Source of the DNA: Fluviirhizobium alvei
GTDB lineage: Bacteria > Pseudomonadota > Alphaproteobacteria > Rhizobiales > Rhizobiaceae
Assembly (NCBI RefSeq): GCF_030551875.1
Contig: NZ_JAUOZU010000020.1
Location: 1-64,000 of the forward strand
Direction of reading: 5' to 3'
DNA length: 64,000 nt
The translations under genes and the position numbers were made by a program. Shown piece by piece: positions 1 to 64,000 of this stretch (within the stretch, counting starts at the first letter, position 1; the number at the start of each line of letters is the position of its first letter). The notes under the pieces are model-generated. The model had not been told where the DNA came from, did not search any database, and saw nothing but the letters and a program-made list of their open reading frames with translations.

Positions 1-1
1 C

Positions 2-79
2 CGGGTGTTCATGAACGGCAACCGCACGGTGGTCTTCCCGGCAAGCCCCGGAAGCTATGCATCCGAACGCATGGGCTAG
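2..79 (+). CDS. C-terminal tail of an unidentified protein (partial)
   Basis: An open frame enters from the left edge and ends at a TAG after 25 codons, with a tail ending ASERMG. It is convergent with the recombinase gene that follows. Nothing in the fragment identifies a family, and it may be chance; the real gene, if any, lies outside the window. Confidence 0.3.
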   Translation, partial: RVFMNGNRTVVFPASPGSYASERMG

Positions 80-91
80 GGGATTTCCAGC

Positions 92-1243
92 TCAGTCGAG
101 CAGACGCGATGCCCGACCGCTGCGGCGCTGGGCATGGTTGTAATATTCGGACGCCTGCTGCACGGACCGGTGCCGGGACTGTTCCATCGCTTCGGGCAGC
201 GGAATGCCGCGATTGGCCGCTTCGGTGAGATAGCCCGATCGCAGCCCGTGGGCGGAATAGTCGCGCGGATCGAGACCGGCCAGTTCTGCCCGATGCTTGA
301 CGATATCGGTGATCGCCTTCGGATCCAAAGGCCGCGGCGACAGGTTGCCCCAGCGATCGATGGCGCGGAACAGGCTGCCACTTTGGATGCCTGCCGCTTT
401 CAGCCAGGCATTGAGCGCTTCGACGGGCCGGCCGGTCAGATAGACGATCTCGTCATCGCCGGCGCCGCTTGTCTTGGTTCGGCCGAGATGGATCGACAGC
501 GAGGGCAATGTGCGCCCCGCCTCGCCTTCGATCGGGGGCTCGACGGTGAGCTGTTCCATCCGGAGCGTGGCCACTTCGCTGCGGCGGCGACCACCGGACG
601 CGAACGCCAGCATGAGGATGGCGCGATCGCGGAGATCGCGCAGGTTTTGTCCATCGCAGGTGGCGAGGAGTTTCGCCAGCACATCGCCCGTCACGGCCCG
701 CGCGCTCTTGCGCTTCTTCGGTCGCGGGACGGCGCGGATCGCGAGCCGGATAGCGGATTTGAGAGCGGGCGACGAGAAGGCGCCCTCGAGACCGCGCCAT
801 TTCGTCAGCGTCGACCAGTTGGCAAGACGCCGGCGCACCGTATCGGGCGCATGGGGACCGCTTGCTTTCAGCACGCCTTCGGCGCGCAGCCTGTCCTCGA
901 CGGCGGCGGGCATGCCATGATCCGGATCGCTCAGGCGCTTTTCGGCATCCCAGAGATGATGGGCAACGAATTTCAGCAGCAGTGCTTCTGGCGCCGGCCA
1001 GGGCAGGGCATTGCCGGTGGCGGCCTGCGACCAGGCTTCCAGATAGGCAAGATCGGAAGCGAAGGCCCGGATGGTGTTAGGGCCCATGCCCTGATTGACG
1101 AGGTGCCGGAGCGTTTCGACATCCTGATCGGTCAGAAGGCCGGCGAGCGCATCACGCCGCTCGATCGGCAGGACGGCGGCGATCGTGTCGAGCTGCTCGG
1201 CGCGGCGGAAAACCGGGTCGCTTGTTGTTCGCTCAGTCCCCAT
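92..1243 (-). CDS. Site-specific tyrosine recombinase (phage integrase family)
   Basis: A DNA strand-exchange enzyme of about 383 residues. The C-terminal half carries the catalytic signature: a box I arginine in ASGGRRRSEVATLR, HGLRSG as the HxxR motif, then HRS and a tyrosine in SEYYNHA near the end. The N-terminal third looks like a SAM-like core-binding domain. I start at the ATG at 1243 rather than the upstream in-frame codon, because this ATG overlaps the stop of the toxin gene by 11 bases, giving a compact three-gene transcript antitoxin-toxin-recombinase. Such recombinases move integrative elements or resolve plasmid multimers; no attachment site was recognised. Confidence 0.85.
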   Translation of the reverse strand: MGTERTTSDPVFRRAEQLDTIAAVLPIERRDALAGLLTDQDVETLRHLVNQGMGPNTIRAFASDLAYLEAWSQAATGNALPWPAPEALLLKFVAHHLWDAEKRLSDPDHGMPAAVEDRLRAEGVLKASGPHAPDTVRRRLANWSTLTKWRGLEGAFSSPALKSAIRLAIRAVPRPKKRKSARAVTGDVLAKLLATCDGQNLRDLRDRAILMLAFASGGRRRSEVATLRMEQLTVEPPIEGEAGRTLPSLSIHLGRTKTSGAGDDEIVYLTGRPVEALNAWLKAAGIQSGSLFRAIDRWGNLSPRPLDPKAITDIVKHRAELAGLDPRDYSAHGLRSGYLTEAANRGIPLPEAMEQSRHRSVQQASEYYNHAQRRSGRASRLLD

Positions 1244-1652
1244 CGAAAGACGGCCCAAGGACAGACACACCTTCAGAGCGTGCGGCTTCCGCCAGCCGCC
1301 GGTCGAGCGTGGCAAGTGGCAGCTGCTCGATAAGGGCGAGGGCTAGATAGGCGGCATCATAGGCGCTGAGACGATATTTGCGCGACAGGCGAACCACTTC
1401 GGCATTTTCTCCGGGGCCGGCAAGCTGCAACGGCAATGCGCGTAGCCGCGCGAGCGCCGAATGAACGAAATCTGCCGAAATCCGCTCCCGTTTCTCGGCG
1501 CTCAGGAGGATGCTGCGGATCTCGTGTCGCAACAGATCAGGTGCCACGGCATCTTCCTCCGCCATGCGGGCCATGGCTTGTTCGGCTATGGCGTTCTCTT
1601 CGTCAGGCAGAAACCATGCGCCGACTATCGAGGCATCAACGACAAACGCCAT
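1233..1652 (-). CDS. vapC: PIN-domain ribonuclease toxin, VapC family
   Basis: A 139-residue PIN-domain protein, the usual VapC length. The acidic metal-binding residues can be placed: D6 in VVDAS, E44 in RHEIRS, D99 in AYDAAYLAL and D117 in TLDRRL. VapC toxins are Mg-dependent RNases that cut tRNA or rRNA and are held inactive by the cognate antitoxin. The start codon shares one base with the antitoxin stop (TGATG), typical of translational coupling in toxin-antitoxin pairs. The target RNA cannot be read from sequence. Confidence 0.88.
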   Translation of the reverse strand: MAFVVDASIVGAWFLPDEENAIAEQAMARMAEEDAVAPDLLRHEIRSILLSAEKRERISADFVHSALARLRALPLQLAGPGENAEVVRLSRKYRLSAYDAAYLALALIEQLPLATLDRRLAEAARSEGVSVLGPSFDGD

Positions 1653-1891
1653 CAGCGCCGGCCTTCCTGCTTCCAGTCCTGGATCTCTTGATGGGTGACA
1701 GGCCTGGCCTGGGCGCGAAGCGCGCGAACTGACTCGATCGCAGCCAGGCGTCGCCGACGCTCGTCCACAGCCACCAGGCGCGCGACCGGATCATTGCCGC
1801 GGGCAATGATGAAATCCTCTCCACCCTCGACGCGAGCCAGAAGTTCAGACAGATGCGTTTTGGCCTCGGCCACCTTGACGGTCACGGTCAT
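1652..1891 (-). CDS. vapB: Phd/YefM-type antitoxin of the VapBC pair
   Basis: A 79-residue protein with the Phd/YefM N-terminal DNA-binding fold signature: VKVAEAKTHLSELLARVEGGE, then FIIARG and PVARLV. The C-terminal tail (about residues 55-79) is charged and would wrap the toxin. It is first in the transcript and overlaps the toxin gene by one base. Antitoxins of this type repress their own promoter, so the inverted repeats just upstream are likely operators. Pairing with a PIN toxin rather than Doc or YoeB toxins is common. Confidence 0.85.
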   Translation of the reverse strand: MTVTVKVAEAKTHLSELLARVEGGEDFIIARGNDPVARLVAVDERRRRLAAIESVRALRAQARPVTHQEIQDWKQEGRR

Positions 1892-1951
1892 GGCAACTCT
1901 TTCTTTCCTCGTTTTGGGTGCTTGTTGCGAAGGATAAGGATGATTTCCGTA

Positions 1952-1997
1952 TTGGTCAATAGGTTGACTAACTCATATCTGATAAGAGTTACTTATC
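1952..1997. promoter_or_regulatory. Two inverted repeats upstream of vapBC
   Basis: In the AT-rich leader upstream of the antitoxin there is TTGGTCAA-TAGG-TTGACTAA (1952-1971, one mismatch) and a perfect GATAAG-AGTTA-CTTATC (1981-1997). Both are placed where an autoregulatory antitoxin-toxin complex would bind. Operator function is inferred. Confidence 0.45.
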
Positions 1998-2079
1998 GAT
2001 GGTTATAATACAAACCCGCGTTCATGTGGTGTAAGGATCTCTAGTTCTGATATAGCATTCTTTTAGGAATTCATATATC

Positions 2080-3150
2080 ATGATTTCAATGGTTTATGGC
2101 CTTAGAAGAATCAGCACCACGTCCTTGATGGAGCCGGCTTTTTGGGCGGGTATCGCACTCACGCGTCTTGATGAGCGCATCGCCCGTTCGCCGGTTGGCC
2201 AGGGATGGATCGAACGGTCTCATTTTGCTGAAGCCTGCGCCTCGCTGTGGATCGACGGCGAACTCGTCCATCTCGAGGACCTCGTCCTCCACGACGCGTT
2301 TCGCGATACCCGAACCCCCGACACACGAGCTCACCATCGCCCGCGACGTACTGCGCACCCGTCGGCGCATTTGTGGCCAGTCGCCTTATTGGGCGCTGTC
2401 ACCGGAAGGCATTCGCACGCTCCGGCAGACATCGGAGAACGCCTCGACCGGCACTGAGGCGGCGGAGGCCGCCAGCACAGTGCTAAATGCGGGTGCGATT
2501 GATCCGGAAGGGGAGGGGAAAGAAATCGATGAAGCCGAAGGGTTTCCCGGAGTCAATTATGACGCTATCGATGCGCTGCTGGCCCGATCGGCGGCGGCGA
2601 TAGAGCACGCGAGGCGTCCCGGGCGTGCTGATACCCGAGAACGAGATCCTCTCGTCTATGATCTCGACTGGGATGAAGATGCCCGCCTCGAGGAATGGCG
2701 CTCTGTGTTGCGCCAAGTCGAACACTTCCTGGCAATGCTGCAGGCGATTGTTGCCCTTGATGCCTGGAACGAGCTTGCCGTCCTCCAGCACGCCCCCTGG
2801 CTTGGCCGGCTGTTTGCCGCGTCCATCCTACGGCAGGCCGGCATCGAGATCGCGGAACCCGGCTGCTCGCCATCGCTCACGGTCTTTCGGCAGTCGCCGG
2901 GATCGGGCTGAAGGAGCATGACCGGCTGGCGCTTGCGATAATGATGATGGATCGAAAACTGGACGGGCGCCGGACATCTTCGAAGCTGCCGGAACTGGTC
3001 GAGCTGATCATGGCAAGACCGTTGGTGTCGGCGGGCATGGTGGCGGAAACGCTTAACGTGACGCCGCAGGTAGCGCGGCGGATCGTGTTGGAGCTCGGCC
3101 TCAGGGAGATGACGGGGAGGGGGAGGTTTCTGGCGTGGGGCGTACTTTAG
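2080..3150 (+). pseudogene. Broken RHE_PE00001/DUF1612 helix-turn-helix protein
   Basis: Three frames together read as one protein of the rhizobial DUF1612 plus HTH family. The N-terminal part ([19 protein letters not shown], then [15 protein letters not shown]) is in one frame and switches near 2320 to a second frame ([17 protein letters not shown], later [16 protein letters not shown]). After GIEIAE near 2855 a third frame resumes with TRLLAI and continues through [10 protein letters not shown] to the HTH-like C-terminus (SAGMVAETLNVTPQVARRIV). Compared with intact relatives as I remember them, about 30 codons are missing at the second junction. The family is common on rhizobial plasmids; its function is not established. 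Confidence 0.8.
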
Positions 3151-3260
3151 CGGGCCAAGCTGGAGGCGGACTATCGCCAGCACATCCGGAGCCGTTCGCT
3201 CAGTCCGAAATAGGATATCGTCACGTTGGGCGCTAACCGCGCAAATTGCAGACGTGCGCT

Positions 3261-4272
3261 CTAGGTGTTTGATCCCGGACTTTAATGGTGCATTGTTTTC
3301 CCTCGATTGGAAGGAAGCTCTATGGGCCAAGTTCTACAGGGTCGCGCGACAACGACAGAGGCAATCCGTCGAGCAATACAAAATAGTCAAGAGAGCCTGA
3401 GAGCGCTCTCAAAGCGGTATGGGATCAACTCGAAGACTGTAGCCAAGTGGAAGAAGCGCACATCGATTGCCGATTTGGCGACCGGGCCGAAGGAACCGCA
3501 TTCGACAGTCTTGAGCCCGGAGGAGGAGGCCGTGATTGTCGCCTTCCGCAGGCGCACGCTGCTACCGCTCGATGATTGTCTCTACGCTCTTCAGCCAACA
3601 ATCCCGCATCTGACGCGCTCGTCCTTACATCGATGCCTACAGCGCCATGACATTTCACGACTGCCGGATGTCGAGGGCGACAAGGAGCCAAAAAAGAAGC
3701 TCAAGAGTTACCCCATTGGCTGCTTTCACATCGATATCGCTGAAGTCCAGACCGCTGTGGACAAGCTCTATCTGTTTGTGGCCATTGATAGAACGTCCAA
3801 GTTTGCCTTCGTCGAGCTTTACGCCAAAGCCGGAAAGATGAATGCAGCCCAATTCCTGCGCAATCTGGTCAAGGCTGTGCCCTATGCCATCCATACGATT
3901 CTCACGGACAACGGCATTCAGTTCAACAAGCGGGCCTGCGATCTCTACGCCTTCCATCACATCTGCGACCGGGTCTGTGACGAGATGGGAATTGAGCATC
4001 GGCTGACCAAGGTAAAGCATCCATGGACCAATGGGCAGGTCGAGCGAATGAACCGAACCATCAAGGATGCGACCGTCAAGTGCTTCCACTACGACGATCA
4101 CGAACAGCTCCAAAAGCATCTCGCCGACTTCATCGATGCCTATAACTTCGGGCGAAGGTTAAAGACACTCAAAAGCCTCACGCCCTACGAGTTCATCTGT
4201 AAACGATGGACTTTGGAGCCGGATCGTTTCATCATTTATCCGATCCATCAAATGCCGGGACTAAACACCCAG
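3261..4272 (+). mobile_element. IS481-family insertion sequence with terminal inverted repeats
   Basis: The transposase gene is bounded by imperfect inverted repeats. The left end (3261-3288) begins CTAGGTGTTTGATCCCGG, and the reverse complement of the right end (about 4245-4272) begins CTGGGTGTTTAGTCCCGG; similarity continues another ten bases inward with few mismatches. I see no clear target-site duplication, so the exact ends are uncertain by a few bases. Confidence 0.75.
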
Positions 4273-4305
4273 ATGAAACAGACTGGTTTCTCGACAGGCC
4301 AATGA
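3322..4305 (+). CDS. IS481-family DDE transposase
   Basis: A 327-residue transposase. An N-terminal helix-turn-helix (ESLRALSKRYGINSKTVAKW, about residues 24-43) precedes an rve integrase core. The acidic triad can be placed at D138 (FHIDIAEV), D196 (LTDNGIQF) and E241 (GQVERMNR). The ATG at 3322 is preceded by AAGGAAG; an in-frame TTG five codons earlier is less likely. The reading frame crosses the right inverted repeat: the usual end of this subfamily (MPGLNT) is followed by eleven extra residues encoded by flanking DNA, so the original stop is not used here. Probably still functional. Confidence 0.88.
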   Translation: MGQVLQGRATTTEAIRRAIQNSQESLRALSKRYGINSKTVAKWKKRTSIADLATGPKEPHSTVLSPEEEAVIVAFRRRTLLPLDDCLYALQPTIPHLTRSSLHRCLQRHDISRLPDVEGDKEPKKKLKSYPIGCFHIDIAEVQTAVDKLYLFVAIDRTSKFAFVELYAKAGKMNAAQFLRNLVKAVPYAIHTILTDNGIQFNKRACDLYAFHHICDRVCDEMGIEHRLTKVKHPWTNGQVERMNRTIKDATVKCFHYDDHEQLQKHLADFIDAYNFGRRLKTLKSLTPYEFICKRWTLEPDRFIIYPIHQMPGLNTQMKQTGFSTGQ

Positions 4306-4658
4306 TGCCGACAGTATTCGGGGCCTCATCAATCCGACTGGTAGGGCAATTGTGCCCGGCCGAACATTCGAAAGGCCCCATCCGCAATTTCTGCGTTGGC
4401 ACCGGGAAAACTGTTTCAAAAATTGAGCCTAGCCAGGAACTGGCCGGTTCCGCGGTTCTGTCATCATCAAGACCGCAATCTGGATAAAACAGGCGCGAGA
4501 TGCGCCGTGGAACGCTACCCAGCCATGTTGGGTTGACCCGCCGTTGCAGCCTAACCAGCCGGTGCGGTGATGGGCAGGTCCGGCCTTTTTCATCCAGCGC
4601 CCTTCATCGAGCTCTTTGGTGCGTTACCGATGCTCTTTGCGCATTTCCTTGTCTTGCC
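4306..4658. other. Gap between the IS element and the thiolase gene; no gene recognised
   Basis: About 350 bases hold no convincing gene. One short plus-strand stretch (about 4330-4425) reads through conserved-looking residues (NPTGRAIVPGRTFERPHPQF) and may be the tail of a gene destroyed by the IS insertion, but I do not recognise the family. The thiolase operon ends into this gap from the right. Confidence 0.4.
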
Positions 4659-5855
4659 TCATGCTCCACCAAGAATGGTGATGGAGCAGACATTCTGGGC
4701 CGGCCCGCCGCCGAGATTATGGGTCAATGCCTGTTTCGGATCTTTAAGCTGGCGATTTCCGGCCTGGCCGGTCAGTTGCAGCCAGGCTTCATAGAGCATG
4801 CGCAGGCCCGATGCGCCGACCGGATGGCCAAAACATTTCAGACCGCCATCGATCTGGCAGGGCAGGCTTCCATCCGCATCATAGAGACCGTCGAGCATGT
4901 CCTTCCAGGCACGCCCCTCGGCGCTGAGGCCGAGATCCTCAAGTGTCACCAGTTCGGTGATCGAGAAACAATCATGCAGTTCCGCCATGCCGATGCTGGC
5001 GCGCGGATCGGCGATGCCTGCCTCCTGATAGGCGCGCGCGGCGGCGATGCGGGCCGTGTGGACATAGGTTCCATCCCATTGCGCCTGCTGCGCTTCCCAG
5101 CCGTTCGAGGTCACGACCTGGATTGCCTTGATCAGCACCGGCGCAGTCTTGCCGAGGCTGCGGGCGATGTCCGGCGTCGTGACGATGGCGCAGGCGGCGC
5201 CATCGGAAACCGGGCAGCAGTCGAACAGGCCGAGCGGTTCGGCAACCAGGGGCGCATTCATCGCCTGTTCGATGGTGATCGCCTTGCGCAGGTGTGCATT
5301 CGGATTGCTGATCGCATTGGCATGGCTTTTCATCGATGTATGTGCCATGGCGCGCTTCAGATCATCGCGCGAAATGCCATGCTTTGTCGCATAGGCGCGC
5401 GCGAGCTGGGAAAAATTGCCGGGATTGGTGTGGGTCGGCAGATACATTGGCGCAAAGGTGCCGCGGGATGCGGTGGGCAGACCGGCAAAGCCGGTATCCT
5501 TGAGCTTCTCCACCCCGACCGCGAGCGCGATATCGACCGCGCCCGAAGCGACAGCGTAGACGGCGCCGCGAAAGGCCTCGGTGCCGCCGGCGCAGAAATT
5601 CTCGACGCGCGTGACGCCGACATTGGGCAGACGCAGGGCTTGCGCCATCGGCGTCCCGGCCTTGCCGGCGCCGATATCGTCATAGTGGGAGGAATACCAG
5701 GCCGCGCCGATCATCGAAGGGTCGATGCCGGCCCGATCGAGCGCCTCGAGATAGGCCTCGCACATCAATTCATCCTGGGAGACATCCCACCGTTCGCCGA
5801 AGCGTGAACACCCCATCGAGAGAATGGTGACCCGATCCTTGATTCCGCTAGCCAT
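4659..5855 (-). CDS. SCPx-like thiolase (CoA-ester carbon-carbon cleavage)
   Basis: A 398-residue thiolase-fold enzyme. The nucleophile is C88 in VENFCAGGTEAF. The second motif is HDCF (294-297), as in sterol-carrier-protein-x thiolases, instead of the NEAF of biosynthetic thiolases, and CFGHPVGASG (341-350) gives the catalytic histidine. It lies three bases downstream of the HMG-CoA-synthase-like gene in the same transcript, so the two probably form a complex. In ibuprofen degradation an SCPx thiolase (IpfD) with a DUF35 partner cleaves a ring-dihydroxylated aryl-propionyl-CoA. The Rieske dioxygenase, CoA ligase and racemase in this cluster make that role the leading guess; steroid or beta-oxidation thiolysis are alternatives. 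Confidence 0.82.
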   Translation of the reverse strand: MASGIKDRVTILSMGCSRFGERWDVSQDELMCEAYLEALDRAGIDPSMIGAAWYSSHYDDIGAGKAGTPMAQALRLPNVGVTRVENFCAGGTEAFRGAVYAVASGAVDIALAVGVEKLKDTGFAGLPTASRGTFAPMYLPTHTNPGNFSQLARAYATKHGISRDDLKRAMAHTSMKSHANAISNPNAHLRKAITIEQAMNAPLVAEPLGLFDCCPVSDGAACAIVTTPDIARSLGKTAPVLIKAIQVVTSNGWEAQQAQWDGTYVHTARIAAARAYQEAGIADPRASIGMAELHDCFSITELVTLEDLGLSAEGRAWKDMLDGLYDADGSLPCQIDGGLKCFGHPVGASGLRMLYEAWLQLTGQAGNRQLKDPKQALTHNLGGGPAQNVCSITILGGA

Positions 5856-5858
5856 GGT

Positions 5859-7313
5859 CTATTCCCCTCCGGTTCGGCTCGATTGCGTGTCGGCGGCGAT
5901 CGCCTTCCAGAAATAGCGGCGGAAGCCGGTTCGTTCGTCGATATCCTTTATGCGGAAGACAAAGCGAACCGCGTCGCCAGCCTTCAGCTGGTCGGCACCC
6001 GGATCGGTGAAATCCATCATCAGGCGGCCGTCGCCATTGAAGTCGACAAGCCCGTAACAGTTGGGCGGATGGCGCGAAAAGGCGAGGAGATCGGCAGTGG
6101 ATGTGGCGATGGTGCCGCCCCGATCGGCCAGCGGATAGGGCTCCAGCGCATCGACATCGAGGCCTTCGCGCGTTGCGGCTATGCGCGACGGCGGGAACTG
6201 GATGGTGCCAGTCTGGCGGTTGCGCCCGCCGACGAAGCCGAGCAGCTCCTCCGACCGCCGATAGGCCGTCGTCAGGGCTTCATTGACCTGCACCCTGCCG
6301 CGGAGACCGCGATCCCATTCGAGCATGCCGCGAAAGATTGCCAGCTTGAGGTAATTCCGTTCGGGCAGGCCGCTTTTTATCTGGCGTGAGACCTGCGGCA
6401 CCATGGTGGCGATTGCCGGCCCGGCCTCGAAGATGAGTGCTGTCGCCCCCTGGCCGAATTCGGCGACCAGAACCTTTTCTCCCGGTTTCATTCCCTCCAT
6501 GGCTCCGGCGAGCATGAGAAGCGCATGGGCCGATCCGGTATCGCCGCAATCCGCGGCAAGATCGGAGGCGAGGCGGGCGTGACCGAGCCCGGATGCCTGA
6601 CCCACAGCCTTGGCACAGCCGGCGATGGTGCTCGGCAGCACGAAATGGTCGATCTCCGTCGGGGAGAGGTTCGCGGCCTTGAGCGCCGCAGAAATGGCCT
6701 CGGGCACGATCTTCAGATAGCCCTCTTCCCGGATCCATCTCTCTTCCCATTCGAGGGCGAAATCGCGTCCGGTCGCGCGGTATCTATCGGCGAAAGGCCG
6801 GGTGATGGAACTGCCGCCAAGAAAGCACAGCAGGCCGTCGCCCGATGGCTCGACAAGAACCGCAGCCGCGCCATCGCCCGATTTGCTTTCCGAACTGCTG
6901 CCTGCCGGATGTTTCGGGATCTCTGCCGCGACAACAAGGCTCGTCTGGCCCTGTTCGAGCGCCTGATGAAGGGCGATTAGGCCGGCGCGGCGCGTGCTTG
7001 TCGTATCCTCGGTGAGGCAGTTTCTACCCAGCCGCAAGGCGCCATGCACGAGAACGGCGTTCTGAAATTCGGCAAAGGGCGCGGTCATCGAGGCGAAAAC
7101 CAGCCGCCGAACGGTATCGGGCATCTGGTCCGCCAGACAGTTGCGGGCCGCCTCGACCGCCATGGTGACGCTGTCCTCGTCCCAGAAGGCGAGGCTGCGT
7201 GATCCTTTTCCAGTGCCTGCAGACGAAGTCAGCCATCCCATGGCCTGGGCGATTGCGGCCCGCTCGAGCCGCATCTTCGGCAGATAGGTTCCGATCGACG
7301 AAATAGCGACCAC
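5859..7313 (-). CDS. HMG-CoA-synthase-like protein fused to an OB-fold (DUF35-type) domain
   Basis: A 484-residue fusion. Residues about 1-330 follow the HMG-CoA synthase/FabH-like thiolase fold (ISSIGTYLP at the start, GDTGSAHALL as the GNTxSA-like motif). Residues about 370-475 look like the OB-fold part of DUF35 proteins (NCYGLVDFNGDGRLMMDF, VRFVFRIKDID). The position of the catalytic cysteine appears to be R108 (DTTSTRRAG where relatives have a C before K-A-G), and the FHxP histidine region reads HFVLPST, so condensing activity is doubtful. In archaea a thiolase, an HMG-CoA synthase and a DUF35 scaffold form one complex; here two of those parts are fused and sit next to the thiolase. A structural or CoA-substrate docking partner is the likely role. 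Confidence 0.75.
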   Translation of the reverse strand: MVAISSIGTYLPKMRLERAAIAQAMGWLTSSAGTGKGSRSLAFWDEDSVTMAVEAARNCLADQMPDTVRRLVFASMTAPFAEFQNAVLVHGALRLGRNCLTEDTTSTRRAGLIALHQALEQGQTSLVVAAEIPKHPAGSSSESKSGDGAAAVLVEPSGDGLLCFLGGSSITRPFADRYRATGRDFALEWEERWIREEGYLKIVPEAISAALKAANLSPTEIDHFVLPSTIAGCAKAVGQASGLGHARLASDLAADCGDTGSAHALLMLAGAMEGMKPGEKVLVAEFGQGATALIFEAGPAIATMVPQVSRQIKSGLPERNYLKLAIFRGMLEWDRGLRGRVQVNEALTTAYRRSEELLGFVGGRNRQTGTIQFPPSRIAATREGLDVDALEPYPLADRGGTIATSTADLLAFSRHPPNCYGLVDFNGDGRLMMDFTDPGADQLKAGDAVRFVFRIKDIDERTGFRRYFWKAIAADTQSSRTGGE

Positions 7314-7399
7314 GATTTCCCCCCGTTTCCGCGCCTGCCGGGTGGATCACTCCATCCGTTCCTCCGGCGCGCCAGCAGTTGCATCTTGTCAAGTCTCGA

Positions 7400-7425
7400 T
7401 ATAATAGTCAGAACGGTCGGTCAAC
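7400..7425 (+). promoter_or_regulatory. Promoter -10 and TetR-type operator (site A)
   Basis: A perfect TATAAT (7400-7405) is followed four bases later by AGAACGGTCGGTCAAC (7410-7425), one of four copies of the same operator in this cluster. It lies between the divergent thiolase operon and the ferredoxin reductase gene, so binding could control both. Confidence 0.65.
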
Positions 7426-7447
7426 TAATAACTTATCGGGGAGCGGA

Positions 7448-8659
7448 ATGGGTCGGGAACGGGTTGTGATAATCGGGGCAGGGCAGGCCGGTGAATCGGT
7501 CGCCATGGGCTTGCGGGCCGGAGGTTATGGTGGCGACATCCTGCTGGTTGGCGAGGAACCCTATCTGCCCTACCAGCGCCCGCCGCTGTCGAAGAAATAC
7601 CTCTCCGGCGAATGGGACCGTGAACGGTTGCTGTTGCGGCCCGACGACTTCTGGCGCCGGATGGAGATCGAGGTCGTGACCGGAAAGGCTGTGACGGCTG
7701 TCGATGCCGAACGCCGTACGGTCGCGATCGATGGAAGTACGGTCGGCTGGAGCAAGCTTGCCTTTGCAACGGGAACCGAGCCGCGCCCGATGCCGGACGG
7801 GTTTGCCAGGCTGCGAGCCGTGTACCGTCTGCGAACGATCGATGATGTCGATCGGCTCCGCCCCGATTTTCAGCCAGGCAAGCGGCTTCTCGTCATCGGT
7901 GGCGGCTATATCGGCCTCGAGACTGCTGCGGTCGCAGCCATGGCGGGTCTCGATGTCACCGTTATCGAACGGGCGTCGCGCATTCTCGAGCGGGTTGCCT
8001 GCTCACGCACGTCGGATCATTTCCGTGCACTTCATCAGTCGAAAGGTGTCAGACTCATTGAAAACGGTGCAATTGCCTCCGTTTCGAGCCAGGACGGACA
8101 GCTGACCGGACTGACGCTTGCGGATGGCGAGTCGCTGGCAGCCGATCTTGCCGTGGTCGGGGTCGGTGTGTTGCCGCGCATCGATCTCGCTGAACGCGCC
8201 GGCCTCCACTGTGACAATGGCATCGTCGTCGATCTCCATGGCCGCGCGTCGAAAGAGGGGATCTGGGCTGCCGGCGATTGTGCGAACTTTCCGTTCGGGG
8301 GCCTGCAGACACGGCTCGAAAGCGTTCAGAATGCCGTCGATCTGGCCGAGATCGTTGCGGATGACATGCTGGGCAAGACCCGGGATTACAAGCCGGTTCC
8401 CTGGTTCTGGTCCGACCAGTATGACACCAAGCTGCAGATCGTCGGTCTCAATCGCAGCTATGATTCAGTGGTGGCGAAGCGGGCCGAGCGGACCTTTGCG
8501 CACTGGTATCTCCGCGATGGCGTGGCGGTTGCCGTCGATACGATCAACGACGGGCGCACCTATATGGCGGCCCGGAAACTGTTCGAGAAAGGCGTCAAAA
8601 TCACCGCGGAGGATCTGGCGCGGCCGGATTTCGACCCGGTCACGCTGCTGCGCGGATGA
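7448..8659 (+). CDS. FAD-dependent ferredoxin-NAD(P)H reductase of the Rieske oxygenase system
   Basis: A 403-residue flavoprotein of the ferredoxin/rubredoxin reductase type (BphA4, CamA, ThcD relatives). It has the FAD-binding GAGQAG near the N-terminus, PYQRPPLSKKYL (the FAD-contacting loop), a second Rossmann motif GGGYIGLETA for NAD(P)H, and GIWAAGDCA for the flavin. The ATG at 7448 follows GGGGAG at good spacing. It would pass electrons from NAD(P)H to the [2Fe-2S] ferredoxin at 13017-13331 and on to the Rieske dioxygenase. It stands alone behind operator site A. Confidence 0.9.
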   Translation: MGRERVVIIGAGQAGESVAMGLRAGGYGGDILLVGEEPYLPYQRPPLSKKYLSGEWDRERLLLRPDDFWRRMEIEVVTGKAVTAVDAERRTVAIDGSTVGWSKLAFATGTEPRPMPDGFARLRAVYRLRTIDDVDRLRPDFQPGKRLLVIGGGYIGLETAAVAAMAGLDVTVIERASRILERVACSRTSDHFRALHQSKGVRLIENGAIASVSSQDGQLTGLTLADGESLAADLAVVGVGVLPRIDLAERAGLHCDNGIVVDLHGRASKEGIWAAGDCANFPFGGLQTRLESVQNAVDLAEIVADDMLGKTRDYKPVPWFWSDQYDTKLQIVGLNRSYDSVVAKRAERTFAHWYLRDGVAVAVDTINDGRTYMAARKLFEKGVKITAEDLARPDFDPVTLLRG

Positions 8660-8684
8660 AGCCGGCTTCCCGCCAGCCGTTCCG

Positions 8685-9368
8685 TCAGGGCTTGCGGCCA
8701 ACGAGGGCGTAGCCCTTGGTAAAAAGCTCGACCGTTCGGTCTGCCAGTTGCTCCGGAGAGACCGCGCCATTGGCTCTGTACCAGGTGTAGGTCCAGTTGA
8801 TCATGCCGAAGAACAGCATTGTGTCGACATGGGCCATGCTCATGTCGTCCGCCATATCGGGCCGAAGCTGGAGCAGGATGTCGCGCACATAGGCAATCAG
8901 CTCGCGTTGCTTGGCGATCAGTTCCTTCTGGTTTTCCGGTGCCAGGAAATCGAGGCAGGTCAGGAGGACGACATGCTGGTCGCGCGAGACGGCGTAGACT
9001 TCGAGGAAAAAGCGCGTCAACTGCTGGAAACGCTCGACCGGATCCTGGAATCCGTAGAGTGAATGGCGGCAGCTCCACAGCAACTTGTCGACATGCGTGT
9101 TGAGCATATCGAGCAGGATTGCCTCCTTGGAATCGAAGTAGTGATAAAGCCGCGATTTCGAGCAGTCGCAGGCCTCGGCAATGTCGCCGATCGAGGTCGC
9201 GGCATAGCCGCGCTTGGCGAACATACTGGCCGCCTTCTCGATGATGTCATCGCGGACCTTGTCGTAATCGGGTGAACGGGTTCTCGCCAAGGTCGTCTCG
9301 CCTGCATAATTGATTTGAACGGCCGGACTATAATCACGTTGGGGCGATTTTGTAAATTGTGGCAGCAT
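8685..9368 (-). CDS. TetR/AcrR-family regulator, probable repressor of the aryl-CoA cluster
   Basis: A 227-residue TetR protein. The helix-turn-helix lies at about residues 40-85 (ASMFAKRGYAATSIGDIAEA, SKSRLYHYFDSKEAI). The C-terminal half is a ligand-binding domain with a tryptophan-rich stretch (INWTYTWYR). An alternative TTG start at 9290 would give LARTRSPDYD as N-terminus, closer to many relatives. It lies inside the cluster, and operator site B is just upstream of its own start, so autorepression with control of all four sites is inferred. The effector is probably a CoA thioester, by analogy with PaaR-type TetR regulators. Confidence 0.88.
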   Translation of the reverse strand: MLPQFTKSPQRDYSPAVQINYAGETTLARTRSPDYDKVRDDIIEKAASMFAKRGYAATSIGDIAEACDCSKSRLYHYFDSKEAILLDMLNTHVDKLLWSCRHSLYGFQDPVERFQQLTRFFLEVYAVSRDQHVVLLTCLDFLAPENQKELIAKQRELIAYVRDILLQLRPDMADDMSMAHVDTMLFFGMINWTYTWYRANGAVSPEQLADRTVELFTKGYALVGRKP

Positions 9369-9426
9369 TTGCGGTGGCGAACGGCCGGTATGAACTGCGG
9401 TTTGTTAAAATTTCAGTTTACATAAC

Positions 9427-9442
9427 CCAATCGTTCGTTCTA
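9427..9442. promoter_or_regulatory. TetR-type operator (site B)
   Basis: The minus strand reads TAGAACGAACGATTGG, matching the AGAACGRWCGRTY core of the other three sites. It lies between the tetR gene and the CoA-ligase gene, which diverge. On the minus strand it is preceded by ATTAAT, giving the same -10/operator geometry as the other sites toward tetR. Confidence 0.6.
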
Positions 9443-9519
9443 TTAATTGCGCATGGGTTGGAGGTGGTCTGCGTGGGATGCCGGGCGGATCGTGACTATA
9501 GACAGGGAGGTCTCAGGAC

Positions 9520-10842
9520 ATGCAGCACCCGGAAATCGAGACACTGGATCGCGACGGGATCCTGAAGGTTCAGCAGGAAGGTCTGGCGGCCATGGGCGCG
9601 CGCCTGGCCTCGAGCCAGCTGTGGCGGGATCATTTCGCTCAGGCCGGTATGAAGCCGGAGGATCTGGCGGCTCCGGATGCGCTTGCGAATGTTCCCTTCA
9701 TGGAGAAGGAAAATCTCCGCGCCCATTATCCGTTTCCCTATCTGACGGTGGAGCCCGAGCAGGTCGAGCGGTTTGTCGCCACGTCCGGAACCACGGGGTT
9801 GCCGATGATGTTCGGCATGACGAAGAACGATCTGCAGTCGCTTCTGCCATCGCAGATGGCACGTGCCCTGACCGCCGCCGGTGTCAAGAAAGGGTATCGG
9901 GCCTATCAGGGCTATGGTTATGGCCTCTGGATCGGTGGTCCGGCGCTCGATGCCGGCTTTGCGGCACTCGGCTGCACCAATTTTCCGATCGGTCCGGGCC
10001 GCGGCGAACTCGCCGCGCGCTGGCTGCGCGACCACCAGTATGATGTCGCCTCGATGTCGCCGCTCTGGCTGATGACGCTCGTGCAATCCGCCAAGCAGCA
10101 AGGCATCAACCCGAAAACCGACTGGAGCCTGAAAGTGGCGATCCTTGGCGGTCAGTCGGTTTCAGCCGAATTCCGTGCCCAGCTCGAGGGCGAACTGCCG
10201 GAGGGTTTCATCAGCCACAACATCTACGGAACCACCGAAGCCGGCGGCCCGATTCTGGCGATCTCGACCCCCTATACCCATGCGGATGATGAACTGCAGC
10301 TCATCAACGAAGATACGGTCATTGTCGAAATTCTCGATCCCAACACCATGAAGCCGGTGTCGGAAGGCGAGGTCGGGGAAATCGTCGTCACCACCATCCG
10401 CAAGGAAGCGTCACCCGTCGTGCGCTGGCGGACACGCGATCTCGTGCGCCTGTCCAGCCAACCCTATGACTGTCCCTCGGGCCGTCGCGGCATGCGCAAG
10501 ATCGGCCGGATCATCGGCCGCAGCGACGACATGATCAAGTTCAAGGGCGTCATCGTCTTCCCCTCGCAGATCGAAGATATCATCGCGGGCACCAAGGGCG
10601 CGGTGCGCGAAGCCTGGCAGATCTATATCGACAAGGAACTGACGACTATCGGTACGCTGACGGTGGCCGTGGAAGCAACCCATGCCGACCAGCGTCCCGC
10701 CGAGCAGATCGTCAGCGACATTCGTCGCGAAACCAAGGCGCGGCTCGGCATGAACATCAATGTCGAATGCCATCCCGAAGGGACGCTGCCGCGCTACGAA
10801 GCCAAGGCAACCCGCGTGCTGCACCGCGCCGAAGCCCGCTAA
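9520..10842 (+). CDS. Aryl/phenylacetate-CoA ligase, AMP-forming (PaaK-like)
   Basis: A 440-residue adenylating enzyme of the PaaK group, the normal length. Motifs in order: P-loop ATSGTTGLP (about 88-96), YGTTEAGG, WRTRD and GRSDDMIKFKG (hinge), and a C-terminal PRYEAKATRV with the adenylation lysine. It activates an aromatic acid with ATP to the CoA thioester, probably the entry step of this cluster. A GGAGG lies about nine bases before the ATG. Phenylacetate, an arylpropionate or a substituted benzoate are all possible; the racemase and SCPx thiolase nearby favour a 2-aryl-alkanoate. IpfF, the ibuprofen-CoA ligase, belongs to the same broad group. Confidence 0.88.
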   Translation: MQHPEIETLDRDGILKVQQEGLAAMGARLASSQLWRDHFAQAGMKPEDLAAPDALANVPFMEKENLRAHYPFPYLTVEPEQVERFVATSGTTGLPMMFGMTKNDLQSLLPSQMARALTAAGVKKGYRAYQGYGYGLWIGGPALDAGFAALGCTNFPIGPGRGELAARWLRDHQYDVASMSPLWLMTLVQSAKQQGINPKTDWSLKVAILGGQSVSAEFRAQLEGELPEGFISHNIYGTTEAGGPILAISTPYTHADDELQLINEDTVIVEILDPNTMKPVSEGEVGEIVVTTIRKEASPVVRWRTRDLVRLSSQPYDCPSGRRGMRKIGRIIGRSDDMIKFKGVIVFPSQIEDIIAGTKGAVREAWQIYIDKELTTIGTLTVAVEATHADQRPAEQIVSDIRRETKARLGMNINVECHPEGTLPRYEAKATRVLHRAEAR

Positions 10843-10920
10843 GGGGTTTAGGCTTTGATCTCCCAAGCAGCGCTGGATGGGGCTTTTGCCCTGTCCGGCG
10901 CTTGAACGACGAGGCATGAC

Positions 10921-11796
10921 ATGACTGTCCATCCCGATCCCTTTCTCTTGGTCGCCGACAGGATCCGTTCGATCACATCGTCCTGGGCGAACGGCATGAC
11001 GCTTGCTGAGATCAGGACCAGTTTCGATGGATTTCTCGGCGGTGATTTCGCGGCGGACCAGCTTGAGATTTTCGATCTCGAAGGCCTGCCGGCCAGCTGG
11101 ATCGGGAACGGCGCCGAGCGAACGATATTCTATCTGCATGGCGGTGGTTTCCAGATCGGTTCGCTGCGCTCTCATGCCGATCTGATGACCCGTATCGCCA
11201 GTGCCGCGGATGCCCGCGTTCTCGGTATCGACTACAGGCTCGCACCGGAACATCGGTTCCCCGCCGCCCATGACGATGCCTTTAGCGCCTATCGCTGGCT
11301 CATCGCATCCGGGATCGTGCCCGATGCCATCATGGGCGATTCCGCCGGCGGGGCGCTTGCGCTTGCCACGGCAGTCAGGGCACGCGATGCCGGCCTGCCA
11401 TTGCCGCGCGCGATCATGCTCCTGTCACCCTGGCTCGATCTTTCGCTGAGCGGCGACAGCTACGCGTCACTTGCCGAGGCGGATATCTTTTCCAAGCCGG
11501 CGCAGCTGCGCGCCATGGCGAAGACCTATATCGGCCGCAACGGCGATCCGTCCGATCCTTTGGTCTCCCCGCTTTTTGCGGCGCTCGACGGGCTGCCACC
11601 GATGCTCGTTCATGCTGGAGCCTGCGATATCACGCTTGATGATGCGCGCCTGTTGGAAAAGCGGGTCAACGATGCCGGTGGGGCGATCACACTCCGGATC
11701 TTCGATCGCATGTGCCACCATTTTCAGGTCTTTGCGGAACTGCCGGAAACCGCGCAGTCGCTCTCGGAAATCGGCGCCTTTTTCGACAGGCTTTGA
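10921..11796 (+). CDS. Alpha/beta hydrolase, HSL-type carboxylesterase
   Basis: A 291-residue alpha/beta hydrolase of the hormone-sensitive-lipase group. The oxyanion-hole motif is YLHGGGFQIGS, the nucleophile lies in GDSAGG, the acid is probably in CDITLDDA, and the histidine is in MCHHFQVF. It follows the CoA ligase by 78 bases on the same strand and probably shares its transcript. It may release the aromatic acid from an ester before CoA activation, or act on a lactone. No signal peptide is seen, so it is cytoplasmic. Confidence 0.85.
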   Translation: MTVHPDPFLLVADRIRSITSSWANGMTLAEIRTSFDGFLGGDFAADQLEIFDLEGLPASWIGNGAERTIFYLHGGGFQIGSLRSHADLMTRIASAADARVLGIDYRLAPEHRFPAAHDDAFSAYRWLIASGIVPDAIMGDSAGGALALATAVRARDAGLPLPRAIMLLSPWLDLSLSGDSYASLAEADIFSKPAQLRAMAKTYIGRNGDPSDPLVSPLFAALDGLPPMLVHAGACDITLDDARLLEKRVNDAGGAITLRIFDRMCHHFQVFAELPETAQSLSEIGAFFDRL

Positions 11797-11826
11797 ACTG
11801 TAGCGGATGAGGATGGATCAGGCGCC

Positions 11827-12969
11827 TCAGATGGCGCCGGATTGTTCTGCCGCCGCAATGCGGTCGTTGTCGATACCCCAATCAGACAGAATCTCTTTAG
11901 AATGGCTGCCGGGCTCGACGGCGACTTCGGGGGCGGCTGCCGGCGTGCGGCTGAAGCGGGGGGCCGGGGCCGGCTGGCGGACGCCTGCCACCTCGATGAA
12001 GGCGGCGCGGGCCGTTGCCAGTTCATCCGCCTGCGCCTCCTCCCAGGAGAGGACAGGACTGGCACAGGCATCGCTGCCGGCAAAAATCCGGGTCCAGTAA
12101 TCGCGCGGATGGGTGCGAAAGACCGCCGCCATGCGCTGACGCAGATCCGGCCAGGCGGACGGGTTGCGGACATGGGTGAATTCGGCCGGATCGAGCCCCA
12201 GCTTTTCGATCAGGATGGTATGGAATTTGGGCTCGACCGCTGCCACCGCAAAAGCCTTGCCGTCCGCACAAAGATAGGTCGTGTAGAAATAGGCGCCGCC
12301 ATCGAGCAGATTGGCTTCGCGCTCATCCGACCACATGCCGCCGGCGCGAAAGCCCCAGAACATTCCGGCCAGCAACGAGGCGCCATCCACCATTGCCGCG
12401 TCGATCACCTGCCCGAGGCCGGTCGATTTCGCCTGCAGGATCGCCGAAACCATGCCGAAGGCCATCAGCATGCCGCCGCCGCCGAAATCCCCGATGAGAT
12501 TGAGCGGCACCGGGGGCGGCTGGTCGGCCGGACCCATGGCGGCGAGGGCACCGGTCATGGCGATGTAATTGAGATCGTGGCCTGCCGTATAGGCCAGCGG
12601 CCCGTCCTGTCCCCAGCCGGTCATGCGGCCATAGGCGAGGCGACTGTTGCGGGTAAGGCAGATGTCGGGGCCTAGTCCGAGCCGCTCCATAACGCCAGGC
12701 CGGAACCCTTCGATGATCCCATCGGCTTGATCGATCAGCTCAAGGGCTAGATCGACGGCACCGGGCACCTTGAGGTCGAGTGCGATCGACCGTCGGCCAC
12801 GTGCGAGCACGTCGAAGCGGGTGTTCATCAGCGGAATGTCGGGCCGCTGGCCTTTTGCATGGATACGGATCACCTCGGCGCCCTGATCGGCCAGCATCAT
12901 CGCGGCAAACGGGGCAGGGCCGAGGCCAACCATTTCGATGATCTTCAATCCTTGCAAGGGACCAGACAT
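11827..12969 (-). CDS. Alpha-methylacyl-CoA racemase-like family III CoA-transferase
   Basis: A 380-residue CaiB/BaiF-fold protein. The racemase signature is visible: H131 in [12 protein letters not shown] and D161 in [12 protein letters not shown], 30 residues apart as in mycobacterial MCR (H126/D156). True formyl- or succinyl-CoA transferases use an aspartate nucleophile in a different context, so racemisation at the alpha carbon of a 2-methylacyl-CoA is favoured. It is the last gene of the minus-strand Rieske operon. A racemase fits a chiral 2-arylpropionate, where only one enantiomer would be ring-hydroxylated. Confidence 0.78.
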
Positions 12970-13016
12970 ATCCTATTCCTCATTGTTCGTGCGATAGGCC
13001 GGGATCGTGCATTGGC

Positions 13017-13331
13017 TCAGCCCGCGGGCAGATAGACGGTGAGACCGTCGAGCTGGTCGGTCACCTTGATCTGGCAGGACAGCCGCGAAGTGTCGCGGAC
13101 GGCATCGGCGAATTCCAGCATGTCGCGTTCCATCGCATTGGCGATACCCACACGCGCCGCCCATTCGTCATCGACATAGACATGGCAGGTCGCACAAGCA
13201 CAGGCGCCGCCGCATTCGGCAATGATACCGGGAATGTTGGCGCGGCGCGCGCATTCCATGAGATTCAGTCCGTCGGTTGCCTCGATCTGGTGGCTCTCGC
13301 CATTGGCGGCCACGAACGTAATTTTTGGCAT
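13017..13331 (-). CDS. [2Fe-2S] ferredoxin, adrenodoxin/putidaredoxin type
   Basis: A 104-residue ferredoxin with cluster ligands C40, C46, C49 and C86 (ECGGACACATC, then LSCQI), the spacing of vertebrate-type ferredoxins. The ATG at 13331 follows GGGGAG, and the longer upstream frame is rejected. It sits in the Rieske operon and is the natural carrier between the reductase at 7448-8659 and the dioxygenase. Many Rieske systems use a Rieske-type ferredoxin; a plant/vertebrate-type partner occurs in dioxin dioxygenase-like and several sphingomonad systems. Confidence 0.92.
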   Translation of the reverse strand: MPKITFVAANGESHQIEATDGLNLMECARRANIPGIIAECGGACACATCHVYVDDEWAARVGIANAMERDMLEFADAVRDTSRLSCQIKVTDQLDGLTVYLPAG

Positions 13332-13386
13332 GTCTGTCTCCCCAGCTTTTGTTTGGATGGTCTCCCGTCTTGGCGGGAGCGGATGA

Positions 13387-14130
13387 TCAGGCGCCGCAGC
13401 CCATGCCGCCCGAAACGCCGAGGCATTCGCCCGTGACGAAGGATGAATCCTCCGACGCGAAGAAGGCGACGGCGGCCGCAATCTCGGATGGCTGGCCAAG
13501 ACGTTTCATCAAGGTCAGCGCAGCCATGTCGGCGTGAAGTTTGTCGCCGACCTCGGCGATGGCGCGCTCGACCATCGGCGTCAGAACCGGGCCGGGGGCG
13601 ATTGTATTGGCCGTGATGCCGTAGCGTGCGTTCTCACGCGCAATCGAGCGCGTGAAGCCGATGAGGCCCGCTTTCGCGGCGGCATAGACCGAGCCACCTT
13701 TCGAGCCCAGCCGCCCGGCCTCGGAGGCAATATTGACGATGCGGCCATAACGATTGGCCTGCATGGCAGGCAGCGCGGCATGGGTGAAGGCAAAGGCGCT
13801 TTCAAGATTGATCGTCAGCAGCGAGCGCCAGTCCTCAGGTCCGGTCTCGGTGAAGAAGGCATGCTGGTCGACGCCGATATTGTTGACCAGCACGTCGACC
13901 GGCCCGAGCGAGCCACCGAGTGCCGCAATCGCTGCGAGGTCGGTGGCATCGACGGGCCGGAAGTTCGCGCCGGTTGCGGATGCCAGGGCATCGCCGCCGG
14001 CGATGTCGCGATCGCAGAAGGTCACGGCCATGCCGTCCGCCAGAAGGCGAAGGACGATGGCGGCGCCGATGCCATTGGCGCCACCCGTGACCAGTGCATG
14101 TCGTGTCCGGCGCTCTTCGGCCATGATCAT
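13387..14130 (-). CDS. Short-chain dehydrogenase/reductase
   Basis: A 247-residue classical SDR. It has TGGANGIG for the cofactor, NNIG, a catalytic serine in VNIASEAGR and YAAAK. An acidic residue at the end of the second strand (FCDRD) suggests NAD. It overlaps the enoyl-CoA hydratase upstream by four bases (ATGA), so the two are translationally coupled. It could oxidise a cis-dihydrodiol-CoA or a 3-hydroxyacyl-CoA; 2-hydroxycyclohexanecarboxyl-CoA dehydrogenase (BadH) is a similar family member. The substrate is not determined. Confidence 0.85.
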   Translation of the reverse strand: MIMAEERRTRHALVTGGANGIGAAIVLRLLADGMAVTFCDRDIAGGDALASATGANFRPVDATDLAAIAALGGSLGPVDVLVNNIGVDQHAFFTETGPEDWRSLLTINLESAFAFTHAALPAMQANRYGRIVNIASEAGRLGSKGGSVYAAAKAGLIGFTRSIARENARYGITANTIAPGPVLTPMVERAIAEVGDKLHADMAALTLMKRLGQPSEIAAAVAFFASEDSSFVTGECLGVSGGMGCGA

Positions 14131-14954
14131 GCGCCCTTGAACACCGGCTTGCGCTTTTCGATGACAGCGGCGAGCCCTTCGCGGGAGTCGGCCGTCGCCG
14201 ACAAGGTCGAGACGGTGCGGGCCTCCTCCGGCAGGCAGGATTCGACATTCAAGCCATTCCAGAGCAGCCGTTTGGTGGCCGCCAGAGCCAGAGGCGCGCC
14301 TTCGGCATAGGTTCGTGTCGCCTTGCGGGCTTCTTCGGCGAGCGCGTCATCGGGCACGCAGCGGGTAATCAGCCCGATCGACTGCGCTTCCCCTGCTTCA
14401 ACGATGCGGTTGGTGAGGAACATTTCCGTCGCACGGCGGAAGCCGATCAGACTTGGCAGGATTACCGAGGCGCCACCGTCCGGGGCCATGCCGACGCGGG
14501 TGGCGCCGGCCAGGAACTTCGCACCGGAACCGGCAATCACCACATCGGAGGCGCAGACTAGGCCAAGGCCACCGCCGCCGGCGGCATAACCCTGGACCTC
14601 AGTGACGACGATCGCTTCAAGCCGGATCAAAGCACCGATGGCGATCTGCAGATAGGCGGTGACTTCCCGCAGAAAATCGCCCAGTTCCTCGCCTTTCGAT
14701 GCGAATTCGCGCACATCGCCGCCGGCGCAGAAATTCCTGCCGGCACCGCGCAGATGCACGACCCGCACCCCCGGTTCGCGATGGCAGCGCATCACGGCCC
14801 GATAGAGAGCCTGCATCAGCTCGATATTCATGCCGTTGGCCGCCTCCGGGCGGTTGAGCGTGATGCGGGCGACATGATCGGCATAATCAACCAGGACCGG
14901 CCCTTCGCCGATCCAGACCTGCCGATCGGTGTCGGCCATTGTGTTTTCAGACAT
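14127..14954 (-). CDS. Enoyl-CoA hydratase/isomerase-family protein lacking both catalytic glutamates
   Basis: A 275-residue crotonase-fold protein. The oxyanion-hole regions FCAGGDVREF and GYAAGGGGLGL are present. The positions that carry the two catalytic glutamates in hydratases are occupied by Gly/Leu (about 130-131) and by Ala/Thr (GATRVGMAPDGG, about 150-152), so simple hydration is doubtful. An isomerase, a ring-modifying activity or a C-C hydrolase of the crotonase superfamily are possible. It lies between the Rieske beta subunit (8 bases upstream) and the SDR. Confidence 0.8.
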   Translation of the reverse strand: MSENTMADTDRQVWIGEGPVLVDYADHVARITLNRPEAANGMNIELMQALYRAVMRCHREPGVRVVHLRGAGRNFCAGGDVREFASKGEELGDFLREVTAYLQIAIGALIRLEAIVVTEVQGYAAGGGGLGLVCASDVVIAGSGAKFLAGATRVGMAPDGGASVILPSLIGFRRATEMFLTNRIVEAGEAQSIGLITRCVPDDALAEEARKATRTYAEGAPLALAATKRLLWNGLNVESCLPEEARTVSTLSATADSREGLAAVIEKRKPVFKGA

Positions 14955-14962
14955 TGCGTGCC

Positions 14963-15496
14963 TCAGACCAGGAAGGAGAGCGTGAAGATTGGCTTGTGGT
15001 TGTTCACCAGGCCAACCTTCTTGTAGGCGAGGCGGAATGCACCGTCGAAATAGCGCAACTTGTATTCGTTGCGCGTGGCCCAGACGGTCTCTGCACGCAG
15101 ATTGTCCTCGAAGATCATGGTGTTGGCATGCACCTTCACCTCATTGTCGACGACGCTGACAATCTCGACATTGGAGACGATGCGGGCCAGTTCCGACCGT
15201 GGCGTCTGGGTGTGACGGCGACCGGTCTTGAGCTGCTTGATACGCACGCCGATGCGGGAGCGGTTGTCATAGAGGATCGACATCTGGCGTTCGGGATCGA
15301 TATCGTGACCGTTGGCCGGCACCCAGTAGATCGCATCCTCCGTCCAGAGCGCTTCCCATTCGTCATAGGCGTGGCTGTCCTGCAGACGGGCTTCCATATA
15401 GAGAAACTGCGTCACTGCATGCTGAAGTTCGAGCGGCGAGAGTGCGCCGAGGCTTTCGGCAGATGCCGGTGATTCTTCCTTGATTGCAACACTCAT
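14963..15496 (-). CDS. Aromatic-ring-hydroxylating dioxygenase, beta (small) subunit
   Basis: A 177-residue NTF2-fold beta subunit that stabilises the Rieske alpha subunit. Typical features are LQHAVTQFLYMEARLQDSHAYDEW near the N-terminus, LWTEDAIYWVPANG, and a C-terminal YFDGAFRLAYKKVGLVNNH. I prefer the ATG at 15496, spaced from GGAG, over an overlapping GTG at 15505. It starts five bases after the alpha-subunit stop. Equivalent to IpfB if the ibuprofen-like reading is right. Confidence 0.9.
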   Translation of the reverse strand: MSVAIKEESPASAESLGALSPLELQHAVTQFLYMEARLQDSHAYDEWEALWTEDAIYWVPANGHDIDPERQMSILYDNRSRIGVRIKQLKTGRRHTQTPRSELARIVSNVEIVSVVDNEVKVHANTMIFEDNLRAETVWATRNEYKLRYFDGAFRLAYKKVGLVNNHKPIFTLSFLV

Positions 15497-15501
15497 TGGT
15501 A

Positions 15502-16758
15502 TCACTCCGACATCAGTTTGAGATAGTGGCGCCAGATGCCGCGCTGCGGCGTCTCGTCGGTCGAATGGGCGATGCGGTAGCCGTTTTCATCCAGGCGCTC
15601 GCGATGCTCGCCTCGGCTCAGAAGCAGCCATTCCGGATCGCGGATGGCGGCGCCACGATGGTTGCGCTCATACATTTCAGTATCGTCGGCAAGCAGGAAG
15701 CCGGCTGGCCCCACCGAGCCCATGGTCTGCTGGCGCAGGCGCCGGTTCATGTCGGGCGCATCCTTGAACTGGATCGCGGTTACATGCTGGATGGTTTCGT
15801 CCACGGCTGTCGGCTGCAGCACGAACATCTGGATTTCGGCGATGAACAGGTTGGGGAAGATCATGATATGTGGGGAACCGTCGATCATGATCTGGCGGGC
15901 ACGTTCGTCGCCATAGGCCTCATTCATGGCTTTCACATAACCCGGCAGACGCGCTTCGTTGGTGCCGAACCATTCGAGCGGCTTGTCGATCCGGCGCCAT
16001 TCGGGACGCAGATCGAACTCGGTATGGCCGTTGCCATAATCGCGGGTCAGCGCGGTCGAATCCGGGCCATAGAGATTGGCAATGCCGCTGTCGGTAACCT
16101 GGAAGATCGAGCCATGCACGAAACCCGGATGATAGCCGTCGGTTTCGTTCTCCAGCATGAATTTCCAGTTGGCCTTGGTGCGATGCTGCAGGAAGCCGGC
16201 CGTCAGTTCGAGTTCGCCGGTCGGCGAATTGTCGAGCAGCTGGTCGAGCGATGCCTTGGCGCCGCCGAGATGCTCCTCGAGGCTCGGGCCTTCATGGGCA
16301 AAGGAGCCGAAGATGAAGCCGCGATAGATCGCGACGCGCGGCACCTTGCCGAGGCCCAGCCCCTTCTTCTCCGTGCCGACATAGCCATCCGGCAGGGCAA
16401 AGCCCATGAGATCGCCGGTATTGGAGAAGGTCCAGGCGTGATAGGGACAGGTGAAGCTCGTGCGGTTGCCGCCCTGATAGGCGCAAAGCTGGTTGCCACG
16501 ATGCGGACATTTGTTGAGCAGCAGCCGGATTTCACCATCCTTGTCGCGCACCATCAGGATCGGCGTCGGGCCGATCGATTTGACGACATAGTCGTTCTTG
16601 TTCGGGATCTCGCTCGTATGCCCGACATAGACCCAGGTGCGGTACCAGATCTTCTCCAGCTCCTCCTGAAAGATCGCCTCGTCATAATAGACGCGGCTAT
16701 GGACCCGGTTGGGCTCGATCAACGCATTGTAATCGATGCTCTCTTCTGTGGACGACAA
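15502..16758 (-). CDS. Aromatic-ring-hydroxylating dioxygenase, alpha (Rieske) subunit
   Basis: A 418-residue alpha subunit. Rieske cluster ligands are C84 and H86 (CPHRG) and C104 and H107 (CPYHAW). The mononuclear iron site is ENETDGYHPGFVHG with bridging D207 and ligands H210 and H215. It adds both atoms of O2 to an aromatic ring with electrons from the ferredoxin pair. It is the first gene of the minus-strand operon alpha-beta-crotonase-SDR-ferredoxin-racemase, controlled from promoter/operator site C. With a CoA ligase and an SCPx thiolase in the regulon, the substrate may be a CoA ester, as for IpfA; p-cumate- or benzoate-type free acids remain alternatives. Confidence 0.93.
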   Translation of the reverse strand: MSSTEESIDYNALIEPNRVHSRVYYDEAIFQEELEKIWYRTWVYVGHTSEIPNKNDYVVKSIGPTPILMVRDKDGEIRLLLNKCPHRGNQLCAYQGGNRTSFTCPYHAWTFSNTGDLMGFALPDGYVGTEKKGLGLGKVPRVAIYRGFIFGSFAHEGPSLEEHLGGAKASLDQLLDNSPTGELELTAGFLQHRTKANWKFMLENETDGYHPGFVHGSIFQVTDSGIANLYGPDSTALTRDYGNGHTEFDLRPEWRRIDKPLEWFGTNEARLPGYVKAMNEAYGDERARQIMIDGSPHIMIFPNLFIAEIQMFVLQPTAVDETIQHVTAIQFKDAPDMNRRLRQQTMGSVGPAGFLLADDTEMYERNHRGAAIRDPEWLLLSRGEHRERLDENGYRIAHSTDETPQRGIWRHYLKLMSE

Positions 16759-16791
16759 GGTGCTCCTCCTTCTCCAGTAAGTCTGAAATTA

Positions 16792-16837
16792 CTCGACCGA
16801 TCGTTCTATTTATTGAGGTGGATTTGGCGGATGTCAA
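16792..16837 (-). promoter_or_regulatory. Promoter and TetR-type operator of the Rieske operon (site C)
   Basis: Reading the minus strand: TTGACA (16837-16832), a 17-base spacer, AATAAA (16814-16809), then one base and the operator AGAACGATCGGTCGAG (16807-16792). The operator touches the -10 element, so a bound repressor would block RNA polymerase. Confidence 0.75.
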
Positions 16838-16991
16838 GAGCGGTCCAGCGCCGAAATCGCGATGCGGATTAAACGATGGATGGCAAAAAAATGAGAGATA
16901 CAGGCGAAATAGCGATGAAAACGCTTCGAAAATGTTGATTTTTCGAGGTTTCCGTCCCGGACTGCAATCATGGTGGGCTGCTTGAAGTTTT

Positions 16992-17036
16992 TTGTAGATT
17001 CGCAAGAAAAAGCATTATATAGAACGATCGATCTGT
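16992..17036 (+). promoter_or_regulatory. Promoter and TetR-type operator of the Liv/Paa-like operon (site D)
   Basis: TTGTAG (16992-16997), a 17-base spacer, TTATAT (17015-17020), then the operator AGAACGATCGATCTGT (17021-17036). Same geometry as site C on the other strand; the two promoters diverge across about 150 bases in which I see nothing else. Confidence 0.75.
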
Positions 17037-17131
17037 TTATTAATGGATCGGGGAGGGGTTGTGATCAGGCTGCGCCGTGAAGGTGCAGGACTGTCCGGCC
17101 ATACGGAAATTCAGGATCTTCGGAGGAGACC

Positions 17132-18265
17132 ATGAAAACAGGAATGACTTGCCTTGCCGCGCTTATGGCAATGACCGGTGCCGCTGCTGCCGATATCAAG
17201 ATCGGCGCCACGCTTTCAGAAACAGGCCCGGCCGGCGCTCTGGGAGATCCGCAGGCGAAAACCCTCAAGCTGCTGATCGAGGAGATCAATGCCGCCGGCG
17301 GCATCAATGGCGAGAAGATATCGCTCGTGGTCTATGACGATGGCGGTGACCCCAACAAGGCCCGCACCTTCGCCACCCGGCTCGTCGAGGAAGACGAAGT
17401 CAACGCCATCATCGGCGGCACGACGTCCGGCACCTCGATGGCGATCATTCCGGTGGTCGAGGAAGCGGAGATCCCCTTCATTTCGCTTGCCGGCGCCATC
17501 GAGATCATCGATCCGGTCAAGCATTGGGTGTTCAAGACGCCGCATACCGACCGTATGGCCTGCGCCAAGATTTTCGAAGACATGAAGAAGCGCGGCATCA
17601 CCAAGATCGGCATGATCTCGTCAACCGACGGTTTCGGCTCCTCGATGCGCAAGCAATGTCTCGGCATCGTCAATGAGTATGGTATCGAGGTTCTGGCGGA
17701 CGAGAATTACGGCCCGCAGGATGCTGACATGACGCCGCAGCTGACCAACATTCGCGGCAAGGACAGCGTCCAGGCCATTCTCAATCCGGGTTTCGGCCAG
17801 GGTGCCGCGGTCGTCACGCGCAATGTCGTCCAGCTCGGCATCAAGATCCCGCTCTATGAATCGCATGGTGTCGCATCGCAGGGCTATATCGATCTTGCCG
17901 GCCCGGAGGCGAGCGAAGGTGTGCGCCTTCCCGGAACGGCGCTTCTGGTTGGTGACCTGCTAAGCGATTCCGATCCGCAGAAGCCGGTCGTTGCCGCCTA
18001 CAAGGCGCTGTTTGAAGGCGCGACCGGCGCTCCGGTCGGCACTTTTGGTGGCTATGCCCATGATGCCGTGCGCATTCTTGCCGATGCCATCAAACGGGCA
18101 GGCTCGGCTGAGCCGAAGGCGATCCGCGATGCGATTGAAACCACCAAGGGGCTGGTCGGGACCACCGGCACGGTGACGATGTCGCCGCAGGACCATCTCG
18201 GTTTCGACCTCTCGGCCTTCAAGATGCTCGAGATCCGCAAGGGCCACTGGACCATCGTCGAGTGA
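17132..18265 (+). CDS. Branched-chain-amino-acid-type ABC transporter substrate-binding protein
   Basis: A 377-residue periplasmic binding protein of the LivJ/type I fold. It has a clear signal peptide (about MKTGMTCLAALMAMTGAAA) and a mature start DIKIGATLSETGPAG. First gene of a plus-strand operon: binding protein, two permeases, two ATPases, then beta-oxidation genes. HAAT importers beside aromatic clusters in alphaproteobacteria often carry aromatic acids rather than amino acids, so the ligand is probably the substrate of this pathway. Confidence 0.9.
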   Translation: MKTGMTCLAALMAMTGAAAADIKIGATLSETGPAGALGDPQAKTLKLLIEEINAAGGINGEKISLVVYDDGGDPNKARTFATRLVEEDEVNAIIGGTTSGTSMAIIPVVEEAEIPFISLAGAIEIIDPVKHWVFKTPHTDRMACAKIFEDMKKRGITKIGMISSTDGFGSSMRKQCLGIVNEYGIEVLADENYGPQDADMTPQLTNIRGKDSVQAILNPGFGQGAAVVTRNVVQLGIKIPLYESHGVASQGYIDLAGPEASEGVRLPGTALLVGDLLSDSDPQKPVVAAYKALFEGATGAPVGTFGGYAHDAVRILADAIKRAGSAEPKAIRDAIETTKGLVGTTGTVTMSPQDHLGFDLSAFKMLEIRKGHWTIVE

Positions 18266-18273
18266 ACCGGCTT

Positions 18274-18293
18274 GGCCGGGCTTGAGCCCGGCC
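18274..18293 (+). terminator. Hairpin after the binding-protein gene
   Basis: GGCCGGGC-TTGA-GCCCGGCC is a perfect 8-bp stem with a 4-base loop nine bases after the stop codon. There is no T-run, so it more likely protects the 3' end of the binding-protein mRNA than terminates fully. Confidence 0.6.
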
Positions 18294-18324
18294 TTCCCAT
18301 CACGAAGCAGGAGCTCGGAACCTG

Positions 18325-19197
18325 ATGCCTGAACTGATGCAGTTCATACTTTCAGGGGTGACGGTCGGCGCGGTCTATGCGCTGGTGGCCCTTGGTTTTA
18401 CCATCATCTACAATGCCTCGGACGTGGTGAACTTCGCGCAGGGCGAGTTCGTCATGCTGGGTGGCATGGTGACGGTATTTCTTCACGATGCCGGTCAACC
18501 GCTGCCGCTGGCAGCCCTGATCGCGATCGTCGCCGTTGCCTTGACCGGCATCATTCTCAACAAGCTGGCGATCGAACCTGCCCGCAAGGCGCCGGTCGTG
18601 TCGCTGATCATCATCACCATCGGCGCCTCCATCTTCATTCGTGGCGTCACGCAGAATGTGTTCGACAAGCAGCTGCATCGCTTCCCGGCCTTCTCCGGTG
18701 ATCAGCCGATCATCGTTTTCGGTGCGACCATCCTGCCCCAGAGCCTCTGGGTGATAGCGGGTGCGGTGCTGGTCTTTACGGCGCTCTGGCTGTTCTTCAC
18801 CCGGACCTTGACCGGCAAGGCGGTGCTGGCGACATCCAACAACAGGCTCGCCGCCCAACTGGTCGGCATCAACACCAACTGGGTGATGGCCCTGTCTTTC
18901 GCGCTATCGGCGGCAATCGGCGCGCTTGCGGGCATTCTGATGACGCCGATCACCATGACGGGCTATGACATCGGCATCGCTCTTGCCCTCAAGGGTTTCG
19001 CCGCCGCCATGCTCGGGGGCATGGGCAATCCCAAGGGGGCGCTTGTCGGCGGCCTTCTGCTGGGCATTTTCGAAGCGCTTTCGGCCGGTTTCATCTCCAG
19101 TCAGTACAAGGATGCCGTCGCCTTCATCGTCATTCTCGCGGTCTTGTTCATGATGCCGCAGGGCCTGTTCGGCCGGACATTCACGGATCGCGTCTGA
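18325..19197 (+). CDS. ABC transporter permease, LivH type
   Basis: A 290-residue inner-membrane permease with about eight hydrophobic segments. It opens with the LivH-like FILSGVTVGAVYALVALGFT and YNASDVVNFAQGEFVMLGG, and the EAA-like loop is near GFAAAMLGGMGNPKGALVGG. It pairs with the LivM-type permease, whose start shares one base with its stop (TGATG). Part of the importer governed by site D. Confidence 0.9.
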   Translation: MPELMQFILSGVTVGAVYALVALGFTIIYNASDVVNFAQGEFVMLGGMVTVFLHDAGQPLPLAALIAIVAVALTGIILNKLAIEPARKAPVVSLIIITIGASIFIRGVTQNVFDKQLHRFPAFSGDQPIIVFGATILPQSLWVIAGAVLVFTALWLFFTRTLTGKAVLATSNNRLAAQLVGINTNWVMALSFALSAAIGALAGILMTPITMTGYDIGIALALKGFAAAMLGGMGNPKGALVGGLLLGIFEALSAGFISSQYKDAVAFIVILAVLFMMPQGLFGRTFTDRV

Positions 19198-20156
19198 TGA
19201 TGAAACTCGGAACCAAACACACGACGCTGCTGTTTCTGATCCTGCTGGTCGTCGCCGCACCGTTCTTCTTCCCGTCCGCCTATTATTTCCGTATCGGCTC
19301 GCTGGTCTTCGTCAACGGGCTCGCGGTCACCGGCATCGTCATTCTGACCGGTTATGCCGGCCAGATCAGCCTTGGACATGCCGGTTTCGTCGGGATCGGT
19401 GCCTATGCCTGTGCACTGGCGCCGGCCTATCTCGGCTTGCATCCGGCCCTGGCTGTGCTGCTGGGAGCAGCGCTTTCGGCGATCATCGCCTATCTGGTCG
19501 GACGCCCGATCCTGCGGCTCAAGGGCTATTATCTGGCCGTGGCTAGCCTCGGCTTCGGCATTCTCGTAGCGATGGTGCTGACCAACGAACGCGAATTCAC
19601 CAAGGGTCCGGACGGGATCGAGGTGCCGGATCTCGGCATTCGCGCCCTCGTCAAGGCGGCGGGTCTTGACCTGTCCAACAGCGAACTCTGGTACATCCTG
19701 TCGGGCCTCTGCATGATCCTGGGCGCCTGGCTGGCGCTCAATCTCTATGACAGTCCCACCGGCCGCGCCTTGCGGGCGCTGCATGGGTCGGAAGTGGCCG
19801 CACGCACCGTCGGCGTCGATATCGCCAGATACAAGCTGCAGGCCTTTGTCATTTCAGCCGTCTATGCCTCGGTCTCCGGTTCGCTGATCGCGCTGCAGAA
19901 CAAGTTCGTGACGCCGGAAGTGGCCGGCTACATGCATTCGATCGAACTCGTGACGATGGCTGTCCTCGGCGGTGCCGGATCGGTGCTTGGCGCAATCTTC
20001 GGCGCGGCGATCCTGACCCTCTTGCCGCAGGCGTTGACCATTTTTGCCGAGTACGAGCAGATCATGCTGGGTCTGATCATGATGCTGGTGATGATCTATA
20101 TGCGCGAAGGCCTGTTGCCCTCGCTGGCGCGACTGGTCCGGGGGAGGGGAGAATGA
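19197..20156 (+). CDS. ABC transporter permease, LivM type
   Basis: A 319-residue permease with GYAGQISLGHAGFVGIGAYA near the N-terminus, the LivM hallmark, and LGGAGSVLGAIFGAAILTLLP near the C-terminus. Hydrophobic segments run throughout. It overlaps the ATPase gene that follows by four bases (ATGA). Confidence 0.9.
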   Translation: MMKLGTKHTTLLFLILLVVAAPFFFPSAYYFRIGSLVFVNGLAVTGIVILTGYAGQISLGHAGFVGIGAYACALAPAYLGLHPALAVLLGAALSAIIAYLVGRPILRLKGYYLAVASLGFGILVAMVLTNEREFTKGPDGIEVPDLGIRALVKAAGLDLSNSELWYILSGLCMILGAWLALNLYDSPTGRALRALHGSEVAARTVGVDIARYKLQAFVISAVYASVSGSLIALQNKFVTPEVAGYMHSIELVTMAVLGGAGSVLGAIFGAAILTLLPQALTIFAEYEQIMLGLIMMLVMIYMREGLLPSLARLVRGRGE

Positions 20157-20924
20157 GCCTCTTGAGCATCGAAGGCCTCGGAATTGCCTTCGGCGGCCTG
20201 CGCGCCGTGGATGATGTTTCCTTTTCGATCGAGAAGGGTGAAATCGTATCGGTGATCGGACCCAACGGCGCGGGCAAGACCACACTCTTCAACATGATTT
20301 CGGGCGTCTACCGGCCGAAATCGGGGCGGGTCATGCTGGATGGGACCGATGTGACGGCGCTCAGCCCGCATCTTCTTGCCCGACGTGGCATGTCGCGCAC
20401 CTTCCAGAACCTACAGATCTTCCAGGCGATGACGGTGCAGGAGAATGTGATTGCCGGCTTTCATCTCAAGGAAAGCGGTTCGCTGATCGCCGATCTTCTC
20501 GCATTGCCGTCGTCGCGACGGCGTGCCCGCATGGCCGCCCAGGAGGCCCTCGCATTGCTGGATCGGGTCGGGCTGGCGCGGGCGGCGAGCCAGGAAGCGG
20601 CGAGCCTCTCCTATGGCGCGCTGAAGCGGCTCGAGATCGCGCGGGCGCTTGCGCTCAACCCGAAAGTGTTGCTGCTCGATGAACCGGCTGCTGGCTGCAA
20701 TGCCGTGGAAACCGAGGAGATCGACCACCTGATCGCCGAAGTCGCCAAAAGCGGCGTCGCCATTCTGCTCGTCGAGCACGACATGAAGATGGTGATGCGC
20801 ATCTCCAACCATGTCGTCGTGCTCGACCATGGCGTGAAGATCGCCGAGGGTGACCCTGCCTCCGTCGGCAAGAACCCGAAAGTGATTGCCGCCTATCTCG
20901 GCAAACAGGCTGCGGAGGATGCCC

Positions 20925-20938
<14 letters not shown>
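20153..20938 (+). CDS. ABC transporter ATP-binding protein, LivG type
   Basis: A 261-residue ATPase. Walker A is GPNGAGKTT, the Q-loop region is FQNLQIFQAMTV, the signature reads LSYGALKRLEIA instead of LSGGQ, which is normal for LivG, and Walker B is LLLDEPAAG. The C-terminal VLDHGVKIAEGDP is typical. It overlaps the start of the LivF-type gene by 14 bases. Confidence 0.9.
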
Positions 20939-21626
<688 letters not shown>

Positions 21627-21627
21627 A

Positions 21628-23583
21628 ATGATCGTGACTGTTGAAATTGATGGTGGCGTAGCCGTCGTCACCATCGATCATCCGCCGGTGAACGCCCTGT
21701 CGCAGGCCCTGCGGCAGGCGTTGATCGAAACGGCGGAGGCGCTTGATGCCGATCCGGCCGTCGAGGCCGTGGTGCTGATCTGCGCCGGCAGAACCTTCAT
21801 CGCCGGGGCCGATCTCGGTGAATTCGGCAAACCGACGCTGGCGCCGCATCTGCCGGATGTCATTGCCCGCATCGAAGGTGCAAGACTGCCGTGGGTGGCG
21901 GCGATCCATGGATCCGCGCTCGGAGGTGGCCTCGAAGTCGCACTCGGCTGCCACTATCGCATCGCAATGCCGGGGGCGAAACTGGGGCTGCCGGAAGTCA
22001 ATCTCGGCCTCATCCCGGGCGCCGGTGGCACCGTGCGGCTGCCAAGGCTGATCGGCTTCGAAGCCGCCGTCGATATGGTCACCTCCGGCAAGCCGGTCGG
22101 TGCCGGCAAGGCCAACGCGCTCGGCCTCGTCGATCTTTTGGTGGACGGGGCAGATCTGCGCCAGGCCGCGATTGCGTTTGCCCGCGACATCGCCACAAAG
22201 CCGTTACCGCCACTTAGCCGTGACCGGGTTGCTGCGTCTCCGTCAGAAGCGTTCTGGAAAGAACAGGCACAGGAACTCGGCCGACGCTATCGCGGGCAGG
22301 AGGCGCCGGTCCGGGCGCTCGCCAGCCTCCGGAACGCTGCCGAGACAGACTTCGAGAGCGCGATGCGTCATGAACGGGCAACTTTTCTCGCGTTGCGGGA
22401 TTCGGCCGAAGCAACAGCGCTGCGCCATGTTTTCCTGGCCGAACGGGCGGCACCCCGTCCGCAGTCGCTCGAAGGCGTGCGCCCATTGCCTATCCGGAAG
22501 ACGGCTGTCATCGGTGGCGGCACCATGGGAACGGGGATTGCGGCGGCACTTCTCGATGCCGGACTGCCGGTGGTGCTGATCGAGCGGGATCAGGCTGCGC
22601 TCGACCATGGTCTGGCGACCTTGCGCAATCTCTACCGGACCAATGTCGAGCGCGGTCGTTTGACGGAATCCGAGGCCGAAGCGCGTCTGGCACAGTTGGA
22701 TGGATCGACCGACTATGACGTTCTTTCCGATGTCGATCTCGCCATCGAGGCGGTGTTCGAAAAACTGGACGTCAAGCGCGCGGTCTTCACGAAGCTGCAG
22801 GCGGCCTGCCGCAAGGATGCCATTCTGGCGACCAATACGTCCTATCTCGATCCTGCTGCGATCGCAAAAGGGCTGGAACGGCCGGAACGCTTTCTCGGAC
22901 TGCATTTCTTCAGCCCCGCCAATGTCATGAAGCTGCTGGAGATCGTGCCGACCAGAGCGACGTCGGCGGACGTCCTGGCGACTGCTTTCGCACTGGCCCG
23001 ACAATTGGGGAAAGTGCCGGTTCAGGCGGGCATCTGCGACGGCTTCATCGGCAATCGCATTCTGAAACGCTATCGTGCCGGTGCCGAGGCCCTGTTGCTG
23101 GAGGGGGTGTCGATCGAAGCGGTCGATGCGGCGATGCGGAGCTTCGGCTTTGCCATGGGCCCGTTCGAGGCGCAGGACCTTGGAGGGCTCGACATCGCCT
23201 TCCTGCAGCGTGAAGCCGCGCGGGCGAATGGCCAGGCGATTGCCGAAACGCTGTGCGACCGGTTGGTGCGAGCCGGCCGCAAGGGGCGCAAGACCGGTGC
23301 CGGCTGGTACGACTATCCCGATGGTAGCAGTAAGCCGCAGGTTTCATCCACCGTTGGCGAAATCCTCGCGCTTCCCGCCGGTTCCCGGAACGCGATTTCT
23401 CACCACCAGATTGCTGCGCGCCTCCTCGATGCGATGGCGGAGGAAGGGCGCGCGATCCTGGAAGAACAGATTGCGGGCTCTGCTGCCGATATCGATCTCG
23501 TGCTCATCCATGGCTATGGCTTTCCGCGCTGGCGCGGCGGGCCGATGCATTATGCCGAAACAAACGGCGGGAAGGGTAGCTGA
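21628..23583 (+). CDS. Fused enoyl-CoA hydratase/3-hydroxyacyl-CoA dehydrogenase
   Basis: A 651-residue FadJ/FadB-type bifunctional enzyme. The hydratase domain (about 1-190) keeps both catalytic glutamates (GGGLEVALGC and GLPEVNLGLIPGAGG). The dehydrogenase domain (about 290-585) has the NAD motif GGGTMGTGIAAALLDAG, HFFSPANVMKLLEIV with the catalytic histidine, and a C-terminal LIHGYGFPRWRGGPM. It would run two beta-oxidation steps on the acyl-CoA formed by the cluster and may cover the PaaF/PaaH steps in one protein. Here it follows the transporter genes in the same operon. Confidence 0.9.
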   Translation: MIVTVEIDGGVAVVTIDHPPVNALSQALRQALIETAEALDADPAVEAVVLICAGRTFIAGADLGEFGKPTLAPHLPDVIARIEGARLPWVAAIHGSALGGGLEVALGCHYRIAMPGAKLGLPEVNLGLIPGAGGTVRLPRLIGFEAAVDMVTSGKPVGAGKANALGLVDLLVDGADLRQAAIAFARDIATKPLPPLSRDRVAASPSEAFWKEQAQELGRRYRGQEAPVRALASLRNAAETDFESAMRHERATFLALRDSAEATALRHVFLAERAAPRPQSLEGVRPLPIRKTAVIGGGTMGTGIAAALLDAGLPVVLIERDQAALDHGLATLRNLYRTNVERGRLTESEAEARLAQLDGSTDYDVLSDVDLAIEAVFEKLDVKRAVFTKLQAACRKDAILATNTSYLDPAAIAKGLERPERFLGLHFFSPANVMKLLEIVPTRATSADVLATAFALARQLGKVPVQAGICDGFIGNRILKRYRAGAEALLLEGVSIEAVDAAMRSFGFAMGPFEAQDLGGLDIAFLQREAARANGQAIAETLCDRLVRAGRKGRKTGAGWYDYPDGSSKPQVSSTVGEILALPAGSRNAISHHQIAARLLDAMAEEGRAILEEQIAGSAADIDLVLIHGYGFPRWRGGPMHYAETNGGKGS

Positions 23584-23584
23584 G

Positions 23585-24370
23585 ATGGACACGGTTCTTT
23601 CCGAATTTTCCGATGGCCTGCTCCGGCTCACCCTCAATCGGCCTGAAAAGCTCAATGCCTTCAATGAGGAGATGCATCTGGCCTTGCGAGCCGGCCTCGA
23701 GCGGGCTGGGAGCGATCCGTCGGTTCGGGCGGTTCTGCTGACCGGGGCCGGGTGCGGCTTTTCGGCCGGACAGGACCTTTCCGCCCGCGATCCGCGCAAC
23801 CGAACCTCCGCACCCGACCTCGGTCATTCGCTCGAGACCTTCTACAATCCGACATTGCGATTGATGCGTCGTCTCGAAAAGCCGATCGTCTGTGCCGTCA
23901 ACGGCGTTGCGGCCGGGGCCGGTGCCAATCTGGCGCTGGCATGTGACATTGTACTTGCGGCAGAATCGGCAAAATTTATCCAGTCCTTCGTCCGTCTCGG
24001 ACTGATCCCCGATGCGGGTGGCAGCTGGACGCTGGCACGACGTCTGGGTGAACCGCGTGCCAAGGCGCTTGCCATGCTGGGCGAGCCACTCGATGCAAGC
24101 ACGGCTGCAGCCTGGGGTCTGATCTGGCGGGCGGTTCCGGATGGTGAACTCGCTTCAGAAGCCGAAGCGCTGGCGCGGAAACTGGCATCCGGTCCAACCC
24201 AGGGTCTTGGCCTCACCAAGCGGGCAATCCATGCGGCCAGCGACAATGGCTTTGAAGGCCAGCTCGATCTCGAACGCGACTTGCAGAGGCAAGCCGGCCT
24301 CACCGCCGACTATTCCGAAGGCGTGATGGCGTTTCTTGAAAAACGCAAACCGGAGTTTCAGGGCCGATGA
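23585..24370 (+). CDS. PaaG-like enoyl-CoA isomerase
   Basis: A 261-residue crotonase-fold protein closely patterned on PaaG, the 1,2-epoxyphenylacetyl-CoA isomerase. FIQSFVRLGLIPDAGGSW carries the aspartate that PaaG uses, and AKALAMLGEPLDASTAAAWGLIWRAV is characteristic of the group. The first hydratase glutamate is replaced by Asn (AGANLALACD), as in isomerases. In the phenylacetate pathway PaaG converts the ring epoxide to an oxepin; no PaaABCE epoxidase is in this window, so here it may act on a double bond or ring diol made by the Rieske enzyme. Confidence 0.82.
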   Translation: MDTVLSEFSDGLLRLTLNRPEKLNAFNEEMHLALRAGLERAGSDPSVRAVLLTGAGCGFSAGQDLSARDPRNRTSAPDLGHSLETFYNPTLRLMRRLEKPIVCAVNGVAAGAGANLALACDIVLAAESAKFIQSFVRLGLIPDAGGSWTLARRLGEPRAKALAMLGEPLDASTAAAWGLIWRAVPDGELASEAEALARKLASGPTQGLGLTKRAIHAASDNGFEGQLDLERDLQRQAGLTADYSEGVMAFLEKRKPEFQGR

Positions 24371-24807
24371 CCATTTCCGAACAGGAAGTTGCCGAGATCT
24401 GCGTTCGGACGATGCTGGCGTCTGATCAGGCGGCCCACAATCTCGGCCTCACGGTCGATCAGGTCGCAGCCGGCCATGTGATCGTCTCGATGCTGGTGAC
24501 CGAGAACTTGCTGAACGGTCTCGGCACCTGCCATGGCGGTCATATTTTTACGCTGGCGGATTGTGCTTTCGCCTTTGCCTGCAACAGCCGCAACCAGATG
24601 ACGGTCGGCCAGCATTGTTCGATCACCTATGTGAACCCCGCCCGGCGAAATGACCGGCTCATCGCCGTGGCAAAAGAAATTTCCCAGCAAGGCCGGTCGG
24701 GGCTCTACGACGTCCGCATCGCCAATCAGGATGGCCTGGTGGTTGCGGAATTTCGCGGACATTCGCGAGCGGTTGGTGGCCAGTTTGTAGACATGGAGCA
24801 GGTTTGA
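24367..24807 (+). CDS. PaaI-like hot-dog acyl-CoA thioesterase
   Basis: A 146-residue hot-dog protein with the PaaI signature GTCHGGHIFTLADCAFAFA followed by CNS; the aspartate of LAD is catalytic in PaaI. It overlaps the PaaG-like gene by four bases. PaaI frees CoA from ring-hydroxylated phenylacetyl-CoA as a salvage step. It closes the operon, after which an IS6 remnant begins. Confidence 0.88.
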   Translation: MTISEQEVAEICVRTMLASDQAAHNLGLTVDQVAAGHVIVSMLVTENLLNGLGTCHGGHIFTLADCAFAFACNSRNQMTVGQHCSITYVNPARRNDRLIAVAKEISQQGRSGLYDVRIANQDGLVVAEFRGHSRAVGGQFVDMEQV

Positions 24808-24849
24808 CAGGCCTATCGCAGATTTCCGTGGTTGCCGAACTGTTGACCT

Positions 24850-25085
24850 TCGGTGAGGAAATTGCCGCTCCGGTGATCGAAAAGCGGCTTCGCCAGTTCC
24901 GCAGACCCTCCTGCGGCTCGGTCCGCATCGACGAGACCTAGGTCAAGATCCGCGGCAAGTGGCGCAACTTGTACCGCACCACCGACATGTACGGAAACCC
25001 GATCAAAGTCCTGCTAGCCGCATGGCGCGATCTCGAAGCGGCTAATCGGTTCCTACGCAAGTTTCTGAAGGACGGGCAATTCTGT
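24850..25085 (+). pseudogene. IS6-family transposase fragment
   Basis: The plus strand reads IEKRLRQFRRPSCGSVRIDET, a TAG where relatives have Tyr, then VKIRGKWRNLYRTTDMYGNP and AANRFLRKFLKDG. This is the middle part of an IS6-family DDE transposase including the first catalytic aspartate (RIDET). Both ends are missing. It marks the right border of the aryl-CoA module. Confidence 0.8.
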
Positions 25086-25165
25086 GCCGGGTTGTTATGC
25101 AGCTTCGGCATTTGCCGACAGCCGGCTAACCAAAAGCATAGTTTCCAGCTACGAACCTTCTTCTG

Positions 25166-25354
25166 TCATACTGCAAGTCGAAGCCGACGCTTTGCCGGGT
25201 CGGATGGAAGTAAAGGACCGATCCGGTCCGCAGACACGGGCTCCCCAAGAAGGAAGCCCTGGATCATGTCGCAATCGAGGTCCTTCAGGATCTCCAGTTG
25301 CTGGCGACGCTCGATCCCTTCGGCAACAACATTGTGACCAAGGCTGTGAGCCAT
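25166..25354 (-). pseudogene. C-terminal fragment of an EAL-domain phosphodiesterase
   Basis: The frame reads MAHSLGHNVVAEGIERRQQL then LKDLDCDMIQGFLLGEPV, the conserved end of an EAL domain (AEGIE..Q...L....C...QG). The rest of the domain is not in frame upstream, so this is a remnant. The remaining bases up to the TRAP operon hold no other recognisable gene. Confidence 0.7.
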
Positions 25355-25569
25355 GCTGATTGTGTGCCGCGATAGCGGCTTCGTTCAATCCCATTTCCAC
25401 TACTTGCGGCAATCCGTCCACACTGCCTAGCGACTCTACGAGTTCATCCCGGAGTGACTCTTTTTGATTTCCCAGCCGCAGAAAGAGCTGAACCGGCTGG
25501 AAGTGGTTTAAAAGATCAAGGGTCGAAGGTTGAAAGAAAATAATAGCGCATTGATCTGCCGCAAGCCAA

Positions 25570-25588
25570 GTGTCCGACTGGCGGACAC
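25570..25588. promoter_or_regulatory. Palindrome upstream of the TRAP/extradiol operon
   Basis: GTGTCCG-ACTGG-CGGACAC is a perfect 7-bp inverted repeat with a 5-base spacer, about 155 bases before the first TRAP gene. An IclR-family regulator is encoded at the end of this operon and could use it. Confidence 0.5.
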
Positions 25589-25744
25589 ATTGTTGCGAAA
25601 GCTCCCCTCCTGCGATCTGGTTGGGATAGAGACGGCCCCACCAAAACATCGTGCAGCTGGGAGGAACAGGCGCATGAGCCGAGAACACTTTTGTAAAACG
25701 GTCCAAACTGACCATTCCGCCTTACCCTTTCGGGAGGCTGCGTG

Positions 25745-26224
25745 ATGTCCGTCCAGCCCAAATCCCTCACGTCGCGCGCGTTGCTTGGCGCTTCTGCCGC
25801 CTGCTTCCTATTCGGTGCCGGTGCGACCGTCGTTGACGTCGTTCTGCGTGCGACAGCCGGCCTCAATCTCCCCGGGGCGATCGAGCTGACCTCGTTTGCC
25901 ATCGGGCTCGGCGCGCTCCTGTCGATGCCGGTCTGCTATACGACCCATACGCATGTCACGGCCAAGCTCGTATCCGAACTGTCGCCGGGACGGTTTGCAC
26001 GGTTCCTCGGTCAGTTCGGCGCTTTGATGTCTGTCGTCTTCGCAGGCATGCTGCTCTGGATCCTTCTAGACAATACAGCGTCCAAGCTGGGTTCGCCCGA
26101 AACCTCGCCGGATCTGGGCTTGCCTGTTTCCGTCACGCTTGGCGTGGTGACGCTGGCGCTGGCTGCCAGCTTCATCGCTGCCCTGATCGGTTTCCGATCC
26201 ATTCTTCGCGACCGGGGGATTTGA
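25745..26224 (+). CDS. TRAP transporter small permease (DctQ type)
   Basis: A 159-residue membrane protein with four hydrophobic segments and the DctQ-like layout (FGAGATVVDVVLRATAG, LPGAIELTSFAIGLGALLSM). The ATG at 25745 follows GGGAGG; a GTG one codon earlier is the alternative. It begins the operon DctQ-DctM-DctP-extradiol dioxygenase-hydroxylase-FAH-IclR. Confidence 0.85.
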   Translation: MSVQPKSLTSRALLGASAACFLFGAGATVVDVVLRATAGLNLPGAIELTSFAIGLGALLSMPVCYTTHTHVTAKLVSELSPGRFARFLGQFGALMSVVFAGMLLWILLDNTASKLGSPETSPDLGLPVSVTLGVVTLALAASFIAALIGFRSILRDRGI

Positions 26225-26225
26225 G

Positions 26226-27527
26226 ATGAGCGGTATTGTTCTCGGCGGTATCGGCTTCGTTTTCGCGATTGCCTTCATTCTGCTCGAAGTCCCGGTCGCG
26301 GTGGCGCTTGGCCTCGTCGGACTGGTGGGCACCGGCCTGATCATCGGCGTGCAGGGCGCGGTTACCATGGGGGCCACCACGGTCTGGGGCAGTCTCACCA
26401 ACTATACGCTCACCATGTTGCCGCTGTTCGTGCTGATGGGCAATCTCGCGGCCCATAGCGGTCTTTCGGCACGGCTGTACCGGTCGATGTCGGTGCTGAT
26501 CGGCCATCGACGCGGCGGGCTGGCGCTGGCGACCATCGGGGCCTCGGCCGGTTTCGGCATGATCTCGGGCTCGTCGCTTGCCACCACGGCCACAATGGCG
26601 CGCATCGCCTTGCCGGAAATGAAGCTTGCCGGCTATTCGGCGCCGCTTTCGGCGGGTTCGGTGGCGGCGGGCGGTACGCTGGGCATTCTCATTCCGCCGT
26701 CGACGGTTCTTGTTATCTATGCCTTCATTGCCGAACAATCGATCAAGTCGCTTCTTCTGGCGACTGCTGGTCCGATCGTTGTGGCGATCTCGCTCTATTG
26801 CCTCGCTGTCTGGCTGCCGATCCGTCTGGGCTGGGCGAATGCGCCGCAGCGCGGCCGCGCCGACAATGCTGAACGGCTTGAGGCCATTCGCGAACTGGTG
26901 CCGCCTGTCGGCATCTTCGCCCTCATCATGGGCGGCCTCTATTCCGGTCTCTTTACAGCCAATGAAACGGCGGCGATCGGTGCAACGGTCGTCCTGCTCT
27001 ACGGTGTCGTCTCGCGCAGGCTTTCGCTGAACGGTTTTGCCCGCGCCGCCATGGATACGGCCCTGACTTGCGGTGCGCTCTATCTAGTTCTGGTGGCTGC
27101 CAACATCTTCAACTTCTTCCTCGCGCTCTCGGGACTGCCGTTCTCGCTGACCGCGATGTTCTCCGACATCCTTGCCTATCCGCTGCTCGTCATCCTGCTG
27201 ATGCTGGCCATCTATCTGGTGCTCGGCACCCTGATGGATAGTCTCGCGATGCTGCTTCTGACGGTGCCGCTGTTCGTGCCGATCGCCCAGGCTGCCAATA
27301 TCGACCTGATCTGGTTTGGCATCTTCGCAGTCATGGTGGTGGAAATGGGGCTGATCACGCCACCGGTGGGCATGAACCTGTTCGTCATCAAGAGCACCAA
27401 TCCGGAAATCCAAATGATGGATCTCTGGCGCGGCGTCACCCCCTTCGTCGTCGCCGATCTGGTGCGCGTCTTCATCATCATCGCGGTGCCGTCGATCGTC
27501 ACCTGGCTTCCATACAACGCTTTCTGA
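26226..27527 (+). CDS. TRAP transporter large permease (DctM type)
   Basis: A 433-residue protein with about twelve hydrophobic segments. Family landmarks are LPLFVLMGNLAAHSGLS, GFGMISGSSLATTATMARIA, LIPPSTVLVIYAF and a C-terminal MGLITPPVGMNLFVIK. It moves an organic anion with sodium or protons using the paired binding protein. It starts one base after DctQ ends. Confidence 0.92.
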   Translation: MSGIVLGGIGFVFAIAFILLEVPVAVALGLVGLVGTGLIIGVQGAVTMGATTVWGSLTNYTLTMLPLFVLMGNLAAHSGLSARLYRSMSVLIGHRRGGLALATIGASAGFGMISGSSLATTATMARIALPEMKLAGYSAPLSAGSVAAGGTLGILIPPSTVLVIYAFIAEQSIKSLLLATAGPIVVAISLYCLAVWLPIRLGWANAPQRGRADNAERLEAIRELVPPVGIFALIMGGLYSGLFTANETAAIGATVVLLYGVVSRRLSLNGFARAAMDTALTCGALYLVLVAANIFNFFLALSGLPFSLTAMFSDILAYPLLVILLMLAIYLVLGTLMDSLAMLLLTVPLFVPIAQAANIDLIWFGIFAVMVVEMGLITPPVGMNLFVIKSTNPEIQMMDLWRGVTPFVVADLVRVFIIIAVPSIVTWLPYNAF

Positions 27528-27555
27528 TCAATCGGGCATCCAAGGGAGGAAACCT

Positions 27556-28551
27556 ATGCTCAAGACCATCATGTCGACACTCGCCGCCACGCTTCTCCTT
27601 ACATTGCCGGTATCGGCACGGGAAATGCGGGTGTCGTCGCACGAGCCTCAACAGGGCTTCTACTCCTCGAAGATCCTTCAGGCCTGGATCGACAAGATCA
27701 ATCCGAAGCTCAGCGAAGGCAACCAGTTCAAGCTCTATCCGGGCGCCATTCTCGGTGCGCCGCCGGCCCAGGCCGAACTGGTGAAGAACGGCGTTGCCGA
27801 TGTGGCACTGGTGGTGCCAACCTACACGCCGGGCGTTTTCCCGCTTTCCGGTGTCGTCGAGGTTCCCGGCATCGCCTCGACCTCGATAGTCGGCACGCAA
27901 ATCCTCAATACGCTTGCCGATGAGGGTGCGCTGGAAAAGGAGTATGGCGAATACAAGATCATCGCGCTTTTCACCACGCCGAGCTACCGGTTCCTGATGG
28001 CAGGGGACGGCATTCGCAAACCCGGCGATCTCAAGGGCATGAAGCTCCGCACTCCGTCGCAGTTCGGCTCCACCCTGTTTGGCCTTCTCGGCGCATCGGG
28101 CGTCACCATTCCGGCACCGCAGGTCTATGAAAATCTCGAGCGCGGCGTCGTCTCGGGCGCCGTCTGGGTCATGGATGCCTACAAGACCTTCCGGCTCGAC
28201 GAAGTCGCTCCCTCGATCACCACCGTCCGCTTCACCGCCCAGCCGATGGCGATCCTCATGAACAAGGCGACCTACGAGTCGCTTCCCGAAGCCGACCGCA
28301 AGGTGCTCGACGAAATGTCGGGTCGGACCAATGCCGAATGGGTTGCGAGCGTCGTCGATGCCGCCGATGCCAGCATCGAGGCGGATTTCCGGTCGGGCGG
28401 CAAGGCGAAGTTCATCGAACTGACGGATGCGGAAAAGGCCGAGTGGGACGCAGCGCTCGCCGGTGCAGCCGATGCCTGGGTTGCAGCGCAGTCGGATGCT
28501 GAAGCCGCTGCCAAGGCGCTTGCGACAGCCCGCAAGATCGCTGGCCAGTAG
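27556..28551 (+). CDS. TRAP transporter substrate-binding protein (DctP type)
   Basis: A 331-residue periplasmic protein with signal peptide (MLKTIMSTLAATLLLTLPVSA). DctP features include the conserved arginine region MKLRTPSQFGSTLFGLLGA and NLERGVVSGAVWVMDAYKTF. Its place before an extradiol dioxygenase and an MhpA-like hydroxylase suggests a hydroxyaromatic acid as ligand. A strong hairpin follows the stop. Confidence 0.9.
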   Translation: MLKTIMSTLAATLLLTLPVSAREMRVSSHEPQQGFYSSKILQAWIDKINPKLSEGNQFKLYPGAILGAPPAQAELVKNGVADVALVVPTYTPGVFPLSGVVEVPGIASTSIVGTQILNTLADEGALEKEYGEYKIIALFTTPSYRFLMAGDGIRKPGDLKGMKLRTPSQFGSTLFGLLGASGVTIPAPQVYENLERGVVSGAVWVMDAYKTFRLDEVAPSITTVRFTAQPMAILMNKATYESLPEADRKVLDEMSGRTNAEWVASVVDAADASIEADFRSGGKAKFIELTDAEKAEWDAALAGAADAWVAAQSDAEAAAKALATARKIAGQ

Positions 28552-28558
28552 GACAGGC

Positions 28559-28591
28559 GATCCGCGTCCGTCCAGCGGACGGACGCGGATC
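28559..28591 (+). terminator. Perfect 15-bp hairpin after dctP
   Basis: GATCCGCGTCCGTCC-AGC-GGACGGACGCGGATC: a perfect 15-bp stem with a 3-base loop, between the transporter and catabolic genes. No T-run follows, so partial termination or mRNA 3'-end protection is likely. Confidence 0.7.
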
Positions 28592-28658
28592 ATACCTCGG
28601 GTCTGCAGCCAGAAATTTGTAGGCTGGCACAATCCATCAACAAATCAGGGAGACGACC

Positions 28659-29639
28659 ATGGCAATCAATGCTCTGGGATTTCTCGGCGTGCGCTCCGAC
28701 CGCCTCGACGACTGGAGTGATTTCGCCGGCAAGCTCTTGGGAATGCAGAAGATCGATCGCGGCGGCAAGGCGCTTGCCTTTCGCATGGACGATCGGGTTC
28801 AGCGGCTTCTGGTGTCGGACGAACCGGGCGAGACGCTGGCTTTCCTCGGCTTCGAGGTCGAACACAAGCAGGATCTCGAGCACTATGCCGCCCGTCTCGA
28901 CAAGGCCGGTGTCCGGGTCGAGCCAGGATCCCGCGAGCTCTGCGACCGCCGATTTGTCGGCGATCTCATCTGGTTTTCGGATCCGGCCGGCAATCGCGTC
29001 GAGCTCTTCCATGCGCCGATGATCGCTTCCGATCCTTTCGTTCCGGGCCGGCCGATCGATGGATTCCGTACTGGCCCGCTCGGCATGGGTCATGCCGTTC
29101 TGCATGTGAAGGACATCGAGGTGATGATGCCCTTCTATCGTGATCTCCTGGATTTCCACGTGTCGGATTACGGACTTGAACCCTACGGGCTCTATTTCTT
29201 CCATCTCAACGAGCGCCACCATTCCTTTGCGATGGTCGGTTCCGGCCGCGAGGGATTTCACCATTTCATGGTCGAATTCCAGAATCTCGACGATGTCGGC
29301 CAGGGTTACGATCTGGCGCAGATGGAGGAAGGCCGCGTCGCCTACACGCTCGGCCGGCACACCAACGATTACATGACCTCTTATTACGCCAATTCGCCGT
29401 CGGGATTTTTCGTCGAAAACGGCTGGGGCGGGCGTCTGATCGATCCCAAAATCTGGGAGCCGCACCAGACCCATGATGGTCCGAGCTTCTGGGGACATGA
29501 GCGGCTCTACCTTACCGAAGAGGGTGGTCGCAAGCGCCTGCGCGACATGCGCCTGGAGGCAGCAGCCAAGGGGCGGCGCTCACCGCCGATCATCGATTGC
29601 CCATGGCTCTACGGCCAGTTCAAGACAGGGGAGAATTGA
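28659..29639 (+). CDS. Type I extradiol ring-cleavage dioxygenase (BphC-like)
   Basis: A 326-residue two-domain vicinal-oxygen-chelate enzyme. In the C-terminal domain the iron ligands are H145 (MGHAVLHVKD), H202 (HHFMVEFQNLDD) and E253 (GFFVENGWGG). The second-shell H234 (GRHTNDYMTSYY) and Y243 match BphC. It opens a catechol ring next to the two hydroxyls to give a 2-hydroxymuconate-type product. The next genes encode a hydroxylase that would make the catechol and an FAH-family enzyme that would process the product. It could also take catechols released by the dioxygenase/thiolase module upstream. Confidence 0.9.
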   Translation: MAINALGFLGVRSDRLDDWSDFAGKLLGMQKIDRGGKALAFRMDDRVQRLLVSDEPGETLAFLGFEVEHKQDLEHYAARLDKAGVRVEPGSRELCDRRFVGDLIWFSDPAGNRVELFHAPMIASDPFVPGRPIDGFRTGPLGMGHAVLHVKDIEVMMPFYRDLLDFHVSDYGLEPYGLYFFHLNERHHSFAMVGSGREGFHHFMVEFQNLDDVGQGYDLAQMEEGRVAYTLGRHTNDYMTSYYANSPSGFFVENGWGGRLIDPKIWEPHQTHDGPSFWGHERLYLTEEGGRKRLRDMRLEAAAKGRRSPPIIDCPWLYGQFKTGEN

Positions 29640-29642
29640 TCC

Positions 29643-31139
29643 ATGGATCATTATGATGTCGCCATCGTCGGCTATGGGCCTGCAGGCGCGACGCTTGCCA
29701 ACCTCTTGGCCGAATGCGGCCTGGAAGTTATCGTGCTGGAACGCGAGACGGCAGCTTACCATCTGCCGCGTGCGGTCCATTTCGATGCGGAAGTGATGAG
29801 GGTTTTCCAGTGGATCGGCATTGCCGATGCCATGGAGCCGATGACGGCCCTGCATCCGGGCATGCGGTTCATCGATCGCGACGGCAAACTGCTGCTCGAT
29901 TGGCCGCGACCGCAGGGAACCGGCCCACAAGGTTGGCGCGCCAATTACCGCTTCCACCAGCCGGATCTGGAAAAGCTGCTGCGCGACCGCGCGGCGGAGA
30001 AGGCGTCCGTCACCGTCAGGACCCGCGCCGATGTCTTCTTCGTTGAGGACAAGGGCGCCGAGGTTGAGCTGCGGTTCGAGGATATGAGCCGCGGCAAGGT
30101 TGAACGCATCACGGCGAAGTTCGTCGTCGGCTGCGATGGCGCCCGCTCGATCATCCGCCGTTACATCGATACCGGAATGGAGGATTACGGCTTCCATGAA
30201 CGCTGGCTGGTCATCGACGTCATCCTGAATGAGGACAAGCCGGCACTCGGCGATCACTCGATCCAGTATTGCGTTCCCGAACGGCCTTCGACATATGTTC
30301 GCGGTCCCGGCATGCGCCGACGATGGGAAATCACCGTGCGACCGGAGGAGGATTCGGTCGAGATCGCCAAACCGGAGCGGGTCTGGGAACTGCTTTCGCC
30401 CTGGCTCAAGCCGGAGGAAGCAACGCTCGAGCGCACCGCCGTCTATGTGTTCCATTCTCTGGTGGCGGATGACTGGCGGCGCGGACGCCTGCTGCTCGCT
30501 GGCGACGCCTGTCACCAGACGCCGCCCTTCATGGGACAGGGCATGTGCGCGGGCACCCGCGATGTCGCCAATCTCTACTGGAAGCTCGCCCTTGTCTGCA
30601 AAGGCATCGTCGCTGGAGCTGCGGCGGAAGCGCTTCTCGACAGCTACGAGAGCGAACGGAAGCCAAACGCGCGCGAATACATCACCACGGCGGTGCGGCT
30701 CGGTGGCTTGATCAATACCTGCGGAACGGAAGCGGCCCTCAGGTCGGCTCTGCCTTCGGCCAACGGTTCAGCCCGGATGGAATCGATTGCGCCGCCGATC
30801 GGACCGGGGCTGGGCATTGGCGAAAAGGCAGGGCGCCTGTTCGGCCAGCCCCGTCTGGCGGATGGTCGCTGGATGGACGGGCCTTTCAAGCATCGGTTCG
30901 TGGTCGTCGCAGAGGCCGACCTCGCCGAAGGACTTGTTCTGCCGCCGGGCGTCGGTCTCGTCACAACCGCCACATCGCCCGATGCCGCCGATCACCTTGC
31001 GCGGCTAGGCACACGTGCCACCGTGCTGCGGCCGGATCGCCATACGCTCGGCGCTGCCAATACGCGCGAGGAGCTTGAAGCGCTTCTCGGCCGCATTCTA
31101 CCCAACCCAATCGACGTTCAAGAACCGGAGATGGTCTGA
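29643..31139 (+). CDS. FAD-dependent aromatic hydroxylase, MhpA-like
   Basis: A 498-residue class A flavoprotein monooxygenase. It has the FAD motif VAIVGYGPAGATLANLLAE at the N-terminus, the DG motif VGCDGARSIIRRYID, and the GD motif AGDACHQTPPFMGQGMCAG. MhpA hydroxylates 3-(3-hydroxyphenyl)propionate to the catechol; the match in length and layout plus the adjoining extradiol dioxygenase make a related hydroxyphenyl acid likely. It starts four bases after the dioxygenase stop. Confidence 0.87.
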   Translation: MDHYDVAIVGYGPAGATLANLLAECGLEVIVLERETAAYHLPRAVHFDAEVMRVFQWIGIADAMEPMTALHPGMRFIDRDGKLLLDWPRPQGTGPQGWRANYRFHQPDLEKLLRDRAAEKASVTVRTRADVFFVEDKGAEVELRFEDMSRGKVERITAKFVVGCDGARSIIRRYIDTGMEDYGFHERWLVIDVILNEDKPALGDHSIQYCVPERPSTYVRGPGMRRRWEITVRPEEDSVEIAKPERVWELLSPWLKPEEATLERTAVYVFHSLVADDWRRGRLLLAGDACHQTPPFMGQGMCAGTRDVANLYWKLALVCKGIVAGAAAEALLDSYESERKPNAREYITTAVRLGGLINTCGTEAALRSALPSANGSARMESIAPPIGPGLGIGEKAGRLFGQPRLADGRWMDGPFKHRFVVVAEADLAEGLVLPPGVGLVTTATSPDAADHLARLGTRATVLRPDRHTLGAANTREELEALLGRILPNPIDVQEPEMV

Positions 31140-31142
31140 CCC

Positions 31143-31985
31143 ATGAAATTGTGTTCCTTCACCAAAGACGGCAAGGCTGGCTATGGCCTTGTCACCGATA
31201 GCGGCATTGTCGATCTTGGCAAGCGTTTGCCGGAGCCGACATTGCGCGACCTTCTGGCCGCCGATGGCCTGGCGCGTGCCGCAACCTTTGCCAATGCACC
31301 GGCTGATTATGCATTTGATGCCGTCGAACAGGCGCCGGTCATCCCCAACCCGGACAAGATCATCTGCGTCGGGCTCAACTACCACGCCCATATCGAGGAA
31401 ACCGGCCGCGAAGAGACCGTCAATCCGGTGCTTTTTGCCCGTTACGCCGGCAGCCAGATCGGTCATGAACAGGCGTTGATCAAGCCGCTTGAATCCGACG
31501 AGTTCGACTATGAGGGCGAGCTTGCGGTGATCATCGGCAAGGAAGGTCGCCGGATTCCGGAGGCAAACGCTCTCGATTTCGTTGCCGGCTATGCCTGCTA
31601 CAACGATGGTTCGGTGCGCGACTGGCAGAAGCATACCCACCAGTTCATGCCCGGCAAGACTTTTGCCGGCACCGGCGCTTTCGGCCCCTGGATGGTAACG
31701 GCAGACGAGATTCCCGATCCCACCACCTTGCATCTGCAGACGCGCCTCAATGGCGAGGTGGTGCAGGATACCGGCCTCAATCTTCTGGTCACTTCCATCC
31801 CGCGCCTGATCGCCTATTGCTCGACCATCCTGCCGCTCTTGCCGGGCGATGTGATCGTTTCCGGCACGCCCGGCGGCGTCGGCGCGCGCCGCAAGCCGCC
31901 GCTCTGGATGCGCGATGGCGATGTCTGTGAAGTGGAAATTTCCTCGATCGGCACCCTTCGCAATCCGGTCAAGGCCGAAGCGTGA
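31143..31985 (+). CDS. Fumarylacetoacetate-hydrolase-family protein (meta-pathway hydrolase/hydratase)
   Basis: A 280-residue FAH-fold enzyme. The metal-binding glutamates and aspartate lie in DYEGELAVIIGK and CYNDGSVRDWQK, and the family ending SGTPGGVG is present. FAH-family enzymes hydrolyse or hydrate 2-oxo acids after ring cleavage, so it may act on the extradiol product. No MhpC-type alpha/beta C-C hydrolase is in this operon. Confidence 0.88.
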   Translation: MKLCSFTKDGKAGYGLVTDSGIVDLGKRLPEPTLRDLLAADGLARAATFANAPADYAFDAVEQAPVIPNPDKIICVGLNYHAHIEETGREETVNPVLFARYAGSQIGHEQALIKPLESDEFDYEGELAVIIGKEGRRIPEANALDFVAGYACYNDGSVRDWQKHTHQFMPGKTFAGTGAFGPWMVTADEIPDPTTLHLQTRLNGEVVQDTGLNLLVTSIPRLIAYCSTILPLLPGDVIVSGTPGGVGARRKPPLWMRDGDVCEVEISSIGTLRNPVKAEA

Positions 31986-32023
31986 GGCTTTCGCTGCCCG
32001 ATCCGTCATGCGAAGATGCCGAC

Positions 32024-32812
32024 ATGACGGAAGCGGCGGAAAAGACGAACAAGAGCGAGGCCGTGCGGGCATTGACCCGCGGCCTCGCCATTCTGCGATA
32101 CATCAACGTGTCGGGCGAAGCGCGACCGGGGGAAATCGCCCGCGCGCTTTCCATTCCGAGGCCGACCGTCTACCGGCTGCTCGAAACGCTCGAAGAGGCC
32201 GGCTATGTCGTTCTGTCACCCTCGTCCAATCGCGTGCGGGTGACGCGACTGGCCGCTTCCCTTGGCGATGGCTATGCCCTGACCTCCGAACTCTGCCAGG
32301 CTTCCGGGCCGGTCTTTTCCGAATATGCCGGACGCATCGTCTGGCCGCTCGATCTGTCGGTCTATGACAATGCAGCAATGGTGATCCAGGAAACCACCCA
32401 TGGCCGTTCACCGCTGTCGATCGATCGCGGCATGACCGGCTACAAGCTACCGATCCTGCGCACCTCGGCCGGGCGCGCCTATGTCGCCTTCTGCAGCGAG
32501 GAGGAGCAGCGTCTCATCCTCAATCATCTCCGCCGGTTGGGCGATCCCGAAGATCAGCCATTTCTCGAACCGCGCTATCTTTCCCAGATGATCGAGGAAA
32601 CCCGCGCGCGTGGCATTGCCATCCGGTCCGCCGGCGAGTTCCGCAACAAGACCGCCTCGATTGCAGTGCCTGTCATGTCGGACGGACGCATCCTTGCCTG
32701 CGTGTCGATGATCTGGATCCGCAGCGCCATGGATGTGCGGCGTGCACTTGAGGAATTCGGGGCGCCGCTTACCGAAGTGGCTGATCGGATTGCTGCAACC
32801 CTGTCCGATTAG
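32024..32812 (+). CDS. IclR-family regulator, MhpR-like
   Basis: A 262-residue regulator with an N-terminal winged helix (RPGEIARALSIPRPTVYRLL, about residues 33-52) and an IclR effector domain. The segment EAVRALTRGLAILRYIN is typical of MhpR. A GTG at 31982, overlapping the FAH stop by four bases, is an alternative start that would add 14 residues. As last gene of the operon it probably controls the operon from the palindrome at 25570-25588, with the aromatic substrate as effector. Confidence 0.87.
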   Translation: MTEAAEKTNKSEAVRALTRGLAILRYINVSGEARPGEIARALSIPRPTVYRLLETLEEAGYVVLSPSSNRVRVTRLAASLGDGYALTSELCQASGPVFSEYAGRIVWPLDLSVYDNAAMVIQETTHGRSPLSIDRGMTGYKLPILRTSAGRAYVAFCSEEEQRLILNHLRRLGDPEDQPFLEPRYLSQMIEETRARGIAIRSAGEFRNKTASIAVPVMSDGRILACVSMIWIRSAMDVRRALEEFGAPLTEVADRIAATLSD

Positions 32813-33354
32813 AGAGGACGCTCGACCATTTCGGCAGCAATAGCGTCATCGATCGGCTTATCGTAGCTCATCAGCATGTAACCGAGCACGGAATAGAAGC
32901 CGACGGTCGCAATCAGGTCCAGTACGGCCTCTCGCCCGATCATTGCGGCAAGTTCGGCTTCGAGGGCGGGCGGCAGACGTCGCTGGTCGAGGAGACTGTC
33001 AACGGCTTCGGCGATTGGCGCATCTTCACCGTCCGGTGTGCTTTTCAGCGCCAGGATCCGTTGATCGGAAAAACCGAGCTTGCGGGCGCGGGAGACGTGG
33101 TGCGCCCATTCATATTCCGAACCGAAACGGTGGGCGACCCGCAGGATCACGACTTCGGAACGTTCGGCGCCGAGCGCGGTATCCTTGACGATATGCTGCC
33201 GCAGCGGCGCCCAGGCGCGCAAAAGCAGAGGATGGTGCGCCATTACCCGATAGACGTTCAATTGCCCGGCAAACCCTTCGCGAAGATCATCGATGGCTTC
33301 CGGCCATTCGGAAGCGACGAGGGGCGGAAGTGGCGTCGGTTTGCGGCGGTCCAT
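32809..33354 (-). CDS. Carboxymuconolactone-decarboxylase/AhpD-family protein
   Basis: A 181-residue protein of the CMD fold: ERSEVVILRVAHRFGSEYEW then AHH, followed by a second helical repeat. The cysteine that AhpD-type members have before EYEW is absent, so peroxidase-like chemistry is unlikely. It is convergent with the IclR gene (4-base overlap of coding ends). The ATG at 33354 is preferred to a longer upstream frame. Substrate unknown. Confidence 0.8.
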   Translation of the reverse strand: MDRRKPTPLPPLVASEWPEAIDDLREGFAGQLNVYRVMAHHPLLLRAWAPLRQHIVKDTALGAERSEVVILRVAHRFGSEYEWAHHVSRARKLGFSDQRILALKSTPDGEDAPIAEAVDSLLDQRRLPPALEAELAAMIGREAVLDLIATVGFYSVLGYMLMSYDKPIDDAIAAEMVERPL

Positions 33355-33479
33355 GCACCTCGACCGGATATGGGTTTGGAGATGGCTGTGTTCGGCCGAA
33401 GCAGGGCAATCACATCGCTCAGCGGATCCATTTGGATGATCCATAGATTATTTTATGGATTGTCCAAGGAGGCATGTCC

Positions 33480-33638
33480 AGTGCCCACGGGCAGCAACAT
33501 GCCGGCATTCTTCTTCTTCCAATTGAAATAGGGCGCCTGGCTGATCCCCGCCTTGCGGCAAATCTACGCAACGGCCACATCGTCGTCACCCTGTATCAAC
33601 ACAAACGCCTTCTGAGCGCCCGAAAACAGCGATGCTTA
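33480..33638 (-). pseudogene. IS3-family OrfA fragment
   Basis: The minus strand reads FSGAQKAFVLIQGDDDVAVA, a TAG in place of Glu, then ICRKAGISQAPYFNWKKKNA and GMLLP. This is the N-terminal helix-turn-helix part of an IS3-family OrfA. Both ends are lost. The remaining gap (33639-33728) shows nothing further. Confidence 0.78.
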
Positions 33639-33728
33639 CATTTTTTCGGTTCCTTTCCCAGCCGGGAAAATGCACCGGAAAACTCAAACCAAATCTGGTC
33701 CAGTTCGAAGCGTTCAGATCATTTGATC

Positions 33729-34646
33729 TCAAACGGCCTCCCCCATTTTCTCCGCCATCTCCAGCAGGAACTGCCTGAGCCAGCGGGAAGCACTGTCATG
33801 GCTGCGCAGATGGTGCCACTGCAGATGTTCGATGACCGGAGGAATGGAGATCGGCAGGGGCAAGATCCGCACCGGCAGGGTTTTCGGCAGCATCGCGGCA
33901 ACGCGGGCATGGATCGTCGCGATATAGGGTGTGCCGACAACGCATTCAGGCAGCAGCACGAAATTTGGCATCGACATCGCGATGTCGATATTGATCTTGC
34001 GATCTTTCAGCATGTGCTCGAAATGGCTGTCACGACCCCGCGATCCGAATGCAGTGGTGACGTGCTTCAGCCCCAGATAGGTATCGGCGTCGAGAGTCTC
34101 GCCGATATGCGGATTGTCTTCCCAGGCGATGCAGACGAATTCATCGCTGAACAGCAGTGCGCTTGGATGGTCGGGCATCAGCGCCATGGTCGGCACGATC
34201 CGGAAATCGACCTCGGTCTGTTCGAACATGGCATCTGTGGTGCTATCAATCGTGACGAACCGGAGCCGCAACCCCGGTGCGATCTCTGCAAGGCGCCGCG
34301 ACGCCTGTGCCAGGAAAACACGGATGACATAGTCGGAGGCGTTGATCGTCACATCTCTCCGCGCCGTCGCCGGATCGAAATGCGGACGCATGTCCACGAA
34401 CACCCGCATCTCCTCAAGCAATTGCTGGACTAGGCGCTGCAGGTTTTCACCAAATTCGGTCGGCAGCATCTGCCGCCCGACCGATACCACGATCTGATCG
34501 CCGAAATGGAACCTCAGCCTTCCAAGCGCCCTACTGACAGCAGGCTGCGTCAGGTTGAGTTCCTCCGCAGCCGCACTGACGGAACGCAGGCGGAGGATGG
34601 CCTCCAGGGCCACAATCAGGTTCATGTCGAGGTTATCGAAGCGCAT
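33729..34646 (-). CDS. LysR-family regulator, NodD-like subgroup
   Basis: A 305-residue LysR protein. The N-terminal helix-turn-helix is SVSAAAEELNLTQPAVSRAL, and the beginning (MRFDNLDMNLIVALEAIL) is like NodD/NahR-type members. It is divergent from the ABC operon at 34800, so it probably activates that operon with an aromatic or similar effector. Confidence 0.88.
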   Translation of the reverse strand: MRFDNLDMNLIVALEAILRLRSVSAAAEELNLTQPAVSRALGRLRFHFGDQIVVSVGRQMLPTEFGENLQRLVQQLLEEMRVFVDMRPHFDPATARRDVTINASDYVIRVFLAQASRRLAEIAPGLRLRFVTIDSTTDAMFEQTEVDFRIVPTMALMPDHPSALLFSDEFVCIAWEDNPHIGETLDADTYLGLKHVTTAFGSRGRDSHFEHMLKDRKINIDIAMSMPNFVLLPECVVGTPYIATIHARVAAMLPKTLPVRILPLPISIPPVIEHLQWHHLRSHDSASRWLRQFLLEMAEKMGEAV

Positions 34647-34692
34647 GAATACTATTACCCAAAATCATAGAAAATATGTTTCCTATTCATTG

Positions 34693-34709
34693 GACATATC
34701 GTGTCCACC
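34693..34709. promoter_or_regulatory. Inverted repeat between the LysR gene and the ABC operon
   Basis: TGGACA-TATCG-TGTCCA is a perfect 6-bp dyad in the divergent promoter gap, the usual place and shape for a LysR-type activator site. Confidence 0.5.
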
Positions 34710-34799
34710 TCCCTAGCGTCAATGGAATAACGGCTGGAGGAGGCGTCCTGGCCCGCGCATCGATGCGGATGGGAGTCAGCCGGGGAGAGGAGCACGACC

Positions 34800-35627
34800 A
34801 TGTCGGCAATGCTGCATTATTTGGATCGAACGAACCCGCATGCCCCGGTGGCAAGCGCGAAGGCAAACCGCAAATCACTGATTTCGCTGAAGGGTGTCGG
34901 CCTGACATTCGGCTCGCACGAAGTCCTGCGCGACATTGATGTCGAAATCTGCGAGGGCGAGTTTGTCTGCGTGATTGGCCCATCCGGTTGCGGCAAGACA
35001 ACATTGCTCCGCATCCTCGCCGGTCTCATCCGCGCCTCGCGCGGTACGGTCAGCTATCGCGGCAAGGTCCAGACGCAACCGGCCAGCGATATTGCGATCG
35101 TCTTCCAGGATTATGCGAATGCGCTGCTTCCATGGCGCACGGCGGCGGCGAATGTTTCCCTTGCTCTGGAGGCGGCGGGCACCCCGCGTGCCGAACGCAA
35201 AGACCGTATCGCCGATTTGCTGGACAAGGTTGGCCTGTCGAAACATGCCGACAAGTATCCGTCAGAAATGTCGGGCGGCATGCAGCAGCGCCTGCAGATT
35301 GCCCGCTGCCTGGCGCAGAACCCCTCGGTGATTCTGATGGACGAACCGTTTGGCGCGCTCGACGCCATGACACGACAGAAACTGCAGGATGAGATCCTGT
35401 CTATCGTGTCGGATTCCAATGTCACTGCCTTTTTCGTCACCCATGATCTTGAGGAAGCGATCTATCTTGGCGATCGCGTCATTGCGCTCGAACCCAATCC
35501 CGGCCGCATTGCCGAGCTCATCGACGTGCCGCTAACGCGCCCGCGCAATCAGCTGACGACGCGCGAGGAGCCGGAGTTCCTGGCGCTCCGGCGCAAGCTG
35601 TTCGATTTCGTGCTGAGGTACGAGTGA
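34800..35627 (+). CDS. ABC transporter ATP-binding protein, NitT/TauT/SsuB type
   Basis: A 275-residue ATPase with Walker A GPSGCGKTT, signature MSGGMQQRLQIAR and Walker B ILMDEPFGALD, and VTHDLEEAIYLGDRV typical of the nitrate/sulfonate/taurine group. First gene of ATPase-permease-permease-binding protein-cyclase-FAH. Confidence 0.9.
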   Translation: MSAMLHYLDRTNPHAPVASAKANRKSLISLKGVGLTFGSHEVLRDIDVEICEGEFVCVIGPSGCGKTTLLRILAGLIRASRGTVSYRGKVQTQPASDIAIVFQDYANALLPWRTAAANVSLALEAAGTPRAERKDRIADLLDKVGLSKHADKYPSEMSGGMQQRLQIARCLAQNPSVILMDEPFGALDAMTRQKLQDEILSIVSDSNVTAFFVTHDLEEAIYLGDRVIALEPNPGRIAELIDVPLTRPRNQLTTREEPEFLALRRKLFDFVLRYE

Positions 35628-36385
35628 TGAAGGCGCTGAAGGGTTTCACCTTGCCGATCCTTTTTCTGGTTCTCTGGCAGGCCTGGGCTTTCCTGTTCGG
35701 CATCCAGAGTGATACGCTGGCTGCCCCCGCCGATATCGTGACCGCCTTCGTAGCGGGCATGGAGGATGGATCCATCCTTGAGGCGACATGGATGACGTTG
35801 GTGGCCGCGGGCGGTGGATTGGCCATAGGTGGCGGTCTCGGCATTGTAATCGGCTTCATCTTCGGTCTGCTGCCGCCGCTCTCGCGGCTGTCGCGGGTAA
35901 CCGTCGAAGTGCTGCGACCGGTTCCGGCCGTCGCCATCCTCCCGATAGCGTTGCTTGTCTTCGGTTTCGGCTATGCGATGGAGATGGCGATCATCGCCTT
36001 TGCCTGCTTCTTCCCCGTCATGCTTTTAACCGAAGGCGCAATCCGCCAGATCACGCCGCGGCTGATGGAGGTCGCCCGTGTGATGCGACTCTCCGCTGTA
36101 CAGCGCACGTCCAAGATCGTGCTGCCGGCCGTGCTGCCGCGCATGTTCGTGGCTCTGCGTCTTGCCGCTGGCATTGCTCTGATCGTGTCTGTCACGGTCG
36201 AGATCGCAGCCAATCCGCAAGGCCTCGGCTACCGACTGATGCTGGCGGGCCAATCGCTGCGCCCGGCCGACATGTTCGCAACCCTTTTCTGGGTTGGTCT
36301 CATCGGCTGGTCTCTGAACTGGATTCTGGTGAGGACCGAGAAGAAGCTCTTCCCGTTCCATTCGCTGCGGAGGATCGAGGAATGA
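35627..36385 (+). CDS. ABC transporter permease, NitT/TauT type (first)
   Basis: A 252-residue BPD_transp_1 permease with about six hydrophobic segments. The cytoplasmic EAA loop is around EVARVMRLSAVQRTSKIVLP. Its ATG shares one base with the ATPase stop (TGATG). Confidence 0.88.
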   Translation: MKALKGFTLPILFLVLWQAWAFLFGIQSDTLAAPADIVTAFVAGMEDGSILEATWMTLVAAGGGLAIGGGLGIVIGFIFGLLPPLSRLSRVTVEVLRPVPAVAILPIALLVFGFGYAMEMAIIAFACFFPVMLLTEGAIRQITPRLMEVARVMRLSAVQRTSKIVLPAVLPRMFVALRLAAGIALIVSVTVEIAANPQGLGYRLMLAGQSLRPADMFATLFWVGLIGWSLNWILVRTEKKLFPFHSLRRIEE

Positions 36386-37155
36386 TGCGCCCCGCCAACC
36401 TCGTCTGGCTCGCCGGAAGTCTTCTGGTGACCGTGTTCGTCTTGGCCGCCTGGCAATGGATCGCCAATCACGGCTATGTCTCCAAGGTCTTCCTGCCCGG
36501 TCCGGACCGCGCCTGGGCGGCTCTGGTGCGCGACTATGGCTCCGGCAAGCTCTTCACCGAAGTCGGGGAGACGGTGCTGCGGATGGTGTTCGGCTGGCTG
36601 GTCGCCTCGGTGATCGGTATTGCGCTGGGGGCTGCCATCGGCATCTCCCCGTTAGCCCGCACCTGGATCGCTCCCTCATTGGAACTGATCCGCCCGCTGC
36701 CGGCCTCGGCCATTGCCCCGGTCGCAATCGTTTTCCTGGGCATGACGGATAACATGATCCTGCTCCTCATCGCCTTCGGCTCGGTCTGGCCGATGCTGCT
36801 GACGACAATTCATGGCTTTTCCAACGTGCATCCGCGCCTTGACGAGGTTGCCCGCGTGCTCCGCTTCAACAGCTTCGAGCGAGTCTACAAGATTGCCCTG
36901 CCAGCCGCCATGCCGGACATTATTGCCGGGCTGCGCCTCGGCTTGACGATCGCGCTCATTCTAACCGTTGTCGGCGAGATGATCACCGTTCAGGGCGGAC
37001 TGGGCAGTCGGATCCTGTTGGCAGCCCGCGCCTTTCGCGCCCCGGATATCTTCGCCGGCGTCATCATGCTGGGGCTCGTCGGTCTCGTCACGAACATCGC
37101 GCTGACCGCTCTGGAGCGGCGCCTGCTGCGCTGGCAGCCTGCACCGGCAGCCTGA
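36382..37155 (+). CDS. ABC transporter permease, NitT/TauT type (second)
   Basis: A 257-residue permease, related to its neighbour (EVARVLRFNSFERVYKIALP as the EAA loop). The ATG at 36382 overlaps the previous stop by four bases. Two different permease genes indicate a heterodimeric channel, unlike SsuC/TauC homodimers. Confidence 0.88.
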   Translation: MMRPANLVWLAGSLLVTVFVLAAWQWIANHGYVSKVFLPGPDRAWAALVRDYGSGKLFTEVGETVLRMVFGWLVASVIGIALGAAIGISPLARTWIAPSLELIRPLPASAIAPVAIVFLGMTDNMILLLIAFGSVWPMLLTTIHGFSNVHPRLDEVARVLRFNSFERVYKIALPAAMPDIIAGLRLGLTIALILTVVGEMITVQGGLGSRILLAARAFRAPDIFAGVIMLGLVGLVTNIALTALERRLLRWQPAPAA

Positions 37156-37192
37156 ACATCAAATTACATTCCAACACTCGGGAGGAACGGGA

Positions 37193-38137
37193 ATGAAACG
37201 AACCATTGCAAGAGCAATGCTGACCACAGCTGCGCTGGCGCTATCGGCCATATCGGCACTGGCGGCGGACAAGATAACGCTGATGTACACCGCGTCTGCG
37301 CCCAATCTCGCGGCCTTTGTCGCCAAGGACCAGGGATTCTTCGAGAAGCGCGGCCTGGATGTCGACCTCAAGCTCGCCCAGAACGGCTCTGTCATCGTCA
37401 CCGCCCTCGTTTCCGGTTCCGCCCATATTGGGATTCCGACGCCCGTCGTCGTCTTCCAGGCGATCGACAACGGCGTCGACCTGCAGGCGATCGCCTCGAC
37501 CAACGTGTTTCCAGACCCGAGCGCAGCCGGGTTGGTCGCCGGCAAGGACAGCGGCATCAAGGGACCGAAAGATCTTGCCGACAAGAAGATCGGGGTACCG
37601 GGCGTCGGCGGGCTTCTGGATGTCGTGATGCGCGAATGGGTCGATCGCAACGGCGGCGATTCCAGCAAGATCAACATCGTCGAGATCACACTGCCGCAAT
37701 CTGCAGACATCCTGAAAGCGGGACAGGTCGATGGCGTCGCTAGCGTTGATCCTTTTGCGAGCCGCGCTGTGGAGTCGGCTGGCGGCATCCTGATCGGCAA
37801 CTATCTCGACATCATTCCCGACGGCACGGTCGCCAGCATCTATACCGTGACGACGGATTGGGCCTCGGCACACAAAAAGGAGGTCGCCGACTTCCAGGCG
37901 GCGCTGGACGAGGCGCTGGGCTACATCAAGACACACGACAAGGAAGCCCGCGATAGCCTCGCCAAGTATACGACACTGCCGCCGCCGGTCGTCGCCAATT
38001 TGAAGTTTCCGAACTTCTCGACCCATCTCGACCCGGAGAAGAGCTTCACCTTCTGGAACGAGCTGGCCAAGAAGCGCGGCCTTATCACCAAGGACGTGGA
38101 TCTCCAGGCCTTCACGGTTCGCTATCCGGGCGAATGA
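37193..38137 (+). CDS. ABC transporter substrate-binding protein, NMT1/SsuA-like
   Basis: A 314-residue periplasmic protein with signal peptide (about MKRTIARAMLTTAALALSA then ISALAA). KDQGFFEKRGLDVDLKLAQN and the SVIVTALVSGSAHIGIPTP region are typical of the SsuA/THI5-like group. The ligand is probably the substrate of the cyclase/FAH enzymes that follow. Confidence 0.88.
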   Translation: MKRTIARAMLTTAALALSAISALAADKITLMYTASAPNLAAFVAKDQGFFEKRGLDVDLKLAQNGSVIVTALVSGSAHIGIPTPVVVFQAIDNGVDLQAIASTNVFPDPSAAGLVAGKDSGIKGPKDLADKKIGVPGVGGLLDVVMREWVDRNGGDSSKINIVEITLPQSADILKAGQVDGVASVDPFASRAVESAGGILIGNYLDIIPDGTVASIYTVTTDWASAHKKEVADFQAALDEALGYIKTHDKEARDSLAKYTTLPPPVVANLKFPNFSTHLDPEKSFTFWNELAKKRGLITKDVDLQAFTVRYPGE

Positions 38138-38153
38138 TCTCCCGAAAAAATCA

Positions 38154-38186
38154 GCGCCACGCCGAAAAATCCCCATGGCGTGGCGC
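38154..38186 (+). terminator. 10-bp hairpin after the binding-protein gene
   Basis: GCGCCACGCC, a 13-base loop, then GGCGTGGCGC. It begins 17 bases after the stop codon and before the cyclase gene. A partial terminator or mRNA-stabilising element. Confidence 0.6.
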
Positions 38187-38210
38187 GTCGTTCACATCCA
38201 GGAGCATCCC

Positions 38211-38984
38211 ATGGCCCGCAAATTCGTCGATATATCGGTCGCGCTGAAGTCCGGCATCAAGTCCGATCCGCCGGGGCTGATCCCCAAGATCACCTATCGC
38301 GATCACGATTACGGCGCGCTCGAATTCGAGCAGATGTCCGGCATTCCGGTAGACAGGCAGCTGGAAGGCAAAGGGTGTGCAGCCGAGGAAGTCGTCATGA
38401 CGACACATAACGGGACACATCTCGACGCACCGTGGCACTATCATCCGACGATGAACAATGGCGAACGCGCCTGGACCATCGACGAAGTACCGCTGGAATG
38501 GTGCTATGGCCGCGGCGTCAAGCTTGATTTCCGCGACAAGCCGGATGGCTATGTCTGCACCGCCGCCGATGTCGAGGCGGAACTGAAGCGTATCGGCCAT
38601 GAGCTGCAGCCTTTCGACATCGTGCTGGTCAATACCTCAGCTGGCGTCCGCTATGGGCACGATGACTATCTTGCGCGGGGTTGCGGCATGGGGCGCGAGG
38701 CGACGCTGTATCTCACAAGCCGTGGCGTGCGCGTCACCGGCATCGATGGCTGGAGCTGGGATGCACCCTTCATTCACACGCGCCGCAAGATCGAGGAAAC
38801 GGGCGACTATTCACTGTTCTGGGAAGGTCACAAGGCCGGCGCCGAACAGGCCTATTGCCACATGGAGAAGCTCTCGAACCTCGAGAGCCTGCCCTCCACC
38901 GGCTTCATGGTGTCTTGCTTCCCGGTCAAGGTTGAAAAGGCCTCCGCCGGCTGGTGCCGTGCGGTCGCCATCATCGAGGATTGA
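38211..38984 (+). CDS. Cyclase-family metal hydrolase (kynurenine-formamidase-like)
   Basis: A 257-residue protein of the cyclase/formamidase family. The metal-binding signature HNGTHLDAPWHY is present, with a further conserved DGWSWDAPFIHTR. Such enzymes open cyclic amides or lactones, or hydrolyse N-formyl groups. The ATG at 38211 follows AGGAG. With an FAH-family gene next, a ring-opened dicarboxylate pathway is plausible, but the substrate is unknown. Confidence 0.85.
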   Translation: MARKFVDISVALKSGIKSDPPGLIPKITYRDHDYGALEFEQMSGIPVDRQLEGKGCAAEEVVMTTHNGTHLDAPWHYHPTMNNGERAWTIDEVPLEWCYGRGVKLDFRDKPDGYVCTAADVEAELKRIGHELQPFDIVLVNTSAGVRYGHDDYLARGCGMGREATLYLTSRGVRVTGIDGWSWDAPFIHTRRKIEETGDYSLFWEGHKAGAEQAYCHMEKLSNLESLPSTGFMVSCFPVKVEKASAGWCRAVAIIED

Positions 38985-39038
38985 GCGGCGAGCCACTCAG
39001 AGTTCTGCGCCGTAAGGCCACACGACAGGAGATTTTTC

Positions 39039-40016
39039 ATGAAACTTGCGACACTCAAGAACGGTACGCCGGATGGGCGGCTGCACGTCATATCGCGCGA
39101 TCTGACCACGGCCGCACCGGCACGCGCGGCAACCACGATGCAGGCGGCGCTTGATGCCTGGGATACGGTCGTGACCGATCTCACCGCGCAGTATGACAGC
39201 CTCAACAGGAACGCAGAGAAGGAGGCTATCGCCTTCGATCAGGCAGAAGCGCTTTCGCCGCTGCCGCGCGCCTGGCAATGGCTCGACGGCTCCGCCTTCG
39301 AGAGCCACGGCGACCTGATGGACATCGTCTTCGGCATGAACAAAAAGGAGAAGTTGACCAAGCCCTTAATGTACCAGGGCGTGTCCGATCGCTTCTATGC
39401 CCCGACGCAGGATGTCCCCTTCCGCTCGATCGAGGACGGCATTGACTTCGAAGGCGAGTTTGGCGTGATCGTCAGCAGTACGCCCATGGGCACGAGCGTG
39501 AACGAGGCATCGAAATTCATCCGCCTCATCGTGCAGATCAATGACTGGAGTTTGCGCAAACTCGCCCCCGTTGAGATGAAGACCGGCTTCGGCTGGATCC
39601 AGGCAAAGCCACCCTGCTCCATGGCACCGGTCGCCGTCACACCGGACGAGCTCGGGTCGGCCTGGCGCGATGCCCGTGTAGACCTACCGTTAAACGTTCA
39701 TTGGAACGGCAACAAGTTCGGAGCGGCCAACGGTTATCACATGGCCTTCGGCTTCGACGATCTTGTCGCCCATGCGGCCTATTCCCGTGATCTCGTGCCG
39801 GGTACGATCATCGGTTCAGGCACGGTGTCGAATGCCAATTACCGCGAGATCGGCTCCAGCTGCATCGCGGAGCGGCGCGGCATCGAGATGCTCGATCTCG
39901 GCGAACCGAAGACCGCTTTCATGGCGTTCGGGGATACGGTCAAGATGGACGTCTTCCTACCCGACGGAACACCAGTCTTCGGCGCGATCGACCAGAAGGT
40001 GGTCAAGGCGGGCTAA
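39039..40016 (+). CDS. Fumarylacetoacetate-hydrolase-family protein
   Basis: A 325-residue FAH-family protein. The metal-ligand region is DGIDFEGEFGVIVSS with a second acidic group at QINDWSLRKLAP, and the C-terminal SGTVSNANYRE replaces the usual SGTPxG. It is longer at the N-terminus than the other FAH protein in this window and belongs to a different branch. It is the last gene of the operon, followed by a strong hairpin. Confidence 0.86.
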   Translation: MKLATLKNGTPDGRLHVISRDLTTAAPARAATTMQAALDAWDTVVTDLTAQYDSLNRNAEKEAIAFDQAEALSPLPRAWQWLDGSAFESHGDLMDIVFGMNKKEKLTKPLMYQGVSDRFYAPTQDVPFRSIEDGIDFEGEFGVIVSSTPMGTSVNEASKFIRLIVQINDWSLRKLAPVEMKTGFGWIQAKPPCSMAPVAVTPDELGSAWRDARVDLPLNVHWNGNKFGAANGYHMAFGFDDLVAHAAYSRDLVPGTIIGSGTVSNANYREIGSSCIAERRGIEMLDLGEPKTAFMAFGDTVKMDVFLPDGTPVFGAIDQKVVKAG

Positions 40017-40150
40017 GTGGGCATCCGCCACAGCGGAACCCGCCAGCGCCGCTCCACGCAGGCGCATATCCTTGCCGGGTTTGCTGTAACGCTTATCCGC
40101 ATCGGTTTCACCGACGCCTACCTCGGCCCGCGCAACGCCGTGAAGGCTGA

Positions 40151-40188
40151 CTGACCATGGCCCGCTCCGTGTAACGGGCCATGGTCAG
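40151..40188 (+). terminator. 14-bp hairpin after the FAH gene
   Basis: CTGACCATGGCCCG, a 10-base loop, then CGGGCCATGGTCAG: a perfect 14-bp stem 135 bases after the stop codon, at the edge of an IS6 fragment. Probable operon terminator, though no T-run follows. Between the FAH stop and this hairpin there is only a 45-codon GTG-initiated frame that I do not recognise. Confidence 0.6.
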
Positions 40189-40189
40189 G

Positions 40190-40279
40190 CATGAAAATCC
40201 GATCGACTTCCTGCTCACCGCAAAGCGCAACACCAATGCCGCCAAGCGCCGAAGCTACACCGCCCCCTGGGACAGGATC
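40190..40279 (+). pseudogene. Small IS6-family transposase fragment
   Basis: The frame reads HENPIDFLLTAKRNTNAAKR, the well-conserved segment after the first catalytic region of IS6 transposases. Only about 30 codons survive. It separates the LysR/ABC module from the decayed aldehyde dehydrogenase. Confidence 0.7.
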
Positions 40280-40372
40280 GACAAAAATATCGGAACATGT
40301 GATCTAACCACAGCGGAAACAATGGAAAACAATATGATTTCCGCCGTGATTCGGGTGAGTTTTATCCGTCCA

Positions 40373-41024
40373 TCAGCTGAAGATCACCTGAATATCTGCG
40401 TATTCGACCAGACCTTCCTCGGCGAATTCCACGCCGAGACCTGAGGACTTCACGCCGCCGAAGGGCACATTGGGCTGAATCGCGCCGTGTTTGTTGATCC
40501 AGACGGAGCCGGTTGTGATGCGACTTGCTATCTTCTTTGCCGCCGCGATATCGGACGACCAGACCGAGCCGCCGAGACCGTTCGGGCTATCATTGACGAA
40601 GCGAATGGCTTCTTCCACATCCGAATAGCGGATGATCGGCAGCGCTGGGCCGAACTGTTCTTCATCGACCAACGGATCGCCGTCTTCAGGCCTGCCACGA
40701 TCGTCGGCGGGAAGAACGGCGATCCGCCCGGCTGCCACCCAGCAGTACCTTGCTGTTGCGCTTGGCATCGGCGACGAGCCGCGAAACCTTGTCGAACTGC
40801 ATCTGGTTCTGCATGGGACCGAGCATGCTCGCTTCCTCCATGCCATTACCGACCGGGATGTTCTTTGCATAGGCTACTAGCTCGTCGCAGACGGCATCAT
40901 GTATGGAATCGTGTACATAGAGTCGCTTCAGCGCGGCGCAGGTCTGACCGTTATTGATGAAGGCGCCCCAGAATAGACCTTCAGCGATTGCCTTCGGATC
41001 GGCATCCGGAAGCACGATCCCTAC
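40373..41024 (-). pseudogene. Aldehyde dehydrogenase remnant, truncated and frameshifted
   Basis: Three frames read as the C-terminal half of an ALDH: VGIVLPDADPKAIAEGLFWG, NNGQTCAALKRLYVHDS with the catalytic cysteine, then after a shift near 40745 the stretch FFPPTIVAGLK, and after another shift DGDPLVDEEQFGPALP through to SSGLGVEFAEEGLVEYA. The first half of the gene, including the cofactor-binding region, is absent; nothing is recognised at 41025-41199. Confidence 0.85.
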
Positions 41025-41199
41025 GCGCTGCTCCCGCTCCACAGGCGATAGGAAGCAGTTGCCGGCGAGTAAAGGCGATAGCAAACAACAGGGCGACGAT
41101 CTCCGGCCGTGCCGATGCGGATGGCTCGCATCTGCCTCGACGCGACGCCGCTCACCTGAAGTCCGTTGGGTTCCAGTGGCAAAGGGATGGCCCCAAGGC

Positions 41200-42006
41200 T
41201 TATTGCCGTTGCTGCCGCCAAGGTACGATCAGTTTCTCGAGGATATCCAGGAGATAAGAGAAGGCGAGACCCAGTACCGCGATGACCAAAAAGCCGACAT
41301 ACATGGTATCGACCCAGAAAACCGTCCAGGCCCACCAGATGCGATAGCCGACGCCAGAATCTGCGGTGGAAAACTCCACGGCCACCAGCAGGATGAGCGC
41401 GGTGCCCATGCATATCCGCAGGCCGGTGAAAATGCCGGGCAAGGCGCCTGGAAGCGCGACCGTCAGGTAGGTCGTCAGGCGGGAGGCTTTAAGGTTTTTC
41501 GCAACCTCGAAATAGATTTTCGGGATGCCGACCACGCCTGCATAAGTGTTCAACGTCATCAAGAAGAAGACATTGATGGCGATGACGACATATTTAGATG
41601 TCTCGCCGATGCCGAAGATCAGCAAGAGAAGCGGTAGCAGCGCGATTTTCGGGATAGGAAATATGGCCGCGAAAAGCGGGTTGAGCGCCTCGTGGACAGG
41701 ACGGAACAAGCCCATCGCAAGGCCGACTAGAATGCCGGGGATTGCCCCCATGACAAGACCAATGGCGATGCGCTGCAGGCTGACGGCCAGGTCGCCCCAG
41801 AACTGCGCCGTCTGGATCTGCGCGGCCGCCGTGGCGAGAACTGTCGTCGGAGCAGGGAAGAAAGCAACATTGATCAACCCGATCCGCGCCGCCAGTTCCC
41901 ACAGGCAAAGGAGAAACACCGGAAAGATGATGCCGAGCGGAAGGGCGCCGAGAAGACCTGAGCCTCTGCCAGATCGGGTGGGCGTCGTTAATTCTACTGC
42001 AGCCAT
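41200..42006 (-). CDS. ABC transporter permease, NitT/TauT/SsuC type
   Basis: A 268-residue permease with about six hydrophobic segments and the EAA loop near EVAKNLKASRLTTYLTVALP. The ATG at 42006 is preceded by AGGAGG; a longer upstream frame is rejected. It is the last gene of the GntR-linked minus-strand operon. Confidence 0.88.
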   Translation of the reverse strand: MAAVELTTPTRSGRGSGLLGALPLGIIFPVFLLCLWELAARIGLINVAFFPAPTTVLATAAAQIQTAQFWGDLAVSLQRIAIGLVMGAIPGILVGLAMGLFRPVHEALNPLFAAIFPIPKIALLPLLLLIFGIGETSKYVVIAINVFFLMTLNTYAGVVGIPKIYFEVAKNLKASRLTTYLTVALPGALPGIFTGLRICMGTALILLVAVEFSTADSGVGYRIWWAWTVFWVDTMYVGFLVIAVLGLAFSYLLDILEKLIVPWRQQRQ

Positions 42007-42117
42007 GATGGCCTCCTGGTGCGCGTCCAGCAAAAGTGCGTAAGCGGTTTTGCGTCCGGACTGCGAAAAACAAATCGATACAGCATTTCCCAAGATCCGG
42101 TTTTTACCGGAAATGCT

Positions 42118-42957
42118 CTAGTGCGCCTGTCGCTCGATGCGCCTGGTTTCCTGGCGGCGTGCTTCCAGCACTTCCTGACCGAGGATATCCCAGAGCTCGC
42201 TCGTGTAACGCGCAAATTCCGGCATGCGCCTGATTTCCGCCGAATGACGGGGACGGGGAAGATCGATCTGCATGCTGTGAATGAGGCGGCCTGGAGCCGA
42301 ACTCATGACCACCACGCGATCGCCCAGGAGCACCGCCTCGTCCAGCCCGTGGGTGATGAAGATCACGGTCGACCTGAACTCTTCCCAGAGGCTGGCGAGT
42401 TCCTGCTGCATGAGCAGTTTGTTCTGTTCATCGAGTGCAGCGAAGGGCTCATCCATCAGCAGGATTTCGGGATTGGTGGCAAAAGCGCGGGCAATCGAAA
42501 GTCGCTGTTTCATCCCGCCCGACAGCTGATCGGGACGAAACTTGCGGAAGGAATAAAGTCCCGTCTTCTTTAGAAAATAATCGACACGGTCCTGGCTCTC
42601 AGCCCCTTTCCAGTTTCGCGTCGCCTTCAGTCCGTAGGCAGCGTTCTCCTCGACCGTCAGCCAGGGAAAGACGGATTCCTGCTGGAAGATCATGGCCGTC
42701 ATCGGTCGGGTCCTGTCTTCGTGGCGGATGGCAATGCTGCCGGTCGATGGTGAATCGAGACCGGCAAACATGCGCAGAAGGGTGGATTTGCCGCAACCGC
42801 TCGGCCCGACGATGCAGAGAAACTCCCCACTTGCCACGGTCAGTTCGATCGGACCGAGCGCCATGAAGCCCCTTGAAGAAGGGCCGAAAGTCCGGCTGAC
42901 ATCCTTGACTTCCAACTTGCCGGGAACTTGATCGGCTAATGCATCTGCTGCGCTCAT
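42118..42957 (-). CDS. ABC transporter ATP-binding protein, NitT/TauT/SsuB type
   Basis: A 279-residue ATPase: Walker A GPSGCGKST, signature LSGGMKQRLSIAR, Walker B ILLMDEPFAALD and ITHGLDEAVLLGDRV. It overlaps the binding-protein gene by four bases. Confidence 0.9.
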   Translation of the reverse strand: MSAADALADQVPGKLEVKDVSRTFGPSSRGFMALGPIELTVASGEFLCIVGPSGCGKSTLLRMFAGLDSPSTGSIAIRHEDRTRPMTAMIFQQESVFPWLTVEENAAYGLKATRNWKGAESQDRVDYFLKKTGLYSFRKFRPDQLSGGMKQRLSIARAFATNPEILLMDEPFAALDEQNKLLMQQELASLWEEFRSTVIFITHGLDEAVLLGDRVVVMSSAPGRLIHSMQIDLPRPRHSAEIRRMPEFARYTSELWDILGQEVLEARRQETRRIERQAH

Positions 42958-43955
42958 TTCTCGGCTGCCTCCTTCAGGATCCCGCTGTTCAAATGGCTTT
43001 CAAGTTGCGGATCGCCCTTGATCAACCCTTCCTCGCGGAGGACATTCAGCTGCCATTTCAGCCCGTATTCGCCATCGACATTGATCGCGGCGGAGTCCGA
43101 GGCGGTGCCAAGCGACATTCGTGCGTAAACCGCGGCACTTTCGGCGGGAACGAATTCCTGGAAAATTTCCGCGATCTTCTTGCGACCTTCCGGCTTCGGC
43201 AATTCCTGGCGCATCCACGTGTTTGTCTTAAGATACGCCCGGATGAACCGCTTCGACAGATCGGGCTGCTGCATCATTTTGTCGGAAAGCGCGATGAATG
43301 CCTGGGATGCGTTGGGCAGGATATCCGCCGAGCGAGCCACAATCGTCGCCTTTTTGCTATCGGCGAGCATGGACATGAATGGGTCGATCACGATTGCACC
43401 GTCGATCGCGCCGTTGGACAAAGCGGGGATGATATCGGGCATCGGCATACCGACGATCTTCACGTCTGCCGCGGACAAACCGATCTTTTGCAGATAGGTC
43501 TTGAGCATGATATCGAGAATCTGGCCCGGAGCCGTTGTTGCAAATGTCTTGCCTGCCAGATCCCTGGCCGGCGCGGCCGGATCCTTGATGAGGTCCGAAC
43601 GGACAATAATTCCCGTTGGGTCCCCGCCAGGCGCGGAGGGTTCCAGAGCCAGAGCCTCTGCAACGAGGGTGATCTTCGCACCCCGAGCCATTGCATTGAA
43701 AAGTGCTGCACCTGACGTCGTGATGGCTGCATCCACCTGGCCGGTCGCCAGTGCAGGCGCAATTTCCGAGCCGGACTTATAAAAAACAGACTCGATCTCG
43801 ATGCCTTCTTCCTTGAAGAAGCCCATCTTCATTCCCACGAACACCTGAACCGGAACCCGGATGCTGCCGAAGCGGACCTTGTCCAGGGCCCACACCGGTT
43901 GCGCTGCAGCGAGCAACAATGCCGTCGCAACAATTCCCGAAAACCATTTCTTCAT
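42954..43955 (-). CDS. ABC transporter substrate-binding protein, NMT1/SsuA-like
   Basis: A 333-residue periplasmic protein with signal peptide (MKKWFSGIVATALLLAAAQP then VWA). MKMGFFKEEGIEIESVFYKS and ALATGQVDAAITTSGAALF are family landmarks. The ATG at 43955 follows GGGAGGGG. Unlike the other binding-protein genes in the window it overlaps the next gene and has no 3' hairpin. The 170-base leader to the DapA-family gene holds nothing recognisable. Confidence 0.88.
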   Translation of the reverse strand: MKKWFSGIVATALLLAAAQPVWALDKVRFGSIRVPVQVFVGMKMGFFKEEGIEIESVFYKSGSEIAPALATGQVDAAITTSGAALFNAMARGAKITLVAEALALEPSAPGGDPTGIIVRSDLIKDPAAPARDLAGKTFATTAPGQILDIMLKTYLQKIGLSAADVKIVGMPMPDIIPALSNGAIDGAIVIDPFMSMLADSKKATIVARSADILPNASQAFIALSDKMMQQPDLSKRFIRAYLKTNTWMRQELPKPEGRKKIAEIFQEFVPAESAAVYARMSLGTASDSAAINVDGEYGLKWQLNVLREEGLIKGDPQLESHLNSGILKEAAEK

Positions 43956-44127
43956 GACCACCCCTCCCTGGGACGTTTTTGATCGGATTGGCGGGTTAGA
44001 GCGGCGAACGGACCGCTGAAACGCGCTCACTGCCTTGTTTCTGCGCAATTCTCGCCACGGCAGCAGGAACGGCTCGACACCCTCATGAAACCTCTCCTCC
44101 AGAAGGGTGCGCCGCGATTTTCGCCAC

Positions 44128-45147
44128 TTACATCGGGTTCCGGCCGATGAAGAATTCCCGGAACGGCTCCATCGAAGGGTTAAGTCCCGCATCGGTCAGC
44201 CCCTTGCGCAGCGTCTGCATCTGCGGATCGTGAATGCGCTGGGTCGGCATGCGCAGCGGGCCGCCGTTATAGCCCTGCAGCCAGCCCTGGAACTTCCAGA
44301 CATAGCGATTGATGAAATGGCCGCCGTGCATCTGCTGGGCGACCAGACCCTTCGCCTTGCGCGCGGGATGCATGCGCCAGTAAATCTCGCTAGCCTTGTC
44401 GAACTCGCCTTGGCGCAACAGGTTAAAGACCTGTGGGATCAACGGCCCCCAATATTCATGGTCACTAGTGGCCGACAGCTGGATCGGCATGATCTGCGAG
44501 AGCGGGATCAACTCACCCTCAATCGGCATGGAGATGACCACCTCCTTGCCGAACAGGCGATCGCATTCGATTACGCTCTGGATCGATGGGAAACCGCCTT
44601 CCGCCTTGATGGCCGCAACATTCGGGCAATCGTCGATCAGGCGACGGATGAGCGAAACCGGAATGTCGGAGGGATGGATGCGCGGTGAAAATCCCCAGAG
44701 GAACATCGGAAACAGCATGACCGCGAGATTGGTCGAGTCGCACATGGCCTTTGTGTAGCGATAGATGTCATCCTCGCTTTCCGGATAGAAAGCGGGAGGA
44801 TAGGACAGAAGCACGAATTCGGCTCCAGCCGCCTCTGCCCGCTGCACGGCTTCGATATTCTGTTCTAGCGTGTTCCAGCTGGCATGATGCGTGATAACCA
44901 GCCGATCGCCCGCCTCGTCCTTCATCATCGACATGAAGTCGATATACTCATCCAGTGTGATTGAAACCTCGGAAACCGCGAGCGAGCCTATAAAGCCGTG
45001 TTCGATGGCGAGACGGGTATCATGGCGGATAGCCTTCTCGTTCAGGCGGGTCAGATCGTTCGAGAAGGACGGGAGGGTGCAGTTGATCACACCTACCAGC
45101 TTCTCGCGTGCCCATTCGCGGGCCTCATTTTTCTTGTAGGACGCCAT
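44128..45147 (-). CDS. Dihydrodipicolinate-synthase-family lyase/aldolase
   Basis: A 339-residue DapA-family TIM barrel, about 40 residues longer than DapA. The Schiff-base lysine is K181 in NVAAIKAEGG. The usual YNxP tyrosine motif reads MLFPMFLWGFS, so it is not a standard DapA. C-terminal QGWLQGYNGGPLRMPTQRI recalls longer hydratase-aldolases. With an aldehyde dehydrogenase next, two schemes fit: a hydratase-aldolase giving an aldehyde plus pyruvate, or a deaminase/dehydratase giving 2-oxoglutarate semialdehyde (as in hydroxyproline or pentose pathways). Confidence 0.82.
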   Translation of the reverse strand: MASYKKNEAREWAREKLVGVINCTLPSFSNDLTRLNEKAIRHDTRLAIEHGFIGSLAVSEVSITLDEYIDFMSMMKDEAGDRLVITHHASWNTLEQNIEAVQRAEAAGAEFVLLSYPPAFYPESEDDIYRYTKAMCDSTNLAVMLFPMFLWGFSPRIHPSDIPVSLIRRLIDDCPNVAAIKAEGGFPSIQSVIECDRLFGKEVVISMPIEGELIPLSQIMPIQLSATSDHEYWGPLIPQVFNLLRQGEFDKASEIYWRMHPARKAKGLVAQQMHGGHFINRYVWKFQGWLQGYNGGPLRMPTQRIHDPQMQTLRKGLTDAGLNPSMEPFREFFIGRNPM

Positions 45148-45159
45148 TGCTTCTTCCCT

Positions 45160-46653
45160 TCACAGCGTTTCGCCAGCGCCTTGCCAGGCGAGATATTTCA
45201 TTTCCAGGAACTCCTCGATGCCGTAGATCGAGCCTTCCCGACCGATGCCGGACTGCTTGACGCCACCAAATGGCGCGACTTCGTTGGAGATGAGCCCGGT
45301 GTTGATGCCAATCATTCCCGCTTCGATGGCTGCAGCGACGCGCCAGATGCGGTCGGCATCCTTCGAGAAAAGATATGCGGCAAGGCCGAACTCCGTATCA
45401 TTGGCCATAGCGATCACCTCGGCCTCGGTTTCGAAGCGAACGACAGGCGCGACCGGGCCGAATGTTTCCTCCCGCGTCACCCGCATATCGGATGTCACAC
45501 CGGCCAGAACCGTGGGTTCGTAAAACAGGCCGCCACGCGCATGGCGTTTTCCGCCGCTGAGGACTTCAGCGCCCTTGGAAACGGCGTCGGCAATGTGTTC
45601 CTCAACCTTTTCAAGCGCAGCAGCATCAATAAGCGGTCCCTGCTGGACCCCTGTCTCAAAGCCATCCCCCACTTTCAGGGCGGCCACCCTCTCCGCCAGT
45701 AGCCGGGTGAAACGGTCGTAAATGCCCGCCTGAACATAGGCGCGATTGGCACTGATGCAGGCTTGCCCGGTATTGCGATACTTGGTGGCGATCATGCCTT
45801 CGACGGCTTGATCAAGATCCGCGTCGTCGAAGACGACCAGCGGCGCGTTGCCTCCGAGCTCCATCGACGCTTTCTTGATCGTGGCTGATGCCTGCTCCAG
45901 AAGAAGACGGCCCACTTCCGTCGAGCCTGTAAAGGTGATCTTGCGCACCAGCACGTTTCCGGTCAGTTCTGGTCCGATCTCACGCGACTTGCCCATGACC
46001 ACGTTGAAAACGCCCTTGGGAATTCCTGCGCGTTCGGCTAGCTCTGCCAGAGCAAGGGCAGTCAAGGGTGTCTGCTCTGCTGGCTTGACCACCATCGTGC
46101 ATCCGGCGGCAAGGGCGGGCGCCGCCTTGCGGGTGATCATGGCTGCCGGAAAATTCCAGGGGGTAATGGCCGCGCACACCCCAACCGGCTCTTTCAGGAC
46201 AACGATCCGGCGGCCTTTCTCCGGGGCCGCCATGATATCGCCACGCACACGCTTGGCTTCCTCGGAAAACCATTCGACGAACGAGGCTGCATAAGCCACC
46301 TCACCCTTGGCCTCCGCGAAGGGTTTACCTTCTTCAAGAACGATCAGCCGGGCAAGATCGTCGGAATTGGCCGTAATCAGGTCAAACCAGCGGCGCAGCA
46401 GGATGGCGCGGCTCTTGGCGGGAACCTGCCGCCAGGAAAGGTAGGCTTCATGCGCGGCGTCAATCGCATCCGCCACCTGGCCCCGGCTCAGCTTCGGCAA
46501 TTCCGCCAGCCTTGCACCTGTGGAGGGGTTGAACAGTTCGTACGATCCGCTCTCCCCCTGATCGACCCAGCCACCATTCACATAGGCGCTGGACCTGAAC
46601 AGCGTCGGATCCGAAAGAATGGCCGCAGGATCGGAAGTAACAGCGAGGGTCAT
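45160..46653 (-). CDS. NAD(P)-dependent aldehyde dehydrogenase, succinate-semialdehyde-dehydrogenase-like
   Basis: A 497-residue ALDH of the GabD/DavD group. Catalytic residues are E265 (SMELGGNAP) and C299 (NTGQACISAN); ITPWNFPAAMITRKAAPALA is the cofactor-binding landmark. It would oxidise the aldehyde made by the neighbouring DapA-family enzyme; 2-oxoglutarate semialdehyde, succinate semialdehyde or an aromatic aldehyde are candidates. It overlaps the upstream cyclodeaminase-family gene by four bases. Confidence 0.9.
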   Translation of the reverse strand: MTLAVTSDPAAILSDPTLFRSSAYVNGGWVDQGESGSYELFNPSTGARLAELPKLSRGQVADAIDAAHEAYLSWRQVPAKSRAILLRRWFDLITANSDDLARLIVLEEGKPFAEAKGEVAYAASFVEWFSEEAKRVRGDIMAAPEKGRRIVVLKEPVGVCAAITPWNFPAAMITRKAAPALAAGCTMVVKPAEQTPLTALALAELAERAGIPKGVFNVVMGKSREIGPELTGNVLVRKITFTGSTEVGRLLLEQASATIKKASMELGGNAPLVVFDDADLDQAVEGMIATKYRNTGQACISANRAYVQAGIYDRFTRLLAERVAALKVGDGFETGVQQGPLIDAAALEKVEEHIADAVSKGAEVLSGGKRHARGGLFYEPTVLAGVTSDMRVTREETFGPVAPVVRFETEAEVIAMANDTEFGLAAYLFSKDADRIWRVAAAIEAGMIGINTGLISNEVAPFGGVKQSGIGREGSIYGIEEFLEMKYLAWQGAGETL

Positions 46654-47663
46654 TTCAGCACCGGTCGAATTGTTTGCGGGAGAGGTGTGCCGAGTCCGAG
46701 TTCACGGGCCCGGCTGAAACACATGGCTGCAACGGTCAGATCCTGAAGCGCCGACCCGACCGACTTGAACAGCACGATATCGTCGAGCGATGTCCGCCCG
46801 GGATGCCGTCCGCCCATCAAGTCGGCGAGCGGGACGAGCTTCTGGTCGAAGGAAACGCCAGCCTGCGTCGCCGCTCTCATGTCACCGGTATCGTGCGCCA
46901 CTTCTTCGGTCATGTCTGCGACGATGAGGTTGGCGCGCGCAATCGTGTCCGGGTCGACTTCCCGTTGTTCGGGCAATGTCGAACCGATGGAGGCGACCGT
47001 CATTCCCGGAGAAAGCCAGCCACCCTCGAAGAGCGGCTGCTCGTCTCGCGAGCGGGCAGCGCAGATCAGGATTTGTGGCGCCGACTGCACGACGTCGCGA
47101 GCCGTGGCTTCGCCGGTGATCTCAAGATTGAGAGGCGCCATCTCCGCCTTGAATTTGGCGCGACTCTCCGGGTTCGGGCTGAACACCCGCACCGAGGAAA
47201 TGCTGCGCACCGCGGCCAGCGCCTTGAGGTGATTGCGAGCCTCAAAGCCTGTTCCAAGAATGCCGACGGAAACCGCACCTGCCAGCGCCAGCCTATCGAG
47301 TGCAAGAGCCGTTGTTGCGGCCGTGCGATAGCCTGTAATCGAGTTGCCGTCGATCAAGGAAAGCAGTTCGACGCTTTCCTGATCGAAGAGCGGAATGAGA
47401 TAGCTCGCACGCTTGTTGCGAATATTGGCGGCGATCAATTTCGCGCCCATCACGCCTCCCACCGGCGCCACGCCCGTCAGAGTGCGCAGCCAGAGCCCCG
47501 GGCCGCGAGCCATCGAGCGCTGGGGAAACATGGCGTCCGTGCAGTCGGCGGCATAAGCGGCCTTCAGAGCCTCGATGGCGTGATGCCATGAAAAGATCTG
47601 CGCCAGATCGTCCGATCCCAGAAAGAGAGTCGGTTGTCCCGCAGCAGTCAATACGTCGCTCAT
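46650..47663 (-). CDS. Ornithine-cyclodeaminase/mu-crystallin-family protein
   Basis: A 337-residue OCD-fold protein. It has GVMGAKLIAANIRNKR in the substrate region and the Rossmann motif GILGTGFEARNHLKAL. The family includes ornithine cyclodeaminase, alanine dehydrogenase and 1-pyrroline-2-carboxylate reductase (LhpI). First gene of the operon. Together with the DapA-family and ALDH genes it hints at an imino-acid or hydroxyproline-like substrate. The ATG at 47663 follows GGGAG. Confidence 0.85.
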   Translation of the reverse strand: MSDVLTAAGQPTLFLGSDDLAQIFSWHHAIEALKAAYAADCTDAMFPQRSMARGPGLWLRTLTGVAPVGGVMGAKLIAANIRNKRASYLIPLFDQESVELLSLIDGNSITGYRTAATTALALDRLALAGAVSVGILGTGFEARNHLKALAAVRSISSVRVFSPNPESRAKFKAEMAPLNLEITGEATARDVVQSAPQILICAARSRDEQPLFEGGWLSPGMTVASIGSTLPEQREVDPDTIARANLIVADMTEEVAHDTGDMRAATQAGVSFDQKLVPLADLMGGRHPGRTSLDDIVLFKSVGSALQDLTVAAMCFSRARELGLGTPLPQTIRPVLK

Positions 47664-47721
47664 GTCCACTCCCAATGTCAATCGAGCTTTCATTCAACTT
47701 AATTGCCAGTATTGAAGCGTG

Positions 47722-47753
47722 TCAATCACAAAATTGATTTGATATTGATTTGA
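47722..47753. promoter_or_regulatory. Repeats in the GntR divergent promoter
   Basis: ATTGATTTGA occurs at 47733-47742 and again at 47744-47753, 11 bases apart, and TCAAT-CACAAA-ATTGA overlaps as an inverted repeat. They lie between the divergent gntR and cyclodeaminase genes, so a GntR-regulator site is likely. Confidence 0.5.
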
Positions 47754-47795
47754 AGCATCGATGCGGCTACGAGTGCCGAAACAAGGGAGAAAACC

Positions 47796-48455
47796 GTGAC
47801 ATCAGAGAGCGATGATCTGCGTCTGCGCGCCTTCATCGACACGACCATACAGCAAGGCGAGCCGCAGCTTCCGCCGGAGCCCCGGCTCGCGGAACTGATC
47901 AATGTCTCTCGCGGCCGCCTGCGCACACTTCTCAAGCGGCTTGAGGAGGAGGGTGTGATATGGCGTCATGTCGGCAAGGGCACGTTTGTCGGCCCGCGGC
48001 AAATCGACCCCAGTTCACCCGGATGGTCCGAAGGGATCAGTCTCGGCGACATCATGGATGCAAGGCGATTGCTTGAACCGCAGCTGGCGGCAAGTGCCGC
48101 CATTTCGGCACGCCCGGCTGACGTGGTCGCATTGGAGCGCTGCATAGCAGAAATGTCGGAGACTCAGTCTTATCTTCAATGGAAGCGACTTGACGAGCGG
48201 CTTCATCGATTGATCGCCGAGGCCACGCATAACGGTTTGCTGCTTTTGCTGTACGATACGCTGCGCAACCAGGGGCGGGCTGGTCTCGATCAACGGCTCA
48301 ATGCGGTGTTCGGCAAAGACAGCGCCCCATTGGAGACCAACAGGCAACATGCCGCCATCGTTTCCGCCATCAAGGCCGGCGACCCAAGCGCGGCAGAGCA
48401 GGAAATGCTCCGGCACCTGGACCAGGTTCGCGCCCGGCTGTTCGGGCTTCGCTGA
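47796..48455 (+). CDS. GntR-family regulator, FadR subfamily
   Basis: A 219-residue regulator with an N-terminal winged helix (PRLAELINVSRGRLRTLLKR) and an all-helical FCD effector domain with metal-binding histidines (DERLHRLIAEATHN, and RQHAAIVSAI). The start is a GTG preceded by AAGGGAG. It is divergent from the six-gene operon and probably represses it until the substrate binds. Confidence 0.87.
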   Translation: MTSESDDLRLRAFIDTTIQQGEPQLPPEPRLAELINVSRGRLRTLLKRLEEEGVIWRHVGKGTFVGPRQIDPSSPGWSEGISLGDIMDARRLLEPQLAASAAISARPADVVALERCIAEMSETQSYLQWKRLDERLHRLIAEATHNGLLLLLYDTLRNQGRAGLDQRLNAVFGKDSAPLETNRQHAAIVSAIKAGDPSAAEQEMLRHLDQVRARLFGLR

Positions 48456-48551
48456 AGTTCCCGCCATGCCCGTATGTGCATCAGGAGTTTATCCGACTGG
48501 AACCAGTCAGAGCGCCATGAACGTATAACTCGTCCTGGAAGGACACGACCT

Positions 48552-49456
48552 GGGCTAGTCGCAAACGTCTCAGTAGGCTGAGACTACCCAGCACACGGTG
48601 GCATTTTCACGCCTTGTTAACCTTTTTAAGCTCGAAGAGGCGCGCCAGCAGATCGTTTTGATCGTTGACGGTCCAGTCGTTGGAAAGTCCGAAGCCTTTG
48701 CGCAGCCACGCCATCGCTTCGAACCCGGCGATTGTTCCGCGTGCGGTCCTGAAGGACTGGAAGCCGCCGATCTCGGGCATGTTCTTCTTCACGCGGAAGT
48801 GGTCGCTCTCGATGCCTTGCTGGAGGTGCTTGGTGACATAATGCACCGGGTCTGGATGCAAAACTCCATTATCAACGGCCGTTTTGATCGCAGAAGGGAG
48901 GGTATTGGCGCCATCCGTGCCGATCTTTTCCGGCGATAGCAGCGGCTCGTCCTTGAGCATTTTGGGAAGAAGCGCTTGCCGCGTTGAGATCGCGCTTTGC
49001 GGTGAACAAAGTCTATCGGGTTTCCTCGGCTGGCGATCGCGCGGTACAGGTATCGCCACTTACTGCGGATCATGACGTAGGTCTCGTCAATCCTGACTGA
49101 TCCACAATGCGGTCGGCGAAACTGGCGCAGCCGCTTCTCGATCAGAGGCGCATAGGCGAGAACCTACCAATTGATGGTGCTTTGGTCGACTTTGAAGCCG
49201 CGCTCGCGGAACATCTCCTCGAGATCTCTATAGCTCAGCGGATAGTGCAGATAGCATGTCAGCGCCTGCACGATCAGCCATACCTCGAAATGCCGTCCTT
49301 GAACCGAAGGACCGCGCAGCGACATCATCCTTCGACTGGCGCTTCAGCTTCTCGGCAATGGCATTCAGAATCATGGCTACGCTCCACAACATCGGGAGCG
49401 GAACTTCTCCGGTGATCGTCAATACGCGGTTAACCAATAAAGTTTGCGACAAACCC
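48552..49456 (-). mobile_element. Decayed IS6-family element with terminal inverted repeats
   Basis: The left end GGGCTAGTCGCAAACGT (48552-48568) matches the reverse complement of the right end, GGGTTTGTCGCAAACTT (49456-49440), at most positions. The span of about 905 bases suits the family. The flanking 8-base stretches do not match, so no target duplication remains. A second local hairpin (GTCTCAG-TAGG-CTGAGAC, 48567-48584) lies at the left end and may terminate gntR transcription. Confidence 0.78.
48607..49374 (-). pseudogene. IS6-family transposase, inactivated
   Basis: Reading the minus strand from the ATG at 49374: AIAEKLKRQSKDD, a frame change to GRHFEVWLIVQALTCYLHYP and RDLEEMFRERGFKVDQSTIN, a TAG after W, then VLAYAPLIEKRLRQFRRP, RIDETYVMIRSKWRYLYRAI, a frame change, and the C-terminal KNMPEIGGFQSFRTARGTIA ending KKVNKA. 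The DDE regions are recognisable, but at least two frameshifts and one stop prevent a full product. Confidence 0.85.
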
Positions 49457-49580
49457 GTTGCCAGTGGCGCCCGTCTTGCGACCGGCACCTTCATCACGAA
49501 GTCAGGATGACGGTTATCGCACACCCTCTGCTCGCGGCTGCGAAGCCTGGCGAGATGGAAATTGCTCGCCCCAAGATCGC

Positions 49581-51473
49581 CTAGCGTTTCGGCAGGCCTG
49601 GCGGTCGCAGATGCCGTTTGAGAGCGGCAATGCGGAACGGGGCATTGGCGGCGCCGTAGCCGCGATAGGGACCCCGGCGTTCGACGATCTCGAAGAAGAA
49701 GCCTTCGCCGTAGTTGGGGCTGTAGAGCTGGAAATACTCTCCCTGCTCGTCGCGGTCATAGAGAATGTTGAATTCACGCAGCCGCGCCAGCATGTCATCC
49801 TCGAAGACGAAGCGGGCGGCGAGATCATCATAATAGTTGGCCGAGATCACCAGTGATACGAAACCGCTGGCCTTCAGGGCTTCGGCAGTGGCAAAGATAT
49901 CGTCGGTCGCAAAGGCGATATGCTGCACCGCCGAGCCGAAGCTTTCGGCAATGAAATGGCCGGCCAGGGTGCGGCGGCTTTCCGCTCCGTTGAGCGTGAT
50001 CCGCATAGAGCCGGCGTCGTTTTCAATGACCTGGCTGCGCACGAGGCCGGCAGGATCGACCACATCCACCATCGGCGTCTTGCTGGTGGAAAAGATCGAG
50101 GTGTAGAACAGAAGCCAGGTGAGCATTTCCTCGTAGTTCATCGTCTGGGCAATGTGATCGATGCGGGTCAGTCCGGTATCTCGATTTGCGGGCCCGTCCT
50201 GAACCGGCCTGAAATCGATATCCCAGATACGGGCAAGATCGCTGCCGCTATCGATGAAATGCATGAGACCACCGCCGACGCCGCGGATGGCGGGAATGTT
50301 CAGTTCGCCCGGGCCGACCGGCTGCTCGAACGGGTCGGCTCCCAGCGCCCGTGCGCGCTCGACGGTGGCCGCCGCATCCGAAACCCGGAAGCCGATGTCG
50401 CAGACATTGGTTCCGTGCATGACATAGGAGGAATGGGCAAAGCCCTCGCGCTCCGTGTTGATGATGATGTTGATCGCGCCCTGGCGCCAGAGTTCCACAT
50501 CCTTGGCGACATGGCGTCCGCTGCGGGCAAAACCGAGTGTCGTCAGCATTCCCGCGAGCGTGGCTGCCTCCTCCTCGTCGGCCGCGAATTCAACGAATTC
50601 AATTCCTTCGACGTCGATCCGGTCCGGCATCGGCGGCACATCGATGCGGATGCCGGGTTCGAGCCGGCGCACCTTGTCCATCAGATAGACGAGCGAGCGA
50701 TGGCCATCCACGGAGATGGATTTCGGCGAACCGCCACGAAACTGGTCGTTGAAGATTTCAAGCGACAGGACACCATCATAGCCGGTCGCGGCGACCGCCC
50801 GCATGAAACCGGTGACATCGAGATCGCCTTCGCCGGGCATATTGCGGAAATGGCGGCTCCAGTAGAGAAGATCCATGTCGATCTTCGGCGCATCGGCCAG
50901 CTGGACGAAGAAAATGCGGTCGCCGGGAATGGAGCGGATCGTGTCGGGATCGATGCGGCGGGCAAGCGTATGGAAGGAATCGACAATGAGCCCGACATTG
51001 GGCTGATCGGCCCGGCGCACGATCTCCCATGCATCGCGATGGTCATTGACATGCCGGCCCCAGGCCAGTGCTTCATAGCCGATGCGAATGCCGTGCCGGG
51101 CAGCCCGTTCGCCCAGCTCATGAAAATCGGCCGCTGCGCGGTCGATTCCACCAAGGCAGAGCGGCGAGACATTGGAGCAGATCAGAACAAGATCGGTTCC
51201 CAGTTCGCCCATCAGATCGAACTTGCGCTCGGCACGTTCGAAGGCGCGGCTGCGTTGCGGCTCCGGCATGCCTTCGAAATCGCGGAACGGCTGGAAGAGC
51301 GAAATCTCCAACCCGTGATCGCGCACCATCCGGCCCACCTCGCGCGGGCTGCCATCAAAGGCGAGAAAATCGTTTTCGAAGATCTCGACGCCGTCGAAAC
51401 CGGCTGCTGCGATGGCGGCAAGCTTCTCGGCGAGATCGCCGGAAATCGAGACAGTCGCAATCGAGGTCTTCAT
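49581..51473 (-). CDS. quiC: 3-Dehydroshikimate dehydratase fused to an HPPD-like domain (QuiC type)
   Basis: A 630-residue two-domain protein. The N-terminal TIM barrel (about 1-280) has the dehydratase metal ligands at E134, D165, Q191 and E239, the same positions I recall for Pseudomonas putida QuiC1. It dehydrates 3-dehydroshikimate to protocatechuate. The C-terminal domain (about 290-605) is a 4-hydroxyphenylpyruvate-dioxygenase-like fold that keeps a metal triad H440 (RIDHIAQTMN), H518 (VQHIAFATDD) and E595 (FFFEIVERR); its function is unknown in the family. It is the last gene of the shikimate operon. Confidence 0.9.
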   Translation of the reverse strand: MKTSIATVSISGDLAEKLAAIAAAGFDGVEIFENDFLAFDGSPREVGRMVRDHGLEISLFQPFRDFEGMPEPQRSRAFERAERKFDLMGELGTDLVLICSNVSPLCLGGIDRAAADFHELGERAARHGIRIGYEALAWGRHVNDHRDAWEIVRRADQPNVGLIVDSFHTLARRIDPDTIRSIPGDRIFFVQLADAPKIDMDLLYWSRHFRNMPGEGDLDVTGFMRAVAATGYDGVLSLEIFNDQFRGGSPKSISVDGHRSLVYLMDKVRRLEPGIRIDVPPMPDRIDVEGIEFVEFAADEEEAATLAGMLTTLGFARSGRHVAKDVELWRQGAINIIINTEREGFAHSSYVMHGTNVCDIGFRVSDAAATVERARALGADPFEQPVGPGELNIPAIRGVGGGLMHFIDSGSDLARIWDIDFRPVQDGPANRDTGLTRIDHIAQTMNYEEMLTWLLFYTSIFSTSKTPMVDVVDPAGLVRSQVIENDAGSMRITLNGAESRRTLAGHFIAESFGSAVQHIAFATDDIFATAEALKASGFVSLVISANYYDDLAARFVFEDDMLARLREFNILYDRDEQGEYFQLYSPNYGEGFFFEIVERRGPYRGYGAANAPFRIAALKRHLRPPGLPKR

Positions 51474-51485
51474 GGGCAGCTCCGT

Positions 51486-51962
51486 TCAGGTGACGCGGTG
51501 AACAGCAACGAGAATGCAATCGCCATCCCGGCACAGGCTGGCGAGGAAGAGTGTATCGTTCATCCAGCCATGCCGGCCGGACGGCGCCAGAAGGACAGGC
51601 GCCGAACGGAAATAGAATTCGCTCGGATCAACCCTCTCACCGGCACGGAGCCGGGCCAGCACTTCGGGCGAAGAGACCCGGAGCCCCTCGTTCCGGACCT
51701 CTATGAGGGCACCGTCATCGGCCTCGATCGTGTAGCGCGCGCTGATTTCCGATGTGCCGTCCGAACGGACGAGCGGCCAGTCGGAGCCGCCGGGCAGAAC
51801 TTTGCCCGCAAGAAGTGGGCCTTCCACGGTGCCGCCGAGAATGGGGATATGCAGCCGCTCGCCCTTCGGCGACAGGCCGCCGCTCAGGGCTTTGCCGATC
51901 TCCGCCCGGATCAGAAAGGCGAAGTCGAGACCGGGTGCTGTTGGGACGACCGGCTTTGTCAT
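51486..51962 (-). CDS. DUF3237-domain protein
   Basis: A 158-residue protein of the DUF3237 beta-barrel family (GPLLAGKVLPGGSDWPLVRSD and the SEISARYTIEADDGALIEV region). The ATG at 51962 overlaps the esterase stop by four bases (ATGA). No enzymatic function is established; its place between an esterase and a dehydroshikimate dehydratase suggests a role in handling a ring polyol or its ester. Confidence 0.82.
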   Translation of the reverse strand: MTKPVVPTAPGLDFAFLIRAEIGKALSGGLSPKGERLHIPILGGTVEGPLLAGKVLPGGSDWPLVRSDGTSEISARYTIEADDGALIEVRNEGLRVSSPEVLARLRAGERVDPSEFYFRSAPVLLAPSGRHGWMNDTLFLASLCRDGDCILVAVHRVT

Positions 51963-52903
51963 GCCTGCGTGCCTATATCGGCATAACATTCGGCAAGCCA
52001 GCGGCACATACGCTCAAGGCTTTCGCGCGAGGCGGCACAATATTCCATGGCCCGCAGGTAGCCGTGAATCAGGCCTTCGCCGGCATCGAAAGCGACCGGA
52101 ACGCCAGCTGCGCGCAGTTTTTCCGCATAGGCATAACCGTCGTCGCGCAATGGATCATTCTGGGCGACGGCGATATAGGCGGGCGGCAGACCGGCATGGC
52201 TATCGGCAAACAGCGGTGCGGCGAGCGGATTGCGGCGTTCGGCAGGATCGGGAACATACATGGCATTGACCGCGGGCATGCCATGGACATTCAGAAGCGG
52301 CGCATCGGCATTTTCGACATAGGACGGCTTGTCCATCTCGAAATCGACAGCCGGATAGATGAGGAGCTGGGCCATCGGCGCTTCGGCCTTGCCATTGAGT
52401 GCAATGGCAACGGCGGCGGCGAGGTTACCGCCGGCACTGTCGCCACCGATCGCAATCCGGTTCCTGTCGATGCCGATGTCATCGGCATTCTCGTGCAGCC
52501 AGAGCACCGTGTCGCGGCATTCGTGAACGGCTTGCGGGAAAGGATGTTCCGGTGCCAGTGCATAATCGACGCTGATAACGGTCTGGCGGTTGGTCGCCGC
52601 AATCCGCATGGTGATATCGGCATGGGTCATCGGGCTGCCCTGCAGCCATGCGCCGCCATGCATGTAGACGAGTGCCGGCTGCTGGCCTCCGGACATATGG
52701 CGGTCGATGCGGACGAGGACATTGCGATCCCCGCTCGGCACGAAGCGGACCGACGTCGTGACCTCCTCCGGCTGCGGCAGGCGCATGCTTTCGGCAATAT
52801 ACTCGAACAGCAGACGCCGGTCCTTGGGCGAAGCCTTGGCCGGCAGGACCGACCATTTTTCGCTCCAGACTTTCAGGAAGGGTTCAAGTTCGGGATTGAT
52901 CAT
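51959..52903 (-). CDS. Alpha/beta hydrolase, HSL-type esterase
   Basis: A 314-residue esterase: oxyanion motif YMHGGAWLQGS, nucleophile in GGDSAGGNLA, acid in AQNDPLRDDG and histidine in LIHGYLRAM. In a shikimate/quinate operon it could hydrolyse acyl-quinates such as chlorogenate-type esters, but it has no signal peptide, so the ester would have to enter the cytoplasm first. Confidence 0.87.
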   Translation of the reverse strand: MINPELEPFLKVWSEKWSVLPAKASPKDRRLLFEYIAESMRLPQPEEVTTSVRFVPSGDRNVLVRIDRHMSGGQQPALVYMHGGAWLQGSPMTHADITMRIAATNRQTVISVDYALAPEHPFPQAVHECRDTVLWLHENADDIGIDRNRIAIGGDSAGGNLAAAVAIALNGKAEAPMAQLLIYPAVDFEMDKPSYVENADAPLLNVHGMPAVNAMYVPDPAERRNPLAAPLFADSHAGLPPAYIAVAQNDPLRDDGYAYAEKLRAAGVPVAFDAGEGLIHGYLRAMEYCAASRESLERMCRWLAECYADIGTQA

Positions 52904-52915
52904 GAAAATGCCTTT

Positions 52916-54211
52916 CTAGCCCTGATAGCCGAGCATGCGCGGCAGGAAGAGGACGAAATCGGGGAAAACAGTGATGATGAGAAGGATGATGAGCAGGCCT
53001 ATGATGAAGGGGGCGAGATCGCGCACGATCAACCGCAGCGGCTGTTTCGTGAAGTTCGCGACGATGAACAGCAACATGCCATAGGGCGGCGTGATGAGGC
53101 CGATCATGGCGTTGACGACAACCACCACACCGAAATGGATGATGTCGATACCGAGCGCGTTGACGGTCGGGATCAGGATCGGCACGAAGATGAGCAGAAT
53201 GGCGCCGGCATCGATGAAGCAGCCGAGAATGAGAAACAGGATATTGACAAACAGAAGGAAGCCGAGCGCCGAAAACTCGTACCCGCTGATCCAGAGGGCG
53301 ATTTGTGCCGGAATGTCCTCCTTCGCGATGACATAGTTGAAGGCCAGGGCGCCGGCGACGAGGATACCCACCGATGCGGTGGACCGTCCGCTTTGCAGGA
53401 GCGTGCGGTAGAACTGTGCGAAGCTGACGGAACGATAGAGCAGAACCGACACCAGAAGCGCATAGGCAGCGGCCACTGCAGCGGCTTCGGTCGGCGTCAT
53501 CACGCCACTATAGATACCGCCCAGCAGGATGACCGGCAGCAGCAGTGCCGGCAATGCCTTGATGGTGGCGGACGGCAACTCCCTCAACGGCACGGAATCG
53601 TCGGTCGGGAAATCGCGACGATGCGACATCCAGGTGTTGACCACGAACATGCTCGCAGCCATCAAAAGGCCGGGCACGATGCCGGCGGCAAAGAGATAGC
53701 CCACCGACGCATCCGAGACCAGGGCGTAGAGCACCATCGGAATCGAGGGCGGGATGATCGGTCCGATCGTCGCCGAGGCGGCTGTCAGCGCGGCCGCATA
53801 GCTGACCGGTATATGACCCGATTTGGTCATCATCTGGATCTCGACGCGTCCCATGCCGACGGCATCGGCGACCGCAGAGCCCGACATGCCGGAAAAGATG
53901 ACGCTGGAGACGATGTTGACATGGCCGAGACCGCCCTTGAACCGGCCGACAAGGGCATGGGAGAAGTGCATGAGGCGATCGGCGATCGAGCCGACATTCA
54001 TGATGTCGGCAGCGAGGATGAAGAGCGGAATGGCGATCAGCGAATAGGAGCCGAGGAGGCTCTGCAGGATCGTTTCGGCCGCAATGCCGACATCCTGGCC
54101 CGACAGCGCCAGATAGATGATCGTGCCGGCAAGCATGGCTTCACCGACCGGCATGGCTGCGAGCGTCAGCACGACAATCAGTGCGACAGCGACGATGAAT
54201 GGATCGAACAT
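52916..54211 (-). CDS. TRAP transporter large permease (DctM type)
   Basis: A 431-residue membrane protein. Landmarks are IPLFILAADIMNVGSIADRL, SSVIFSGMSGSAVADAVGMG, GPIIPPSIPMVLYAL and NAMIGLITPPYGMLLFIVA. The ATG at 54211 is preferred over a TTG one codon earlier. With the DctQ and DctP genes upstream it forms a TRAP importer, probably for shikimate or quinate. Confidence 0.92.
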   Translation of the reverse strand: MFDPFIVAVALIVVLTLAAMPVGEAMLAGTIIYLALSGQDVGIAAETILQSLLGSYSLIAIPLFILAADIMNVGSIADRLMHFSHALVGRFKGGLGHVNIVSSVIFSGMSGSAVADAVGMGRVEIQMMTKSGHIPVSYAAALTAASATIGPIIPPSIPMVLYALVSDASVGYLFAAGIVPGLLMAASMFVVNTWMSHRRDFPTDDSVPLRELPSATIKALPALLLPVILLGGIYSGVMTPTEAAAVAAAYALLVSVLLYRSVSFAQFYRTLLQSGRSTASVGILVAGALAFNYVIAKEDIPAQIALWISGYEFSALGFLLFVNILFLILGCFIDAGAILLIFVPILIPTVNALGIDIIHFGVVVVVNAMIGLITPPYGMLLFIVANFTKQPLRLIVRDLAPFIIGLLIILLIITVFPDFVLFLPRMLGYQG

Positions 54212-54226
54212 CAAACCTATCCTCGA

Positions 54227-54712
54227 TCAGAAATACTGGCGGCCATATCGAAGAGCGTTCCAGGCAATGAACAGATTGCGAACGATGATCGACAGGACGA
54301 AGGGGACATAGACGATGAAGACCAGCCCCATCGGGATGCGCAGATAGGCGGTCTTTTCGATGAACATGAAATCGATGTAGGACCAGGTGGCCGGCAGGGA
54401 ATAGATTAGAACTCCCGCACCGACGAGACCGCTGACGATGTTCATCACGCGACGCGGGCCCGAGCCGACGAGATTGTAGACGAGATCAAGCCGGATCGCC
54501 TCGTTGATCCTGAGCACGAAGGCATAGCCGAACAGAATGCCCCACAGCCAGGCGCCGGTCACATATTCCTCGACCCAGCCAAGCGGCAGGTTGAGTAGAT
54601 ATCGAAAGACGATCTGCAGCAGAAAGCAGACGAACATGCTGCCCAGAATGAAGACGACCACATCTTCCGCCCGGCGCGTGCACCAGCCGAGAAACCATTT
54701 TATCCTATCCAT
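54227..54712 (-). CDS. TRAP transporter small permease (DctQ type)
   Basis: A 161-residue protein with four hydrophobic segments (VVVFILGSMFVCFLLQIVFR, WLWGILFGYAFVLRIN). The start is placed at the second of two tandem ATGs, spaced from GGAGGGG. Confidence 0.85.
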   Translation of the reverse strand: MDRIKWFLGWCTRRAEDVVVFILGSMFVCFLLQIVFRYLLNLPLGWVEEYVTGAWLWGILFGYAFVLRINEAIRLDLVYNLVGSGPRRVMNIVSGLVGAGVLIYSLPATWSYIDFMFIEKTAYLRIPMGLVFIVYVPFVLSIIVRNLFIAWNALRYGRQYF

Positions 54713-54734
54713 CATCCCCTCCTCCCCGGGGTGG

Positions 54735-54756
54735 GCGGGCGGCAAGCCGCCCGCCT
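54735..54756 (-). terminator. GC-rich hairpin after dctP
   Basis: GGCGGGCGGC-AA-GCCGCCCGCC: a perfect 10-bp inverted repeat between the DctP and DctQ genes, downstream of dctP on the minus strand. Likely a partial terminator or mRNA stabiliser that raises binding-protein output. Confidence 0.65.
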
Positions 54757-54780
54757 TCCGTCGCATCGTGTGGTCCGCTG

Positions 54781-55767
54781 TCACAATGCGTTGATCTTGT
54801 CGAACAGGCCTTCCGGCCAATCGGCCGAATATTTCGATGCCTTGTAGGCATCCAGAACATGATCGCGGAACGCCTTCTTGTCCGGCTCATAGACCTTGAG
54901 GCCCTGAGCCTTGAAGAATTCGACCAGTTCGGCTTCCTGGTCGAGCGTGACCTTGTCGAGCGTCTTCTGGAAGTTCATCGCGCATTCCTGGATCTTGGCC
55001 TGCTGCTCGGCATTCAGGCTGTTCCATTTGGCAAGCGAGATGGTGAACTGGTTGGCGGCAATGAGATGCGCGGTCAGGATGATCTGGTTCGTCACTTCAT
55101 AGAATTTCATGCCCTTGTCGGCGGGCAGCGGATTGTCCTGGCCGTCGATGGCGCCGGTCTGCAGGCCGGTATAGACTTCGGTGAAGGCCATCGGCGTCGG
55201 GTTGGCGCCAAGCGCCTCGCCTACGAACTGCCAGCCTTCGCCGCCCGGCATGCGCAGCTTGATGCCCTTGAGATCCTCGGGCTTCATGACCGTGCGGTCG
55301 CCCTTGATGTTGACATGACGCGTGCCGATGTAGGGGTTGGCGAGGATTTTAACCTTGGCCTTTTCCTCGATTTCGGCCCAAAGCTCCTTCAGCACGTCGC
55401 CGTCATAGACCTTGCGCATGTGATCATAGTCGCGGAACAGATAGGCGGTTCCGAGGAGCGAGGTGTGCGGCACCTGATTGTAGAAATCGAAAATCGCCAG
55501 CGATGCCATGTCGAGATTGCCGCGCTGCATGGCATTGAGTTCGGTGCCCTGCTTGAAAAGCGTGGCGCCGTGATAGGATTTGAATTCGAACCCGTCGCCG
55601 AGGCAGCCGCCGAAGGCTTCGCGCAGCGTGGTGGTGCGAATATCGGCATCCGGCACGGTGTCGGAATAGATCAGCTCCACCTTGTCTGCAGCGAAGGCTG
55701 CCGTGCTGGTGAAGGCGATTGTGGCGGCTGCGACGCCGGTGGCCAGTCTTTTCAACAGATTGCGCAT
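54781..55767 (-). CDS. TRAP transporter substrate-binding protein (DctP type)
   Basis: A 328-residue periplasmic protein with signal peptide (MRNLLKRLATGVAAATIAFT then STAAFAA). DctP features: GIKLRMPGGEGWQFVGEALG with the carboxylate-binding arginine, and VYTGLQTGAIDGQDNPL. The ATG at 55767 follows GGGAGGA. The ligand is a carboxylate; the operon points to shikimate or quinate. Confidence 0.9.
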   Translation of the reverse strand: MRNLLKRLATGVAAATIAFTSTAAFAADKVELIYSDTVPDADIRTTTLREAFGGCLGDGFEFKSYHGATLFKQGTELNAMQRGNLDMASLAIFDFYNQVPHTSLLGTAYLFRDYDHMRKVYDGDVLKELWAEIEEKAKVKILANPYIGTRHVNIKGDRTVMKPEDLKGIKLRMPGGEGWQFVGEALGANPTPMAFTEVYTGLQTGAIDGQDNPLPADKGMKFYEVTNQIILTAHLIAANQFTISLAKWNSLNAEQQAKIQECAMNFQKTLDKVTLDQEAELVEFFKAQGLKVYEPDKKAFRDHVLDAYKASKYSADWPEGLFDKINAL

Positions 55768-55861
55768 AGAAATCCTCCCTATCTTGCGCTGCCCCGGCAT
55801 TCCGCCGTGACATGGTTCTCATGCGCCGGCGCGGAAACCCTTCCGCGACCGGTATCCATCT

Positions 55862-56764
55862 TCACGCTTTCGACGCGACGTCGAAAGAGCGAAATGTTGC
55901 TTCCATACGCCCGACATCCGGCTTCTCGCCGCTGAACAGCTCGAAGGCGCGCACGGCCTGGAAAACGGCCATTCCTGCACCGCTGAGCGTTCGGCATCCG
56001 CGCTGGCGGGCAACGCGAAGGAGTTCGGTATCGAGCGGAAAATAGACGATATCGGCCACCCAGCGCTGCGGGCGGATCAGATAGTCGGGAACCGGCAGGC
56101 CGGGATGTTCAGCCATGCCGACCGGCGTGGCATTGACGATGCCATCTGCCTGTGCATCGACGTCCGACAACGAACCAACCGCAAGCGCGCGTGCTGCACC
56201 ATGGCGCAGCGACACGGCTTCCGCGAGTATCTCGGCCCGGCTGCGGTCCGCATCATGGATCCAGAGCCGTTCGACGCCGCAGTCGATCAGGGCATGGGCA
56301 ACGGCCTTGCCGGCTCCGCCGGCACCCACCAGCAGCACGTTGCTGCGGGCGGCCTGACCCATATTGCGGCGAAAGCTTTCGGCAAAACCCCAGAGATCGG
56401 TATTGTGGCCGCTGCGGCGACCATTGCGGAAAACAACGGTGTTGACGGCGCCTGCCATTTCGGCTGCTGGCGACAATTCATCGAGATGATCGATAACCGC
56501 GACCTTGTAGGGAAAGGTGATGTTGAGGCCGGCAAAGCCGCAAAGCTCAGCAGCCCGGACGATTTCCGGCAGGGTCGCATCCTTTAAGGGATCCGTCAGG
56601 GTATCGAACAGACGATAACTGTAATTCAGCCCAAGGGCCGCACCTTCCGCCTCATGCATCGCCGGCGTACGGGACTTTTGGATTCCGGCGCCGATCAGCC
56701 CGACCTGAACGGCTTTTGTCCGCGGTCGCGTGCGTTCGACGCTGTCTGTGGCTGCGTTTGCCAA
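55862..56764 (-). CDS. Shikimate/quinate dehydrogenase, NAD-type
   Basis: A 300-residue AroE-family enzyme. Substrate residues are S31 and T33 (IQKSRTPAMH), catalytic K87 (NITFPYK) and N121-T122-D123. The Rossmann motif is VGAGGAGKA, followed by IHDADRSR: an aspartate after the second strand in place of the NRT basic patch of biosynthetic NADP-dependent AroE, so NAD is favoured. This fits a catabolic enzyme oxidising shikimate to 3-dehydroshikimate, which the QuiC-type protein converts to protocatechuate. First gene of the minus-strand operon. Confidence 0.88.
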   Translation of the reverse strand: MANAATDSVERTRPRTKAVQVGLIGAGIQKSRTPAMHEAEGAALGLNYSYRLFDTLTDPLKDATLPEIVRAAELCGFAGLNITFPYKVAVIDHLDELSPAAEMAGAVNTVVFRNGRRSGHNTDLWGFAESFRRNMGQAARSNVLLVGAGGAGKAVAHALIDCGVERLWIHDADRSRAEILAEAVSLRHGAARALAVGSLSDVDAQADGIVNATPVGMAEHPGLPVPDYLIRPQRWVADIVYFPLDTELLRVARQRGCRTLSGAGMAVFQAVRAFELFSGEKPDVGRMEATFRSFDVASKA

Positions 56765-56820
56765 ATTCCCCTCCCGAAGCAGGCCGGAAATCTCCCTTTC
56801 CGGCGCGCTTGCAATTTAAT

Positions 56821-56866
56821 GTACTAGATAGTTAAATACGTCAAGCCATTTGTACCGGGAAGTTAA
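56821..56866. promoter_or_regulatory. Direct repeats in the aroE/tetR divergent promoter
   Basis: GTACTAGATAGTTAA (56821-56835) and GTACCGGGAAGTTAA (56852-56866) share 11 of 15 bases and are 31 bases apart, about three helical turns. The first also sits in a larger imperfect palindrome centred on CTAG with TTAA arms. Likely operators for the TetR regulator encoded next. Confidence 0.6.
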
Positions 56867-56907
56867 TTTTGGCTGGCATCGACCGTCGAGCCGCGTTAAA
56901 AGCGGCC

Positions 56908-57582
56908 ATGACGAACGATGACAGCAACGTGATGGAAACAAGCGGCAACCGTGCCGGCTGGAAGCAGGACCCGGAAGGGGTTCGCTCCAACATCCTTGCG
57001 ATTGCGCTCGAGGAGTTTTCCCGCAACGGCCTTTCCGGTGCCCGGATGGACGAGATTGCCGCGCGGACGAGAACGTCAAAGCGGATGATCTATTACTATT
57101 TCCAGGACAAGGAAGGGCTTTACCGGCGCGTCCTGGAAGAGGCTTATCGCAAGGTTCGCCGTGGCGAAGAGGCGCTCGAGCTCGACCATTCGGCGCCGCA
57201 GGACGCCTTGCGACAGCTCGTCGAATTCACCTTCGATCACCACAGCCGCAACCCGGATTTCATCCGGCTGGTGATGATCGAGAACATCCATCACGGGGAG
57301 TATCTGCGCCAGTCGGAGGTGATCCGCAATCTCAACGCTGCGGCGATTGCCAGGGTGCAGATCATCTATGACAAGGGCGTGAGCGACGGAGTTTTCAGAC
57401 CGGGCCTGACGTCGCTGAGGATCCACTGGCTGATCTCGGCACTCAGCTTCTTCAATGTATCGAACCAGAAAAGCTTTTCATTGCTGTTCGGTGAGGACCT
57501 CTTCTCCGAAAGCGGGCAGACGACGCTCCGGACCCAGGCATCCGAGACGGTGTTGCGATATGTTTGCAAGGACCTGTCCTGA
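56908..57582 (+). CDS. TetR/AcrR-family regulator of the shikimate operon
   Basis: A 224-residue TetR protein from the ATG at 56908 (other starts: TTG 56869, ATG 56932). The helix-turn-helix is LEEFSRNGLSGARMDEIAAR and SKRMIYYYFQDKEGLYRRVL. Its C-terminal domain differs from the first TetR protein of this window. It is divergent from the shikimate dehydrogenase gene and probably represses that operon, with shikimate or protocatechuate as inducer. Confidence 0.85.
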   Translation: MTNDDSNVMETSGNRAGWKQDPEGVRSNILAIALEEFSRNGLSGARMDEIAARTRTSKRMIYYYFQDKEGLYRRVLEEAYRKVRRGEEALELDHSAPQDALRQLVEFTFDHHSRNPDFIRLVMIENIHHGEYLRQSEVIRNLNAAAIARVQIIYDKGVSDGVFRPGLTSLRIHWLISALSFFNVSNQKSFSLLFGEDLFSESGQTTLRTQASETVLRYVCKDLS

Positions 57583-57717
57583 CTCATGGAACGGGCCGAA
57601 GCGGCGCGTTTACAGGCAGTTTTCCATTTTTATGGCGTTTTCGAAGTCCTGACAGCGACCTTCATCCCCGTCCGTTCGACCGTCACGCCCCCGAGACCTA
57701 AAACAGGATTAAAAATA

Positions 57718-57733
57718 TCAAGTTTAAAGTTGA
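57718..57733. promoter_or_regulatory. Possible operator upstream of the TonB receptor gene
   Basis: TCAAGTTTAAAGTTGA is a near-perfect palindrome (14 of 16) in the 250-base leader of the siderophore receptor gene. An iron-responsive regulator is expected there; the sequence does not match a textbook Fur or RirA box, so this is weak. Confidence 0.3.
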
Positions 57734-57834
57734 CTCCTATGTGAAGGATTATATGTTCCCAACCGGTTCGCGTCGAACAGGGCTTTGCGACACGGGACGC
57801 GGACCGGACGATGCACAATCGAAAGGGGCATGAA

Positions 57835-59985
57835 ATGTGGAAGCGCGGGGATGACCGCAACGAACCGACGAGGGGTCGTTGGTTCCAGGTGAAAACTATG
57901 GCGGCGTATGGCGTACCGGCGATCGGTATTGCCCTTTTGGCCGGCCATGCGGCGGCGCAGGATGTCACGAACCTTGACCGGATCGTGGTTGAGGATGACA
58001 GCGAAACCAGGCCCGTGGGACCGGACAAGACCATCGTCGCCAAGACGAGCCGTCTCGGCACCAAGACCGATACTGAAATCGAGAACATACCGGCGGCTGT
58101 TTCCGTTGTGACCCAGAAGGAACTCGAGACCCGCGCGGTCAAAAGCGTCCAGCAGGCGGTCAGCTATACGGCGGGTGTCGTGACCGACGAATATGGATCG
58201 GATGATCGCTACGATTACTACCGTATCCGTGGCTTCGACCTGACGGCGCTCGGCAGTTACCGCGACGGTCTGCCCGCCCGCATTCCGGCCTGGTTTACCG
58301 CCAGCCGCCTGGAGCCTTACGGCTTGCAGCGCGTTGAGGTCCTCAAGGGCTCGACTTCGAGCCTCTTCGGGCTGAATGCACCCGGTGGACTGGTCAACGC
58401 GATTACTAAGCGTCCGCAGGACATTGCCGGCGGCGAGGTCTATACGACCCTCGGCGACAGCCATATCGAAACCGGCATCGATTTCGGCGGCCCGATCGAC
58501 AAGGACGGTGTCTGGAAATATCGTCTGACAGGCCTCTACCAGAATGGCGATTATCACTACGACTTCAGCAACGACGACCGGCTTTACATCGCGCCGGCGG
58601 TAACCATCAGCCCGGATGACGGCACGTCGCTGACCATTCTTGGCGACTATTCCAAGCGCAACAGCACCGGCGCCAAGGGCTATCCGACCGGCGCCGATAT
58701 TGATCTGAATACCTTCGTCGGTGAACCGGACTTCAACCATTTCAACACGCGTCAGACCGATCTTGGCTATCAGTTCGAGCATCAGTTCGATAATGGCCTG
58801 ACCTTCCGCCAGAACGCCCGCTACACGCATGTGCGGCTTGATTATGAAGAAGTCTATGGCGGCACGACCAATCCGTCCGATCCGCGCGAGGCCTTTGCTG
58901 TCTATGGCAATGCGACCCGCTTCTCGATCGACAACCAGCTGCAGCATGAAGGCAGCTGGGGTGCGTTCGACAGCAAGCTGCTCGTCGGCATCGACTATTC
59001 CCATGACAATGCACGCGAGAACATTCTCTATGGCTCCGCACCTGGCATTGATCTCGACAATCCTGTCTATTGCGGTCGCGCATGCATCACGCTTGGCCCC
59101 TACGTCAACTGGCACGTCAAGCAGGATGCGCTGGGCGTCTATGCACAGGAGCAGCTGACCTGGAACGATCGCTGGCTTCTGACGCTCGGAGGCCGTTTCG
59201 ATACGGTCAATACCACTGCCGACTATATCGACAGCGGAACGCGGGACGACAATTCCGCCGATGCCTTCACCAAGCGTCTCGGCCTGACATACAAGGCGAC
59301 CGACGAGATCGCCGCCTATGCCAACTATTCGGAATCCTTCCAGCCTCTGGTCGCACCGACGGCCAATGGATACACGGTCGAAGGGTCGCTCAAGCCGCAG
59401 CTCGGAACCCAGTATGAAGTTGGCGTGAAGTACAAGCCGGAAGGCTATGATGCGCTCTTCACGGCAGCCCTGTTCGATCTCAGCCAGACCAATGTGCCGG
59501 AATCTGTGAGCGCCACGGTTCAGCGCCAGGTCGGCGAAGTCAATGTCAGAGGACTGGAGCTCGAAGGCAAGATCGCACTCAACGAAAGCCTGAATGCCAC
59601 GGTTGCCTACTCCTACTGGCATGGCAAGATCGTCGAGGATGGCAATGGCGGCAATATCGGCAACCGGCCGGCCAACGTGCCCAAGCATATCGCATCGGCC
59701 TGGCTGGATTACACGATCGAAGGCGAGAACAGCCGCGGCGATATCACGCTCGGCGGTGGCGCCCGCTATGTCGGACAGCGCTATTCGGACAGTGCGAATA
59801 CCATTTCGATGAAAAGCACGATGGTTTTCGACATCATGGCGAAATATGCGATCACCAAGGATGTCGATTTCCAGGTCAATGTCACCAACCTGTTCGACAA
59901 GAAGTATCAGTCCACCTGCTACGTCTCCTCCTGCTATTATGGCGACCGCCGCACAGTGCTCGGCACGCTGAAATACACCTGGTAA
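57835..59985 (+). CDS. TonB-dependent ferric-siderophore receptor (FhuA/FoxA-like)
   Basis: A 716-residue outer-membrane receptor. It has a signal peptide ending near GHAAAQ, a plug domain (about 60-190, with IENIPAAVSVVTQKEL and GLQRVEVLKGSTSSLFG) and a beta-barrel ending in LKYTW with the C-terminal aromatic residue. The ATG at 57835 follows AAGGGG; an ATG 24 bases upstream has no ribosome site. With FhuF and FhuBDC next to it the ligand is probably a ferric hydroxamate. Confidence 0.9.
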   Translation: MWKRGDDRNEPTRGRWFQVKTMAAYGVPAIGIALLAGHAAAQDVTNLDRIVVEDDSETRPVGPDKTIVAKTSRLGTKTDTEIENIPAAVSVVTQKELETRAVKSVQQAVSYTAGVVTDEYGSDDRYDYYRIRGFDLTALGSYRDGLPARIPAWFTASRLEPYGLQRVEVLKGSTSSLFGLNAPGGLVNAITKRPQDIAGGEVYTTLGDSHIETGIDFGGPIDKDGVWKYRLTGLYQNGDYHYDFSNDDRLYIAPAVTISPDDGTSLTILGDYSKRNSTGAKGYPTGADIDLNTFVGEPDFNHFNTRQTDLGYQFEHQFDNGLTFRQNARYTHVRLDYEEVYGGTTNPSDPREAFAVYGNATRFSIDNQLQHEGSWGAFDSKLLVGIDYSHDNARENILYGSAPGIDLDNPVYCGRACITLGPYVNWHVKQDALGVYAQEQLTWNDRWLLTLGGRFDTVNTTADYIDSGTRDDNSADAFTKRLGLTYKATDEIAAYANYSESFQPLVAPTANGYTVEGSLKPQLGTQYEVGVKYKPEGYDALFTAALFDLSQTNVPESVSATVQRQVGEVNVRGLELEGKIALNESLNATVAYSYWHGKIVEDGNGGNIGNRPANVPKHIASAWLDYTIEGENSRGDITLGGGARYVGQRYSDSANTISMKSTMVFDIMAKYAITKDVDFQVNVTNLFDKKYQSTCYVSSCYYGDRRTVLGTLKYTW

Positions 59986-59989
59986 CCGC

Positions 59990-60802
59990 TTGGAAATCCA
60001 GGAACAGACCATAGAACGCGAAGCGGAAGCGGGCCCGTCGAAAGACGGGTCCGCATCTGCGGATTTTGCCGATCTCATCATCGCCGCCACCGGCGACAAG
60101 TACGTCTATTGCAAGGACAGTCTCAGACTTTCCCCTCCGGAAGGCCTTGAGACGATCGCCTGCCGCGATCTGACGGACGCAACAGTTTTCAACAGTGTGA
60201 TCGATCGTTTCGCGCGGACCCACGGGCAGAAAGCGGATCGACGCGCCATCGTCTCGCTCTGGACGCTTTATTATTTCAGCACGCTTGCCATAGCGACCAC
60301 CGTCCTCAATCTCGAGGTCGGCAGACGGGTGCCGATCGGCATCGACAGGGCTCGTCTCGCAATCGATCCCGAAACCGGCACGCCCCGTGCCTTCATCCTG
60401 CCCCATCTTGGCGAGCCTGCACCTGCCTCCGACACGATCGAGCGGTTTCTCACGCCTTTGCTGCGCGAACATCTCGAGCCTCAGATCGAGGCCATTGTCG
60501 GTCTTTCGGGCGTTGGTCGCAAACTGCTCTGGAACAATGTCGCTGCCTATCTCGACTGGATCATGGATCAGATCCGCAACACGTCCGGTCGACCGGCAGC
60601 CGTCGCGCTTGCAAGAAGCTACCGCGAAACATCCAGATTGGGTGATTGGAAGAACCCGGTCCATGGTATGATCCGGCCCGAATGCGACGCGAACGGCCAG
60701 CCCTACGGGCGTCGCAAGGTCTGCTGCCTCCGCTATGCGATCGATGGCATCGGCGGCTGCGGCATTTCCTGCCCTTTGCCGCAAGGCCGCGGCGAAAACT
60801 GA
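59990..60802 (+). CDS. fhuF: Siderophore-iron reductase FhuF
   Basis: A 270-residue FhuF-family ferric reductase. The [2Fe-2S] ligands are at the C-terminus, KVCCLRYAIDGIGGCGISC, a CC-x10-C-x3-C-type arrangement. It removes iron from hydroxamate siderophores in the cytoplasm. No ATG is near the start; a TTG at 59990, four bases after the receptor stop, is the most likely initiation codon. Confidence 0.88.
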   Translation: MEIQEQTIEREAEAGPSKDGSASADFADLIIAATGDKYVYCKDSLRLSPPEGLETIACRDLTDATVFNSVIDRFARTHGQKADRRAIVSLWTLYYFSTLAIATTVLNLEVGRRVPIGIDRARLAIDPETGTPRAFILPHLGEPAPASDTIERFLTPLLREHLEPQIEAIVGLSGVGRKLLWNNVAAYLDWIMDQIRNTSGRPAAVALARSYRETSRLGDWKNPVHGMIRPECDANGQPYGRRKVCCLRYAIDGIGGCGISCPLPQGRGEN

Positions 60803-60823
60803 CGGGACACCCGGTCAGGCGAA

Positions 60824-60844
60824 GCCGGGCTACGAGGTCCCGGC
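60824..60844. terminator. Hairpin between the convergent fhuF and fhuB genes
   Basis: GCCGGG, nine bases, CCCGGC, followed by TCTTTC on the plus strand. It sits in the 57-base gap between two convergent genes and could terminate both. Confidence 0.5.
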
Positions 60845-60859
60845 TCTTTCGCTCAAAGC

Positions 60860-62833
60860 CTATCGTCTCGACAGCATCAGCATCAGGATCGGTGCGCCGA
60901 CCAGCGCCGAAACCAGTCCGGCCGGAACCTGATAGGGGAAGGCGGCGGTACGACCGATCCAGTCTGCCAGCACCATCAGGCTGGCGCCGATCGCCGCTGC
61001 GCCGGCCATTTGCGGCAGGGCATGGCGAAACCCCGCTTCTCGGGCCAGATGCGGTCCCATCAGGCCGATGAAACTCAGCGGTCCGACCGTCAGAGCCGCA
61101 ACCGCGCTCATGGCTCCGGCGAGCGAGAAGAGCATAAGTCGCGCCGGCGCCATCGGAACGCCGAGCGCGCTGGCCGTCACCGGGCCGAGCGGCAGAAGGT
61201 CCAGCCAGCGACGGACAAGCAGCGCCATTGCGACCAGGCAGATCCCAAACAACAGGGCGGTCAGGGCCGACGGTATGCCGATGGCATAGGAAGATCCGCT
61301 CATCCAGCGCATCAGGAGGAAGGCGCGCGGATCGCCCGTTGCCGACAGCATGCCGATGATCGCATCGACCATTGCGCCGAGCGCGATCCCGCCCAGAAGC
61401 ACGCGTTCGGCGGCAAAGCCGGATCGGGTCGAGAACAGGAATATGACCAGGAGCACAGCGAAGGCGCCGGCAATGGCAAAGGCGGTACCGATGAGCGAAG
61501 TTGCGGGTGCCGCCAGCAGGAAAAGGGCCGCCGCCAAGCCAAGCGTCGCACCGGAACTGACACCCAGGACTTCCGGACTGGCCATCTCGTTGCCGGTGAG
61601 CCGCTGCAGGATCACGCCTGCGACCGCCAGCATCGCCCCCGCGGCGATGACCGCGGTCACTTTGGGCAATCGGAGCGCCAGGAGATCACGCGTCTCTTCC
61701 CCGAGGGCCAGAACCCAGCTGCCATCGAGGTCGCGGCCGAGAAAGAGGCCGATCGCGATCGCTGCGGCAAGACAAGCCAACAAGATCAACAAGCGTCCCG
61801 TTTCCCGGCGAGGCACCTCGGTCGCGATTACCGGAGCCGGGCTCGGACGATGGCGCATTTTCAGCCGCGGTAGCAGCAACAGCAGCAAGGGCGAACCGAA
61901 GACAGCCGTCACCGCCCCCGTCGGCAGTTGATCGGCAAAGGTCCCGGCGAGCGACTGCACCCCGAGATCGGCAATCAGAAGCAATGCGGCTCCCAGCAAC
62001 GCTGAACCAACCATCAGTTCGCCCGGTCGGCGGGCCCCGGCCAGGCGGCAGAGTGTCGGAGCCACCAGGCCGATGAAGCCGATCACACCGACGGCACTGG
62101 TCACGAAGGCGGCAAGGGCAACGGCCAGTGTAACCGCGATCAGGCGGATCTTAATGGTACCGAGCCCGAGCGCCTGGGCGCCACTGTCGCCGAGGTCGAG
62201 CAGCGCAAGCGGGCGGATGAGCATCAGGCTGGCCAACCCGATCAGCCCCGTCTTGATCAGAAGCGACAGCGGCATGACCCAGCTTTGCTGGGCCAGCGAC
62301 CCCGCTCCCCAGATGAAAAGGCTTGCAAGATAGCGATCATTGAGCAGGGTGAGAATTGCGGCAAGCGAACCACACCAGAGGCTGATCACCAGCCCGGACA
62401 GAACCAGCGAAAAGGGCGAAAAACCGCGCTTCGAACCGATGGCAAGAACGATCCCGGCTGCAATGGCACTGCCTGCGAGCGCCACGACATCGCGGCCGAG
62501 ACCCATGAGATCCGGAATGTAGAGCGTAACGAGCACGAGGGCGAGATTGGCGCCCGCTGAGATTCCGAGCGTGGTGGGCGACGCAAGCGGGTTGCGCAGG
62601 ACCTGCTGGAACAGGGCGCCCGACAGTGCAAGCGCTGCGCCGGCGATCAGTGCCGTCGCGAGACGCGGCAGGGTCGAATAGAGCAGCACCATCCGCTCGA
62701 TATCATAGCCCGGCAGGGGATCATGATCGAAGGACGGTGCGAGAAAGAGCAGCGCCGCCGCGAAGGCAAAGCCAATCATGCCCGCGACTGTCAGGAAAAG
62801 CGGCACACGTCCGGTGAGGCTAGAGTTTGGCAT
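60860..62833 (-). CDS. fhuB: Fe(3+)-hydroxamate ABC transporter permease, fused double domain
   Basis: A 657-residue protein made of two FecCD permease domains in tandem, the normal FhuB design. Each half has the family motifs (ALALSGALFQQVLRNPLASP and TLGISAGANLAL in the first; AMLAVAGVILQRLTGNEMAS and LGVSSGATLGLA in the second) and ends with GFIGLVAPTLCRLAG or FIGLMGPHLAREAG. The ATG at 62833 overlaps fhuD by 14 bases. Confidence 0.93.
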   Translation of the reverse strand: MPNSSLTGRVPLFLTVAGMIGFAFAAALLFLAPSFDHDPLPGYDIERMVLLYSTLPRLATALIAGAALALSGALFQQVLRNPLASPTTLGISAGANLALVLVTLYIPDLMGLGRDVVALAGSAIAAGIVLAIGSKRGFSPFSLVLSGLVISLWCGSLAAILTLLNDRYLASLFIWGAGSLAQQSWVMPLSLLIKTGLIGLASLMLIRPLALLDLGDSGAQALGLGTIKIRLIAVTLAVALAAFVTSAVGVIGFIGLVAPTLCRLAGARRPGELMVGSALLGAALLLIADLGVQSLAGTFADQLPTGAVTAVFGSPLLLLLLPRLKMRHRPSPAPVIATEVPRRETGRLLILLACLAAAIAIGLFLGRDLDGSWVLALGEETRDLLALRLPKVTAVIAAGAMLAVAGVILQRLTGNEMASPEVLGVSSGATLGLAAALFLLAAPATSLIGTAFAIAGAFAVLLVIFLFSTRSGFAAERVLLGGIALGAMVDAIIGMLSATGDPRAFLLMRWMSGSSYAIGIPSALTALLFGICLVAMALLVRRWLDLLPLGPVTASALGVPMAPARLMLFSLAGAMSAVAALTVGPLSFIGLMGPHLAREAGFRHALPQMAGAAAIGASLMVLADWIGRTAAFPYQVPAGLVSALVGAPILMLMLSRR

Positions 62834-63731
62834 GATCGTCTTCCAGCATGGCCATGACAAGGTCGGCAAATCGGCGGGCCTCGTTGACCATGCCGAACAT
62901 CAGAGCCGGTTTGAGTATGGTGAAATGGCCGGGCCGGGCGAATGGCAGCGCCTGCCAGAGCGCGCTCTGGCTGAGCGTCGGCAAGACGTCGCCGGGAACC
63001 GGTTCGAAAGCGGCCAGACGGGCGTTACGGTCCTTGACGCGCGAAAGCTCCTCGATCGCGATGGTCTGGAAGCCCCAGAAATTCGATTGTTCCGTCCAGG
63101 CGTTGCGAATGCCGATCCTCTCGAGCACATTGTCGAAAAGGCCTGGATTGCCATAGATGCGCACATGACGCGTATCCATGAAGTTGACGAAGGCAAGCGG
63201 CGGCGGCGAAAGCGCATTGACCCGTGCCTTGCAACGATCGAAAAACGCTTCGGTCTCGTCAAGGAAGCGCATGGCGTCCGCTTCGCGGTCGATCGCACGT
63301 GCCAAAACGCCCGTCGCCTTGATTGCGGCATCGAGGATCGGTCCGGCTTCCGGCGCATAGATGCTGAGCCGAAGCACAGGGCCCAGTCGCTCGAGCACCG
63401 GCAGCAGTTCATCCAGATAGGGCGTGGTCACGATGAGATCCGGCTTGAGCAGGGTGAGCACCTCGACATTGACCTCAAGCGCACTGCCGAGATCGACCAC
63501 GCCGTCAGGCATCTTCGGTTCGACCACCCAGCGCCCCCAATCAGCAAGATCGGCGACGGCGGCGGGAACGGCGCCAAGCGACAGGAGCGTCGAGGCGATG
63601 CCGTAATCGAGGCTGGCAATTCGCAAGGGTCGGGTGCCAGCACGCGCCGGCATCGAAAGAACGACCGGGGCCGTCGCAAGTCCACGCAGCAATTGTCGGC
63701 GGCGCATGCCGCGTTGCGGATCAGCAGACAT
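62820..63731 (-). CDS. fhuD: Fe(3+)-hydroxamate substrate-binding protein
   Basis: A 303-residue periplasmic helical-backbone binding protein. The N-terminus has a twin-arginine-like signal (MRRRQLLRGLATAPVVLS), and KPDLIVTTPYLDELLPVLER is typical of the family. The ATG at 63731 overlaps the fhuC stop by 11 bases. It delivers ferric hydroxamates to FhuB. Confidence 0.88.
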   Translation of the reverse strand: MSADPQRGMRRRQLLRGLATAPVVLSMPARAGTRPLRIASLDYGIASTLLSLGAVPAAVADLADWGRWVVEPKMPDGVVDLGSALEVNVEVLTLLKPDLIVTTPYLDELLPVLERLGPVLRLSIYAPEAGPILDAAIKATGVLARAIDREADAMRFLDETEAFFDRCKARVNALSPPPLAFVNFMDTRHVRIYGNPGLFDNVLERIGIRNAWTEQSNFWGFQTIAIEELSRVKDRNARLAAFEPVPGDVLPTLSQSALWQALPFARPGHFTILKPALMFGMVNEARRFADLVMAMLEDDHAKL

Positions 63732-64000
63732 AGGCAAGCGGCCTTGTGGATCCCGGCTGACGGGTGACGTCCATGGCGATACCATAGATGGATTCCAGAA
63801 CCGTCTTGTCGAGGAGGTCATCCGGGCAGCCCTCGGCGATCACGCTGCCTGCCTTGAGCGCGAAGATCCGGTCCGAGAAACGCGCGGCCATGTTGATGTC
63901 GTGCAAGACCAGGATGACGCTGAGGCCCTTATCGTGCGAAAGCGTCCGAATCAGGGACAGGACTTCGATCTGGTGCGCGAGATCGAGCGCCGAAGTCGGC
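63721..64000 (-). CDS. fhuC: Fe(3+)-hydroxamate ABC transporter ATPase, C-terminal part
   Basis: The last 92 codons of an FhuC/FepC-type ATPase; the N-terminal part lies beyond the right edge. The D-loop region PTSALDLAHQIEVLSLI and the H-loop VLHDINMAARFSDRI are visible. It is first of fhuC-fhuD-fhuB as read here. Confidence 0.88.
   Translation of the reverse strand, partial: PTSALDLAHQIEVLSLIRTLSHDKGLSVILVLHDINMAARFSDRIFALKAGSVIAEGCPDDLLDKTVLESIYGIAMDVTRQPGSTRPLAYVC

Follow-up and report, generated by a model that had tools for sequence, protein, structure and literature searches.

Aerobic aromatic catabolism usually proceeds through free catechols and ring-cleaving dioxygenases, or through epoxidation of CoA esters as in the paa and box pathways. 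Rieske enzymes are also able to join CoA pathways, as in ipf and iad. The window, which is the whole stretch of 64,000 nucleotides of Fluviirhizobium alvei DNA that was analysed, contains a gene cluster whose probable role is the breakdown of a ring-bearing acid in the form of a coenzyme A ester. With a probability of about 0.55, the cluster is catabolic, has spread horizontally and deals with the CoA thioester of such an acid, most likely an aryl-acetic or 2-aryl/alkyl-propionic one. None of the titles and abstract beginnings among the matches listed describes this cluster. The ligase, Rieske alpha and beta subunits, ferredoxin, reductase, thiolase, OB partner, racemase and SDR named in the preliminary description were all present by open reading frames and profiles; a PaaG-like crotonase and an HSL-type alpha/beta hydrolase were missing from that inventory. 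The features are as follows.

4659..5855, minus strand: SCP2-type thiolase, PRK06157 family (NF004810, 661 bits, cut-off 403)
5859..7313, minus strand: HMGS/KAS III-like domain with an OB domain (DUF35/ChsH2_C) fused at its C-terminal end (profile matches)
7410..7422, plus strand: operator-like site AGAACGGTCGGTC between the HMGS-OB and ferredoxin reductase genes
7448..8659, plus strand: FAD ferredoxin reductase, HcaD-like (Pyr_redox_2 and Reductase_C)
8685..9368, minus strand: TetR family regulator (TetR_C_24; profile matches)
9429..9441, minus strand: operator-like site in the tetR/ligase intergenic region
9520..10842, plus strand: PaaK-like aryl-CoA ligase, divergent from PaaK (TIGR02155, 279 bits, below the cut-off of 646)
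10921..11796, plus strand: HSL-type alpha/beta hydrolase (Abhydrolase_3; profile matches)
11827..12969, minus strand: 2-methylacyl-CoA racemase-like protein, CaiB/BaiF family (377 bits with MCR, 100 with a formyl-CoA transferase)
13017..13331, minus strand: [2Fe-2S] ferredoxin, Fer2 type, 104 aa (PF00111)
13387..14130, minus strand: short-chain dehydrogenase, SDR (profile match)
14127..14954, minus strand: PaaG-like crotonase, isomerase-type active site (residues and structural kin)
14963..15505, minus strand: Rieske oxygenase beta subunit (PF00866)
15502..16758, minus strand: Rieske oxygenase alpha subunit (PF00355 and PF00848; trees)
16795..16807, minus strand: operator-like site upstream of the alpha subunit
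17021..17033, plus strand: operator-like site upstream of the ABC transporter operon
17132..21626, plus strand: branched-chain-amino-acid-type ABC transporter, made up of a binding protein, two permeases and two ATPases, divergent from the Rieske operon (ORFs, named by eye)
21628..23583, plus strand: enoyl-CoA hydratase/3-hydroxyacyl-CoA dehydrogenase (ECH/HCDH) fusion (FadJ/FadB-like, below cut-off)
23585..24370, plus strand: PaaG-family isomerase (TIGR02280, 399 bits, above 345)
24367..24807, plus strand: PaaI-type thioesterase (TIGR02286, 134.8, above 118.9)

The ferredoxin reading frame is listed as 13017-13499, its most likely start being the ATG at 13331. By its position, the ECH/HCDH fusion may belong to the same regulon.

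The ipfABDEF(HI) genes on plasmid pIBU218 of Rhizorhabdus wittichii MPO218 (L009) likewise combine a Rieske alpha-beta pair, of the neighbouring clade, with a CoA ligase, a thiolase-fold protein and an OB partner. However, the window has a PaaK-like rather than a FadD-like ligase, a Fer2-type ferredoxin where IpfI is Rieske-type, an OB domain fused to an HMGS-like domain and a true thiolase in place of the Cys-less, aldolase-like IpfD, and it adds a PaaG-like crotonase, an SDR, a hydrolase and a racemase. The paa catabolon is alike in ligase, isomerase, hydratase/dehydrogenase, thiolase and PaaI thioesterase, and that of Thermus also in TetR control, but the window has a Rieske oxygenase where paa has PaaABCDE, and searches of the genome with PaaA and PaaZ profiles gave no PaaA match and no PaaZ above cut-off. 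The iad genes of Variovorax CL014 share Rieske alpha-beta, CoA ligase, thiolase-fold protein and ABC uptake with the window; their alpha subunit belongs to another clade, iad-like thiolase-fold proteins are aldolase-like in residues and the iad electron transfer is two-component. The archaeal thiolase/HMGS/DUF35 complex and the PhlABC acyltransferase are likewise trios of thiolase, KAS III-like and OB components, whereas in the window the OB domain is fused to the KAS III-like chain, the synthase Cys position is substituted and the trio is set in a Rieske catabolic cluster.

In the alpha subunit, C84, H86, C104, H107, D207, H210 and H215, which we take to be the Rieske and non-haem iron ligands, are invariant in an alignment of 18 sequences. 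Together with the beta subunit, ferredoxin and reductase identified by profiles, they define a three-component Rieske ring-hydroxylating oxygenase. The tree placed the alpha subunit in a clade of 35 sequences (support 100/98), not inside the IpfA clade but adjoining it; of the alphas from characterised systems that were compared, IpfA comes closest, at 42% identity. The window clade and the ipf side were joined at 97/92 (46 rows), or 100/99 when 11 long rows were removed, and the support for the ipf side itself was modest, 87/39 with the long rows and 92/60 without them. Benzoate, anthranilate (BenA/AntA) and iad-like oxygenases were set apart. As the alpha subunit clusters with IpfA, away from BenA/AntA, the earlier view of the locus as an ipf-related Rieske cluster stands. 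By analogy with IpfA the oxygenase may use CoA esters; alternatively, its substrate could be a free acid, or a compound whose ring is not aromatic.

The preliminary description also proposed the same chemistry as ipf, and here the residues point elsewhere. The window thiolase has the nucleophilic Cys, HDCF and GHP His of SCP2-type thiolases, a set found in 24 of the 24 clade thiolases aligned. The Xanthobacter oligotrophicus enzyme, 83% identical and located just beyond the end of the L032 piece, keeps it too, giving 25 clade thiolases in all. In IpfD and six relatives the corresponding residues were Gly-YD[A/P]F-Tyr (7/7), the thiolase nucleophile and His being lost. Both sets were chosen by similarity, so uniform residues within each are partly expected. 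PMC12329534 treats the YDxF motif as aldolase-like, which suggests that IpfD, a thiolase by published name, is mechanistically an aldolase. When its own genome was searched with IpfD, the window thiolase alone was matched and no other IpfD-like protein was detected. Since the catalytic set is retained, thiolysis of a beta-ketoacyl-CoA would be expected where ipf releases a catechol. A C-C cutting enzyme of another chemical type argues for a sister pathway rather than a further ibuprofen pathway.

The different partner architecture noted earlier was borne out by profiles, as an unusual HMGS-like/OB fusion. OB_ChsH2_C scored 26.2 bits, just below Pfam's 27.1, in one search and 30.4 bits, above it, in a second; in the genome this fused domain was the single match, with no separate OB of the IpfE type. 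The fusion is closest to PhlA and to the HMGS component of the archaeal thiolase/HMGS/OB complex. On a weak alignment, the position of the synthase Cys (aligned to the Cys of 6esq_I) is Arg in the window and Cys in 0/25, and thus the catalytic Cys of HMG-CoA synthase was not found and the scaffold seems catalytically dead. The AlphaFold model had a mean pLDDT of 76 and a pTM of 0.82.

In the PaaG-like crotonase the hydratase Glu pair is absent and the PaaG Asp is kept, as in 32/32 sequences aligned. The nearest solved structures are 6sl9, 6slb, 3hrx and 6sla, and in NCBIfam EchA19 (170 bits) scored above PaaG (156), both below cut-off. Phenylacetate-CoA ligases (2y27, 2y4o, 4r1l) are the solved kin of the PaaK-like ligase, which has three Variovorax plasmid kin at 55-57%. 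The racemase, rightly named in the preliminary description, has AGHD, DAAMVD and EPxF segments that align to MCR, presumably its active site, and is MCR-like in sequence. In one PDB title MCR is also called a 2-arylpropionyl enzyme. The racemase and the ligase make a 2-aryl-alkanoate a possible substrate.

The architecture was counted at fixed score limits in 37 loci of the window clade and 10 loci on the ipf side of the tree, the latter being seven grouped as ipf and three from Binatota. The crotonase was found in 32/37 window-clade loci, HMGS-OB in 25/37 and thiolase in 24/37, against 0/10 on the ipf side for each; conversely, an aldolase and a separate OB were each found in 0/37 and 7/10. 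The three Binatota loci had neither aldolase nor thiolase nearby. The same core also occurs outside this genome, in further proteobacteria and in actinobacteria, indicating that the cluster is more than chance, and its patchiness is consistent with horizontal spread. HMGS-OB was not found at 12/37 loci and thiolase at 13/37; among these, L004, L006, L044, L052 and L061 have flanks of roughly 10 kb or longer in both directions, and at L044 and L048 the crotonase was also not found. The racemase occurred in 4/37 loci and the PaaK-like ligase in 2/37, so both may mark a local substrate range rather than the core. The HSL-type hydrolase was present in 15/37, the named ones all proteobacterial. X. 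oligotrophicus shares the ligase (82%), racemase (71%), HMGS-OB (58%) and thiolase, and at its locus (L032) the transporter genes are likewise divergent from the alpha subunit.

As for the shared operators proposed earlier, three divergent intergenic regions contain operator-like sites of the pattern AGAACGNNCGRTY, at 7410, 9429, 16795 and 17021. The four exact sites compare with a mean of 0.20 in 100 shuffles, none of which had at least four, but the test is partly circular because the pattern was derived from those same sites. With two mismatches allowed, the window had 15 sites against 8.1 expected (1/100 shuffles as high). However, a whole-genome scan showed no enrichment: the pattern gave 10 sites and the backward control 29. 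In X. oligotrophicus one exact site (L032:19541) lies in the orthologous reductase/HMGS-OB gap, and a looser scan of that locus was not above chance (4 against 1.95; 15/100 shuffles as high). Independent support for the sites as operators is thin. They resemble the PaaR elements CNAACG and CGTTNG given in PMC6651687, and the TetR protein may act through them.

In the step order and with the substrate that we infer, the acid would be taken up by the ABC transporter and activated with CoA by the PaaK-like ligase, and its 2-methyl centre would be racemised by the racemase. The ring of the acyl-CoA would be oxygenated by the three-component Rieske enzyme, consisting of alpha-beta, Fer2 ferredoxin and FAD reductase. 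The PaaG-like crotonase would carry out double-bond or elimination chemistry, the SDR (and the ECH/HCDH fusion) alcohol oxidation, and the thiolase, held on the HMGS-like/OB scaffold, thiolytic cleavage of the beta-ketoacyl-CoA, all under regulation by the TetR protein. It is only a tentative proposal that the Rieske enzyme acts as a dioxygenase on the thioester, that the cis-diol is converted by crotonase and SDR to a beta-ketoacyl-CoA, either cyclic or exocyclic, and that a true thiolase on a dead HMGS/OB scaffold cleaves this with CoA.

The possibility was considered that a Rieske oxygenase replaces phenylacetyl-CoA epoxidase in a paa-like hybrid, with CoA-bound ring opening and no ring-cleaving dioxygenase. 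The PaaG and PaaI matches above cut-off, the PaaK-like ligase, the ECH/HCDH fusion adjoining the cluster, the prevalent crotonase, the resemblance to PaaR elements and the results with the PaaA and PaaZ profiles all favour it. However, among 21 clade loci, two of which are plasmid records without PaaA, PaaA was above cut-off in 10 of the 19 other whole genomes carrying the cluster (in an eleventh, a fragment at a contig end was below it), and the Rieske enzyme is therefore not a plain substitute for PaaABCDE. Furthermore, the cluster has no PaaZ-like enzyme, and in X. oligotrophicus PaaA and PaaG are on another contig, and a suspected paa cluster beside the Rieske cluster was not confirmed there. 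In the C46 region of the window's own genome, which has a second PaaG, no ring oxygenase was recognised by eye in stretch L120. We judge such a hybrid unlikely. It is improbable that the Rieske operon and the thiolase/HMGS-OB pair are functionally separate neighbours, the pair serving ordinary beta-oxidation of branched or cyclic acyl-CoA. Pairs do occur beside MaoC and/or SDR genes with no annotated Rieske gene nearby (L123, L124, L125, L127, L128; the plasmid gene table is incomplete), and none was found at 12-13 of the 37 clade loci, but at 24-25 of them, in proteobacteria and actinobacteria, the pair is linked to Rieske genes, and in the window operator-like sites are common to both gene groups.

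An ipf-type upper pathway would combine ipso 1,2-dioxygenation of arylacetyl- or 2-arylpropionyl-CoA, thiolase/OB release of catechol and acyl-CoA, and extradiol cleavage by the unit at 28659-31985. This is quite unlikely. The kinship to IpfA, the 2-arylpropionyl name of the racemase kin MCR, and the presence of an extradiol dioxygenase and an MhpA-like hydroxylase at a distance of 12 kb agree with it; the intact thiolase residues have already weakened it, and genome searches detected no separate OB or IpfD-like protein. Additionally, three extradiol queries matched 0/36 other clade loci, where several loci are short and intradiol enzymes lay outside the query set, and the extradiol unit lacks an exact operator site and has an IclR-like gene of its own behind it, as judged by eye. 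Indole-3-acetate degradation of the iad type was a first guess, since among solved structures IadD matches the alpha subunit best (194.6 bits) and a CoA ligase, a thiolase-fold protein and an ABC transporter are common to both. The tree and the residues led to its rejection, and it is very improbable: ten alphas, labelled iad-like on the basis of their genera and gene content, branch off as a clade of their own (100/100), and the thiolase-fold proteins matched in 7/10 of their loci have Gly, YDDY and Gln at the catalytic sites. Moreover, IadC is the reductase of a two-component system according to PMC12633357, whereas the window has ferredoxin and reductase.

On the preferred reading, a catabolic cluster acting on CoA thioesters, a neighbouring clade in proteobacteria and actinobacteria would couple a Rieske enzyme to a different C-C cleavage chemistry. 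The residue comparison also provides a simple test, applicable to any genome, for whether a Rieske/CoA cluster is of the thiolase or the aldolase type. If the proposal is true, an aerobic aromatic acyl-CoA would be opened or stripped without an epoxidase, a retro-aldolase or a ring-cleaving dioxygenase.

Every gene that the preliminary description named at 4659-16758 of the window was found there as an open reading frame with profile matches, and two further genes, encoding a crotonase and an alpha/beta hydrolase, proved to be part of the cluster. The source genome comprises 5.2 Mb in 46 contigs, with a completeness of 99.75%. The window has a Fer2-type ferredoxin, whereas the ipf system has the Rieske-type IpfI. 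The left flank of the cluster carries an integrase and a transposase, and these mobile-type genes suggest an island. Among the papers listed by literature searches, none described the cluster. The features of the window were as follows.

92-4305, phage-type integrase, PIN-domain protein and rve transposase
4659-5855, SCP2-type thiolase
5859-7313, HMG-CoA-synthase-like domain with a fused C-terminal OB domain (HMGS-OB)
10921-11796, alpha/beta hydrolase
13017-13331, ferredoxin (likeliest span; a start at 13499 is disfavoured)
14127-14954, crotonase
23585-24807, PaaG and PaaI, both above NCBIfam cut-offs, downstream of an ABC transporter
28659-32812, separate unit: BphC-like extradiol dioxygenase, MhpA-like hydroxylase (NF004829, above cut-off), FAH hydrolase and, by eye, an IclR-like regulator
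49581-56764, QuiC-like dehydratase/HPPD fusion (737 bits, below the cut-off of 1200), shikimate dehydrogenase and, by eye, TRAP-like transporter reading frames; probably quinate/dehydroshikimate use
57811-63821, TonB-dependent receptor and FhuB/FhuD-like siderophore uptake genes (by eye)

The kinship of the oxygenase with the ipf system was correctly proposed. Plasmid searches with the window alpha subunit gave best matches of 57-71% identity (Sulfitobacter, Variovorax, Pseudonocardia, Rhodococcus, M. avium) and 42% for IpfA; from the scan of species genomes, the best 80 loci were taken. In a tree of 94 alpha subunits, the window sequence fell within a clade of 35 (support 100/98) that was joined to the ipf side at 97/92, rising to 100/99 once 11 long rows were removed; L008 and L060 were excluded from both trees. 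The ipf side itself, consisting of seven ipf-type rows and three from Binatota, had modest support (87/39, or 92/60 without the long rows). A grouping with free-acid dioxygenases was not seen, the benzoate and anthranilate oxygenases lying apart from the window clade, and ten iad-like alphas were likewise apart from the window and ipf clades. The distribution of the cluster is patchy, since a close full-length alpha (71%) was found in only one of 60 relative genomes, G022. The Binatota alphas (L062, L063, L064) share 48-52% identity with IpfA, and the sequence fetched around them gave no match to an aldolase, an OB protein or a thiolase.

The loci around these oxygenases were compared by tblastn with fixed score limits. 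The PaaG-like crotonase was found in 32 of 37 window-clade loci, HMGS-OB in 25 and the thiolase in 24, compared with none of the 10 ipf-side loci, some of the window-clade absences being short contigs (L033, L042, L043, L060). Conversely, an IpfD-type aldolase and a separate OB protein were each found in 7/10 ipf-side loci and in no window-clade locus (best aldolase score 89 bits, limit 250). In the three Binatota loci, none of these five was found nearby. The thiolase was not found in L004, L006, L044, L052 and L061 despite about 10 kb or more on each side, and L044 and L048 had no crotonase match. In the nearest relative (L032, Xanthobacter oligotrophicus, 86%), HMGS-OB sits at the end of the fetched piece, and the thiolase just past it is 83% identical to that of the window with the same motifs. 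Three types of extradiol dioxygenase query matched two of the seven ipf-type loci and one of the 37 window-clade loci, namely the window itself, through its unit at 28.6 kb. The racemase (4/37) and the PaaK-like ligase (2/37) are local. In 23/37 clade loci (for example L053:18585-19898) the Rieske cluster has an amine-oxidase/CrtI-like FAD oxidoreductase nearby, which was not found near that of the window.

The preliminary description had also proposed the same chemistry as ipf, and the residues of the thiolase and of IpfD contradict this for the step of C-C cleavage. PMC12329534 describes a Cys pair as catalytic in SCP2 thiolases, and the steroid aldolases Ltp2 and Sal as having lost the nucleophile, with the Tyr of a YDHF/YDCY motif as base. 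In an alignment of 38 proteins, the nucleophilic Cys, HDCF and the GHP His were present in 24/24 window-clade thiolases, compared with Gly, YD[A/P]F and Tyr in 7/7 ipf-type proteins and Gly, YDDY and Gln in 7/7 from iad-like loci (a thiolase-fold match was present at seven of the ten); the sets were chosen by similarity, so that uniformity within them is partly expected and the difference between them is the result. Because the catalytic residue sets differ, the window thiolase should perform a CoA-dependent cut of a beta-ketoacyl-CoA, and IpfD should cut a beta-hydroxyacyl-CoA. IpfD is named a thiolase in PMC9195938 and PMC11347016; cleavage of a beta-hydroxyacyl-CoA would fit ibuprofen chemistry, in which ipso attack would leave the beta carbon as a tertiary alcohol. 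The thiolase Cys and His are missing, and YDxF or YDDY is present, in IpfD (L009:9912-11099), L010, L011, L065, L069, L133 and L134 and in iad-like L097, L101, L102, L105, L106, L109 and L111; judged by these residues, the proteins look like retro-aldolases. In the source organism, an IpfD query found no match beyond the window thiolase, and the OB_ChsH2_C profile none beyond the fused HMGS-OB domain.

The crotonase lacks both hydratase glutamates, the first being Gly in 32/32 aligned proteins and the second Ala in 31 and Tyr in one, while the PaaG aspartate is kept in all 32. The solved structures closest to it, 6sl9, 6slb, 3hrx and 6sla, are of Thermus PaaG; among NCBIfam models, EchA19 (170 bits) scored above PaaG (156 bits), both below cut-off. 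The CaiB-family protein is assigned from its scores as a racemase and not a CoA-transferase, because it matched 2-methylacyl-CoA racemase at 377 bits compared with about 100 for formyl-CoA transferase. The ligase scores far under the PaaK cut-off; the solved structures closest to it are phenylacetate-CoA ligases, and it has three plasmid kin at 55-57%. Two of these were examined; each belongs to a Variovorax cluster that also encodes MaoC, a crotonase, an OB protein, a thiolase, a 2Fe-2S reductase and branched-chain ABC components, and one of the two clusters includes PaaN. The Variovorax plasmid locus L138 carries a PaaK-like ligase, PaaN, OB, thiolase, MaoC, 2Fe-2S reductase and a 339-aa protein with no Pfam match at 1e-5, possibly an undescribed oxygenase; L137 resembles it without an annotated PaaN.

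Most likely, the substrate would be taken up, activated with CoA and racemised; the Rieske enzyme would then oxygenate the thioester, the crotonase would catalyse an isomerisation or elimination, the SDR would carry out an oxidation, and thiolysis would follow. Profile searches of the source genome found no PaaA match and no PaaZ above cut-off, although PaaG and PaaI are encoded downstream of the transporter. The cluster is not a simple stand-in for the paa epoxidase, since 10 of the 19 other whole genomes that carry it also have PaaA, which in X. oligotrophicus lies on a different contig.

Four operator-like sites of the form AGAACGNNCGRTY occur across three divergent intergenic regions of the window; the pattern was derived from these very sites, so a shuffle test favours it. 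At two mismatches there were 15 sites in the window compared with 8.1 expected, and genome-wide there was no enrichment (10 occurrences, compared with 29 for the backward control). Independent support comes from one exact site in the X. oligotrophicus gap between the reductase and HMGS-OB genes, the counterpart of that in the window; a looser scan of this locus was at chance level. The exact pattern also occurs once each in L006, L062, L064 and L099.

The HMGS-like part of HMGS-OB is closest to PhlA and to the synthase component of the archaeal thiolase/HMGS/OB complex. At the position of the archaeal catalytic Cys the window has Arg, and Cys was found in 0/25 family members, the alignment being weak. 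Modelling with AlphaFold from 14 sequences gave a mean pLDDT of 76 and a pTM of 0.82, with weak regions at 174-193 and 332-359. HMGS-OB/thiolase pairs also occur in five plasmid loci (L123, L124, L125, L127, L128) with no annotated Rieske gene nearby, where MaoC and/or SDR genes adjoin, and in plasmid locus L126 beside two Rieske alpha genes. This occurrence suggests that HMGS-OB and its partner form a general thiolase for bulky acyl-CoA.
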